The position numbers and the translations under genes are program-made. A DNA stretch of 43,637 nt. Origin: an uncultured Halomicronema sp. (lineage in GTDB: Bacteria > Cyanobacteriota > Cyanobacteriia > Phormidesmidales > Phormidesmidaceae). The DNA is taken from the NCBI GenBank assembly GCA_937899725.1, contig CALCCA010000013.1:1-43637 (forward strand). The letters run 5' to 3'. The notes under the pieces were generated by a model, which had not been told where the DNA came from, did not search any database, and was given only the letters and a program-made list of their open reading frames with translations. Shown piece by piece: positions 1-43,637 of the stretch (position 1 is its first letter; the number at the start of each line of letters is the position of its first letter).

Positions 1-240
1 CCTGGGCAATGCGTACCAGTCGTTGGGAGAGTACCAGCGGGCGATCACGTTTCACGAGCAACACAATGAGATAGCGCGCGCCATTGGAGACCGTGGTGGC
101 GAAGCGAATTCCCTCGGCTCCCTGGGCAATGCGTACCAGTCGTTAGGAGAGTACCAGCGGGCGATCACGTTTCACGAGCAATCTTTAGAGATAGCGCGCG
201 CCATTGGAGACCGCCATGGCGCGGCCCGGTCCCTAATCGC
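1..240 (+). repeat. 120-bp tandem TPR-coding repeats (left part)
   Basis: Units 1-120 and 121-240 each encode one 40-residue TPR. Their first 61 bases differ at a single position, while the second halves have diverged. The same unit occurs at 43457-43576 and begins again at 43577. The near-identity points to recent unit expansion or homogenisation. Confidence 0.9.
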
Positions 241-508
241 TCTCAGTCAACTACACCATGCGTGTGGTCGACCGAGAGAGGGGTTTTCAGCCGCCATGGC
301 GGCCAACCAAATTTTCCAGGAACTTGACTTACCTCTGGAGGCATGGATTCTTCCAAAATGGGTAAAGTCGACCGTGAAATTTGCTCAACGAGGGCAGGTG
401 CAATTGGTCTCATGTGCGCTCATCGGGCTGCTCGCCTTCCCGTTTGCGTTGATTGGGCTCATCGGTTTGTTAGGCTGGCGACTCCTTGTGGGCCGGTTTC
501 GTCGGTAG
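1..508 (+). CDS. C-terminal part of NLR-like TPR protein (continues from the right end)
   Basis: Partial gene, open from base 2 to the stop at 506-508. It encodes about one and a half 40-residue tetratricopeptide repeats (NAYQSLGEYQRAITFHEQ type), a degenerate last helix pair, and a C-terminal hydrophobic stretch rich in Leu, Ile and Phe followed by Arg residues, which looks like one membrane-spanning helix. Bases 1-61 are identical to 43577-43637, and the frame matches the open gene that starts at 42033. On a circle the two pieces join into one P-loop NTPase-TPR protein of about 684 residues, provided no repeat was lost in assembly. TPRs in such STAND/NLR proteins normally act as the sensor; the terminal helix could anchor it at the membrane. 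No complete C-terminal domain family was recognised. Confidence 0.8.
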   Translation, partial: LGNAYQSLGEYQRAITFHEQHNEIARAIGDRGGEANSLGSLGNAYQSLGEYQRAITFHEQSLEIARAIGDRHGAARSLIALSQLHHACGRPREGFSAAMAANQIFQELDLPLEAWILPKWVKSTVKFAQRGQVQLVSCALIGLLAFPFALIGLIGLLGWRLLVGRFRR

Positions 509-519
509 CCACTAAAAGT

Positions 520-587
520 ACTTGAGTGATTTAACGCTTACTCAAGTACTCAAGCACTTACTCAATTACTCAAGTGCCCACTCAAGT
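520..587. repeat. 8-bp direct repeat array, centromere-like (ACTCAAGT)
   Basis: ACTCAAGT or close variants lie at 540-547, 548-555, 560-567, 568-575 and 580-587, with 4-bp spacers at 556-559 and 576-579 that keep the half-step register. An inverted copy, ACTTGAGT, is at 520-527. The array overlaps the 3' end of the RHH gene, whose last codons are made of the repeats. RHH partition proteins bind arrays of short direct repeats, so this is a likely parS-type centromere or operator; that role is inferred. Confidence 0.6.
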
Positions 588-853
588 AATTTTCTGACTA
601 GGTCAGACTTCGAGGTGCGGAGGGTTCGGGCTCTCTCCGCCAGCTTGTCATTCAGGTCTACCGGAATATCTACATTGAGCCGGATTGTCGCCGCCTTCTC
701 CTCTGGCTGCATTGTGGCCCAAGGGTCAGGCTTCGGCGGTAGCTCCTGCGGCGCTGTCTGGGGTTTACCTGCCGGGTTCTTGGTTTTAGGTTGTTCTGCT
801 GACTGCTCCGGCTGCTTCGCCGCGCTAAAAATATCGTCGAAATTAGTGGCCAT
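566..853 (-). CDS. Ribbon-helix-helix plasmid partition protein (ParB/ParG-like)
   Basis: A 95-residue protein. Residues 1-45 form a Pro/Gln-rich disordered tail. Residues 57-95 have the RHH pattern: a beta strand (TIRLNVDIPVDL) followed by two helices (LAERARTLRTSKSDLVRKLL). Its ATG (853-851) overlaps the stop of the parA remnant, the usual ParA-ParG arrangement of type Ib partition operons, where the RHH protein binds the centromere and stimulates ParA through its flexible tail. Its C-terminal codons lie inside an 8-bp repeat array, the likely binding site. Its cognate ParA has been destroyed by the adjacent Tn3 element, so it may be an orphan, a repressor, or served by another ParA. Confidence 0.75.
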   Translation of the reverse strand: MATNFDDIFSAAKQPEQSAEQPKTKNPAGKPQTAPQELPPKPDPWATMQPEEKAATIRLNVDIPVDLNDKLAERARTLRTSKSDLVRKLLEWALE

Positions 854-1055
854 TGATTTCCTCCCAAACAGCTTGCCAATCGTGCCAGGCGACGCCCTTC
901 ACCGTGCGACCCTCATCCGCCGCCTTGATGTACTCCTTATAGCGACGAATCGGGCGCGAGATGACGGGGAGACCGTGACGCTGGAGCGCCGCGATCGCCT
1001 CCGGCCCATCCTTTTGCGGAGGTGGTGGCGATAGTGTGATCAGGCAGCGATAGTT
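843..1055 (-). pseudogene. parA: 3' remnant of a parA gene, truncated by a Tn3-family element
   Basis: On the minus strand the frame from the Tn3 inverted repeat to the TAA at 845-843 reads as the last 70 or so residues of a ParA partition ATPase: a PPPPQKDGPEAIAALQ segment, then GLPVISRPIRRYKEY and a closing helix. The P-loop and all catalytic parts are missing. No start codon belongs to it, and the missing 5' part is not found on the far side of the transposon, so DNA was lost or rearranged after insertion. The stop overlaps the ATG of the RHH gene in the sequence ATGGCCACTAA. Recognition of ParA rests on the C-terminal pattern and operon position. Confidence 0.7.
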
Positions 1056-1097
1056 GGCCTTAAACTAGCGAAGCTGCGATTTGAGCCCATTTAGTTC
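1056..1097 (+). repeat. Tn3-family left terminal inverted repeat
   Basis: 42 bp containing TAAACTAGCGAAGCTGCGAT, matching the reverse complement of 4394-4435 with two mismatches. The length is close to the 38 bp usual for the family; the exact outer end is uncertain. Confidence 0.85.
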
Positions 1098-1347
1098 TTG
1101 TGAACTATACAACTCTCATCACTGGAGATATATCATCTCAAAGTAAGTCTCAATCCCCTGAAAACGGTTGGCCTAAATGTGGCCTGAATTTAGTTTTTGT
1201 AGTACAGCTGAAACGCTCTAAGTTGGTGAGACTCAGGGTTCAATGAGTGTTTAATGAGTCTGGCTAAAAAGTCCCTTCCAGCAAGGGTTTCGGTACCTTT
1301 TTTGAGACAGAATAGTTGCGATTCGGCGCAGCTATTCTCCTGGCTGT

Positions 1348-4326
1348 CTAAGCAGAAATTCCCCCTATAGCTGGCAGATCTAAATCCAAACGTTCACTTA
1401 GATCGAGCCTAAAAGCCCCATAGGGAGTGACATGCTGCCAAAGGAGCGGCGTCAAGGCCCGCAAGTCCTCGCTTTGCATTTGAGCCATCCACTCAGGCTC
1501 ACTCAACACCCGCTGAATCATTAAGGTGTTGACATACACCAGACTGATTTGCAGCAGATGCAAAGCCAAGGCTGATAATTCCTGCTGGTCGCGTCGATTG
1601 CTGGCAAACTCGCCACTACGCCCATAGAAAATGAAGTCGTTGGCCCCATTCCACCGTTCCACCACGTTCAGCCCCTCCTGAATCTCTTGACGCAAGGCTA
1701 CCGAGTGGAGATAACGACACAGGAAGATCGTTTTAACGGCTCTCCCCAATTCGCTCAACGCTTGATGTGTCGGATGCTTGGTCTCGGAGCGATTGAACTG
1801 TTTGAGGATCACGTCGGTTTCTGCTGTGCCTAACCGGAGTGCTGTGGCGTACTTGATCATCTGGTCGTACTGCTGTCGAATTAGCTCCCAGTTAATCGCC
1901 CGCTGCAGCACGGGTTGCAGGTTGGGATAGTCGGCCTTAGTGCCAGGTGCTGGTAGGTAAAGGCGCTGTACACCAATCCGCTTCAAACGCGGCATCAGGT
2001 CGAAGCCCAGCAAATGGCAAAAGGCAAAGGCCATCTCACTCTGACCATGCGAATCGACATAGTTGCGCTCGACGGTCATCTCCGTATTGTGGCGCAATAA
2101 GCCTTCGAGCATAGCCGCCACCTCCGAAGAAGAGCAGGTCTTGAGTTGGGAGTAGATGCACACGGACTTTTTCTCGACATGCCAGTAGATCATCACACCC
2201 CGACCCCCATAGCGTTGATGCCACTCTGTCATTAGGTTCTGGTCCCAAGCGCCAAACTGTTTGGAATCTGAGGCACAGGCTGAAGTCCCCTCGCCCCAAA
2301 TGTCCGCTATGCGTACCTGCAAAACGGCGTTGACGACTTGGGCGATCGCATTGCGGAGATGTTCTTGGTGAATGTAGTGACGTTTGACGTACAGCAAATT
2401 GCGATCAGTTTCATCACCGACTCCGGCGCAAACCCGTTGCAGTCCCGTATTCGTGCCCAAACCATAGAGGCAAAGTAGTAACCGGCGCTGGAGCAGGCTG
2501 CGCTCTAAGTTCTCGCGGGTGGCTGTGGTTTCAAACTGCTGGGTGAAGTTGACGCGCAGATCGGTTTCCTTCAGCATCTCCAGCAGTCCCGTCAGTGGCC
2601 AGCGGTGGTTGATCTCCCGCTTCAGTTTCAGCAGGTTGAGCGGCTCGGGCTGAGCGGCCAAAGGGGAGACTGAAATCCAGCCATTCTTGCGCTCTAAAAT
2701 CCGCACGCCTGGATTCTTGGGCAGGCCGCGATCCAGCGTCCTCAGAGCAGTTTGCATTGTCTGTTGCAGCTGCTCAACAAAGGCATCGGCGGCCAGCGGC
2801 TGTTTCAGTTCCTGGTAATAAACCTGGCGGTGAGCGTCGAAATCTTGAGGCAGGTCTTGCTCAGGATTGCTATAGCGTCGTCCCCCTTCTACCCAAATCG
2901 CCCGAGAGCGTAGCTTTTCCCGCAAGGCCTGCAGCACGCAAATTTCGTAGTTGACGCGATTGATGTGAACCTCGCCCTGGTCGTCCGGTTCGCCAATCAG
3001 TTCTATCCAGTCAGTCGGGAGAACACCGTCAATGACCAGTTCCTCATCTGGGTCGTAGTTGCGGCTGGTGCTGTCGCGATAACGGTTGAGTAAGGCCAGG
3101 GCGGCAATCACCGGCTGGTGCTGTTCATTGTTGGAGTGGAAATTGAGGGTTTCTAAGATCGCTGGCACCATGCGCCGGTAGTGATGCAGATATGAGCTGC
3201 GGATACGGGTGTGGACCTTTTCTTGGTAGGTGGCACCGGTGGTCTGCTCATCGATTAACGCTTGCAGGGTTTCTGGACCAGCCACGGGATACACGACTTC
3301 TTTGACCGCGCCCTCGGGTGATTGCAGAGAGGCGATCGCAATCTTCAGTAGCAGGGACTCTTTGCGAGGGACCCGTTTGAAGGCCGCGACTAACTCCCGC
3401 TCCACGCGGCGTTCCGCATTGAGGCTGAGACGATGCACAATCTGAATTAGCAAGGTGACCAGGCTATCGATGATTTCGTGCTGTCGCTGCCAGCAGAAGG
3501 CGGCCACCAGGGTATAGCGAATCGCTGCCGGATGTCGCCGCAGATCCCGAGGGAATTCTGTCGAGGCGCGTCGTCGATACTGCTGCACCAGCTTCGGCGC
3601 GACCAACGTAAAGAGCGGGTTGGGCAAGCCCAGAGCCCGAAGGCTTTTCAGCTTATCAATTTCAGCCAATAAGCTATTCAGGCCGAGGCGGCCAGGGTCG
3701 GTTTTGAGATTATTCAGTTGCGACTGACGGAAGTATTCTGGTTCATCGGTTAGGGGGCTCTCGGTGTCAAGCAATGCATCCAAGTTTTTGCAGGTTTGGG
3801 CCGATAATTGAGCCGTGATTTGACGACAGAAGTCCTGTTCATGGCTACGAGCTGCCGACCGCATCAATCGCTCTAATTCCTTCCGGGTCGGAGGTTCTAG
3901 TTGGAATTGTTGAAGGCGTTGATAGACCTGAGCTTTGATGGCTTCAAACGACAGTCCTAGCGGCAAGACGTCTTTCATCAACCAGGTCTTCATCTGCTGC
4001 TTATCCGCTTGGGTAATGGGCCGGAAACCTAAGAATGTCCGAACCTGATGGCGATGAGCCTTAAATCGTCCTCCTGACCACGAATATCCTCGGTAGTCTT
4101 CCTCAGCGAGCTTGAGTTGCTGAGCGATGAAATGAGCAACCATTTTGGGGACTTCAACTGGATGCTGCGGGAACCGAGCTTCGACTTGAAAAAACTTCAA
4201 CAAAACGGCAAACCCCAAGCGGTTAGAGGGATTGGCATTCGTCAGGTCTTCTGGCAGCAGGGCCAGTTCTGCTGGCGTCAAGATGAATTGCTCGATCAGT
4301 TCTTCCGGTTCCCACTGTCGTTTCAT
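1348..4326 (-). CDS. tnpA: Tn3-family transposase TnpA
   Basis: About 992 residues, full length for Tn3-family TnpA. The N-terminal region begins [20 protein letters not shown], typical of the DNA-binding DUF4158 part. The C-terminal DDE catalytic domain shows the first Asp in CASDSKQFG, the second in [20 protein letters not shown], and the Glu in the segment [16 protein letters not shown]. It catalyses replicative transposition at the terminal inverted repeats. I chose the ATG at 4326 over an upstream GTG because AGGAG lies seven bases before it. No tnpR or res site accompanies it, so cointegrates would need host recombination or an outside resolvase. The reading frame is intact, so it may still be active. 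Confidence 0.95.
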
Positions 4327-4393
4327 GATTCTCCTCACTGTTAGCTTGCGCTCAACATATCAGTGAGAAACTCCGAGGCAGACTAATGCAAAT

Positions 4394-4435
4394 GAACTAA
4401 ATGGGCCCAAATCGCAGCTTCGCTAGTTTAGGGCC
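4394..4435 (-). repeat. Tn3-family right terminal inverted repeat
   Basis: Inverted partner of 1056-1097. The truncated IS5-like transposase frame meets it at 4435, so the junction marks the insertion or rearrangement point. Confidence 0.85.
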
Positions 4436-4815
4436 TAGAAGCAGAAACCCTTAGTCTCGACGCTGGCATTGCAGGTATTCTTCACCGCTTGTGAGTCAAT
4501 CATGATGAGGGTGGTCCACTGCGGCTTTTTTCCGACCTGACCCCGCACCCGCTTATGCAGAGTGGTCATCAGTTGCTCAAGCGCGCCCGCCTCGCGCCAC
4601 TGCTTGTAGTGCCAATAGACCGTTGAGTAGGGCGGCAAGTCTTTCGGCAAGTCGGCCCAATTACAGCCATTCTTGAGGCGATAGAGAATGCCATCGATAA
4701 TCGCTCGATAACTCCACTCCAGGGGGCGGGTTTGCTGCTTCGGGGGCAAGATTTCGAGCAATAGAGGTTCGAAGATTGCCCATTCGGCATCGGTCAAACT
4801 ACTGGCATAGGCCAT
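4435..4815 (-). pseudogene. N-terminal half of an IS5-family transposase, truncated
   Basis: 126 codons beginning MAYASSLTDAEWAIFEPLL, the standard opening of IS5-family (IS427-like) transposases, then the helical DUF4096-type domain (NGCNWADLPKDLPPYSTVYW) and the first catalytic Asp in LIMIDSQAVKNT. The frame stops at the Tn3 inverted repeat just after the sequence ETKGFCF, where full-length members continue for another 100 or more residues with the rest of the DDE core. The C-terminal half is not found elsewhere in the window. The insertion sequence was therefore broken by the Tn3 element or by a deletion at its end. Confidence 0.85.
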
Positions 4816-5090
4816 TGATCTTCAGCTGTAAGGAACAACTCCAGCTTCCCGCATTACTCAAAAGATCTCAAATGGGCTCTATAGGGGGCAGGCATCAGCA
4901 GTTCTCCAAACTCATATCCACTTTAAACGACCTGACCTTTCTACGGATTGCTATATCAGTTTGACGATAATCGGGTATGGTCAACCTAAGCCTGGGAGTC
5001 GCCCTCAGGACTTGGCGCTCTGCGCTTTTGCCCCGCACGTTGTGCTGCTGCGCTAAAGCCCTCTCTCGCTCTGCGCGCTCTATTTTTGTC
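4816..5090. other. Intergenic region with the probable IS5 end
   Basis: Starts with the 5' untranslated part of the IS5-like element; its outer end may be near 4878 (GAGCCCATTTGAGATC read on the minus strand, next to a TA). The remaining 200 bp or so hold no convincing gene or RNA. Confidence 0.4.
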
Positions 5091-6146
5091 TCATTCGGTG
5101 CTTTCGTCTTGCCCTTCAGCGAGTTGCAGGGCATTCTCAAACTCCGCCTGTAGTTGCTCTGTGGTTGGTAGCTCGCCTTGCAAATCTTGCGGGAGCTGGT
5201 GAGTGGCCACCGCGATGGGATTGCGCAGGTTGCGAATGGCGTATTCGGCGATGGTTTTGTTCTTGGTTTTGCAGAGAATAATGCCAATAGTGGGGCGGTC
5301 ATAGTCTTTGCGCAGCTGCTCGTCTACCGCTGAGATAAACAGATTCATGCGACCCGAATATTCCGGTCTAAAGTCCTCCATTTCGAGTTCGATAATGACG
5401 AAGCATCTGAGTTCTAGATGGTAGAACAGCATGTCGAGATAAAAGTCTTCTCCGCCAATGTCGAGGCGATGATGATGACCCACAAAGGAGAAGCCCACCC
5501 CCAGCTCTAGCAAAAAGTCACGCATATGTTTGACTAAGGCGCGTTCTAGCTCTTGCTCTTTGACGTCTTTAGAGAGCGTGAGAAAGTCAAGGTGATAGGG
5601 GTCTTTGAGGACTTGGTGTGCCAGGTCTGATTGGGCCGGGGGCAGGGTGGTGTCAAAGTTGGTGGATGGGCTGCCTTCGCGTTCGTAGAGCTGGGTTTCG
5701 ATTTGTGCAGTCAAGACGCTACGGCTCCAGCCGTGGTGGATGGTTTTCTGAGCATACCAGCGGCGCTTTAAGGGATTTTTGATCTTCTCTATCAGTAGGC
5801 AGTTATGCTTCCAGGGGATTTTTGCACCAACTTGGTGCAAAATTGTCTCGTCTGACCAGGCCTCGGCAAATGATTTCATATAGCCCAAGTTGCGAGCCGA
5901 GAAGCCGGTCATTTCAGGAAATTCTTGCTTGAGGTCTTTGGAGAGTTGGGTAATGACTTTGGCCCCCCAGCCCTCCGCTTGCTGGCGAACGAGAATTTCT
6001 TGCCCAATTTGCCAGTAGAGCACAATCATCTCTTGGTTGACGGCGATCGCGGCCTTCAGTTGAGATGACCGAATCCGTTCTTTTAGACCCTCCAGTAAAG
6101 CGCGGTAGTTGTCGTTATTGGATAGCACGGACGCAGCTTTCGCCAT
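5091..6146 (-). CDS. YhcG-type PDDEXK nuclease (DUF1016), copy 1
   Basis: 351 residues from the ATG at 6146 (an upstream TTG is less likely). The N-terminal DUF1016_N helical domain is marked by VLYWQIGQEILVRQQAEGWG and the sequence FSARNLGYMKSFAEAW. The C-terminal PDDEXK nuclease domain includes Asp238 in FYLDMLFYHLELRCFVIIEL. Such proteins occur in defence islands and near restriction systems; the substrate is unknown. Where the family normally has Glu-x-Lys (ELK), this copy reads E253-L-E255, a Lys-to-Glu change expected to weaken or abolish metal-dependent cleavage. A second full copy lies at 40337-41398 and a fragment of a third at 39643-39776. No clear ribosome binding site was seen. 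The gene is separate from the par operon behind it. Confidence 0.88.
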   Translation of the reverse strand: MAKAASVLSNNDNYRALLEGLKERIRSSQLKAAIAVNQEMIVLYWQIGQEILVRQQAEGWGAKVITQLSKDLKQEFPEMTGFSARNLGYMKSFAEAWSDETILHQVGAKIPWKHNCLLIEKIKNPLKRRWYAQKTIHHGWSRSVLTAQIETQLYEREGSPSTNFDTTLPPAQSDLAHQVLKDPYHLDFLTLSKDVKEQELERALVKHMRDFLLELGVGFSFVGHHHRLDIGGEDFYLDMLFYHLELRCFVIIELEMEDFRPEYSGRMNLFISAVDEQLRKDYDRPTIGIILCKTKNKTIAEYAIRNLRNPIAVATHQLPQDLQGELPTTEQLQAEFENALQLAEGQDESTE

Positions 6147-6189
6147 AGTCAATAAATTCGTGAGAGTGATGCCGCCATGTAGCTGTTGG

Positions 6190-6245
6190 ATGTCCAGATG
6201 CTTAAGTGTCTGAATGTTTGAACATCCAAGCTTCTAAGCATTCAG
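6190..6245. repeat. Seven in-register 8-bp repeats downstream of the par operon
   Basis: ATGTCCAG, ATGCTTAA, GTGTCTGA, ATGTTTGA, ACATCCAA, GCTTCTAA and GCATTCAG follow each other without gaps from 6190 to 6245. The last unit overlaps the stop of the RHH gene, the same geometry as at 520-587. Probable binding array for the RHH partition protein. Confidence 0.65.
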
Positions 6246-6508
6246 GAGTGACGTTCTCGAAGCCATTGACTGATCAGGTCTTCAACGATGTCGCTCATTT
6301 CCAGATTGTCCTCTAGGGCAGCCATCTTGAACGCTCGATGAATGTCTTTAGGAATGTAGAACGTTGTGCGCTGATAGTTGGGGTCTTTGCCTTTAGCTTT
6401 GCTGGAGTTGGCCGAAGGTTTTGCTGCGGACGTCGGCTCCCCAACCTTTGACAAATCTGCTGTTTGGTTTTTTCCTACAGATCCCATGAGTGAATCAAAA
6501 CGGCTCAT
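6242..6508 (-). CDS. Ribbon-helix-helix partition protein, partner of ParA
   Basis: 88 residues: a polar, Ser/Ala/Lys-rich disordered N-terminal 45 residues, then an RHH domain (YQRTTFYIPKDIHRAFKMAA strand-helix, then MSDIVEDLISQWL as the second helix). It is translationally coupled to ParA by a 4-base ATGA overlap at 6505-6508. In type Ib partition the RHH protein binds the centromere, autorepresses the operon and stimulates the ParA ATPase. Arrays of 8-bp repeats lie on both sides (6190-6245 and 7135-7396). It resembles the 95-residue protein at 566-853 in layout but has a different DNA-contact strand, fitting the different repeat sequences beside the two genes. Confidence 0.8.
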   Translation of the reverse strand: MSRFDSLMGSVGKNQTADLSKVGEPTSAAKPSANSSKAKGKDPNYQRTTFYIPKDIHRAFKMAALEDNLEMSDIVEDLISQWLRERHS

Positions 6509-7098
6509 GCAAGTACCTCCTCCCCGACTTCTCGATAACAGCGCCAGGCAATACCGGCATATTGGTCACCCTTGATGTCATACACAGGCACCCCCGCTAA
6601 AGCGGCTTTCTGAAAAACATTCAAACGACGAATCCCCCCTTTAAATAGCGGTAGCTGAGCATTCTCCAGAGACATCCGCGCTTCTTCACCCGCAAGATTC
6701 GGCTTGGGAGGAATGATCGTGAGCAAAATACGATAGTCGGTTTCGAGCGTTTGCAGCACTTCCAGCATTTGCAGCATCGCGCCCATCGCCAGTGCATCGG
6801 GCGACGTCGGCAGAACCAAAAGATCACAGCCTTCCGCCAATGTCTTCAAGTCTTCGGGAGCGGGTCTAGCGGGGGTATCGATCACAATGTGCTCAAATTG
6901 TCGGCCAAATTTAACAGCCTGCTTCTCGTCCACAACTTTGAAGGGCAAATTGCCCCGATGGCTCCAGTCTAAGGCTGAGCGATTCAAATCTCCGTCCACT
7001 AGCAGGGTCGGAGCATGTTGCTGCAAGTAGGCAGCGAGATGGAGGGCGGTTGTGGTTTTACCTACCCCACCTTTGAAACTAGCAATGGTCACAATCAT
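6505..7098 (-). CDS. parA: ParA-family plasmid partition ATPase
   Basis: 197 residues from the ATG at 7098, preceded by GGAG nine bases upstream; a TTG further upstream is less likely. The deviant Walker A motif FKGGVGKTTTALHLA is at residues 8-22, followed by LLVDGDLNRSALDW (Walker A') and HIVIDTPARP (Walker B). The short form without an N-terminal HTH is typical of type Ib ParA proteins, which rely on a small RHH partner. It segregates plasmid copies by ATP-dependent nucleoid binding. The upstream region is filled with 8-bp repeats that can serve as both centromere and operator. This is the only intact ParA with an RHH partner in the window, the other one having been destroyed at 843-1055. 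Confidence 0.92.
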   Translation of the reverse strand: MIVTIASFKGGVGKTTTALHLAAYLQQHAPTLLVDGDLNRSALDWSHRGNLPFKVVDEKQAVKFGRQFEHIVIDTPARPAPEDLKTLAEGCDLLVLPTSPDALAMGAMLQMLEVLQTLETDYRILLTIIPPKPNLAGEEARMSLENAQLPLFKGGIRRLNVFQKAALAGVPVYDIKGDQYAGIAWRCYREVGEEVLA

Positions 7099-7134
7099 GG
7101 CAAGACTCCACAACGGACATTGAAACTATATCGA

Positions 7135-7396
7135 ACATTCAAGCGTTTGAACTTCTAGATGCTTGAATGTTTAGATGTCTAAATGCGTAAAATGTGGCGT
7201 GCAATCACCCCTGCGATATTGTTGCCCATGAATAGACATCTAAATGCTCAGATGTTTGAATGCTTGAACGTCTCGTGATAATCTCTGCGAGGGGATTTTT
7301 GAAGAGGCGGAAATCCCAGCACGGTTTCCGCTATCTGAATATTTAAACATCTGGATGTCTGATAATTCCTGGATGTCTAAATGCTCAAATGTCTAA
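7135..7396. repeat. Three clusters of 8-bp repeats upstream of parA (parS/operator)
   Basis: Cluster I, 7135-7190: seven contiguous 8-mers including ATGCTTGA, ATGTTTAG and ATGTCTAA. Cluster II, 7228-7275: six contiguous 8-mers. Cluster III, 7333-7396: ATCTGA, then ATATTTAA, ACATCTGG and ATGTCTGA, a 10-bp break, then ATGTCTAA, ATGCTCAA and ATGTCTAA. The consensus is roughly ANRTYYRA with exact 8-bp register, as expected for cooperative RHH binding on one helix face. Role inferred from position and from known RHH centromeres. Confidence 0.7.
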
Positions 7397-7699
7397 ATTA
7401 ATTCATGGATTTAATGAGCTGGTCTAGAAGGTAGAGGCGGATCCAAAATTCAGAGGGGATGAGATGTAAGAGTGAAGGGGTGTGCCAGTTGGCGAAAGCC
7501 GCTGGCCTACTTTTGGATTATTCGTTCACCAGAGAACCTGTGCCAGTTGCCCGAACCCCTTGAAATCTCGTGGCGCGGCGATCGCCCGCTCAAATCCGCG
7601 CGATCGCCGTTGTGTTCTGGACTCCACCCCCCTTGCAGACGAAGGAGTAGTTGCGGATCGTAGCAGCTATTCCAGCGATCTCGGCTCCATAGAAAAGAC
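7397..7699. other. Non-coding stretch with two TGTGCCAGTTG repeats
   Basis: No supportable gene. It contains TGTGCCAGTTG at 7481-7491 and 7539-7549, and two HIP1 octamers. The same 11-mer flanks the repeat block at 32168-32319. Confidence 0.5.
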
Positions 7700-8299
7700 T
7701 CAAGCGATGTTGTCTAACATCAGGGAGAGTTCTGGTAGTACCTGTGAGGCGATCTCATCCCCTGAACGATAAAGCGTGCGCTCATACTCTTCCCCTCGTA
7801 ACTGGCAAACGGTGAACGTTGGTTGCTTTGGTTTGCCGATGAAGGCAGTTCCTCCCAGTCCTGCGAAGTCAACGATCCAATATTCCGGCACTTTCAGGAA
7901 AGCATACTCTTCAATCTTGCGAGCATAGTCGTCTTGCCAATTCGTACTGACCACTTCGACGACTAATCGAATCGGGATCCCCGAGGTGATAATGGGCTCT
8001 CGCTGCCATAAAGGTTCTGATTTAAGGGCGGCTTCCTCCAACACAATCACGTCGGGGCGAAGCGCTGTGGCAGCGGTTGCCGGAGGTTTGATTAAGCATG
8101 TTTTGGGAACTGTCCAAGCGAACTGCTGTCGTAAGATTTCGGCGTAGATATACCCAGCCACTTTGCCAGCAACGCTTTCATGGGGGCCAGTGGGTTCCAA
8201 GGAGCGCAGTTCTCCATCAATGAGTTCGTAGTGAGCGTCGTCCCCATATTGAGCAATGAAGGCTTCAAAGCTGAGGGTTTTGGTGGGCGTATAGGTCAT
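7700..8299 (-). CDS. Uma2-family (DUF820) PDDEXK endonuclease-like protein
   Basis: 199 residues from the ATG at 8299, with AGGGG about seven bases upstream. It opens MTYTPTKTLSFEAFIAQYGD and has the Uma2 core: ELIDGEL, then LRPDVIVLEE (the PD of the nuclease fold), LVVEVVSTNWQDDYARKIEE (catalytic Glu and Lys) and VPEYWIVD. Uma2 proteins are highly expanded in cyanobacteria; their targets are unknown and they are assumed to be restriction-like nucleases. It is the last of three leftward genes at the edge of the defence island (EVE, NucS-like, Uma2), but the 128-bp gap before it allows separate expression. Confidence 0.92.
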   Translation of the reverse strand: MTYTPTKTLSFEAFIAQYGDDAHYELIDGELRSLEPTGPHESVAGKVAGYIYAEILRQQFAWTVPKTCLIKPPATAATALRPDVIVLEEAALKSEPLWQREPIITSGIPIRLVVEVVSTNWQDDYARKIEEYAFLKVPEYWIVDFAGLGGTAFIGKPKQPTFTVCQLRGEEYERTLYRSGDEIASQVLPELSLMLDNIA

Positions 8300-8427
8300 A
8301 GGTGGCCCCTGCGATGTGCAGTATATTCTCAATCTTAAAGGACTGTCTAAGCACCAAGGCAAATTTGAGGGAGGTGGAGTGGTTGCGGGATTCGCAGCTA
8401 TTCATACCCACCGATGTGAGTAGAATC

Positions 8428-9432
8428 TCACACTTCATCTATTTGATATCCCTGATTTTTAGCAATTTCAAGGATGGGACCAATGTTGCCGATTCCCCAC
8501 TGGTTGCAGATGGCAATATCGATGTTGTCGGCAGTTTTCAGAATAGAATCTTCATCTAAGAAATAACGGGCGTACTCCGTCTGCTCCAAAACGCTCTGAG
8601 CCTTCTCTAGAGGGGCAACTACGCCATACCGTTGGTGTAGTGCGTCGGGAAATATCTGTTTAAGCATTTCCAGGGTCGGGTTGTGCTGTTGAACGTAATG
8701 AGTAACGACGGCCCTGACTAGCTGCCGCTTTCCATAGACCTCGCCCAGAAAACGATACTTGGTTTTGTCTTTACTCGATCTAGCTGCTGCTCGCTGAGCT
8801 TCAGCCTGCTCGCGCACTTTGACCTGATACTCCTCAGCCTCAGGTAAAGGGATGATCTGCTCAATATTCAGAAGGACGTCTTCGCCAAACTTGTAGGGTT
8901 GTAGCCGCACACATCGGATATCTAGATCTCGCTCGTTGAGCCACATGACGGCAGTGGTCAGTTCTTTAGAAAAGTCTCCTGACGCCAGAACAATCCGAAC
9001 ATCGGTTGGGAACTGTTCCTCAGCGGGGTCACTCCAATCTAAAAAAATGAGAATCTCTTCTTCAGCACTTTTTTCAAGGCCACGCTTGTCGAGATACTGC
9101 TGGTAGATCTCAACAGCCCTGTTGAACGTCAGCGTAGACACCATCGCGGCATAGCGGAGAGCCTGGAGTTCCATATGGGCTCCTGTATCATCTCGCTTTA
9201 ATTCGATCACCACAAGATTTGCCTGTTTATCGATGCCCAAGAGGTCGATGCGTCTGGCTCCCTCCGTCCATCCCGAAAACTCCTCAGCGATCACCATTGT
9301 GTCTGGAGAAATGACCGAAATCTTATCCCGTAGCGCAGCTTGTAGGTCTGCCCGCTCTTGAATGCCTTCTGCACTGAACTGAGTGCTGTTCACTTCATCA
9401 ATTTGCTTGTCTTTGAAGGTGTATATGGGCAT
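8428..9432 (-). CDS. NucS/DUF91-like PDDEXK nuclease-domain protein
   Basis: 334 residues. An N-terminal PDDEXK domain is visible as RRIDLLGIDKQANLVVIELK: Asp63 and Glu77-x-Lys79 give the D...ExK signature seen in NucS-like and many restriction-associated nucleases. The middle (about 80-215) is an unassigned alpha/beta region with a charged Glu/Gln/Ala helix. The C-terminal 120 residues resemble no family I can name. It lies between a 23-codon remnant and the Uma2 gene, leftward, at the edge of the restriction operon, so a role as an accessory nuclease is likely but inferred. The ATG at 9432 lies nine bases after the stop of the remnant. Confidence 0.75.
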   Translation of the reverse strand: MPIYTFKDKQIDEVNSTQFSAEGIQERADLQAALRDKISVISPDTMVIAEEFSGWTEGARRIDLLGIDKQANLVVIELKRDDTGAHMELQALRYAAMVSTLTFNRAVEIYQQYLDKRGLEKSAEEEILIFLDWSDPAEEQFPTDVRIVLASGDFSKELTTAVMWLNERDLDIRCVRLQPYKFGEDVLLNIEQIIPLPEAEEYQVKVREQAEAQRAAARSSKDKTKYRFLGEVYGKRQLVRAVVTHYVQQHNPTLEMLKQIFPDALHQRYGVVAPLEKAQSVLEQTEYARYFLDEDSILKTADNIDIAICNQWGIGNIGPILEIAKNQGYQIDEV

Positions 9433-9441
9433 GAGATTTGA

Positions 9442-9513
9442 TCAATCTAAGTTTGGCCAGACTTCTCGTAGGGAGATGCGTTTGAGTTTGCCGATCTCGT
9501 TGAGGGTGAGCAT
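9442..9513 (-). pseudogene. Short remnant resembling the N-terminus of a DUF4268-type protein
   Basis: A 23-codon frame with MLTLNEIGKLKRISLREVWP before a stop. The pattern GKLKRISLREVW matches the opening of proteins that accompany Mod/Res genes in similar islands (DUF4268-containing), where the frame continues for hundreds of residues. Here it ends after 23 codons and the next gene starts at once. Probably a deletion remnant; a genuine leader peptide is possible. Confidence 0.35.
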
Positions 9514-9599
9514 GGCGTATGGGCCAATAGCGGTTGGTGGCTTGGAGAAGAGTCAACCGTTTGTAGTGTGCCCAGGTGTGAAAGGCTGGCAACTGCTGA

Positions 9600-10034
9600 C
9601 TAGACCGCTGTCTGGATTGCGTCGGTGATGATTGCGCCGTCTTCGGGTGGCAATTCTTTGGGAGCGATGCGGAAGAGGAGGCCCCACTGCGGGGTTTTTA
9701 GGGACTCGAACATTTTGAGTTGAGGAGCGAGATCGAGCACGGGTATGCCGTCATCGGGACTGACCTGAGCGAGTACTCTGACGTTGACGCGACAGGGAAA
9801 GAGGGCTTGCTTCCAGATGGGTTTGAGGGAGTCGTAGGGCTCATCGACGACTTCGAGCACGGCAATCCAGCGGGAGACGCCGGTGAGGTAAGCCAGTAGA
9901 TAGTCGTCAGGTTGGATGCGGCGAACGGTCTTTTGTCGGGTTTCGGGGAAGCCGACGACTTCGGCACCGGCGTCGAGGAATTCTTGCCAGGTGGTGGGAT
10001 TGAATAAGCTGAGCCAGTAGGTGCGATCGCTCAT
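9600..10034 (-). CDS. EVE-domain protein (PUA-like superfamily)
   Basis: 144 residues, a single EVE domain from the start: TYWLSLFNPTTWQEFLDAGA, then VGFPETRQKTVRRIQPDDYL and YLTGVSRWIAVLEV. EVE domains are related to YTH and ASCH folds and bind modified bases; several are fused or linked to restriction nucleases, which suggests recognition of methylated or otherwise modified DNA. It is transcribed away from the SNF2-Mod-Res operon across a shared 280-bp intergenic region. It may be the modified-base sensor of this island; that role is inferred from context. Confidence 0.82.
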   Translation of the reverse strand: MSDRTYWLSLFNPTTWQEFLDAGAEVVGFPETRQKTVRRIQPDDYLLAYLTGVSRWIAVLEVVDEPYDSLKPIWKQALFPCRVNVRVLAQVSPDDGIPVLDLAPQLKMFESLKTPQWGLLFRIAPKELPPEDGAIITDAIQTAV

Positions 10035-10314
10035 GGGACAACAAAAATACCTTTAACTATCAATATCACTGGTTGGATAACTGCGGGTATTTCATTGGTG
10101 GCTTGTATAAATCAGTATGTGTCTTGATGAGGTGATTGTTGAGAAAAGCAAAGCTCCCTTGCAATTCTCTTGCGGTCGAAAAACTGTGGGAACACTGATT
10201 GTGTATGAGTGGGTGCAGTTCCGGCCCTCTATGTGTTGATGGGGACTGTAGTGCTTGTTCTCTAAAATATTGCACTACTTTGGGAAACAGCTTCTTTGCC
10301 CGATTCCTAGAAAT
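10035..10314. promoter_or_regulatory. Divergent intergenic region of the defence island
   Basis: 280 bp between the EVE gene (minus) and the SNF2 helicase (plus). It must hold both promoters; no unambiguous -35/-10 pair or operator was identified by eye. Confidence 0.45.
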
Positions 10315-13185
10315 ATGTATTTGACAGACTACCAAAGCCAATACTTTGCCTATGAGCTAACCAGGCGATACTCGTCAGACAAGCTGGAAAAGCTGGCCGG
10401 AACATTTGCAAGTGCCCAAGTTGACATCAATCCTCACCAAGTAGATGCTGCCTTGTTCGCCTTTAAGTCTCCTCTGTCGAAGGGAGCATTGCTGGCCGAT
10501 GAGGTGGGTTTGGGTAAAACCATTGAAGCCGGGTTAGTAATTGCTCAGAAGTGGGCTGAACGTGCGCGTCAGATTCTAGTGATTACTCCTGCCAGTCTCC
10601 GCAAGCAATGGCAGCAGGAATTAACAGAGAAGTTTTTCCTTCCTTGCAAAATTCTGGAGACGAAATCTTTTAAGGCCGAGATAAAGGCAGGGAATCCATC
10701 TCCTTTTAGTGGGGGAAACGCCGTTCTCATTTGCTCCTATCAGTTTGCTCGCAATAAGGAAGTAGACGTTCGAGGGGTGGCGTGGGATCTGGTCGTCATT
10801 GATGAGGCGCACCGGCTACGTAACGTTTACAAACCCAAGAACATTATCGCCAATACTCTCAAGAGGGCGCTGGAAGGACGGCACAAGCTACTGTTGACGG
10901 CTACCCCTTTGCAGAACTCCCTGCTAGAACTCTATGGCCTAGTTAGCTTTATTGACGATCGCTCCTTTGGCGATCTCAAAAGCTTCCGAGAACAATTTTC
11001 CAGCTTAAGACAGGCCCATACCTTTGAAGTCTTGAAGGAACGGCTGAAGCCTTTATGCCATCGCACGCTCAGGCGGCAGGTGACGGCTTATGTCCCCTTT
11101 ACCAAGCGCCATGCCATTCTGGAAGAGTTTACCCCAGAGGAAAGCGAAGACCGGCTCTATCACTTGGTCTCTGAGTATTTGCAGCGCGATAATTTGCAGG
11201 CGCTTCCGGCTGGGCAGCGTTCTTTGATTACGCTTGTGCTGCGTAAACTACTGGCATCTTCTACCTTTGCGATCGCCGGTGCCCTGACCTCGATGTCAAA
11301 TCGCTTGAAGGAAAAGCTGCGACAACAGCAGCCCTCTGAGCCATTCGCCGAAGACCTTGATGAAGACTATGAAGCCCTGGATGAGACGGCTGATGAATGG
11401 GAAAAAGAGGAATCGGAGGAACCACCCTCTGAAGCGACAAAATCTGCTTTAGAACGTGAAATCGCGGAGTTAGATGGCTTTGCTCAACTCGCTACCTCCA
11501 TCGAACACAACGCCAAGGGCAAGGCGTTATTAAAGGCGTTAGATATTGCCTTTGAGCAAACTGTGGCTTTAGGGGGTGCCCAAAAGGCCATTATCTTTAC
11601 CGAATCGCGACGGACCCAAGACTATCTTCTCCGCCTCTTGAGTGATAGTCCCTGGAGCGAGGGCATTGTCCTGTTCAACGGCTCAAACACCGATCAACGC
11701 TCGAAGCAGATCTATGCGGAATGGCTACAGCGGCATCAGGAATCTGACCGGGTCACAGGCTCCAAGACGGCAGATATGCGCTCGGCCCTGGTGGATTATT
11801 TCCGGGAACAGGGGCGCATCATGATTGCGACGGAGGCTGGAGCCGAGGGGATTAATCTCCAGTTTTGCTCCTTGATCATTAACTACGACTTGCCCTGGAA
11901 CCCTCAGCGCATTGAGCAGCGTATCGGGCGCTGCCACCGCTATGGGCAAAAGCATGATGTGGTGGTGGTGAATTTTCTCAACCCGAAGAATGCTGCTGAC
12001 AAGCGGGTCTACAAACTGCTGTCAGAGAAGTTTCGGTTGTTTGAGGGCGTATTTGGTACCAGTGATGAGGTGCTGGGGGCGATCGAATCGGGAGTGGATT
12101 TTGAGAAGCGGATTGCCGAAATTTACCAGCGCTGCCGCAAAGCGGAGGCCATCGAAGCTGCGTTTGACCAGTTGCAGCAAGAACTCAGCCTTGAAATCGA
12201 TGTGGCGATGACCGATACCCGGCGTAAGCTGCTAGAAAATTTTGATGATGAGGTGCGAGAAAAGCTCAAAACTCGAGAAGAGGCTTCTAATCAGATACTA
12301 AGCCAGTTTGAAAAACGGCTGATGCAGCTTACTCGCCATGAATTGAACGGAAAGGCTAATTTCTTGGACGATTCTGCTTTTGAACTGTCGGCAGTGCCTG
12401 CCCTAGCAGCATCGGAGCCAATTCCTCTAGGACGTTATGAACTGCCCCGTAGAACTGGAGAGGCCCATACCTATCGGTTAGGGCACCCTCTGGCGGAAGC
12501 AGTGATTGCCCAGGCCAAGCAACGCGACTTGGCCCCAGCGACGATTCAGTTTGACTATGACGGCTATGAAGGCAAGGTCACGATTTTAGAATCCCTGCTA
12601 GGGCACAGTGGTGTACTCTCCCTATCGTTGTTAACAGTAGAAGCGCTTGATCAGGTGGAGGAGCGCTTGATTTTTGCAGCAATGACCGACGAGCGCGCGC
12701 CCGTGGATGAGGAACAAGCGGAGCGGCTGTTGTCTCTGCCAGGGAGTGTGGTGGGGGATGGCATCGAGACTACAGCCTCGAAATTGGTTTTAGAGCTGGA
12801 GCCTTTGACCCAACAGCGAAAGCAGCAGTTGCACCAGGAAATTTCGGAACGGAACGCGGCTTTTTTCCAAGCGGAAGCCGAAAAGCTGGATAGCTGGGCC
12901 GATGACCTGAAGGTAGTGCTAGAGCGGGATCTTAAAGACCTGGATCGACAGATTAAGGAGGCCAAGCGAGCGGCGACAGCGGCGCTGACTCTGGAGGCAA
13001 AGTTGGCAGGGCAGAAGCAGGTGAAGGATTTGGAGAAGTTGCGGAATCAGAAGCGCAGGTCGTTGTTTGACGCTCAGGATGAGGTGGATGAGCAACGGGA
13101 TCGGTTGATTGCTCAGATTGAGGGAAAGCTGGAGCAAAAGAGTGAGCTTCAGCCGTTGTTTACGATTCGATGGAGTTTGAATTGA
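10315..13185 (+). CDS. SNF2-family helicase of a restriction/defence operon
   Basis: 956 residues from the ATG at 10315, the start that fits the family (MYLTDYQSQYFAYELTRR); a TTG 60 bases upstream is less likely. Superfamily 2 motifs in order: Walker A ADEVGLGKTIEAGLVI, DEAH box VVIDEAHRLRN, motif III LLLTATPLQNS, and motif VI QRIGRCHRYGQKHDV. The C-terminal third is charged and coiled-coil-like (about residues 850-940). It resembles the SNF2/RapA-like helicases found beside methyltransferases in defence islands, such as the helicase of DISARM class 1, but drmA/B/C are absent. It probably translocates on duplex DNA to couple recognition to cleavage. The AIPR gene starts one base after its stop, so the two are co-transcribed. 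Confidence 0.9.
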   Translation: MYLTDYQSQYFAYELTRRYSSDKLEKLAGTFASAQVDINPHQVDAALFAFKSPLSKGALLADEVGLGKTIEAGLVIAQKWAERARQILVITPASLRKQWQQELTEKFFLPCKILETKSFKAEIKAGNPSPFSGGNAVLICSYQFARNKEVDVRGVAWDLVVIDEAHRLRNVYKPKNIIANTLKRALEGRHKLLLTATPLQNSLLELYGLVSFIDDRSFGDLKSFREQFSSLRQAHTFEVLKERLKPLCHRTLRRQVTAYVPFTKRHAILEEFTPEESEDRLYHLVSEYLQRDNLQALPAGQRSLITLVLRKLLASSTFAIAGALTSMSNRLKEKLRQQQPSEPFAEDLDEDYEALDETADEWEKEESEEPPSEATKSALEREIAELDGFAQLATSIEHNAKGKALLKALDIAFEQTVALGGAQKAIIFTESRRTQDYLLRLLSDSPWSEGIVLFNGSNTDQRSKQIYAEWLQRHQESDRVTGSKTADMRSALVDYFREQGRIMIATEAGAEGINLQFCSLIINYDLPWNPQRIEQRIGRCHRYGQKHDVVVVNFLNPKNAADKRVYKLLSEKFRLFEGVFGTSDEVLGAIESGVDFEKRIAEIYQRCRKAEAIEAAFDQLQQELSLEIDVAMTDTRRKLLENFDDEVREKLKTREEASNQILSQFEKRLMQLTRHELNGKANFLDDSAFELSAVPALAASEPIPLGRYELPRRTGEAHTYRLGHPLAEAVIAQAKQRDLAPATIQFDYDGYEGKVTILESLLGHSGVLSLSLLTVEALDQVEERLIFAAMTDERAPVDEEQAERLLSLPGSVVGDGIETTASKLVLELEPLTQQRKQQLHQEISERNAAFFQAEAEKLDSWADDLKVVLERDLKDLDRQIKEAKRAATAALTLEAKLAGQKQVKDLEKLRNQKRRSLFDAQDEVDEQRDRLIAQIEGKLEQKSELQPLFTIRWSLN

Positions 13186-13186
13186 T

Positions 13187-14878
13187 ATGGCTCCAATCAA
13201 TATAGAAGCTCAAAAAGTCCAAATTGAAACAATTCTTGAACAACGTTATTTCTCAATTATTCCGCAACTAGATCGGAATTGGACGTCTGAACAGCATAGA
13301 AAAAATCGCCTCAGTCGTTCCTTGGCGGCATTTGCTGTACAAAAGCTTGCTGATGTCACCCCAGCGCAAGCTGCAAACTCAGTGGTCAATGGAGAAAATG
13401 ATAATGGTATTGATGCAATTTTCTTTGATCGAATCCAGAATTGCCTTTGGCTAATTCAATCAAAGATAGGCAATGCACCTAATATGAGTGAAAACAAAAA
13501 ACTTTGCGATGGAGTTGAAGATCTTATAAATTCTCGCTTTGATAAATTTAATGAAAACTTTGTGCGTGTGCAAACAGATGTTGAAGCTGCATTGGCAACA
13601 AATGAACTAAAAATCATAGGATGTAATGTTCATTTAGGTGCAGAACTGGGAACTCATGCCATTAGTGACCTAAATCAGCTAAAAAATGACTTAAATCAGT
13701 TCTCTCAGCGATTTGACTGGAAAGATTTAGCGCTTTCAACAGTCCATCAATGGTTGACCGTCGAAAACTCAATCATCCCTCCTTCTGTAAATCTCAAGAT
13801 AAAAAATTGGTATGGACTGACCAATCCTAGAAAAGCTTTTTATGGTCTAGTTGATGCGCAACAACTTGCATGTCTATATCGGCAGCATGGCAAGGTACTT
13901 TTTGAAAAAAATATTCGTTACTACCTTGGTGAAGAAGACGTTAATAGTGCTATTTTAGGCACTGCTCAAGAACACCCAGAAGAGCTTTTCTATCTCAACA
14001 ATGGTCTCACAGCAGTTTGCTCTAAAGTCGATCCACTTCCAGGTGCAAACAATGACGAAGGTGACTTTACAATAGAGGGATTTTCGATTGTAAATGGAGC
14101 ACAGACTGTGGGATCTATTACAACACTTTTAAATAGCCAAGGATCTATTTCCGAAACAGCACAACTATTAATCACTCTAATTGAAATAGGTGCAGAGTCT
14201 GATGAACTAGGCAAGAAAATTACGCGCGCTAGAAATACCCAAAATACTATTCGGGATCTTTATTTTGCAGCGCTAGATTCTAATCAAGAACGATTGAGAC
14301 AAGAACTTGCCATATCAGGAGTAACTTATCAGTATCGTCCCTCTGAAACCTCAAATAACCAGGAATTAGTAACAATTGAACAAGTCATTTTAGCGCTTGC
14401 CTGTTTACAAGGCAATACTTCGATTGTTGTGACGGCGAAGAAAGAGATTGGCCAAATCTATCCCCAGTTTAAATCAGAAATTTTCAGCTCTAACTTGCAA
14501 GGATTAAAGCTTTACCGTTATGTTCAGATCTTCAAATACTTGGATCAGCTATTTTTAAATTCCGAACAATCTGAAACACAAACACGTCGAAAAACGTTTT
14601 ATCGGCATGGTCGCTTCTTTGTATTTCACATTCTTGCACGTCGTCATCAGCATTTGCTCAACAAGGTAGAGCTACAACTCTCGGATGCTGATAAGACTGC
14701 ACTTTCACGAGTTGCTTTAGAATTGGCTGAGTTGATCTACACAGTCGCGGAATCTGTATGCGACTCCAGTAAAGGATATCTTGCCATCTTTAGAAATCTG
14801 ACAGACTCTGAAATGTTAGCAAGAAGCGTAATGCAAGAACTTGAACAAAGGAACAATCCACAAAATGCAGTCACTTAA
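13187..14878 (+). CDS. AIPR-family (abortive infection phage resistance) protein
   Basis: 563 residues. The AIPR core is recognisable from EKNIRYYLGEEDVNSAIL, then PEELFYLNNGLTAVCSKV and FSIVNGAQTVGSI, followed by the sequence TRARNTQNTIRDLYFAALDS. The N-terminal third contains NDNGIDAIFFDRIQNCLWLI followed by QSKIG, which looks like a diverged PDDEXK-type motif (D...QSK). AIPR proteins are linked to abortive infection against phage; the biochemical activity is not settled. The gene is visibly more AT-rich than the helicase before it and the end of the methyltransferase after it, suggesting separate acquisition. It starts one base after the SNF2 stop and is followed by 45 bp before the methyltransferase. 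Confidence 0.88.
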   Translation: MAPINIEAQKVQIETILEQRYFSIIPQLDRNWTSEQHRKNRLSRSLAAFAVQKLADVTPAQAANSVVNGENDNGIDAIFFDRIQNCLWLIQSKIGNAPNMSENKKLCDGVEDLINSRFDKFNENFVRVQTDVEAALATNELKIIGCNVHLGAELGTHAISDLNQLKNDLNQFSQRFDWKDLALSTVHQWLTVENSIIPPSVNLKIKNWYGLTNPRKAFYGLVDAQQLACLYRQHGKVLFEKNIRYYLGEEDVNSAILGTAQEHPEELFYLNNGLTAVCSKVDPLPGANNDEGDFTIEGFSIVNGAQTVGSITTLLNSQGSISETAQLLITLIEIGAESDELGKKITRARNTQNTIRDLYFAALDSNQERLRQELAISGVTYQYRPSETSNNQELVTIEQVILALACLQGNTSIVVTAKKEIGQIYPQFKSEIFSSNLQGLKLYRYVQIFKYLDQLFLNSEQSETQTRRKTFYRHGRFFVFHILARRHQHLLNKVELQLSDADKTALSRVALELAELIYTVAESVCDSSKGYLAIFRNLTDSEMLARSVMQELEQRNNPQNAVT

Positions 14879-14923
14879 ATATTCAAAACTCAGTCTATCC
14901 GAAAAAATAACTAGTACAAGATA

Positions 14924-16591
14924 TTGGCTGTGAATAAGAAACAGAAACTCGAACTCACCTGGATTGGCAAAGAGCACCGGCCCAAGCTGGAGCCGCGCAT
15001 TTTGCTGGAAGACTCGGAGAAGTCGTACCATGCGGCGCATCGGGTGACAGAGAATGACCTGTTTAATAACCAGCTGATTTTTGGCGACAACCTGCTAGCG
15101 CTGAAGGCGTTGGAGGCTGATTTTGCGGGCAAAGTGAAGTGTGTATTTATTGATCCGCCCTACAACACAGGTAGCGCATTCGAGCATTACGATGATGGTC
15201 TAGAGCATTCCATTTGGCTGTCAATGATGCGAGATAGACTAGATATTATCCGCAAATTGTTGTCAGAAGACGGTTCGCTCTGGATCACTATTGATGATAA
15301 TGAGCATTCATATCTTCGGGTTTTATGCGATGAGATCTTTGGAAGAACTAATTTTATTTGTACAATCATATGGGAAAAAAGAAAAAGTAGAGAAAATAGA
15401 AGAGCTTTTTCCTTTAAGCATGATTTTATTCTCGTTTTTGCAAAAGATAAGTTTAAGTTTGAGAGCATAAGAAATCCGATTGAACTAAACCAGGAAGTAC
15501 TTAAGAGGTATAGGAACCCTGATGATGATTCACGAGGACTATGGCAGTCTGTTGCCATAACTGCACAAGCTGGGCACGGCACAGCTTCACAATTTTATGA
15601 AATCACCACTCCTGGAGGCCGGAAAATCAGCCCTCCATCCGGAAATTGCTGGCGCTTCACAGAGCCTCGTCTAGAAGAACTCATTGCCGACAATAGAATT
15701 TATTTTGGTGAGAGTGGTAATAATGTTCCACGACAGAAAAAATTCCTTCAGGAAAGTGAATCTACTGGCCTTACGCCTGAGACTATTTGGTATGCAGATG
15801 AGGTCGGAACCAATGACACGGCTAAGCGGCACTCCAATAATATTTTTAATGGCAACGGCTTCGATAATCCTAAGCCAGAAGAGCTTCTTGAACGCATAAT
15901 CAAAATTGCAACAAATTCGAGTGATCTAATCCTCGACTCCTTCGCTGGTTCCGGCACCACTGGCGCAGTCGCCCACAAAATGGGTCGCCGCTGGATCATG
16001 GTCGAACTTGGCGACCACTGCCATACCCACATCATCCCCCGCCTACAAAAAGTCATCGACGGCAACGACAAAGGCGGCATTACCGAAGCGGTCAACTGGC
16101 AAGGCGGCGGCGGCTTTCGCTACTACAAACTCGCCCCTTCCCTGCTTAAAAAAGACAAATGGGACCGATGGGTGATTAACCCTGAATACAACGCCGAAAT
16201 GCTGGCCGAAGCCCTCTGTAAGCTGGAAGGCTTTACCTACGTCCCTTCCGATATCGTCTACTGGCAACACGGCTACTCTACCGAGCGCGACTTTATCTAC
16301 GTCACCACCCAAAACCTCAGCCATGACCAACTGGCCCAGCTAGCCGACGAAGTGGGCACCGACCGTACTCTGCTAGTGCTGTGCATGGCCTTTCGGGGCA
16401 AACCCAACTTCTCTAACCTCACCATCAAAAAAATTCCTAAACACGTCCTCTATCGCTGCGAATGGGACCACGACGACTACAGCCTGCAAGTCGAAAATTT
16501 GCCAAAAGCTCCCCCGGAACCGCTTGAGGAAACTTCTGAGCCGCCAAGCCCTGCTGCTGCCGCCTCCGACCAGTTGAAGTTAGAGCTATGA
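14924..16591 (+). CDS. Beta-class site-specific DNA methyltransferase (type III Mod-like)
   Basis: 555 residues. Catalytic motif IV, VFIDPPYNTGSAFEHYDDG, comes before the AdoMet-binding motif I, LILDSFAGSGTTGAVAHKMG, the order of beta-class N6-adenine or N4-cytosine methyltransferases such as type III Mod subunits. Between them (about residues 110-310) lies the target recognition region. This stretch (about 15190-15900) is clearly AT-rich, whereas both flanks are GC-rich, a mosaic that suggests exchange of the specificity domain. The start is uncertain: TTG at 14924 or GTG at 14930, neither with a clear ribosome binding site. It should protect host DNA from the Res subunit at 17374-20085, which is separated from it by a toxin-antitoxin pair. 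Confidence 0.92.
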   Translation: MAVNKKQKLELTWIGKEHRPKLEPRILLEDSEKSYHAAHRVTENDLFNNQLIFGDNLLALKALEADFAGKVKCVFIDPPYNTGSAFEHYDDGLEHSIWLSMMRDRLDIIRKLLSEDGSLWITIDDNEHSYLRVLCDEIFGRTNFICTIIWEKRKSRENRRAFSFKHDFILVFAKDKFKFESIRNPIELNQEVLKRYRNPDDDSRGLWQSVAITAQAGHGTASQFYEITTPGGRKISPPSGNCWRFTEPRLEELIADNRIYFGESGNNVPRQKKFLQESESTGLTPETIWYADEVGTNDTAKRHSNNIFNGNGFDNPKPEELLERIIKIATNSSDLILDSFAGSGTTGAVAHKMGRRWIMVELGDHCHTHIIPRLQKVIDGNDKGGITEAVNWQGGGGFRYYKLAPSLLKKDKWDRWVINPEYNAEMLAEALCKLEGFTYVPSDIVYWQHGYSTERDFIYVTTQNLSHDQLAQLADEVGTDRTLLVLCMAFRGKPNFSNLTIKKIPKHVLYRCEWDHDDYSLQVENLPKAPPEPLEETSEPPSPAAAASDQLKLEL

Positions 16592-16638
16592 CCGAACCCG
16601 ATAGGTAACTCGTTTAGCCCCCCACTGAGGACATTTCC

Positions 16639-16893
16639 ATGACTAGCATCACCTTCAACCTTCCCGAAACTGTCTTTTCTGCCCTCCGCAAAACTCCCGA
16701 TGAGTTTGCCCAAGAGATGCGGGTGGCTGCCGCTGTCAAATGGTACGAGTTAGAGCAAATTTCCCAAGGTAAAGCCGCCGAAATCGCTGGCTTAACCCGT
16801 GCTGAATTCATCCAGGCCCTATCTCGCTACAAAGTCTCTCCCTTCCAATACACAGAAGCCGACTTGGTCAGAGAACTCAACCATGCCGATTAA
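16639..16893 (+). CDS. UPF0175-family antitoxin-like protein
   Basis: 84 residues. Opens TSITFNLPETVFSALRK and continues with AAAVKWYELEQISQGKAAEI and AGLTRAEFIQALSRY, a short DNA-binding fold typical of UPF0175 proteins, which are usually paired with a DUF3368 PIN-domain toxin. GAGG is about nine bases before the ATG. Its last 11 bases overlap the toxin gene, indicating coupled translation. Likely function: neutralises the toxin and autoregulates. It lies 47 bp after mod and is part of the restriction operon. Confidence 0.88.
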   Translation: MTSITFNLPETVFSALRKTPDEFAQEMRVAAAVKWYELEQISQGKAAEIAGLTRAEFIQALSRYKVSPFQYTEADLVRELNHAD

Positions 16894-17371
16894 GACTGTT
16901 GTAGTGAACTCATCCCCACTGATTACGCTCTACAACAGTCAGTTAGTAGACCTTCTGCCCCAACTCTTTGGCACCATCCAGGTCCCTCCGGCAGTGTGGC
17001 GAGAGGTCACGGCCTACAAAGCCGATGCAGCAGCTCAATCCCTGCCCCAATCGACTTGGGCCAGCCAAACCGGCACTGTTGCAATTCACCCCTCCATTGC
17101 CGCCTGGGATTTAGGCGCAGGGGAAACCGAGGTGCTGAGCTATGTCCTGGCACATCCTGACCATACCGCCATGATTGATGACGCCGCTGCCCGTCGCTGT
17201 GCGGTTAGTCTCAACATTTCCACCCTGGGGACAGCAGGCATGGTGGTATTGGCCAAGCGGCGGGGATTCATTTCTTCTATTGGTGAGCCACTTCAGGCAT
17301 TACGCAATGCCGGACTGTGGCTTGCAGACGACTTGGTGCAGCTCCTCAAAAAACAAGCAGGAGAAGAATAA
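16883..17371 (+). CDS. DUF3368 PIN-domain toxin
   Basis: 162 residues from the ATG at 16883, inside the last codons of the antitoxin. PIN-fold features: first acidic-site region VVVNSSPLITLYNS (the usual Asp is replaced by Asn, common in DUF3368), the Glu region WDLGAGETEVLSYVL, and Asp residues in AMIDDAAARRCAV. The C-terminal part, GTAGMVVLAKRRGFI, is the DUF3368 hallmark. PIN toxins are generally RNases. It ends two bases before the Res start, with the Res ribosome binding site (AGGAGAA) inside its last codons. A toxin-antitoxin pair locked between the protective and destructive subunits would penalise loss of the operon. Confidence 0.88.
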   Translation: MPIKTVVVNSSPLITLYNSQLVDLLPQLFGTIQVPPAVWREVTAYKADAAAQSLPQSTWASQTGTVAIHPSIAAWDLGAGETEVLSYVLAHPDHTAMIDDAAARRCAVSLNISTLGTAGMVVLAKRRGFISSIGEPLQALRNAGLWLADDLVQLLKKQAGEE

Positions 17372-17373
17372 CG

Positions 17374-20085
17374 ATGAACCGTCACGTAAACGCCATCGCC
17401 GGACGCCTGAGCTTACGCCCCCCCCAACGGGACTCACTGGAGATTCTCGATCGGATTTGCGAGATTGTGCTCCCCAAACATGGCATCGACCGCGAGGCCG
17501 CCCTGGCGACTATCAAAAGCGAATTTCCCACCGTTGCCAACTTTGAGCGCGACTTTCCGTCCCTGTGCTTTTCCTTGGCCACAGGGGTCGGCAAAACTCG
17601 GCTCATGGGAGCTTTTATCAGCTACCTGCATCTGGCCCACGGCATCAAAAATTTCTTTGTGCTGGCCCCTAACCTGACGATCTATAACAAACTGATTACC
17701 GACTTTACCCCCAACACCTCTAAATATGTGTTTAAGGGCATTTCTGAATTTGCCACCGATGCCCCGGAAATCATCACTGGCGACAACTATGAAATGCGGG
17801 CACGGACGCTCTTTGATGAGCTGATCCGCTGCAAAATCAATATTTTTAATATCTCAAAAATTAACTCCGAAGTGCGCGGCGGTAAAAGTCCTCGGATTAA
17901 ACGCCTGTCTGAATATATTGGTGAGAGCTACTTTGAATTTTTAGCGAATCTAGACGATCTAGTCATTCTGATGGATGAGTCGCACCGGTATCGGGCCTCT
18001 GCCGGGGTCAGGGCGATTAACGAACTCAAGCCGGTGCTGGGGCTAGAACTCACCGCCACCCCCTTCATCGAAACCAGTAAAGGGGCTATTCAGTTCCAAA
18101 ACGTGATTTATGACTATCCGTTGGGGCGGGCGATCGCCGATGGCTTTGTGAAAGACCCCGCCGTGGTCACTCGTCGAGACTTTAACCCAGCAGGTATGGC
18201 CCCAGAGGAAATCGAACAGCTCAAGCTGGAAGACGGCATTCGCCTGCACGAAAGCATCAAAGCCGAACTGATGACCTATGCCCGCGACACCACCCAACCT
18301 GTGGTTAAGCCCTTCGTACTGGTGATTGCCCGCGACACCACCCATGCCGCTCAGCTTTTAGAGCTCGTTGAAAGCGATCGCTTTTTTGACGGACGTTATG
18401 CTGGTAAAGCAATTCAGGTCGATTCCAGCACGACCGGCAAAAAAGAAGACGAGATGGTGGAGCGGTTGCTGAAAGTAGAAAGCACCGAAGAACCCACCGA
18501 AATCGTCATCCACGTCAACATGCTCAAAGAGGGGTGGGATGTCACTAACCTCTATACCATCGTGCCGCTGCGAGCGGCCAATGCCCGCATCTTAATTGAG
18601 CAATCCATCGGTCGAGGATTGCGCCTGCCCTACGGGAAACGCACTGGGGAACTCATTGTTGATCGGCTTAACATCATCGCCCACGACAAATTTCAAGAAA
18701 TCATTGATGAAGCGAACCTTTCTGACTCAGTGATTCGGCTCCAGCAGGTCATTCTAGAACCTGCGGATTTGGACAATAAGAAAGTGAGTGTTGCTGCCAA
18801 ACCCAACATTGCTAGTTTGTTAGGTCAACCACCACCGGAAGTTCCTGGCCTTGTCGAGGCTGCGGCGACGGGGGCTACTGAGGCAGTGCCCATGAGCGAG
18901 GAGAAGCCCCCAGCCTTCACCACGCCAGAAGAGCAGAAAATTGCTCAAATTACTTATGCGGTGATTCAAGAGTTGGAGAGCCAACCAGAGGTGGTGCCGA
19001 CGACGGCCCACCTGCAATCTGCGGCGGTGCAGAGCTTGGTCAGAGAAAGAGTCGAGGCTAAGTATCGACCCGAGCAGTTAGAGCTGGAAGGGGTCGTTCA
19101 GCAGCCCGATGTGGCGACGGTGATTACCAAAACCACCGACATCGTGATTCAGCAAACGATCGACATTCCCCGGATCTTGGTGGTGCCTACCGGGGTAGTC
19201 AAAACGGGCTTTCATTCTTTTGCCTTAGAGCTAGAAGGGTTGAACTATCAAGCCCCTTCTGAAGAGCTGTGGCAGCAAAGCCTTTCTACGGGCGAACGTG
19301 ACATTCTTGGGGTTGGGGCAGGGGGGATTCAGGAAGACCAGTTAGAAGACTATGTGGTCAGCGGGCTGATTGACTTTGACGACATCGCTTACGATGACCA
19401 TGCCGATTTGCTCTACGATCTGGCCGGACAGGTGGTGAACTATTTTCGAGAATTACCGCGAACGGAAGAGGAAATCCCTAAAATCCTGCGAGTTCACCAG
19501 CAAGAAATTGCTCGGTTCGTTCATGCCCAGATGCAGACCCATTTCTGGGAGAAGGCTGTCGATTATGACGTCAGGATCAGCCGAGGGTTTACTGCTCTCA
19601 AGGACAGTGCTTACACCGCCACCGATCAGACTCCGTTGAACTACCGCCAGGCTCCTGCGGAGATGAGCAGCCTCCGCAAGGTCTTGTTTGGCGGATTTTC
19701 TAAATGTCTATACCCTGTCCAAAAATTTGACAGTAACAGTGAGCGACTTTTAGCGGTGATTCTAGAGCGGGAAGCCCTGAAGTGGTTTCGTCCGGCTAAA
19801 GGGCAGTTTCAGATCTACTACCGCTGGAATGGTGAGCACCCTGAATATCAGCCCGATTTCGTCGCCGAAACTGATCACACAACTTACATGCTGGAACCCA
19901 AGATGAGCACCCAGATGACTGACCCACAGGTGCTAGCTAAAAAAGAGGTGGCGATGAAGTGGTGCCAACAAGCCTCTGACTATATGCAACAGCACGGCGG
20001 CAAGCCCTGGGTCTATGTGCTGATACCTCACGATGCGATCGCAGAAAATATGACACTTGAGGGGTTGGCCGAGCGGTTTGGTTAG
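17374..20085 (+). CDS. Res-type helicase-endonuclease subunit (type III-like)
   Basis: 903 residues from the ATG at 17374, two bases after the toxin stop, with AGGAGAA about eleven bases upstream. Superfamily 2 helicase motifs: Walker A LATGVGKTRLMGAFISY, DEAH-like box LVILMDESHRYRA, motif III LELTATPF, and motif VI IEQSIGRGLRLPYG. The C-terminus has a PDDEXK nuclease signature, YQPDFVAETDHTTYMLEPK (PD, then Glu-x-Lys), as in type III Res subunits. About residues 480-590 form a low-conservation, Pro/Glu-rich linker. It is the last gene of the operon and probably the cleaving subunit acting with the methyltransferase. The presence of a separate SNF2 helicase makes the set larger than a classical Mod-Res pair. 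Confidence 0.92.
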   Translation: MNRHVNAIAGRLSLRPPQRDSLEILDRICEIVLPKHGIDREAALATIKSEFPTVANFERDFPSLCFSLATGVGKTRLMGAFISYLHLAHGIKNFFVLAPNLTIYNKLITDFTPNTSKYVFKGISEFATDAPEIITGDNYEMRARTLFDELIRCKINIFNISKINSEVRGGKSPRIKRLSEYIGESYFEFLANLDDLVILMDESHRYRASAGVRAINELKPVLGLELTATPFIETSKGAIQFQNVIYDYPLGRAIADGFVKDPAVVTRRDFNPAGMAPEEIEQLKLEDGIRLHESIKAELMTYARDTTQPVVKPFVLVIARDTTHAAQLLELVESDRFFDGRYAGKAIQVDSSTTGKKEDEMVERLLKVESTEEPTEIVIHVNMLKEGWDVTNLYTIVPLRAANARILIEQSIGRGLRLPYGKRTGELIVDRLNIIAHDKFQEIIDEANLSDSVIRLQQVILEPADLDNKKVSVAAKPNIASLLGQPPPEVPGLVEAAATGATEAVPMSEEKPPAFTTPEEQKIAQITYAVIQELESQPEVVPTTAHLQSAAVQSLVRERVEAKYRPEQLELEGVVQQPDVATVITKTTDIVIQQTIDIPRILVVPTGVVKTGFHSFALELEGLNYQAPSEELWQQSLSTGERDILGVGAGGIQEDQLEDYVVSGLIDFDDIAYDDHADLLYDLAGQVVNYFRELPRTEEEIPKILRVHQQEIARFVHAQMQTHFWEKAVDYDVRISRGFTALKDSAYTATDQTPLNYRQAPAEMSSLRKVLFGGFSKCLYPVQKFDSNSERLLAVILEREALKWFRPAKGQFQIYYRWNGEHPEYQPDFVAETDHTTYMLEPKMSTQMTDPQVLAKKEVAMKWCQQASDYMQQHGGKPWVYVLIPHDAIAENMTLEGLAERFG

Positions 20086-20210
20086 TTTTGTACTTGAAGG
20101 GTCATCCCATTTGCTCTCTCCGTTGTTTTAGCAACTCAGTCTGGGGCGATCGCTAAGATTTGCCGTGATCGTCCCTCTGTTGCACCCTCCAAAGACTGCA
20201 ACGCTAGGAT

Positions 20211-20493
20211 TGTTGAGATTTTGGGGCTAGCTGCAACAAGCCGGAGCGCGGTATCACAGCGGTATCGCCCGACCACAGAGGACTCGACCGATGAAAATCA
20301 CCACACTTCCCACCACTCGCATCACCACCCGTCAACGCCGCCTGCGCGCGATCTCCCAACGCCTCGTCATCGAGCTGGGCTACCTCGAACACTGCTTAGG
20401 TGAAGGCCTGCAAGATGCCCACGTCCAGACCGCCGCTGCGGGCCTTGACACCGCCATTGACTGCCTGAATGAGCATCTGACCAGCTAAGCTGG
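20211..20493 (+). repeat. Duplicated small-protein cassette, copy A
   Basis: A unit made of an 80-bp leader, a 65-codon gene and a 3' hairpin (CCAGCT at 20481-20486, AGCTGG at 20488-20493). It matches copy B (25842-26132, opposite strand) at roughly 80 percent over the leader. The two copies bracket the mobilisation region as an inverted repeat. Confidence 0.75.
20291..20488 (+). CDS. Small conserved protein of unknown function, copy A
   Basis: 65 residues, basic N-terminus then two predicted helices: RQRRLRAISQRLVIELGYLE and HCLGEGLQDAHVQ, ending DTAIDCLNEHL. No family recognised. GAGGACTCGACC precedes the ATG in both copies. The protein is about 70 percent identical to the one at 25849-26052, and its 80-bp leader is also conserved, which supports a real and regulated gene. 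It follows the Res gene by about 200 bp and faces the mobilisation operon's end. Confidence 0.7.
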   Translation: MKITTLPTTRITTRQRRLRAISQRLVIELGYLEHCLGEGLQDAHVQTAAAGLDTAIDCLNEHLTS

Positions 20494-20505
20494 CTCACCC
20501 GATTT

Positions 20506-21132
20506 CTATTGAGTGCCGATCGCCCGTTCAATGCGCTCTAAGCGAATGAGCGTAGAGTTATGCAATCGCCTAAAATACCGAGTCTGCAAAAGGCTGAAAG
20601 CATTCAGCCCGAGTAAAACGCAGATAGAGACCGAGAGCACCCAAGTGTTAACGCTCCAGGTCTGCGGATCGGTACTGCCCTCGATCCGGCGAGCGGACTG
20701 AGCGAGCTGCTGTAGGGCGCTGTGGGTCTCCTGCCGCTCGCGGCTGGCCATCAATCGCCCGTCCTGCTGCGCCGTCGCGACCGCCTGCAAGAGCGTGCTC
20801 AATTTGGTGATTTGCTGCTGCGAGGCCGCGAACTGCGGTGGCAATTGCGCGTAAGTATGGCTCAAATTCGCCACCGCCTGGCCCAACCGCTCCGTCTCCT
20901 GCGTTTTCTGAGTCAACAGCTTGAGGAGTTCGAGAATCGTTTCGTTGTGGTAATTGAGCGTCTGCTGGCATTGGTTAACCGCCCGTGTATTTTCCATTAC
21001 CGCTCGAATGACCGGCAAATGCGCCTGAACCAGCACATCATCCGGGTCGAGCCCCATCGCTGCCGCTAGCTGCTGCTGTTCCGCTGAGCCCTCAGGCGGT
21101 GCAACCTGAAGCGGCTGAAACCCATTCGTCAT
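20506..21132 (-). CDS. Coiled-coil membrane-anchored protein of the mobilisation region
   Basis: 208 residues, no recognised family. Residues 1-60 are polar; 60-165 are Gln-rich heptad-like sequence suggesting a long coiled coil (TQKTQETERLGQAVANLSHT is an example); residues 165-185 (NTWVLSVSICVLLGLNAFSL) form a single membrane helix near the C-terminus, followed by a basic cytoplasmic tail. It overlaps the stop of the ParA-like gene by four bases, so the two are translationally coupled. By position it may tether the ATPase or relaxosome to the membrane, as accessory mobilisation proteins do; that is inference. Confidence 0.7.
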   Translation of the reverse strand: MTNGFQPLQVAPPEGSAEQQQLAAAMGLDPDDVLVQAHLPVIRAVMENTRAVNQCQQTLNYHNETILELLKLLTQKTQETERLGQAVANLSHTYAQLPPQFAASQQQITKLSTLLQAVATAQQDGRLMASRERQETHSALQQLAQSARRIEGSTDPQTWSVNTWVLSVSICVLLGLNAFSLLQTRYFRRLHNSTLIRLERIERAIGTQ

Positions 21133-21896
21133 GATGGCAACACCCCCGTCCGTTCAAATTCGCCGTACGCCTGAGCCAGGAATTTGCGCACCCCCGCCTG
21201 CTCCGTGATGCCGTAAGACTTGCCCTGATAAGTTCTCGCCTGGTCATAGGTCAGCCGCTGATTGAGAATCGTGCTGGCCAACCGGGCCGGGAGACGCGGT
21301 AAATCAATCACCTGACTGTGAGTTTCCTGAATGAGAGCAAGGACATCATCAGCCTCGTTGTAAAACGACCAATCGTCATACTTGCGATTCCGCACCACGA
21401 TATGAGGCACCGCAGTGCCGCAGGCCCGCAGCGAGTTGACCAGCGACCGCAGCGAATCGGCTTCCCCCGTCGTTACAAACCACTTAACCAGCCCAATCCG
21501 CTGCTCTGCTGCCAGCGTGAGGATATCGAACTTTGCGAGCCAGGCCTGAAACGGGTGATGGGCTCTGGCCGGTAGATTCACCACCACAGGCTGATGGGTC
21601 ATCGCCGCCTGATTCACGATGACGTTAGCGGCATCTTCCTGGCTCTGAGTTTCCGAAAACACCGTGCGCGCAATATCAGGATAGATATCCGAGAAATCAG
21701 GATTATCTTCAGGGTCAGTATCGAACCCTATGACTGGAACCTGGTGGTCGATAAACCATTGATAAAGGGTGCGAGCAACGAATGACTTGCCGACGCCTCC
21801 CTTATTACCATCAGCAAAATGAATGTAGGAAAGCAACGTTGAGTTTTCCCCTGACGTTGTTTTTCTAGAGGTGCGTTTTCCATCAATGATAGTCAT
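21129..21896 (-). CDS. ParA/MinD-like ATPase of the mobilisation operon
   Basis: 255 residues. After a 27-residue polar leader come a deviant Walker A, FADGNKGGVGKSFVARTLYQ, then VIGFDTDPEDNPDFSDIYPD (Walker A' region) and VVVNLPARAHHPF in the Walker B position, where the usual Asp is replaced (VNLPA rather than VDTPA). This fits MobD/TraL-type ParA relatives linked to mobilisation rather than a partition ParA. It sits between a small HTH protein upstream and a coiled-coil membrane protein downstream, all leftward. It likely positions the plasmid or relaxosome rather than segregating copies. Confidence 0.8.
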   Translation of the reverse strand: MTIIDGKRTSRKTTSGENSTLLSYIHFADGNKGGVGKSFVARTLYQWFIDHQVPVIGFDTDPEDNPDFSDIYPDIARTVFSETQSQEDAANVIVNQAAMTHQPVVVNLPARAHHPFQAWLAKFDILTLAAEQRIGLVKWFVTTGEADSLRSLVNSLRACGTAVPHIVVRNRKYDDWSFYNEADDVLALIQETHSQVIDLPRLPARLASTILNQRLTYDQARTYQGKSYGITEQAGVRKFLAQAYGEFERTGVLPS

Positions 21897-21909
21897 AGTC
21901 CCTCCTCAC

Positions 21910-22329
21910 CTAATAAGCGACTCGTATATGATCAAGATTGACTTCAGGCAAGACTTTTTCCTGACTTGTCGTATGGGATTGATCCATTGAAGAACCCGTG
22001 ATTGAGTTAGCCTGACCCGCCTGCTCAGATGGTTTTTTAGACCTGGATTTGCGTTTCGTTGACGTTTGCTTAACGTTTGCCTGACGTTGTTTTTGAATTC
22101 GCCGGAGATATTGCTTCAAGGTGCCAGCGGTAATCTCAATGCCATCGCCATTGAGCTGCTTTGCGACCTCCTCATAGGTGTGATGTTCTAGCGCCGCGAC
22201 GATGGTGTCATAGAGTGCTGCGGTGGCTGCAAACGTTGTAAACGTGGTGCGAGGCTGTTTTGCTAGCTCAGTCAAACCAGACAGGCAGTGCTCGACCTGG
22301 TCAGCGGAATAGAGTTTCTCTGCCATCAT
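21910..22329 (-). CDS. Small DNA-binding protein of the mobilisation operon
   Basis: 139 residues. Residues 1-85 are helical with a probable helix-turn-helix: HTYEEVAKQLNGDGIEITAG then TLKQYLRRIQKQR. Residues 86-139 are a basic, then polar tail (TSTKRKSRSKKPSEQ). GAGGG precedes the ATG. It is the first gene of the leftward mobilisation operon, next to the structured intergenic region, so it probably binds there as an accessory relaxosome protein or as operon regulator. The architecture (HTH, ParA-like ATPase, membrane coiled coil) resembles accessory sets beside MOB relaxases on small plasmids; no precise name can be given. Confidence 0.72.
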   Translation of the reverse strand: MMAEKLYSADQVEHCLSGLTELAKQPRTTFTTFAATAALYDTIVAALEHHTYEEVAKQLNGDGIEITAGTLKQYLRRIQKQRQANVKQTSTKRKSRSKKPSEQAGQANSITGSSMDQSHTTSQEKVLPEVNLDHIRVAY

Positions 22330-22738
22330 GGAGCCCTCACTATATGGTTTCCATCATGGAGAAAAAGATTCGATATGAGCAGTCATAAACACGTACTGTA
22401 ATAGAACGTGGATGATATTAGTCGCGTTCACTTGCCCTGATATCAAAGGATTGGCATAGAGCGATATGGGGTCGTTCTTATGAGTGACTAAAGTTGATTC
22501 ACGGCGGCGTTTCGCTATCGCGATGTGCCGCCTCATGGTGAGAGTAGCAAGCCAGAGAAAAAAGGACTTTTTTCATGGGCTTGCTGAGGGCACCTCAGAC
22601 TCCGCTGGCGTCAGATTCAGGTAAAGTTGTTGACCCTGAAACTGCTTTTTCATTCGGGCTAAGTAAATAAAGATTGCAATCGGAAGCACAGAAAAGATTG
22701 CCCTTGGCAGGATTAGGAAAAGAGTTGGGTTGTCCCGG
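22330..22738. promoter_or_regulatory. Divergent mobilisation intergenic region, candidate oriT
   Basis: 409 bp between the two mobilisation operons. It holds a hairpin with GGCGGC (22503-22508) and GCCGCC (22527-22532) containing a HIP1-like core, and a second strong hairpin with AGCAAGCC (22546-22553) and GGCTTGCT (22578-22585) enclosing AAAAAAGGACTTTTTT. Both outer genes read away from it, so a terminator is unnecessary there. Position between the accessory genes and mobC/relaxase is typical of oriT. The nick site cannot be named by eye. Confidence 0.5.
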
Positions 22739-23071
22739 ATGAAAGCGGATAAACGAGTCCACCAAATCAAAGTGCTGTTCAACGATGCCGAGTGGGAACA
22801 GCTGCTCGCGCTGTGCGAGACCTCAGGGTTGAAACCCGGCACCTATTGCCGTCTAAAAGCGCTGGAGCAGACCGCTCGCGTGGTGCCTGTGCTGCCCGAA
22901 GTCATGGGCCTGCGGGGTGACCTGGGCCGCTACGGGAATAACGTGAACCAGGTTGCGCGGAACCTCAATGCCGGGAACGTGATGGACACGGTGGATGCGC
23001 TGCGAGTAGAACAAAGCAATCGCTATGTGGGAGACCGGATTGCCGAGCTGTTAGCGCGGTTAGAGCCATGA
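22739..23071 (+). CDS. mobC: MobC-like relaxosome accessory protein
   Basis: 110 residues from the ATG at 22739; a TTG nine bases upstream is the alternative. RHH-like N-terminal half (VHQIKVLFNDAEWEQLLALC then GLKPGTYCRLKALE) and the MobC signature LRGDLGRYGNNVNQVARNLN. MobC proteins bind oriT and help the relaxase open the duplex at the nick. It overlaps the relaxase start by ATGA (23068-23071), so the two are coupled. Confidence 0.9.
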   Translation: MKADKRVHQIKVLFNDAEWEQLLALCETSGLKPGTYCRLKALEQTARVVPVLPEVMGLRGDLGRYGNNVNQVARNLNAGNVMDTVDALRVEQSNRYVGDRIAELLARLEP

Positions 23072-24270
23072 TTGGCAAGACCCATGTGGGTCGCGGTTTC
23101 TATGGCTGTTTTCGCTACGTGATGGGTGAAGACGAGCCGGAAAAAGCGGCTCATATTATTGGCGGTAATCTGGCCGGTCGGGATGCCAGAGAGCTGAGCA
23201 GTGAAGTGAGACTGTCCCGCCAGCGCCGCGCGGATATTGAGAAACCCGTGTGGCACGTCCCGCTCGCGTTCCATCCGGATGAGTCGCTCACCGATGCCCA
23301 GATGCAGGATGCCTGTCATCACTTTCTCAACACTTTTGGCGTCAACCGGGAGCATCATCAGTATTTGATAGTGCGCCATCATGACACTGCCCATGGGCAC
23401 GCGCACATCGTCGTGAATCGGATCTCAGATCGGGGTAAGCTGCTGGACTTGCACCGCGATCGGCCCCGCGTCAAAGCCGCTACCCGACAGGTGGAAAAAG
23501 ACCTGGGACTAAGGATCACCGTCGAAAAAGATGAGCCGTTTCAAGCAGACTTAAGAGCGACGATCTCGCAAACGGCGAGCGCGCATCCTCAACTCAACGA
23601 GTTCTGCCAGCAGCTTCAAGAGCAAGGCATCACGCCCCGCTTTGCCTACCGCAACGGCGTGCTGCACGGGCTGACTTATCGCTGTAATGGAATCGAAATT
23701 AGAGGCTCAAAACTGGGCAAAGAATATAGCTTTCCCGGACTGCAAAAACACCTGGGAGTGGAGTACGAGCCAGAGCGCGATGAGCCCGTCATTAAGGCGC
23801 ACTATGTGGAGCGTAAAGGTGCAAGAGCGAATGATGAGACGAAGGCCCAGTTACGCCAGCGCCTGGCCCAAACGGCTCAACCTGATCTGTCCCTATCGGA
23901 GTTCTGCCAGCGGTTAGCAGCGCAGGGCATCACGCCGCAATTTGGCCTCCGACGCGGCAAGCTGAGTGCGTTGAGCTATCACTATCAGGGCCAGCGCACC
24001 AGTGGGGCGCAGCTCGGAGATGCTTACACGTTCAAAGGGCTGCAGCAGGAGCTGGGAATTCGCTATCAGCCGGAGCGTGATGACCCGGTCGTGAAGGCCC
24101 GCTACACCCAACGAAAATCACCAGAGCCAGAGCAGCCTAGATTTGTTTCTGCACTCAATTCTGAGCCAGTATTAGCACCCCATCATCGTGATGCAGAGCG
24201 AGAACAACACACGCGCCAGCACCGCCAAAGAGCCAAACAGCGTTCACGGGGGATGGATCTCGAACTCTAA
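23068..24270 (+). CDS. mobA: MOB-family relaxase with duplicated C-terminal domain
   Basis: 400 residues. N-terminal HUH relaxase: Tyr-containing motif I in VGRGFYGCFRYVMG, motif III HHDTAHGHAHIVVNR at 104-118 with the metal-binding His residues, and RGKLLDLHRDR. It nicks oriT and carries the strand into the recipient. Residues 161-250 and 261-350 are a tandem duplication at exactly 100-residue spacing: LNEFCQQLQEQGITPRF in the first, LSEFCQRLAAQGITPQF in the second, each ending near PVIKAHYVERK or PVVKARYTQRK. These helical modules follow the catalytic domain in this relaxase type. No primase or helicase domain is present, so the plasmid looks mobilisable rather than self-transmissible unless the 32-35 kb operon helps. 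Confidence 0.92.
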   Translation: MIGKTHVGRGFYGCFRYVMGEDEPEKAAHIIGGNLAGRDARELSSEVRLSRQRRADIEKPVWHVPLAFHPDESLTDAQMQDACHHFLNTFGVNREHHQYLIVRHHDTAHGHAHIVVNRISDRGKLLDLHRDRPRVKAATRQVEKDLGLRITVEKDEPFQADLRATISQTASAHPQLNEFCQQLQEQGITPRFAYRNGVLHGLTYRCNGIEIRGSKLGKEYSFPGLQKHLGVEYEPERDEPVIKAHYVERKGARANDETKAQLRQRLAQTAQPDLSLSEFCQRLAAQGITPQFGLRRGKLSALSYHYQGQRTSGAQLGDAYTFKGLQQELGIRYQPERDDPVVKARYTQRKSPEPEQPRFVSALNSEPVLAPHHRDAEREQHTRQHRQRAKQRSRGMDLEL

Positions 24271-24912
24271 ACGCTCGCCACTGGGCAGCACCGGGGGATA
24301 TCTCTGTCAATTCAGGACAGGGGCGTGAGGAGTGGTCAGGGACATCCCCGGTGGCCGCCAGAGTGTAGCGTCAGGGCTGGCCCATCAAGCCCCAGCCTAC
24401 GGCTCCCTCCGGTCGGGCTTGATTCGAGATGAAAGGGTTGGAGAAAGAAAAGAATTGACTACACCATCATTTGCCACATCAATTCAATTGTCTGAATGGC
24501 CTCATCTCGCAGCTCGTATGCTTTGAAGCCAGGTTGGGTATTGCCATTTTGTAGACCACTACGATCGTGCATTCATGGCCTAACTGGCACATGTGGGAGC
24601 TGTTGCTACCAATCGAGGTGTTAGCCCAAGCTTGGTTCACGGTAGACAGAGAGACAGCAAAAAGCCTTGTTTTTGCGGGTTTACAGGATCTGAATAGCTG
24701 AGGTTTGTGCAACTATTCAATGTAAAAAGCCTTTAGCGTCAATGCTTTCAGCGATTCCGTAGTCCAAAGCGGATTTCTGGCCTAAATCACCAACTGTCAC
24801 ACTCGCTTCTGTCGTGTAAGAAGTCAATCACCTCACGACGTGGAGTCACTTCAACGAGCTTACGAAGAATGGCAGGGCCGCCGCCTGCGGATCGAGGCCT
24901 AAAAGACGTGGT
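24271..24912. other. Gene-poor 640-bp stretch after the relaxase
   Basis: No convincing gene. A hairpin with TCAAGCCC (24385-24392) and GGGCTTGA (24415-24422) may end relaxase transcription. A 37-codon minus-strand frame at 24459-24572 has protein-like composition but no ribosome binding site and is not called. Confidence 0.45.
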
Positions 24913-25623
24913 TCAGTTAGGAGTGGTAGTTTCAAGTAAAATCGTTCCTACAGCCTGCCGAATTTGACGAGCAAACTCCACGGGTGGAGAAGACAAGTTC
25001 TGTTGACTAATTTCATGAATCCGCCTGAAAAACTTCTGAATCTCTGAATCGTCTGGCGGCAAACGTGATTCTAAATACTCCTGATGTGCATCCCATCGTG
25101 TTTTCATATTCTTATTGAAAGGCGGTTTATAATACACACGCGCCAATTCAATAATCCAAACTTCATAAATATTTCTATCAATTAGACCTTTCTTATAAAA
25201 GAAGAACTCTTTGGTATACAAATCCCATAATCGGTACCACCAGAGGTCTTCATTCGATTGCTCGGTTTCATTTATATATTCATCTACAGCACCAACAATG
25301 GAATGATATTGAGCTGAACAATCTAAGATTACTGATGCTTGCACAGCTTTTCGTTGTATTTCAAGAGATCGTGCCGCTGCTTCTGTAGCTTGCTGTTCAA
25401 GTTCCAGGGATTTAGCCGTTGATTCCAGAGCCTTCCTTTGGAAATGCAACGACTCAACAACTCTCCCAAGCTGTCTCCATGCCAAAAAAATTCCTATTAG
25501 TGCTGCAAAACTAGCAGAAATACTAGCGACACTTTCCAAAACTGGAACAATACCGCTCTGGTTGCTTGGATTCGGCTGAACTTGGGCAATAAGGTGAAGA
25601 TTTTCTTGGGAATCAGTCAACAT
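24913..25623 (-). CDS. Membrane-anchored coiled-coil protein, function unknown
   Basis: 236 residues. One membrane helix at about 27-48 (LESVASISASFAALIGIFLA), then a coiled coil at about 50-95 built of repeated Leu-Glu-x-Gln-x-Lys/Ala patterns, and a C-terminal helical domain with many aromatics (WWYRLWDLYTKEFFFYKK). The layout resembles the DUF4760-like family of single-pass cytoplasmic proteins, but I am not sure of the match. Base composition is more AT-rich than the mobilisation genes. It lies between the relaxase and the copy B cassette and may be independent cargo. Confidence 0.65.
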   Translation of the reverse strand: MLTDSQENLHLIAQVQPNPSNQSGIVPVLESVASISASFAALIGIFLAWRQLGRVVESLHFQRKALESTAKSLELEQQATEAAARSLEIQRKAVQASVILDCSAQYHSIVGAVDEYINETEQSNEDLWWYRLWDLYTKEFFFYKKGLIDRNIYEVWIIELARVYYKPPFNKNMKTRWDAHQEYLESRLPPDDSEIQKFFRRIHEISQQNLSSPPVEFARQIRQAVGTILLETTTPN

Positions 25624-25841
25624 GTGTCTTGTGAAATGTGCTGGCTAATCGAAAACGATTTAGCCGTTTCGTATAAACCTCCACGTAACACTTCTGAATT
25701 CCGTACGCCAAATGTTAATTTTCTCTTTGGAGAAATTTGCGTGTAGCTGTAGCCGCTTGGAAATAAGCAACTCATCAACGTGTGGATCGATATCTATCTG
25801 TAGTGACCGCAACGTGGATTATGCACGGCTGCGTTCTGATG

Positions 25842-26132
25842 TGGCCAGCTAAGGTTGTGAGCTGGCCAGATGCTCATTCAAGCAGTAGATCGCGGTGTCA
25901 ATGCCTGCTGCTGTTTGCACATTGGCATCTTGCAAACCTTCAGCTAAACAGTGTTCCAGATAGCCCAGCTCAATCACGAGACGTTTCGCGGTCGCCCGTA
26001 GGCGGCGCTGACGGGCAGTTAAGCGGGTGGATAAGACGGCAGTGGTTTGCATTGGTCGAGTCCTCAGTTAGAAGGGCACACCGCAGTGATATCGCGCCTC
26101 CACTTGTTGCAACTAGCTCCAAATTCTCAACA
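25842..26132 (-). repeat. Duplicated small-protein cassette, copy B (inverted to copy A)
   Basis: Same order as copy A, read on the minus strand: conserved leader 26132-26053, gene 26052-25849, and a perfect 9-bp inverted repeat TGGCCAGCT (25842-25850) with AGCTGGCCA (25860-25868) at the 3' end. Confidence 0.75.
25849..26052 (-). CDS. Small conserved protein of unknown function, copy B
   Basis: 67 residues, paralogue of the protein at 20291-20488: RQRRLRATAKRLVIELGYLE, then HCLAEGLQDANVQTAAGIDT and CLNEHL. Preceded by GAGGACTCGACC as in copy A. The hairpin at its end overlaps the stop and probably terminates transcription. Unknown function; conservation of leader, frame and 3' hairpin after divergence argues for selection. 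Confidence 0.7.
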   Translation of the reverse strand: MQTTAVLSTRLTARQRRLRATAKRLVIELGYLEHCLAEGLQDANVQTAAGIDTAIYCLNEHLASSQP

Positions 26133-26387
26133 GGCCCGCTGTTACAAAGATTGAGTTGCCATACCATTGCTGGTGATCTGTCTGATGGCGTTTGGCATTG
26201 TCTGATTCGTCGGGATGGGAATCGCTCTACATCTTTGGCTGTGTGCCCTTGGTGGCCGGAATGACGCTGAAGCAGCTTGGTTCTGTGAGGGGAGCGAGGA
26301 AGCGGCTAGGTGGGTGACCTCTCGCTAACCAAAGACTACAAGCAGGGAAGTCTAACCCAAGCTTAAATCTTCTAATCACTCCTGATG

Positions 26388-26954
26388 TCAACAACGATTG
26401 TGGATTGAAACCGATAGGTCAATAACAGTAGCGTTTGCATCATCAGGGCAGGTATGGGATGCATAATCTTCCTGCAAATCAGCCAGTGATTTGCCATAGA
26501 TTTGTTTTGCCTGACACTCTTCGCTCTTTGACCAAAAGCCACGACCAATCAGAGAAACAGCTAAATGCATGAGACGAATGCGCCAGAGGGGAGCATTCGT
26601 TTGCTTAAACTGAACGGCAGTCGTGTACGTTACATCGGCAAATAAGTCATCTGCCTCGTTTTTAGAAAGTTCCTTTTTCTTTAACTGGCCGTCTTCCACC
26701 AAAAAGGCATGACCAAAAGCATACGCAAAGTCGTGAATAACGGCTCCATTATTCCAAGATCCCCACTGAATCCACCATATCCAGCGTGGAATACTGGCTA
26801 AATCGTAGATGAAGCCTTTTGGAATACCCCACTTTTGACCTAGATGATCTTCGTAGATCCACCAAGCATCTAGAGAAAATATTTTGTCACCTGCGGTGAT
26901 TAGAAGTTCTGGTTTACCTAAGCAAATGACCTTTCCTGATTTTGGAGTGTACAT
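26388..26954 (-). CDS. DUF1353-family protein
   Basis: 188 residues. The DUF1353 core is visible: IPKGFIYDLASIPRWIWW followed by NNGAVIHDFAYAF, then KNEADDLFADVTY. Members are small proteins common in phages and plasmids, sometimes near lysis genes; the activity is not firmly known, although the conserved His-Asp suggests a hydrolase-like site. No signal peptide. It stands alone, with the direct repeats at 27010-27085 just upstream. Confidence 0.8.
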   Translation of the reverse strand: MYTPKSGKVICLGKPELLITAGDKIFSLDAWWIYEDHLGQKWGIPKGFIYDLASIPRWIWWIQWGSWNNGAVIHDFAYAFGHAFLVEDGQLKKKELSKNEADDLFADVTYTTAVQFKQTNAPLWRIRLMHLAVSLIGRGFWSKSEECQAKQIYGKSLADLQEDYASHTCPDDANATVIDLSVSIHNRC

Positions 26955-27009
26955 GTTTGGATTGAACCTTCTAAGAGTTGTTGAAATGGCTTTTGTCCGT
27001 TGTGACTTT

Positions 27010-27085
27010 CCTCATATAGTCCCTACAAAGGGAGTTTTCTTAATTACGGAGGGAGTGTTCCTCATACAGGCACTACGAAGGGTGT
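27010..27085. repeat. Pair of imperfect direct repeats upstream of the DUF1353 gene
   Basis: TCATATAGTCCCTACAAAGG at 27012-27031 and TCATACAGGCACTACGAAGG at 27062-27081 (5 mismatches over 24 bp when extended), 50 bp apart and therefore on nearly the same helix face. Could be an operator; alternatively a duplication remnant. Confidence 0.4.
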
Positions 27086-27222
27086 CCTACACGTGTGCTT
27101 TGTCTAGTTGGAGTCAATCAGGGCAATCTCTAGGTAGATGCTTCATTTTGATCGACTTTCAACCGCATCGCTTTGATGGGGATGACGACGGGATTGGATG
27201 CGAGAGCTAAGGGTGCTTTGCT

Positions 27223-27825
27223 ATGTGGTGGAAGAAACCAGGACTCGTAGCGCTGTTGATTTTGGTGGCCGTTGGGTTGCTAATCCGGTTTTGGCCAGAG
27301 TTGATACCTAGCCTGGCATCGCGAGATATCACCTCAAATACGATGCCTGACAGTGAGGTTTACTATCTCGTCGAGGGCAGTGTCTATGACGGCGATACGC
27401 TACGAGTTAAGCGCTGTGGTGAACAGTGCGAGGATCTGAAGATCCGGCTGTGTGGCATCGATGCGCCTGAAATGGATCAGCCGATGAGCGCAGCTGCGCG
27501 GAACCATTTGCGATCGCTCATTAACCAGGGCGACGGTACGTTACTTGTGTTGCCTGTCGAGCAAGATCGCTACGGCCGCACGGTGGCTGAAATCTTTGTG
27601 CCGGTGGTGGGGCAAGAGTCCGAGATTCACCTGACCTCTCAAATGGTTATGGATGGCTATGCCTACCACTACGAGCGATACAGCGGTGGGTGCCCTAATG
27701 GTCAGCTCTTAGCAGGCGTTGAGGAGCAGGCGCGATCGCTGAGCGCGGGTGTGTGTGGTGGCGTTGAAGCAATTGGGGAGTGTGAGAGGCGCGCGGAAGC
27801 TATTAGGGCAATTGGTATCGATTAG
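27223..27825 (+). CDS. Staphylococcal-nuclease-like (thermonuclease family) protein
   Basis: 200 residues. An N-terminal membrane/signal segment (LVALLILVAVGLLIRFW) places the enzyme outside the cytoplasmic membrane. The SNase domain follows: GSVYDGDTLRVKRCGEQC, the catalytic Arg/Asp region IRLCGIDAPEMDQP, and EQDRYGRTVAEIF with the second catalytic Arg. Cys pairs in the domain and tail suggest disulfides. Such nucleases degrade DNA and RNA in a Ca-dependent way and are frequent on cyanobacterial plasmids. A strong hairpin follows the stop. Confidence 0.9.
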   Translation: MWWKKPGLVALLILVAVGLLIRFWPELIPSLASRDITSNTMPDSEVYYLVEGSVYDGDTLRVKRCGEQCEDLKIRLCGIDAPEMDQPMSAAARNHLRSLINQGDGTLLVLPVEQDRYGRTVAEIFVPVVGQESEIHLTSQMVMDGYAYHYERYSGGCPNGQLLAGVEEQARSLSAGVCGGVEAIGECERRAEAIRAIGID

Positions 27826-27829
27826 AAAA

Positions 27830-27853
27830 GGCCGGTGATATTGACCACCGGCC
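27830..27853. terminator. Hairpin after the SNase-like gene
   Basis: GGCCGGTG (27830-27837) pairs with CACCGGCC (27846-27853), 8-bp GC-rich stem with 8-base loop, directly after the stop. No T-tract on either strand, so termination would be weak or factor-dependent; it lies between converging genes. Confidence 0.6.
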
Positions 27854-27894
27854 CATCTTCAATAAGCACGATTAACGATATCTACCTTGGTGAG

Positions 27895-28185
27895 TTAGTC
27901 TTTGTTCACGGGTTCTATGAGTAATGCACCTCCTTGGCGACCAGTGACTTTCACCTCATCACCTGGATCGAGATTTAGGACAACTTGGGAGCGGGCTATC
28001 CAAAAGGTGGCCATAGACTTTACTCGCCACTCTCGTCCTGGTTTCAACACCTTAGTGACCTCCCCGGCAATCTCGACATCGGAGTCAAGCACTCTCGGTG
28101 TCCAGACTAATGCATCTGATTTTGGCACTCGTCTATTCCATACTCTCCATACGGATAGTAAGTGGGCGATATATGTGGGTATCAT
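27895..28185 (-). CDS. NfeD-like OB-fold protein
   Basis: 96 residues. The C-terminal 55 residues match the NfeD soluble OB-fold: EIAGEVTKVLKPGREWRVKS, then TFWIARSQ and LDPGDEVKVTGRQGGALLIE. NfeD domains usually accompany stomatin-like membrane proteases; here there is no partner gene. The first 35 residues are not typical, so the true start may be internal. Confidence 0.65.
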   Translation of the reverse strand: MIPTYIAHLLSVWRVWNRRVPKSDALVWTPRVLDSDVEIAGEVTKVLKPGREWRVKSMATFWIARSQVVLNLDPGDEVKVTGRQGGALLIEPVNKD

Positions 28186-28236
28186 CTCAATCTTCTCCTA
28201 CAAATGAGCAGTGATATAGAAGCACTCCAATCAGTC

Positions 28237-28812
28237 TTAGACGGCTTGAAGACCTCTAAGGTGAGGCATTTTCAAGACCTTCTGTGAGGGTTTGAGAGTA
28301 AGTACCGAATGATGTTGTGTCCAATGCTGAAGGATCTTTCTAGCGGACCAATCTAAGCGATTAGTTACAAATGCAATGAAAGAACCTTTTTTTTGGGGAT
28401 TGTCGAAATAAACAACAAATCTGACCTTGCCAAAACCGACGACTTGAAGACTGCAGGTATAACTCCAATATGTATGCTGGGCAACACTAATGTCTTGGTA
28501 AGGAGCTTGGCAAGTTAATTTAACGAGGTCAGATATCGCTAGATTGCAGGATTTCTGACGCTTTAATCGTTTGACCCTTGGCAAGCTTAATCTGTATAGC
28601 TCAATTTCCCGATCAGCTTGGAGTAAGCCAATCCAGTCGTAATTTCGCTCGTTGCAGTAATCCACCATCTCTGGGGCTACCCAACGACCGTCCATTAGGC
28701 AAATTTTGGATTGATTGGCAGCAGGTTCAAGCAGGACAAAATTGGATGTTCTCATTGGGTTACCCTCATCAAAATAGACTGAATTCGTGCTTTGTTTTGA
28801 TGTGAGACTCAA
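28237..28812 (-). pseudogene. Central fragment of a DDE transposase (IS701/IS4-like)
   Basis: 191 codons with transposase-like features: MDGRWVAPEMVDYCNERNYD with an Asp in the second-Asp region, IGLLQADREIELYRLSLPR, then SFIAFVTNRLDWSARKILQH near the third catalytic block. The N-terminal catalytic Asp and the C-terminal Glu region are missing, and the frame ends in unrelated sequence, so it is a decayed fragment. It interrupts the cargo region between the NfeD-like gene and the sigma-factor operon. Confidence 0.55.
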
Positions 28813-29108
28813 TGCATGAATGTTACAGAAGTCTAGAGAGCTATCATCGTTTACTAGCTCAATGGCTAAATGCCAACAATTTCAGCTCCTAGCGTTGGGA
28901 AAATGTTGATTTACGACTTTGTTTACATCAACCGTTTTTGTGCTTGATGATACCTTTTGTAAGGTCAAAAGAAAAAATAGATGTCTGTAACGTTTGGGAT
29001 CTGAAGTACACATTGAGATATAGCGCTTTGAAATTGCTAGTTTGTCAACCAACTCTGTAGATCAATCGGCGACGAGGAGTCATCGTACTCAAAAGGAGAA
29101 TAGTTAGT
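28813..29108. other. Intergenic region upstream of the peptidoglycan-binding/sigma operon
   Basis: 296 bp, AT-rich, no gene. AAAGGAGAA lies about 11 bases before the start at 29109. The promoter must be here, but no confident -35/-10 pair was seen. Confidence 0.4.
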
Positions 29109-29702
29109 ATGGAATATCCTTCAAGCAATACATCTGCCAGTTTGACTGCCGCCAGTCAGCAACATAAAGAAAAGCTGGCCGAATACTATCGGCTGTCTCT
29201 ATGTGGTGAATTATCTGACGAGGATGCTGAGAGGCTGGAATGGATTTACAAAGAGGCCGAGTCTGATCCTTGTCTAAATTTCTTCATTGAAGAAATTGAT
29301 TACTTGATAAATCACAGGCTTGACCTGCTTAATGCAAACCATCATCTGGAGTACGAAAACCAAAAGTCCTGGCTTCGAGAGCATCTTCAAGAAGTTCCTC
29401 TCGATGAAGATGATCGCAAAGAAATGCAGAAACTCCTTCGAGAGTTTAACTATTATAAAGGACCCATCGATGGTGTTATTGGAGTTCGTTCGACAGAAGC
29501 AATTCAGAAATTTCATCACGATGCTCAGCGTACGTTAGCTGAGAAAGGTTTTTATCATCAAGAAATCGATGGGATATTCGGGATGAGTTCAGTTGCTGCA
29601 GTTAAGCAATTTCAGAAGACGGAAAAACTCAAAGAAGATGGAGTGCTGGGGAGAGAGACATCTGTAAAGTTATGGACATCTAGGGGGTCAAATGAGCTAT
29701 AA
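29109..29702 (+). CDS. Peptidoglycan-binding-domain protein coupled to a sigma factor
   Basis: 197 residues. The N-terminal 95 residues are acidic and helical with no known domain (LSLCGELSDEDAERLEWIYK). Two C-terminal PG_binding_1-type repeats follow: LLREFNYYKGPIDGVIGVRS then AIQKFHHDA, and GFYHQEIDGIFGMSSVAAVK then QFQKTEKLKEDGVLG. No signal peptide, so it is likely cytoplasmic, unusual for this fold. Strong ribosome binding site (AAAGGAGAA). Its last 11 bases overlap the sigma-factor gene, so the products probably work together; an anti-sigma or sensing role is a possibility, not shown. Confidence 0.8.
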   Translation: MEYPSSNTSASLTAASQQHKEKLAEYYRLSLCGELSDEDAERLEWIYKEAESDPCLNFFIEEIDYLINHRLDLLNANHHLEYENQKSWLREHLQEVPLDEDDRKEMQKLLREFNYYKGPIDGVIGVRSTEAIQKFHHDAQRTLAEKGFYHQEIDGIFGMSSVAAVKQFQKTEKLKEDGVLGRETSVKLWTSRGSNEL

Positions 29703-30558
29703 GTTCAAAGTTCGTTTCAATAGCGAATTTAAAAACATTGAAGAGTTTAATGCTTGGATCAAAGATTCATTGGCTCGCCACGAAGTAAATGAAAAGTATA
29801 CGCTCGATCTAATCATTTCCTGCATTTCTCAGGACTGCAACGTTTTTCAGGCGGCTTCCCAAGCTTCTGATGTGGAAGTTGCGCTCTTGAAGACTACATT
29901 CCTGGAGATCATTGATTACATCAAGCGAAACTCAAGATCTGATAAAGAACGAAATCGCCGGAAATTTGATCAGGCTATTCAATCGTTGTTTGATGGGTCT
30001 AATGAGAATGCCTCAAACTTTTTCGCTTCGATTACTCGACAGCTTTATCAATTTGGTCTGGGTAGAACCTATGACGCGAAAGAGATAATTGCAGAGGCAT
30101 ATGCCCGAGGCGTCAAAAGCATCAACTCTGGCAACAATATCCATAATCCTTTGGGGTGGGTGCGAAGAACTGCTCTATACGTTATACGAGAGTTCAAACG
30201 TGAGCAGCAAAGGGCCGATAATCCAAAAATTGTCAGGTTACCTTGGTCTCCTGGTGGCATTGTCTTTTCAGAGTTGATGCTTGAAGAAGATTTCCTGACT
30301 GTACAGACTGCGGTACAGCAGTTGAGTACAGAAGAGCAGGAGATCCTCTCTCAAAGAATCATCGAAGACCTTTCTTGGAAAGAGATTGGGCAAAACCTCC
30401 TTGATTCTGAGGGTAACCCTCTCAAGGAGGGGACAGCCCGACAACGTGGGGCTCGGAGTCTGAATAAATTACGGCAGCTCTATGAGGATCTCCGCGAGGA
30501 CATCCAGATGCCTAATGACCTTGACTTTTCTGAGCCAGATGCTGCTGATGGCGCATAG
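29692..30558 (+). CDS. Sigma-70-family RNA polymerase sigma factor-like protein
   Basis: 288 residues. Region 2-like helices at about 100-170 (ITRQLYQFGLGRTYDAKEII, then NPLGWVRRTALYVIREFKRE) and a region 4 HTH at about 205-265 (LSTEEQEILSQRIIEDLSWK followed by EIGQNL, and EGTARQRGARSLNKLRQLYE). This is the two-domain plan of ECF-type sigma factors, with an extra N-terminal 95 residues. It probably directs RNA polymerase to plasmid or host promoters in response to a signal handled by the overlapping peptidoglycan-binding protein. Divergence is high, so a non-sigma DNA-binding role cannot be excluded. A strong terminator follows. Confidence 0.75.
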   Translation: MSYKFKVRFNSEFKNIEEFNAWIKDSLARHEVNEKYTLDLIISCISQDCNVFQAASQASDVEVALLKTTFLEIIDYIKRNSRSDKERNRRKFDQAIQSLFDGSNENASNFFASITRQLYQFGLGRTYDAKEIIAEAYARGVKSINSGNNIHNPLGWVRRTALYVIREFKREQQRADNPKIVRLPWSPGGIVFSELMLEEDFLTVQTAVQQLSTEEQEILSQRIIEDLSWKEIGQNLLDSEGNPLKEGTARQRGARSLNKLRQLYEDLREDIQMPNDLDFSEPDAADGA

Positions 30559-30584
30559 GGGTTTTTATTCTGCTAGATGAGGTG

Positions 30585-30625
30585 CCAAAAAATGAGGGAT
30601 GCGAACTACATCCTTCATTTTTTGG
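30585..30625. terminator. Strong bidirectional terminator
   Basis: CCAAAAAATGA (30585-30595) pairs with TCATTTTTTGG (30615-30625); the inner GGATG/CATCC extends the stem to about 16 bp with a short loop. The A- and T-tracts on both sides allow termination of the sigma-factor gene and of the converging TRADD-N-type gene. Confidence 0.85.
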
Positions 30626-30628
30626 TTA

Positions 30629-31003
30629 TTAGCTCGCTTTAGTTTGTTGAAGCTCTGTGAGCATTTGGTCTAAACGGTTGTTAGCTTGCTTCTGTCGCTC
30701 TCCTGCTTCTTTTGATAGCTGATATGAATAGACACTGGACGCAAGCCCTACGGCGGCAGTGACCGAACCTTCTGATGTCTTATCGAGTAGAACGAGGCCG
30801 GCTCCAACTAAACCGATAAGAGCGCTTGCAGTTGTCATCACAATAGCGACTGAAAAACTCCAATATGCCTGATTAGCGCTGAGTTTTGTCTGACGCACCC
30901 TCTCATGAACAACCTGATGTAATAGCTCACGTTCCTTTTCGAGATTAGAGTCTTTGGGGCTATTGTATTCTGTCATTTCTGAGTATGTTGGCTTTGCCAT
31001 CAT
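30629..31003 (-). CDS. TRADD-N-associated-type two-helix membrane protein
   Basis: 124 residues from the ATG at 31003, preceded by GAGGAAACAC; a longer start is less likely. N-terminal polar 30 residues, then LHQVVHERVRQTKLSANQAYW leading into two membrane helices (VAIVMTTASALIGLVGAGLVL and VTAAVGLASSVYSYQLS), and a coiled-coil tail (RQKQANNRLDQMLTELQQT). The pattern matches the cyanobacterial TRADD-N-associated membrane domain, which occurs in predicted conflict and signalling systems. No ATPase partner is adjacent. It may be a solo membrane effector. Confidence 0.65.
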   Translation of the reverse strand: MMAKPTYSEMTEYNSPKDSNLEKERELLHQVVHERVRQTKLSANQAYWSFSVAIVMTTASALIGLVGAGLVLLDKTSEGSVTAAVGLASSVYSYQLSKEAGERQKQANNRLDQMLTELQQTKAS

Positions 31004-31234
31004 GTGTTTCCTCCCCAGGAATTGGATATTGCCTGTGCCATTAGGCATTGCTCTTTATCTTTATGTGCGTTGGAGTGACCCTTCGATACAGATGTGGCTA
31101 GTGAGGATCTCCGTATTTATGGGAAGCACATGAGCAACTGGGAAATACTTCACGTCTGTGACAGGCATGCTGAGAAGAGATTTGTTCTTCTTTGCCCATG
31201 ATGGCGATCATCCAAACCGAGATTGCTGCCGCTG

Positions 31235-31632
31235 GCGTTCCTCTACTCTTTGACACGGCTGACCCATCGATGCCAACCTTGCGCCGCTCCGGTTCCCGTA
31301 CGAAGGTACAAAACTGCTCCCAGGAAGACATTTGACGAATACCGGCGAGAGGGAATATTAGCGAGCCAGTCATCCATGCGGGAGTGAGGTTCGCTGCGGT
31401 GAGGATGACTGTTGCACTGCTCCAAAAACTGCAGCAGCTAGACGTTAGCCTCAGCTTTGGTTTCCGGCTCCCGAAAGTGATAGAGCGTTTCGTGCATCTC
31501 CTTAACGGTGCGGAACAGGCGCTCCCCTTTTCCCTTGGACCGCGCCGTTCTCCAGTTGCCATCTTTGCCCTGGGGCATGTGGGTGCGCACCTCAAGGCCC
31601 AAAATGTAGCCCCCCAGAGTCTGTTGGAACAG
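31235..31632 (-). pseudogene. Decayed rve-type transposase, C-terminal part
   Basis: Read on the minus strand, the region encodes ERLFRTVKEMHETLYHFREP and PETKAEAN, an in-frame stop, then FLEQCNSHPHRSEPHSRMDD followed by WLANIPS, and after a frameshift SSWEQFCTFVREPERRKVGI. This is the end of an integrase-core (DDE/rve) transposase with one stop and at least one frameshift. The N-terminal half is absent. Sequence 31049-31234 beyond it holds nothing recognisable. Confidence 0.65.
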
Positions 31633-31792
31633 TCTTGAGATAGTTGGTAGTTATAGCCATTGATGAGCTTGAGCGGCGATCGCTAGCGATTCAAGCGATG
31701 ATTGATGCGCCAATCTGGGAGCCGACTTAGGATCTCCCATAAAGAATCCCCTCACCAGGGCGGCAAGGGGAATCGCGTGAAATTCCGCGCGG

Positions 31793-31930
31793 CTATTGTA
31801 ATGCCAACTTCAGCAGGTTACTGCTAGCGCTTAGTCTAGCGGCTTTGACTTCGCGCTGGGCTTGGTGGTCTTGCTGATTCAGCCATGCCGAGATCGCTTC
31901 CTGTAGCTCGGCTTCGTTTTTGAAATTCAT
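31793..31930 (-). CDS. Small 45-residue protein (overlapping frame)
   Basis: MNFKNEAELQEAISAWLNQQ then DHQAQREVKAARLSAS, highly helical and protein-like in composition. It overlaps the 3' part of the frame 31836-32150 in another register, so at most one of them, or a coupled pair, is real. A weak GGGATGG precedes the ATG. Unknown function. Confidence 0.4.
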   Translation of the reverse strand: MNFKNEAELQEAISAWLNQQDHQAQREVKAARLSASSNLLKLALQ

Positions 31931-32150
31931 TGCCCATCCCCGGTCGCAAGCCTATGTACATAGCTACCCCATGCGGTCTCGGGCTGAAATAGACGTGATT
32001 CACGGGAGTTTCAAAGCCAAACGCTGTTATCAAAAACAATATCGTTGCAATGCACCCGACACCACCAGACCACCAGGCCAACCACATGAGCCAGCCGGGG
32101 ATGAAGATGTCGTCAATATTGGTCTTTTGGTCAATGTGGCGATCGCTCAT
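31836..32150 (-). CDS. Small membrane protein at the end of the transfer-like operon
   Basis: 104 residues. Residues 15-46 form a membrane helix region (GWLMWLAWWSGGVGCIATILF). The first 70 residues look natural; the last 30 are low-complexity Arg/Ser/Pro and overlap the 45-codon frame, so the true product may end differently. It follows the P-loop ATPase gene after the repeat block 32168-32319, on the same strand. Unknown function. Confidence 0.5.
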   Translation of the reverse strand: MSDRHIDQKTNIDDIFIPGWLMWLAWWSGGVGCIATILFLITAFGFETPVNHVYFSPRPHGVAMYIGLRPGMGNEFQKRSRATGSDLGMAESARPPSPARSQSR

Positions 32151-32167
32151 TTTGTGACCTCAAGGAG

Positions 32168-32319
32168 TGTGCCAGTTGGGTGTAGGTGGTGTAGGTACCT
32201 ACGGTGTAGGTGAGGGTGAGGGTACCTACACCGTAGGTGGCGTAGTTTGGCTGTAGGTGAGGGTACCTACACCCTCTTTTTGGAGTTCACCTACACCCGC
32301 ACCTACGGTGTGCCAGTTG
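32168..32319. repeat. Iteron-like GTAGGTACCTAC repeat block
   Basis: A 152-bp block bounded by TGTGCCAGTTG at 32168-32178 and 32309-32319. Inside are many copies of GGTGTAGGT or its complement ACCTACACC, two GGGTACCTACAC units, a GTAGGTACCTAC palindrome and an ACCTACACCGTAGGT palindrome. The right edge overlaps the stop of the ATPase gene. Could be a replication or transfer origin, or a regulator-binding array; its position in an operon gap argues for protein binding. Function unknown. Confidence 0.6.
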
Positions 32320-33679
32320 TCTGATAGCGATCGGCAGATGAGTCAATCCACTTGCAGATTTTGTCCCCCTGAATCAGGTCTTCGAGTTCGGTTTTTATCT
32401 CTTCTGTAGTCGCCCTTGGGTTGTCGGTGGGTCGGGTGCAGGCATTGCGAATCTCGCGAGCTGTTCGCGCTTCACCATGCCCCTGCAGGTGATCAAGAAT
32501 GCGCTGGCGCAGGTCATTCCTGGGCTGCTTTTGGGTGGGTACCTCGACATAGACCTTGGGAATAGGTACCGTTTCGGGTTCCTCATCGTGGGGGCATTTG
32601 ACGACGTCCTTCAAGGGCAGCTCTGATAGAGGCACTTGCGAGAGGCAGGGGCCATTGTTCTCCCATAGCTGCCAGTAGCCTTGCAGCGACAGAATCTCCG
32701 CTTCCTGCTCACTCGATAGACGAATGCCTGAGAGCTTACAGAAGGCCGCAATCATCTGCGCTTTCTTGCGCTTGCCACAAGCGACAATCGAGAAATTTTG
32801 CAAGAGGTCGAGGTCAATCCCCAGCGGGCCGCTGTTGCCCGTCTGCGAGAGAATCCCCCCCATCGCATTAACCGCTGCGCCAGCAGTCAGCAACTCGACA
32901 ATGAAGCCCCGCAACCGATTAGAAACTTCCTTAAACCCTTTGGTCTTGAGGCTTTGCAAGATGCCCACCGCTTCATCAATCACAAACCATTCCCGGCCTT
33001 TATCAGCACCCTCAAGGTGATTGAGCAGGGAGGCTTCCCACTGGTCAAGTAACCAGGTCATCTGAGCCCCTAAGTCAGGGCCACCAACTCGATAGCCTTG
33101 CCAGTGAGACGGCACTTTGTCAGTCGCCTTCGAGGTGACATACCAGACGCGCTTTTCAGCCCCGATGAGGTGCTTTAACGTTTCTGATTTGCCCTCTCTG
33201 GTTCGTCCCACCATGAACAGGTGAGGCGCGGCCTCATCTAACCTGGCGACCGCTCTAGGCAGACTGGCAGCGCTGCCAGCGTTGGTTGTATTCATCCCAT
33301 TCCCAGACGTCTGACTCTGCCCCATTTCGGGGCTCGTCTTTTTTGCAGACACCACCCCAGCGGCGATCGCTTGGCGTCTGAGGTCGAGCACATCATCTTG
33401 AGTGAGGTATTCGCCCATTTTGGTAAAGCCGCCCTGGCTCACCTCCAACTCAATGGCATCAGCTTCTTTAGAGGCTCCCATCACCGACCCGACAAGGATC
33501 GCCCCGGCGAAGCCCCCCATCGCCACGATGCCCCAAGGGCCAGCGACGACGGTACCGATGGGCCAGAGTAATCCCGCTGTGGCGGCCGCAATCTGCCCAT
33601 AGCTGGTGTGTGAGAGCCAGCAGCGAGTGAGTGCTCGATTCTTGGTGGCGAGTAATAACGCCTGTTGTGCTTCAGTCAT
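32303..33679 (-). CDS. Membrane-anchored P-loop ATPase, coupling-protein-like
   Basis: 458 residues. Two hydrophobic segments at about 28-68, then a cytoplasmic P-loop domain: Walker A MVGRTREGKSETLKHLIG at about 156-173 and Walker B WFVIDEAVG with Asp235-Glu236, followed by RGFIVELLTAGAAVNAMGGI and SQTGN. After about 390 comes a winged-helix-like tail (LRQRILDHLQGHGEARTARE). This plan recalls VirD4/TraD-type coupling ATPases, but the protein is shorter and lacks other hallmarks, so a different plasmid-specific motor is possible. It is the last large gene of a leftward operon of membrane proteins (32303-35272). Confidence 0.7.
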   Translation of the reverse strand: MTEAQQALLLATKNRALTRCWLSHTSYGQIAAATAGLLWPIGTVVAGPWGIVAMGGFAGAILVGSVMGASKEADAIELEVSQGGFTKMGEYLTQDDVLDLRRQAIAAGVVSAKKTSPEMGQSQTSGNGMNTTNAGSAASLPRAVARLDEAAPHLFMVGRTREGKSETLKHLIGAEKRVWYVTSKATDKVPSHWQGYRVGGPDLGAQMTWLLDQWEASLLNHLEGADKGREWFVIDEAVGILQSLKTKGFKEVSNRLRGFIVELLTAGAAVNAMGGILSQTGNSGPLGIDLDLLQNFSIVACGKRKKAQMIAAFCKLSGIRLSSEQEAEILSLQGYWQLWENNGPCLSQVPLSELPLKDVVKCPHDEEPETVPIPKVYVEVPTQKQPRNDLRQRILDHLQGHGEARTAREIRNACTRPTDNPRATTEEIKTELEDLIQGDKICKWIDSSADRYQTTGTP

Positions 33680-33741
33680 CGTGTTTTACCTGAAAAGAGA
33701 GTCTTAAGCCCCTCGGAACTAGAGAGGCTGAAAGCGTTGAC

Positions 33742-34263
33742 TTACATCACCTTGCGGACATAGCGCCAAAGGCACACGTAGGCGGCAAGGCCGAACAAGG
33801 TGAACACCGCGATCGCAATATTGCCCCACGCGATCGCCCCCAAGGTGGGGGCATAACGGAACACGGCAAACTCGACTTTGAGCGGTGGCCAGAACCGGGC
33901 ACAGGCAGCGGCATCAATGGCATAACCCCCACTGGCAATCACACAGGCGGTTTTGATTTTGCGATTCCATTCCTCATTTCGTTCCTCTGAGGGGGTATCG
34001 AGCATGAGCAGCGGCCACACCTCTGCACTCTGAACAGCGGCCAGGCAGCCAGTGCCGACGATGAACCCCAGCAGCGACGGGATAAAGGGCAACATTCCCA
34101 ACAAGGGAATGCGCTGCATTAGCTGAGAAAACAGGCTGCTATAGGGGCCGATATTCTGACAGAGGGCAAAGAAGGTCACGCCCCCAAAGCCCAGCAGGAT
34201 GGCCCAGCCGATGAAGCTATCGACTCGCTTCGGATCGTTTCGTTTCTGTTTGCTAGTTACCAT
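33742..34263 (-). CDS. Multi-pass membrane protein of the 32-35 kb operon
   Basis: 173 residues with three or four hydrophobic segments (about 18-36, 52-76, 110-125 and 143-165). No family recognised. It overlaps the stop of the upstream gene by seven bases and is 62 bp from the ATPase gene, so the operon is compact. Likely an integral component of the same membrane complex. Confidence 0.7.
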   Translation of the reverse strand: MVTSKQKRNDPKRVDSFIGWAILLGFGGVTFFALCQNIGPYSSLFSQLMQRIPLLGMLPFIPSLLGFIVGTGCLAAVQSAEVWPLLMLDTPSEERNEEWNRKIKTACVIASGGYAIDAAACARFWPPLKVEFAVFRYAPTLGAIAWGNIAIAVFTLFGLAAYVCLWRYVRKVM

Positions 34264-34634
34264 CCCAAAAAGCTCCTAATCACGGTGGTGTTGTTCGTGC
34301 GGGCGAAGCCGTCCAGACTGCCACCTTTAGCCACGATGGCGGTGGTTCCGTGGTTATCACAGACTGCTGAACCGGGACTCAGGTTAGAAACCGTCATTCC
34401 CGGCTCTAAGGCCACCTCGGAGAGGACACAAGCGCCGCTGCTGTAGCGGGTCTCGGCGAGCTGTGATTCAGCTTGAAGGCGTGTTTCCTGAATCTGGGCA
34501 TTTACTTCGGCATTCGCGCTAAAGCGCTGCCAGTCTTGCCGCTCGGCGCGGTTGGGGTCTAACGACGAGGTCACAACCCCAATGACCATCACAGCGGCTG
34601 GAAAAGCGAGCAGCATCATGGGATTCTTCATCAC
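34257..34634 (-). CDS. Small exported/membrane-anchored protein
   Basis: 125 residues. N-terminal membrane segment (MLLAFPAAVMVIGVVTS), then an extracytoplasmic helix (NAEVNAQIQETRLQAESQL) and a short beta-rich end with two Cys residues (ACVLSE, AVCDNHG) that could pair. No family recognised. Coupled to both neighbours by overlaps (four bases upstream, seven downstream). Confidence 0.65.
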   Translation of the reverse strand: MMKNPMMLLAFPAAVMVIGVVTSSLDPNRAERQDWQRFSANAEVNAQIQETRLQAESQLAETRYSSGACVLSEVALEPGMTVSNLSPGSAVCDNHGTTAIVAKGGSLDGFARTNNTTVIRSFLGW

Positions 34635-35272
34635 TGCCCCCCGCCAAAGATGTCGTTCAGAGCAGAGGCATGATCGTTACCGGGACGGGTTTTAGGCGCT
34701 GCCTTGGGCGGCTGCCCCTGACGGCGATCTCCCCCTCTCACGGCCTTAATAAACAGCCAGCCAATTACGAGCAGTATCGGCGCGCCGATGGCAATGGGGA
34801 GCCAGTTAGGGCCAGCGCTGGGAGCTTGCGGAGTTACCGACTGAATGCCTTGTTCTCCCTGGCTTGTGATATTCCCATCTGACAGCTCTGGGGTAGTCGT
34901 CACCTGTGCGACCTGGCGTTGAGGTACCTGATCGACATAGACCAAAGGCACCTCGACGCCGTTGATTTTGCAAATCCCTTCCGCATCGAGCCAGAAGTGC
35001 GCCTCTTGAACACTCATGGCCGTATAGGCAGCGAGTTCGATGCGTTTGTTGTCGGCCATCGTGACTGTCCAAAAGATGTGGTTCCCTTGTTCAATGGGCA
35101 CCAATTGAGTGCAGGCCGGGCGAAAGGCGATGTTTTTAGCGGTGGCTGGTGACAGTGTTTGCTGTGAAGGGATAGTGACCCCGCCATAGTTGACGTCATT
35201 GGCGATCGCCGGGTTAGAAGTCAGGGCAACAATTACCCCAGCGACCCAGAAAGTAAAGCGTTTGGGTTTCAT
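34631..35272 (-). CDS. Exported protein with C-terminal membrane anchor
   Basis: 213 residues. A classical signal peptide (basic n-region, hydrophobic VAGVIVALTSNPAIA, cleavage after Ala-x-Ala), an extracytoplasmic beta-rich domain to about residue 150, then a membrane helix at about 158-178 (PIAIGAPILLVIGWLFIKAV) and a short basic cytoplasmic tail ending in GGG. Two Cys residues lie in the exported domain. First gene of the leftward operon. The tail could contact the ATPase encoded downstream. No family recognised. Confidence 0.7.
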   Translation of the reverse strand: MKPKRFTFWVAGVIVALTSNPAIANDVNYGGVTIPSQQTLSPATAKNIAFRPACTQLVPIEQGNHIFWTVTMADNKRIELAAYTAMSVQEAHFWLDAEGICKINGVEVPLVYVDQVPQRQVAQVTTTPELSDGNITSQGEQGIQSVTPQAPSAGPNWLPIAIGAPILLVIGWLFIKAVRGGDRRQGQPPKAAPKTRPGNDHASALNDIFGGGQ

Positions 35273-35373
35273 AATGGTGGTGTCTGTTGGTTAATGGACA
35301 GCCCCGGTTAGGCGTCCAAACTTCACCGGGGTTCAAATCAGCAGAATGGCACTCGTCGTCAGAGAGATCGCCA

Positions 35374-35883
35374 TCAAGCGACATTGCTATCGGGGGATGA
35401 GTGAGGCTTTGGGGCAGTGCTGATCCCTTGGGCCTGTAGATACTCCTTAATCATTTGCTGGCGCTGCATCTCAGCAGCCTGAATTGTGCGCTCACCTAAG
35501 AAAGCGCCCAACTGCATCCCCAGCTGATCACCACTCTCGATAGCGGCCTGCACGGTCTGCTGAGTGTTCATCGCGGATGCCTGACAGAGTTGCTTTGTCC
35601 GCTGCTCTGCCATCAATACCGCTAGGCTGCGGTCGGTGGCTTGGTAGCCAGTCGGCAGCATTGCTCCACCAGGTGCAATGCCCGCGAACGGATCGCAGTA
35701 GTGCGGCGGCAACACCTCAGGATTCGGGGCCGACCCTCGGGGCTTGAATTCCACCAATGCAGCAGCGATCGCTTCTTGACTTAAGCCGTTGCTGGTGTTG
35801 AAGCCTTCATCATTCAGAAATCGCTTAACGCTGGTTTTTGGCAGGTCATGCTCCTTGCAAAAACTGTGCAGTGATTTGGTCAT
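35374..35883 (-). CDS. HTH DNA-binding-like protein upstream of the membrane operon
   Basis: 169 residues from the ATG at 35883, preceded by GAGGCG; a longer start is unlikely. The N-terminal 45 residues look like a small helix-turn-helix (KSLHSFCKEHDLPKTSVKRF then LNDEGF). The rest is Gln- and Ala-rich helical sequence. It lies between the divergent RHH gene and the membrane operon, next to an inverted repeat at 35926-35961. Probably a regulator; family unknown. Confidence 0.6.
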   Translation of the reverse strand: MTKSLHSFCKEHDLPKTSVKRFLNDEGFNTSNGLSQEAIAAALVEFKPRGSAPNPEVLPPHYCDPFAGIAPGGAMLPTGYQATDRSLAVLMAEQRTKQLCQASAMNTQQTVQAAIESGDQLGMQLGAFLGERTIQAAEMQRQQMIKEYLQAQGISTAPKPHSSPDSNVA

Positions 35884-35925
35884 CTGGAACGCCTCAAAAC
35901 GTTGTGGGTACTGACAAGGCACAGC

Positions 35926-35961
35926 TTTGGTACGGCTTCTTTAGTTCCAATCGGTACCAAA
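35926..35961. promoter_or_regulatory. Operator-like inverted repeat TTTGGTAC ... GTACCAAA
   Basis: TTTGGTAC at 35926-35933 and GTACCAAA at 35954-35961, centres 28 bp apart, with a further GGTAC around 35908. It lies in the divergent region between the HTH-like gene and the RHH gene at 36081. Probable binding site for one of the two products. Confidence 0.5.
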
Positions 35962-36080
35962 CGAGTGCCTATCACGTTTACAGTGATAGCACGAATCAGT
36001 TTAAGGGTGACACTAATCCGTGTATTTCGAGATAAGGTTAGTTCAGACTTTGATCTTTTGAGTAAACTGAGGTGTCACAA

Positions 36081-36269
36081 ATGAAGGATGAGGACGTTGT
36101 GAGCAAGCGGATCGGGGTGACTGTCCCAGATAAGATCCATACAAGGCTAGAGCAATGGGCGGAATTGGAAGGTCGTCCCCTTGCTAACCTTTGCAACTTT
36201 CTTCTGGAGAAAGCTGTAAGGGAAGCCATAGAGAAAGGCGACTTACCTTCAGTCGACACCAGCAAGTGA
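36081..36269 (+). CDS. CopG-like ribbon-helix-helix protein
   Basis: 62 residues from the ATG at 36081, with GAGG about 11 bases upstream. RHH pattern: VSKRIGVTVPDKIHTRLEQW then ELEGRPLANLCNFLLEKAVR. Likely a repressor of its own or of the divergent operon, or of plasmid copy control. It precedes a coiled-coil gene by 10 bp, so the two are co-transcribed. Confidence 0.78.
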   Translation: MKDEDVVSKRIGVTVPDKIHTRLEQWAELEGRPLANLCNFLLEKAVREAIEKGDLPSVDTSK

Positions 36270-36279
36270 GGCCCGCATC

Positions 36280-36606
36280 ATGCCAGAGCCAAAATCACCG
36301 ATTGAGATAAAACTGAACGCCATCGAAAGAACCCTAGAGGTTCATAGCGTTCGGATGGATGCGATCGACCAGAAACTAGACCGCATTGCCGACTTAGTTG
36401 AGGCCAACACGGTGCAAGTGGCAACGCTATCAGAAGGGCTCACGCGGCTTGAAAATTCCGTTAACCGGCTTGAGGGGATCGTTGAGCGTGGCTTTGACCG
36501 ACTTGAGACGCTAATCAACCAGCAAAGCGAGACTGCTCAGATGCAAGCTCGTCATGTTGATCGGCTCATGGGAGTCGTTGAGACGCTGTTAGCGAAAGTA
36601 GCGTAA
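36280..36606 (+). CDS. Coiled-coil protein
   Basis: 108 residues, almost entirely heptad-like: VRMDAIDQKLDRIADLVEAN, then LTRLENSVNRLEGIVERGFD and LETLINQQSETAQ. No other domain. GAGG precedes the ATG inside the end of the RHH gene's stop region. Such small coiled-coil proteins are common on cyanobacterial plasmids; function unknown. Confidence 0.65.
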   Translation: MPEPKSPIEIKLNAIERTLEVHSVRMDAIDQKLDRIADLVEANTVQVATLSEGLTRLENSVNRLEGIVERGFDRLETLINQQSETAQMQARHVDRLMGVVETLLAKVA

Positions 36607-36725
36607 GCGGATCATGTATTTTGCCGTGATGAAAGCAGGCGACTCAGCAAGGAAAATGCAGCCTTGATCCTCCTAGAAAGATCGCCTAATGTTTATGTAC
36701 CACTCACTAACAGAAGGAAACAAAC

Positions 36726-37481
36726 TTGGTAGTCGCGACTACTAAAGCGTCTCAGACGCCCCAGACAGCAAAAACCCCGCCTTCTAACGAGGACGGGTTG
36801 AAGATGCTGGAGCAGCAAAAAAATAGCTATACGCTTCTTTTTTCGCTGGCCAGTTCTGGTGCATTAGGTCTAGCGCTGCTGTCTGTCGTGCCAGGTCTGC
36901 TGCTACTGGGATTCTCCTACAGCTCGGCAAGTGCGATTGCTAAATGTGCTCGACTTGAAAAAGCATTTAAACAACTTTTGATAAGTGAGTTTAGAGCCCT
37001 GGAAGTGCAGGTGTTTCCACTACTGATGATGAAGGAAACGGCTGAGCATGAGCATATGGATTTGTATGTGAGGTTTCCTGGCAAGACTCAGATTTTCATG
37101 GCGCTGCGCTCTGAGGAAGGGCGCTCGATCATCTACAACGAATCGAAGGAAAAGTTTCAGGCGAGAAAGCCGAATGGTAAAGGACTGGTCAATCTTCGGC
37201 CCTGTCCTTTGGATATCTTGAACCGGGGAAAAAATTGGCTTAATAGAAATCGCCAAGCTTTTGGCCTGAGCTCTAGACAAGTTACAAAGATTCCCACAGT
37301 CAGAGTTCTGGTTGCATGGGGCAACACGCAGATTGCGACTCACCGAGATGAACTCTACGCCACAGTGGGAAGTAACACGTATCTATCCGTGCAGAAGGAT
37401 AGAGCTACAACATTCGTCATTAAGCAGGAGGAACTAGCCATTTTCGTCAGGGATTGGCTGTCCCACATTCATAAAAAGTAG
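36726..37481 (+). CDS. Membrane protein with a cytoplasmic domain, function unknown
   Basis: 251 residues from a TTG start with a good AAGGA eight bases upstream. Polar 30 residues, two close hydrophobic segments (LFSLASSGALGLALLSVVPG and LLLLGFSYSSASAI), then a soluble alpha/beta domain of about 170 residues ending in LAIFVRDWLSHIHKK. No family recognised. Followed by a rho-independent terminator at 37505-37528. Confidence 0.65.
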   Translation: MVVATTKASQTPQTAKTPPSNEDGLKMLEQQKNSYTLLFSLASSGALGLALLSVVPGLLLLGFSYSSASAIAKCARLEKAFKQLLISEFRALEVQVFPLLMMKETAEHEHMDLYVRFPGKTQIFMALRSEEGRSIIYNESKEKFQARKPNGKGLVNLRPCPLDILNRGKNWLNRNRQAFGLSSRQVTKIPTVRVLVAWGNTQIATHRDELYATVGSNTYLSVQKDRATTFVIKQEELAIFVRDWLSHIHKK

Positions 37482-37504
37482 ATATCTCGAAGTGTGAAAA
37501 CCTC

Positions 37505-37528
37505 GTCCGACCCGGACATCGTTTTTTC
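37505..37528 (+). terminator. Rho-independent terminator
   Basis: Short GC stem GTCCG (37505-37509) with CGGAC (37513-37517), then ATCG and a T6 tract; a surrounding GTGAAAA/TTTTTCAC pair adds stability. Ends the gene at 36726-37481. Confidence 0.75.
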
Positions 37529-37814
37529 ACTTTTCGGAATCAAGCAAGCCCGAAGACTATTTTGCGAGGTCTTATAAGGGTTCAGCTTTGCTGTATCTAA
37601 TTTTAGACGAATATCCCAGATGTGCCAAATATCCATGGATATCAACCGCTAGATCCGGTGAAGCCGCTTGATTTCCCACACTTAAAAACAAGGGCAAATC
37701 AATGCGTGCAACGTTTTCAGGGGCAGGAACTTTCCCTGCCCACACTCAAGTACATGTATACCAGGTCACAACGTATCAATTCCGGTCTGTGACTGTTGGG
37801 GTCGGAGGTGCGGC
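37529..37814 (+). promoter_or_regulatory. Leader/upstream region of the replication gene
   Basis: 286 bp, no gene. A hairpin GGGCAGG (37721-37727) with CCTGCCC (37735-37741) lies about 75 bp before the rep start. Could be a copy-control structure, an origin element or simply the end of a counter-transcript; none is proven. GGAGG sits eight bases before the ATG at 37815. Confidence 0.45.
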
Positions 37815-39554
37815 ATGGTAGCCAACTTCCACCCACCGAAAGCTCTTCCGGCTGACCCTCTCGGTCAACGCCTGCACGAAATCTTCGGGCGTAACCCATG
37901 GGACTTCCTCGAAGCCGCCGCCCCGAAACCGGGCGAGAAACCTAAGTGGCGCACGGTCAAAAAGTACAAAATCGGGCCTCGCATCTTCTGGCAGCGCTGG
38001 CAAGATCCCGACACCCTGATCGGTGTCCGCTTCGAAAGCGAAACCTACTACGCCCTCATCGACGTCGATTTCTGGAGTCGCTACTGCAACGCCGAAGCGA
38101 TCGCCCAGCTCCGCGCCGGTCTCGAAACCATCGGCATTACCCGCACATTGCTGCTGCGTTCCAGCCACAGTAACGGCTTGCACCTGTATATCCCGCTGCC
38201 AGAACCGGTCAAAACCTTCGACCTGGCCGTCGCCCTTGAAGCCTGCCTGAAGGCCCAAGACTTTCAACTCGCCAACGGCACCCTGGAAATCTTCCCCAAC
38301 CCTAAACCCTATGGCGTTAAGCAGATCATTCACTACAACGGTCACCGGCTCCCCCTACAACCGGGCACCGGCTCCTACCTGCTTGATGATGACCTGAACC
38401 CCATTAGTGATCAGCTTGATCGCTTCTTCTGGCAGTGGGACGGCGCGGCCAGCCACCAAGATATGGACGCGCTGCGCCACGCCCTCAAAGTTGGACGAGA
38501 CAATCGCCGTAAGAAGCCCAGACGTTCTCTCTATCCCAGCAACAGCACCCTCGCCATCTGGCGGCAGGACTTAGAGACCGAAATAGAAGAGGGCTGGAGC
38601 GGTCATGGCCAGACTAATCACCTGCTAAAAACCGTGGCCTGCTACGGTCGCGTCTTCCTAGAGCTGTCCGGCGATGAGCTGATGACACACACCCTGGAGA
38701 CAGTCCTTCAGCTGCCCGGCTACCGGCAGCACTGCCGCCACCAGCATGAGATCGAGCTTAAAGTCCAAGCTTGGCGCAAATCCGTTGAGAACTACTACTG
38801 GCCACTGAGTGACAATCCCAAGCGCGATACAAGGGTTAACCGCCCCCCCCAGCCCAGTGTGAATCAACAGCGAGCGGAGAATGCCCGCGAGCGCATCGAG
38901 CAAGCGATCGCCACGCTCCAGCAACTGGGCGAATTACCCAGCAAGATTCGCGACCTGACTCAGCAGCTGGCCGAAATCGCCCGTTGCAGCCTGAGAACCA
39001 TCTATAAGCACACAGCGCTCTGGCACCCTGCCCAGACTCAAAAGCCTGAAGAAAGGCCGGTAACAGCCCCAGTAGAGGCCGTATCCCCTCTGGCTAAAGC
39101 GGTTGAGGTCTGTCCAGCCATCCCACCACCGCCACCGCCTGATCCGCCAGACCCCTTACCAGCTGGACTGTTACCGACCCAAGAGAGATCTATGAAGTGT
39201 AAAACTGCCCCTTCCCCAAAAAAAAATCCTCTTGAGAGGGGGGTCAGGGGGGAGAGGACAAATCGTTTTCCACAGCCCGTAAAGTTAGCTGGTGATATGA
39301 GTCGTGATGAACACTACCGCTCATTGCCACCGCCCTCATCCTCAGCTTCTTTGGAGGAACAAGAGCGTCATCGCAACCAGGAGGCCTTGCGCCGGTGCCT
39401 CTTTCAGTTGAAGTGGGGGCATCCGCAGCTCACGCAATACATTGCAGAGCAGTTTGAAGGCAGACGGTTTTATCAGCTCACACCTGAAGAAGTGACCTTG
39501 TTGGTCTATCGACTGCAGGTGCGACTGATGAATGGTCCCCCAGAATTGTTGTGA
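37815..39554 (+). CDS. Plasmid replication protein with archaeo-eukaryotic primase (AEP) domain
   Basis: 579 residues with a strong GGAGG start. The AEP/PrimPol core is visible: YYALIDVDFWSRY with Asp83 and Asp85, LLRSSHSNGLHLYIPL with the conserved Ser-x-x-Gly-x-His, and NGTLEIFPNPKPYG with Glu158. A helical PriCT-like region (about 240-335) and an HTH (LTQQLAEIARCSLRTIYKHT at about 381-400) follow. Proteins of this plan act as replication initiators/primases on cyanobacterial plasmids, making primers at the origin; no other Rep is present. Residues 405-490 are a Pro-rich linker containing an in-frame insertion of an interspersed repeat (NPLERGVRGER). The C-terminal 80 residues form a separate helical domain. 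Confidence 0.85.
   Translation: MVANFHPPKALPADPLGQRLHEIFGRNPWDFLEAAAPKPGEKPKWRTVKKYKIGPRIFWQRWQDPDTLIGVRFESETYYALIDVDFWSRYCNAEAIAQLRAGLETIGITRTLLLRSSHSNGLHLYIPLPEPVKTFDLAVALEACLKAQDFQLANGTLEIFPNPKPYGVKQIIHYNGHRLPLQPGTGSYLLDDDLNPISDQLDRFFWQWDGAASHQDMDALRHALKVGRDNRRKKPRRSLYPSNSTLAIWRQDLETEIEEGWSGHGQTNHLLKTVACYGRVFLELSGDELMTHTLETVLQLPGYRQHCRHQHEIELKVQAWRKSVENYYWPLSDNPKRDTRVNRPPQPSVNQQRAENARERIEQAIATLQQLGELPSKIRDLTQQLAEIARCSLRTIYKHTALWHPAQTQKPEERPVTAPVEAVSPLAKAVEVCPAIPPPPPPDPPDPLPAGLLPTQERSMKCKTAPSPKKNPLERGVRGERTNRFPQPVKLAGDMSRDEHYRSLPPPSSSASLEEQERHRNQEALRRCLFQLKWGHPQLTQYIAEQFEGRRFYQLTPEEVTLLVYRLQVRLMNGPPELL
39204..39260 (+). repeat. Interspersed cyanobacterial-type palindromic repeat inside the rep gene
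   Basis: Codes for about 19 in-frame residues around KNPLERGVRGER. The DNA has the CCCCTTCCCC, TCTTGAGAGGGG and TCAGGGGG pattern of common cyanobacterial dispersed repeats, whose translation often gives PLERG peptides. It sits in the Pro-rich linker, where insertion is tolerated. Confidence 0.6.
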
Positions 39555-39596
39555 GGTGAAGAGTTTCATCATCGTCTGAGAGAAGGATGGGGGTGC

Positions 39597-39641
39597 TAGC
39601 TGAGGGCCTATCCTCGCTGCGCTCGCTACGACCCTCAGCTA
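39597..39641. terminator. Hairpin after the replication gene
   Basis: TAGCTGAGGG (39597-39606) pairs with CCCTCAGCTA (39632-39641), a perfect 10-bp stem with a 25-base loop that itself contains CTCGCTGCGCTCGCTACG, a REP-like palindromic motif. Likely ends rep transcription. Confidence 0.6.
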
Positions 39642-39642
39642 C

Positions 39643-39776
39643 CTTTGAGGACTTGGTGCGCGAGGTCTGACTGGGCAGGGGGCAGCGTGGTATCAAAGTT
39701 GGTGAAGGGGCTGCCTTCTCGTTCGTAAAGCCGGGTTTCGATTTGTGTGGTTAAGACGCTATGGCTCCAGCCATTG
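39643..39776 (-). pseudogene. Fragment of a third YhcG-type nuclease gene
   Basis: About 134 bp that match the segment of copy 1 at about 5600-5740 at roughly 88 percent. Translation gives NGWSHSVLTTQIETRLYERE and TNFDTTLPPAQSDLAHQVLK, equal to residues 140-180 of the full protein. It is closer to copy 1 (5091-6146) than to the neighbouring copy 2, so copy 2 was not its source. No start, no catalytic residues. Confidence 0.85.
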
Positions 39777-40336
39777 TTGGGGCAATGCAAGCGTAGCTGC
39801 GAGCAAGTGCTATAAGCCTACAAATCTCTCTATACAAGGGTTTTGCATTAGTTCGAAGGAACTATATTTTTGAGCGGAATTAAGATTTTCTCTAATCGCT
39901 GAACGAATCTACGTTGTTTCAGGCTTTGCCTTAAGCCTTATGGCACTTCGTTGCAGCGATGCTGTCACCACCCCTTGTTCTCTGGTAACTGTAGCGGCTC
40001 GCAAACAGCAGGACTCATGCTCGCAAACAGAGCCTTTTTCGGCTCAGATTAAATGACAACAACAAGGGGGCTCGGCTCATATTAACTTCGAATATGCTCA
40101 GATTAAGTGCAAACAGCTTGCAAACAAGACTCTCAGCTCACATTAACTGCGAATAAGCCAAAAAGCTTTGTCAGCAGGCTTTCCAACCGATACCGTCCTG
40201 GCTGAATAGCTGTGTGACAGTGCAACTTCTCAAAAAAGCAGTATAGTTTGAAATCCTTATATACTAGGCTTTCCACGCGAAACCGCAACTTTCTGTTTAA
40301 ATGCGCACGCTGGTCCTTATTGGTGCAGCCTTCCCC
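39777..40336. other. Gene-free region between the YhcG fragment and YhcG copy 2
   Basis: 560 bp without a supportable gene. It holds the repeat cluster 39998-40285. TATACT near 40259-40264 is a possible -10 box for the next gene, without a convincing -35. Confidence 0.4.
39998..40285. repeat. Repeat cluster near rep (GCTCANATTAA and partners)
   Basis: GCTCA[G/T/C]ATTAA occurs at 40042, 40075, 40096 and 40136, the second and fourth followed by ACT-CGAATA-like sequence. CTCGCAAACAG is at 39998-40008 and 40020-40030, with GCAAACAGC and GCAAACAAG further on. AGGCTTTCCA...ACCG is at 40176-40195 and 40266-40285. Downstream of rep, such a mix could be the replication origin or a recombination/resolution site. 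Confidence 0.55.
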
Positions 40337-41398
40337 ATGGCAGACACTCCTTCTCTGTTTCCCGACGACGATCGCTACTCGGCTCTGCTGAACGACTTGA
40401 AGCAGCGCATCCGGACGGCGCAGGTGCGGGCGGCGCTGGCGGTAAACCGGGAGCTGGTCATGCTCTACTGGCAGATGGGGCGTGAGATCTTGCAGCGGCA
40501 GCAGGCCGAGGGCTGGGGCGGCAAGGTGATCCAGCGGTTGGCGAAGGATTTAAAGCGAGAGTTTCCTGATGTGAAGGGGTTCTCGCGGTCAAACCTCATG
40601 TATATGCGGGCGTTTGCCGAGGCTTGGCCCGATGAAGCAATTGTCCAGCAAGCTGCTGGACAAATTCCCTGGTTCCATAACTGCACCCTGCTCGACAAAG
40701 TCAAAGACCCGGAGGCGCGGCGCTGGTACATTCAGCAGACCATCGAAAACGGCTGGAGCCGCAATGTGCTGGTGATGCAGATTGAGAGTGGTCTATACGA
40801 TCGCCAGGGCGGGGCTGTCACCAACTTTGCCCGCGCCCTGCCTGTACCCCAGTCCGACCTGGCCCAGCAGCTCATCAAAGACCCGTACAATTTCGACTTC
40901 CTCACCATCAGCAAAGATGCCCGCGAGAGCGAGCTAGAGAGCGCGCTGACCTATCAAATCCGTAACTTCTTGCTGGAGCTAGGCATGGGTTTCTCGTTTT
41001 TGGGCAGCCAGTATCCCATCGAGGTCAGCGGCAAAGAGTACCGGCTCGACCTGCTGTTCTACCATGTCCATCTGCACTGCTATGTGGTGATTGACCTGAA
41101 GATGGGCGAGTTTGAGCCGCAGCACTCAGGCCAGATGAGCTTTTATGTGGCGGCGGTGGATAACCTGCTGCGCACGGACCGAGACGACCCGACCATCGGC
41201 ATCATCCTCTGCAAGAGCAAAGACCGCACGACGGTGGAGTATGCGCTGCAGGGCAGCCAGCAGCCCATTGGCGTATCGAGCTACAAGCTGCGGGACAATT
41301 TGCCGGAGTCGCTGAAGCAGCAGCTCCCCACGTCAGAGCAATTAGAGGTGGGGCTGGAGACGGCGATTCAGGAGTTGGAGAGTCGGGAAGAGGAATGA
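40337..41398 (+). CDS. YhcG-type PDDEXK nuclease (DUF1016), copy 2
   Basis: 353 residues from the ATG at 40337; an ATG at 40301 would add 12 residues, and neither has a clear ribosome binding site. Same domains as copy 1: DUF1016_N (VMLYWQMGREILQRQQAEGW, FSRSNLMYMRAFAEAWP) and a PDDEXK domain with Asp238 in YRLDLLFYHVHLHCYVVI. The Glu-x-Lys motif reads D253-L-K255 here, a conservative Glu-to-Asp change, while copy 1 keeps the Glu and loses the Lys. Protein identity between copies is roughly 60 percent by eye, so this is an old duplication or separate acquisitions. It precedes the NLR pair, at the end of the replication region. Confidence 0.9.
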   Translation: MADTPSLFPDDDRYSALLNDLKQRIRTAQVRAALAVNRELVMLYWQMGREILQRQQAEGWGGKVIQRLAKDLKREFPDVKGFSRSNLMYMRAFAEAWPDEAIVQQAAGQIPWFHNCTLLDKVKDPEARRWYIQQTIENGWSRNVLVMQIESGLYDRQGGAVTNFARALPVPQSDLAQQLIKDPYNFDFLTISKDARESELESALTYQIRNFLLELGMGFSFLGSQYPIEVSGKEYRLDLLFYHVHLHCYVVIDLKMGEFEPQHSGQMSFYVAAVDNLLRTDRDDPTIGIILCKSKDRTTVEYALQGSQQPIGVSSYKLRDNLPESLKQQLPTSEQLEVGLETAIQELESREEE

Positions 41399-41421
41399 GG
41401 GGACGTGAGGATGGCTTAAAA

Positions 41422-41461
41422 ACTTACTCAATCACTCACTGAATTACTCAATCACTTAAGT
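41422..41461. repeat. ACTCAATC 8-bp repeat array upstream of the NLR pair
   Basis: ACTCAATC at 41426-41433 and 41446-41453, ACTCACTG at 41434-41441, ACTTAAGT at 41454-41461, and a 4-base AATT spacer, in the same 8/4 register as the array at 520-587. The two arrays flank the NLR operon on the circle. Confidence 0.6.
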
Positions 41462-41583
41462 GCTTGCCCAAAAACTCGGCTCCTGATGCGACAGAATGCC
41501 GCAATTTTGCTGTAAATACTCGACATTTTTGATGGGTTTGGCATCATTGAGGGGCAGCCCTCTCGCAGGTAGGACATCGACGC

Positions 41584-42036
41584 ATGACGGACCCGATCAC
41601 CTTGACGACTGGCGCGATCGTGGCGCTGGCGGCCAGCAAGTTTGTGGAAGCGGCAGCGGCGAAAGCCGGGGAAGTCGCGACTCCCGCCATTTTGAAAAAA
41701 GCTGGCGAACCCATTGACGCTCTCTGGCAGCGCATCAAGCGGCACTTTGCCGGCGACAAGAAAGCGGAAAAGGCCATTACTGAGGTGGAAACCCAGCAGT
41801 CGGCAGCGGCCCTGACCAAGCTAGAGGTTTATCTGGATGATGAGTTGAGCGAGCCGGCTAATCAGGCCCTTCAGCAAGACCTTCAGCAATTAGCGCAGCA
41901 GATCATCAATATCGGCGAGCAAACCCAGACGCAAAAATCGGTGACGATTTCGGTGGATGCCAAGGACAATGCCCGCGTGAATGCGGTGAGTGAGGTCAAC
42001 GCCGAGACCGTGAGCTTTGGTGACACCCACTCATGA
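41584..42036 (+). CDS. Small helical effector-like protein paired with the NLR, C-terminal amyloid-like motif
   Basis: 150 residues. N-terminal 30 residues are Ala-rich and amphipathic/hydrophobic (TTGAIVALAASKFVEAAAAK), followed by a helical domain to about residue 115 (AEKAITEVETQQSAAALTKL, LQQDLQQLAQQIINIG). The C-terminal segment 120-148 (VTISVDAKDNARVNAVSEVN then AETVSFGDT) matches residues 8-36 of the next protein without gaps. In cyanobacteria, small helical proteins with such tails are encoded next to NLRs and are thought to be membrane-active effectors triggered by amyloid-type templating. That mechanism is established for related pairs and inferred here. The stop overlaps the NLR start by ATGA. 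Confidence 0.7.
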   Translation: MTDPITLTTGAIVALAASKFVEAAAAKAGEVATPAILKKAGEPIDALWQRIKRHFAGDKKAEKAITEVETQQSAAALTKLEVYLDDELSEPANQALQQDLQQLAQQIINIGEQTQTQKSVTISVDAKDNARVNAVSEVNAETVSFGDTHS

Positions 42037-43637
42037 CGGCTGCGGATCCGAACGTTCAGGTAGAGGTTAACGCCGCCAATGATGCCCAGGTCACGGCGGT
42101 TGGCGTGGTGAAGGCTGAGAAAGCCATCTTTAACCAGACGCTGACGCTAGCGGATGGCCAGACCTGCGTGCTTAGCTATAGCGACGTTTTGCCGGAACTC
42201 CGCTACTTTCAGGGACGGACGCAGCAATTGGCGACTCTGACCGCCGCGCTTCATGATTCTGGTGTCTCAGTGATTGGTGTGCGGGGGGATGGTGGCATTG
42301 GCAAGTCGACCCTGGCGGCGAAAGCGTTTAGTGACTGCCAGGGATTTCAAAGTCGCTGTTGGCTGGATGTGCGCACGCAACCGGCGATTACGGATCTGGC
42401 GACTCGGGCGCTGCTGGAACTCGGGGTGCCAATTACCGAAGTCGGTGCCATTGAAGCGAAAGACCGGCCTCAGCGCCTGCTGCGACATTTGCAAGGGGGG
42501 CGCTACTTACTCGCGATCGATAACCTAGAATCACTCCTGACCGCAGAAGGACAGTGGCAAGGAGGCTATGGAGACTTTTTGGAGCGGTTCCGGGATAGCA
42601 GTGGCCAGAGCGTGCTGCTGCTGGCCAGTCGAGAATATCCCCAACGGTACTACAGTTGGCTACGGTCTCACTGGCTGCAGTTAGAGCAGGGGTTAGACCC
42701 GGCTGCCGGTGCAGCCCTGCTGCGTGACCTAGAGATTCAAGGCAGTGATGATGCGTTAGCGGCTGCCTCCAAAGAAGTGAGAGGACATCCGTTGGCCCTG
42801 ACGCTGATGGCCGGTTGGATTCGTGAGGCGGCCGGTAGTAGCGGTCAGCGATGTGTCGAACGGTTGGAGGAGGTGGACGATTATTTCCAGGTGACTGGGC
42901 GACATCGGGGAGAAAGTGATCACAGTCTCCAGAGTGTATTGGCCTGGAGCTTGGAGCGTCTCAGTCTTGAGCAGCAGCATTTGCTCACCCAGGTCAGTGT
43001 ACTGCGCAGTTGGTTTACGGCAGAGGTCGCCGAGGCGATGATTACCGAGACCCTAGATGTGCCTCCGGCACTGCGCGACCTAGAGCGGCGATCGCTGGTG
43101 CAAGAAGCGCCCGGACCGCAGTATCGTCTGCAACCCCGCATTCGCGATTTAGTGCAGCAGCGAGCCGATGATGTCTCAGCGGCCCACGAGCGAGCGATTC
43201 AATACTTTTGGCAGCAGCGCACTGTTGAGTTTGTGCCAAATGCTCCCAAAGAAACGGCAGCGGAGTATTTTGAGGTGTTTTATCACCAGGTACAGCTACA
43301 GCGCTGGCCAGCGGCGTTGCAAACGCTTTTCGCCTGCGATGCCTTTTTACGCTTAGCGGGTGGCTACCAAGACCTGGTAGACCGCTACGAGGTGCTACAC
43401 CAACAATGGCCCCTCCCCTTAAAACAGCAATCGACCTATGGTGCGGTCTGTAACAACCTGGGCAATGCGTACGATTCGTTGGGAGAGTACCAGCGGGCGA
43501 TCACGTTTCACGAGCAACACAATGAGATAGCGCGCGCCATTGGAGACCGTGGTGGCGAAGCGAATTCCCTCGGCTCCCTGGGCAATGCGTACCAGTCGTT
43601 GGGAGAGTACCAGCGGGCGATCACGTTTCACGAGCAA
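42033..43637 (+). CDS. NLR-like P-loop NTPase with TPR repeats (N-terminal part, runs off the end)
   Basis: 535 codons, open to the last base; the rest is at 1-508 if the molecule is circular. Residues 8-36 are the motif shared with the preceding protein (VQVEVNAANDAQVTAVGVVK then AEKAIFNQT). The NB-ARC/STAND NTPase core follows: Walker A GDGGIGKSTLAAKAF at 85-99, Walker B YLLAIDNLESLL at 158-169, and GHPLALTLMAGWI. A winged-helix region (about 310-400) and a helical bridge lead to 40-residue TPRs from about 475. Such proteins sense phage or stress signals through the repeats and then activate an effector. With no effector domain of its own, it probably signals to the upstream small protein through the shared motif. 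Confidence 0.85.
   Translation, partial: MTAADPNVQVEVNAANDAQVTAVGVVKAEKAIFNQTLTLADGQTCVLSYSDVLPELRYFQGRTQQLATLTAALHDSGVSVIGVRGDGGIGKSTLAAKAFSDCQGFQSRCWLDVRTQPAITDLATRALLELGVPITEVGAIEAKDRPQRLLRHLQGGRYLLAIDNLESLLTAEGQWQGGYGDFLERFRDSSGQSVLLLASREYPQRYYSWLRSHWLQLEQGLDPAAGAALLRDLEIQGSDDALAAASKEVRGHPLALTLMAGWIREAAGSSGQRCVERLEEVDDYFQVTGRHRGESDHSLQSVLAWSLERLSLEQQHLLTQVSVLRSWFTAEVAEAMITETLDVPPALRDLERRSLVQEAPGPQYRLQPRIRDLVQQRADDVSAAHERAIQYFWQQRTVEFVPNAPKETAAEYFEVFYHQVQLQRWPAALQTLFACDAFLRLAGGYQDLVDRYEVLHQQWPLPLKQQSTYGAVCNNLGNAYDSLGEYQRAITFHEQHNEIARAIGDRGGEANSLGSLGNAYQSLGEYQRAITFHEQ
43457..43637 (+). repeat. 120-bp tandem TPR-coding repeats (right part)
   Basis: Unit 43457-43576 and the start of the next unit (43577-43637) differ at only a few bases (TACGATTCG versus TACCAGTCG). 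The last 61 bases equal 1-61. See the left-end entry. Confidence 0.9.

What the first reader, a model, noticed from the sequence alone, without database searches (positions are those of the whole stretch)
20211..26132. Inverted duplicate of an unknown small-protein cassette brackets the mobilisation region
Copies A (20211-20493) and B (25842-26132) share an 80-bp leader, a 65-67 codon gene and a 3' hairpin, on opposite strands about 5.4 kb apart, enclosing the whole relaxase/ATPase region. Leader conservation equals or exceeds that of the protein, hinting at a regulatory RNA or protein-binding leader. Recombination between the copies would invert the mobilisation region.
Basis: partly seen in the sequence, partly recalled or inferred. 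Interest (0 to 1): 0.6.

Follow-up and report, generated by a model that had tools for sequence, protein, structure and literature searches.

The report
Multicopy small-protein gene with conserved promoter
Two copies of a short cyanobacterial gene of unknown function, each with its own conserved switch region, sit on one probable plasmid, and they belong to a gene family scattered over the genomes of a few related cyanobacteria rather than forming an invertible pair around the plasmid's transfer genes.

Summary
In detail: copies A (20211-20493, +) and B (25842-26132, -) share a leader and a 65/67-codon gene. They are not a local inverted duplicate. Both belong to a multicopy orphan family: 38 full-length copies (one with an internal stop) in 11 of 63 genomes of the order, 1 to 8 matches per genome. 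A and B are no closer to each other than to copies in other genomes (dS about 1.3; A's leader 70% identical to B's, 81-83% to its best foreign matches), and their longest exact match is 14 bp, so recombinational inversion is unlikely. The transfer-gene module between them recurs in another genome on a contig without a copy.

The leader is real and gene-specific: 32 of 38 copies carry it, and the strict element TGCAACA-N13-TATCAC gave 29 hits in the 11 genomes, 26 at intact family genes and 3 at remnants. Fixed spacing with a variable spacer points to a DNA promoter/operator; a weak RNA hairpin is not excluded. The protein is under purifying selection and predicted as a two-helix hairpin without known relatives. 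Its function is inferred, not shown.

The parts
20179..20202 (+). Copy A, upstream inverted repeat 1: GTTGCA-N12-TGCAAC
   Evidence: GTTG stands 17-19 nt before this TGCAAC position in 23 of 31 aligned leaders; 16 of 31 have both GTTG and CAAC there.
20212..20237 (+). Copy A, inverted repeat 2: GTTGAG-N14-TGCAAC
   Evidence: the GTTGA and TGCAACA blocks are among the most conserved columns of the leader.
20232..20257 (+). Copy A, core promoter-like element TGCAACA-N13-TATCAC
   Evidence: 57-61 nt upstream of the ATG in 29 of 31 copies measured.
20277..20282 (+). Copy A, Shine-Dalgarno-like AGAGGA
   Evidence: Read from the sequence; similar purine-rich sequence shortly before the ATG in many copies.
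20291..20488 (+). Copy A, 65-aa small-protein gene (orphan family, predicted two-helix hairpin)
   Evidence: dN 0.07 against dS 1.31 with copy B.
20481..20493 (+). Copy A, short inverted repeat across the stop codon; not a recognised terminator and not general in the family
26106..26131 (-). Copy B, inverted repeat 2 (repeat 1 is not recognisable in this copy)
26086..26111 (-). Copy B, core promoter-like element TGCAACA-N13-TATCAC
26061..26065 (-). Copy B, Shine-Dalgarno-like GAGGA
   Evidence: Read from the sequence.
25849..26052 (-). Copy B, 67-aa small-protein gene
25842..25868 (-). Copy B, 9-bp-stem hairpin around the stop codon
20506..24270 (.). Not part of the cassette: mobilisation module between the copies (208-aa protein, ParA/TraL-like ATPase, 139-aa protein, NikA-like protein, MobA/VirD2-like relaxase)
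   Evidence: same order and relative orientation in genome G012 contig C9, where no family copy was found.

Best explanation
A and B are two separate members of a lineage-restricted, multicopy gene family. Each is a self-contained transcription unit: a DNA operator array (GTTGCA/TGCAAC inverted repeats) leading into a core promoter element (TGCAACA-N13-TATCAC), a short 5' UTR with a Shine-Dalgarno sequence, and one gene for a roughly 65-aa helical-hairpin protein. Shown by sequence: the unit, its gene-specificity, its fixed geometry, purifying selection on the protein, and the lack of a special A-B relationship. Inferred: that the leader acts as DNA (promoter plus regulator or alternative-sigma site) so that all leader-bearing copies answer to one host factor; that the protein acts as a homodimeric helical bundle whose basic first helix contacts a nucleic acid or an acidic partner; and that it is a small regulatory accessory protein, because the leaderless copies lie in mobile-element-like operons 0.2-1 kb behind putative HTH genes. 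That the copies flank the mobilisation genes is most likely coincidence.
For: Family: 38 full-length copies (one with an internal stop) in 11 of 63 genomes of the order, 4 of 14 genera. A phylum sample of 386 genomes gave hits only in the window's own genome and one other of its genus. Leader: 32 of 38 copies, 31 of them in one gap-free register. The strict element gave 29 hits in the 11 family-bearing genomes (none in G015), 26 at intact genes and 3 at remnants; 6 hits in the other 45 genomes; 4 reversed-control hits in all 56. Conservation peaks in GTTGA, TGCAACA and TATCAC while the 13-nt spacer varies. No Rfam match. Protein: median dN/dS 0.13 over the 290 pairs with computable dS below 3; two-helix hairpin, pLDDT 88. 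Independence of A and B. Module without copies. Six of six leaderless copies in genomes have a CL12 or CL17 gene upstream on the same strand.
Against: No transcript, start site or binding protein is known; the sigma-70 scan called no promoter at either leader. A conserved RNA hairpin inside the leader is not excluded: the 18-row alifold (-2.9 kcal/mol) was reached by 1 of 200 column shuffles and 5 of 1000, and two pairs of a small 3-bp helix show both-side changes in 2 and 3 of 18 rows; dyad symmetry of a protein site would also give the main helix. The HTH call in the leaderless loci is weak (HTH_23 E 0.008, below the cut-off). The family's rules rest on 11 genomes. Several copies lie next to DUF4278, psbA or psb34 genes, which fits a stress role rather than a mobile-element role.
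Confidence: 0.7

Rival explanations
1. The leader is a regulatory RNA (attenuator or riboswitch-like) whose alternating GTTGCA/TGCAAC segments form mutually exclusive hairpins.
For: Segments 1-2, 2-3 and 3-4 can pair in alternation. Alifold of 18 rows pairs segments 2 and 3, -2.9 kcal/mol; only 5 of 1000 column shuffles are as low (1 of 200). Both-side changes in 2 and 3 of 18 rows at two pairs of a separate 3-bp helix.
Against: No both-side change in the main five-pair helix in 18 rows; over all 31 rows its pairs hold in 61-87% and alifold predicts no structure. No Rfam match in the window or, at gathering score, in eight related loci except a tRNA. The best-conserved block is a fixed-spacing bipartite element with a variable spacer.
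Confidence: 0.13
2. The core element is an alternative-sigma (ECF-like) promoter: TGCAAC as -35, N16, TCAC as -10; the family is a dedicated output of one stress sigma factor.
For: CAAC-type -35 with a constant spacer; TGCAAC stands in the -35 position of two predicted Streptomyces sigma-E target promoters listed in PMC6767563 (passages). The window plasmid itself carries an ECF-like sigma gene at 29692-30558.
Against: That sigma's relatives do not follow the leader: no match at E 1e-8 in G001, G005, G021 and G027, which have the leader, and matches in genomes without the family. No strict element was found in front of any other gene in the family-bearing genomes. The upstream inverted repeats are unexplained.
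Confidence: 0.2
3. Stress protein of photosynthesis: the gene is a light- or nutrient-stress effector co-located with DUF4278, psbA and psb34 genes.
For: 6 of 33 intact copies in 7 genomes (the diverged G012C3 counted) have a DUF4278 gene within 2.5 kb downstream on the same strand, against 57 such genes in about 47 Mb. A psbA start lies near G001C1 and a similar stretch near G004C362; Psb34 (NF033486, E 4e-26) near G005C1b and, by similarity, G004C138.
Against: Several of these loci are related by descent or segment duplication, so independent cases are few. I noticed no such neighbour beside either window copy in the ORF list, but did not scan all window ORFs against Pfam.
Confidence: 0.3
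4. A and B are a recent inverted duplicate and recombine to invert the mobilisation region.
For: Opposite orientation, 77% identity.
Against: Longest exact match 14 bp, below the usual minimum for RecA-type recombination (recalled); dS about 1.3; A and B are not supported sisters in a tree with few columns; the module exists without copies. Orientation of copies sharing a contig elsewhere is mixed.
Confidence: 0.03
5. The leader-gene unit is itself a small mobile element (integron-cassette- or MITE-like).
For: Dispersed solo copies, decayed remnants and one leader-only fragment joined to part of a neighbouring gene family.
Against: Apart from G005C1a/b (93%), which also share their downstream segment, the pairs printed show no cassettes above about 85%; G001C9/G004C78 are syntenic over kilobases. 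Common ends and empty sites were not searched for.
Confidence: 0.12

Closest known systems
DUF4278 (PF14105) small proteins, N-terminal part of the glutamine synthetase inactivating factor IF17
   Same: Small cyanobacterial proteins in several copies per genome; some have their own conserved regulatory leader (glutamine riboswitch, PMC6316151, passages); neighbours of some members of this family.
   Different: No sequence relationship found; no glnA-type riboswitch or other cis-regulatory Rfam family at gathering score in the eight loci examined or the window.
Rop/Rom and similar two-helix plasmid regulators (recalled); SSV1 D-63 (1skv)
   Same: About 60-65 aa, helical hairpin, plausible four-helix dimer; 1skv aligns at Z 7.9, rmsd 1.3 over 56 residues.
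   Different: Such a Z means little for helical hairpins (note); no sequence match; this family has its own long promoter region and members far outside the window's plasmid.
ECF-sigma-type promoters (Streptomyces sigma-E targets, PMC6767563, passages)
   Same: AAC-containing -35, fixed spacer, short -10.
   Different: The -10 TATCAC/TCAC differs from the CGTC type; upstream inverted repeats are extra; no sigma partner identified.

Membership tests
cis-regulatory RNA (Rfam-type leader) | Match to a curated family at its gathering score | tested here: not met
   Window: 0 matches; eight related loci: only a tRNA; window 20100-26300 at E up to 5: 0.
cis-regulatory RNA (Rfam-type leader) | Compensatory base changes in the stems | tested here: inconclusive
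   Main helix: 0 both-side changes in 18 rows; a 3-bp helix: both-side changes in 2 and 3 rows at two pairs; 31-row alifold gives no structure.
DUF4278 / IF17 | Pfam PF14105 match of the small protein | tested here: not met
   PF14105 is not among the 8 families listed for the 28 members scanned at E up to 5.
Invertible element bounded by homologous repeats | Long identical inverted arms | tested here: not met
   Longest exact match 14 bp; 77% over 278 bp.
Invertible element bounded by homologous repeats | Both orientations observed | not testable with these tools
   No reads were available.
ECF-dependent promoter | AAC-type -35 and -10 at 16-17 bp, recognised by a cognate sigma | tested here: inconclusive
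   Geometry fits; the plasmid's own sigma does not follow the leader's distribution.
Rop-like regulator | Antiparallel four-helix homodimer that binds paired RNA loops | tested here: inconclusive
   Monomer hairpin predicted; dimer and RNA binding not tested; structural matches not distinctive.
Known anti-phage defence or phage protein families | PADLOC or PHROGs profile match | tested here: not met
   Only scattered weak matches, best E 0.015, each in 1 to 4 of 28 members.

The most novel reading that the evidence does not exclude
A small regulator first carried in operons of conjugative and phage-like elements has been amplified by the host lineage into stand-alone promoter-gene units on chromosomes and plasmids, all wired to one trans-acting factor, so that host stress state and mobile-element regulators exchange signals through a shared pool of interchangeable helical-hairpin subunits. 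One relative in a virus-collection contig (L192; 52% over 48 residues, no TGCAACA leader in the stretch read, behind HTH-like genes with PHROG matches) fits this.
Probability: 0.12. Interest if true: 0.6.

Novelty: new member of a known kind. Interest (0 to 1): 0.36.

Why it matters
It adds a taxonomically narrow but multicopy gene family, without a match in the libraries searched, that has an unusually well conserved and gene-specific promoter region. That gives a ready handle for finding its regulator and asking why a cyanobacterial lineage keeps up to eight copies spread over its genome. It also corrects a tempting reading: two family members around a mobilisation region are not an inversion switch.

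Tried and rejected
Recent duplicate and inversion switch: rejected on dS, leader identities, exact-match length and the copy-free module. Riboswitch or attenuator: disfavoured, not excluded. Glutamine riboswitch near the DUF4278 genes: none at the gathering score in eight loci. Known protein families: Pfam (best E 0.0025, in 2 of 28 members), NCBIfam, PHROGs, PADLOC and PDB sequence search gave only weak, scattered matches. Structure search: Foldseek had no match at E 0.001 or better; VIA-align gave many helical hairpins at Z about 8, not informative. Plasmid and phage record collections: no match. A wider profile with the L192 and G012C3 relatives gave weak hits in 6 genomes outside the family-level group (best E 8.7e-4, not examined further) and no further viral locus. 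The inverted-repeat pattern GTTGCA-N12-14-TGCAAC is not specific: 42 of 56 genomes have it, 102 sites against 70 for the reversed control. The plasmid's own sigma factor as the leader's partner: distribution does not fit. Literature: searches (listings) and passages of four papers named no such family; it has no name to search by, so absence from print was not established.
Full report
WHAT WAS CLAIMED.

OBSERVATION. The inverted similarity is there at the stated places. The genes are 65 and 67 aa. BLASTN joins the copies at 77% over 278 bp, ending at about the stop. The 3' hairpins exist in A and B, but only 6 of the other 36 copies fold to -12 kcal/mol or lower around the stop, and no terminator was called there.

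A FAMILY, NOT A PAIR. The window's genome has three copies: the two in the window and one on contig C48. A protein search of 95 genomes found copies in 11. A profile search of 63 genomes of the order again found 11 genomes in 4 of 14 genera, all of one family-level group, with 1 to 8 matches each. A phylum sample of 386 genomes gave hits only in the window's own genome and one other of its genus. A wider profile over 388 genomes of the class added weak hits in 6 genomes outside the group, best E 8.7e-4. Named relatives include Oscillatoria sp. CS-180, Leptolyngbya sp. SIOISBB and Halomicronema sp. CCY15110. I studied 38 full-length copies, one with an internal stop (G005C1d). A further diverged copy (G012C3), broken remnants (G001C1x, G012C2x, G001C3, G004C372), a leader-only fragment (G005C2x) and a copy cut by a contig end (G002:C513) also exist.

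THE LEADER. 32 of 38 copies carry it. In 31 it lies in one gap-free register; TGCAACA stands 57-61 nt before the ATG in 29 of them (in the other two the script had taken a different start). The usual layout is GTTGCA-N11-13-TGCAAC, then GTTG(AG/CA)-N14-TGCAAC, then A-N13-TATCAC, then a Shine-Dalgarno-like sequence and the ATG; the first repeat is the least constant (GTTG in place in 23 of 31, GTTG and CAAC both in 16). Information peaks in GTTGA, TGCAACA and TATCAC; the 13-nt spacer varies in sequence but not in length. Among 17 copies of the window's leader type, mean pair identity is 0.74 (mid) and 0.71 (proximal), 0.31 further upstream, and 0.25 in a control stretch beyond that; codon positions 1/2/3 are 0.80/0.91/0.51 and aa 0.78. 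The strict element was sought in 56 genomes: 29 hits in the 11 family-bearing genomes (none in G015), 26 at intact family genes and 3 at remnants; 6 hits in the 45 others; 4 hits of the reversed control in all. No other gene in the family-bearing genomes has the strict element. A conserved bipartite element with a fixed, freely varying spacer is what a promoter or protein site looks like.

RNA OR DNA. No Rfam match. The 18-row alignment folds at -2.9 kcal/mol, reached by 1 of 200 and 5 of 1000 column shuffles, so complementarity is more than chance; but its main five-pair helix has no both-side change in 18 rows, and over all 31 rows its pairs hold in 61-87% and no structure is predicted. A separate 3-bp helix has both-side changes in 2 and 3 of 18 rows at two pairs. 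Dyad symmetry of a protein site would explain the main helix equally well.

THE PROTEIN. dN is 0.074 and dS 1.31 between A and B; the median ratio is 0.13 over the 290 pairs with computable dS below 3. AlphaFold gives two helices, 8-37 and 43-64, pLDDT 88, pTM 0.68. Profile libraries, PDB sequences and structure search gave no convincing relative. Conserved basic residues lie early in helix 1 (R16, R17, K23); that they contact a nucleic acid is inference.

A AND B ARE NOT SPECIAL TO EACH OTHER. A's leader is closest to G012C6a (83%), G003C40a and G002C907 (81%), against 70% with B; core-gene identities of A to G003C40a (0.80) and to B (0.79) are equal. The tree does not support them as sisters, but has few columns; by path length B is A's nearest row. 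B shares its upstream DUF1353-gene context with copy G005C2a (80% aa; 85% nt). The longest exact A-B match is 14 bp.

THE REGION BETWEEN. The five genes 20506-24270 (208-aa protein, ParA/TraL-like, 139-aa protein, NikA-like, MobA/VirD2-like relaxase) recur in the same order and relative orientation on G012 contig C9 (38.6 kb), 28-63% identical. No family gene was found on C9 and no strict leader element in its first 20 kb. So the copies are not part of the module. Orientation of copies that share a contig elsewhere is mixed.

OTHER CONTEXTS. Six of 38 copies lack the leader. All six have a CL12 or CL17 gene 0.2-1 kb upstream on the same strand; CL12 looks like an HTH protein only weakly (HTH_23 E 0.008, below cut-off), CL17 by eye. 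Downstream lie a P-loop protein and others below Pfam cut-offs; that these are transfer operons is inference. A 52% relative without the leader lies in a 45-kb virus-collection contig behind HTH-like genes, one with strong PHROG matches of unknown function. Of the intact copies in 7 genomes, 6 of 33 have a DUF4278 gene within 2.5 kb downstream; 9 of 38 loci hold a secreted-looking repeat protein (CL2); a few are near psbA, psb34 or a GvpL/GvpF gene. Several of these loci share descent, so the link to light stress is suggestive only. DUF4278 proteins are known to go with glutamine riboswitches (PMC6316151, passages; see also PMC11288750, passages), but none was found here.

VERDICT. A real multicopy small-protein family without a match in the libraries searched, whose members mostly carry a conserved promoter/operator; the pair around the mobilisation genes is most likely coincidental. 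Function and regulator remain to be found.

Noticed in passing
window 1-301 and 43457-43637: The window's two ends share 181 bp at 98% identity, with a further 66% copy at 121-301; suggests a circular plasmid or a terminal tandem repeat.
   Followed up: no
window 29692-30558: ECF-like sigma factor gene on the plasmid (matches below curated cut-offs); its relatives are scattered and do not follow the leader.
   Followed up: partly
window 13187-20085: Probable restriction-modification region: ResIII-type protein 17317-20085, DNA methylase-like ORF 14924-16591 and two small ORFs between them (read, not tested).
   Followed up: no
L172 (G005:C2 near 327113): A bare leader fragment without its gene, joined directly to part of a CL5-family gene; a trace of a deletion or recombination event.
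   Followed up: partly
G062, G070, G072, G018: A near-identical palindrome GTTGCAAA(A/C)...TTTGCAAC recurs at several places in other cyanobacterial genomes; looks like a separate dispersed repeat.
   Followed up: no
loci G003C40a, G003C41, G003C45, G012C4a, G012C6a, G002C907, G001C1, G004C138, G005C1b: Secreted-looking protein with repeats of FDELRRENLDKDAV near nine family copies; only a weak NCBIfam match (penta_MxKDx, E 2e-6, below cut-off).
   Followed up: partly
window 5603-5737/39643-39777 and 1056-1107/4384-4435: Other dispersed repeats in the window (87% direct, 88% inverted).
   Followed up: no
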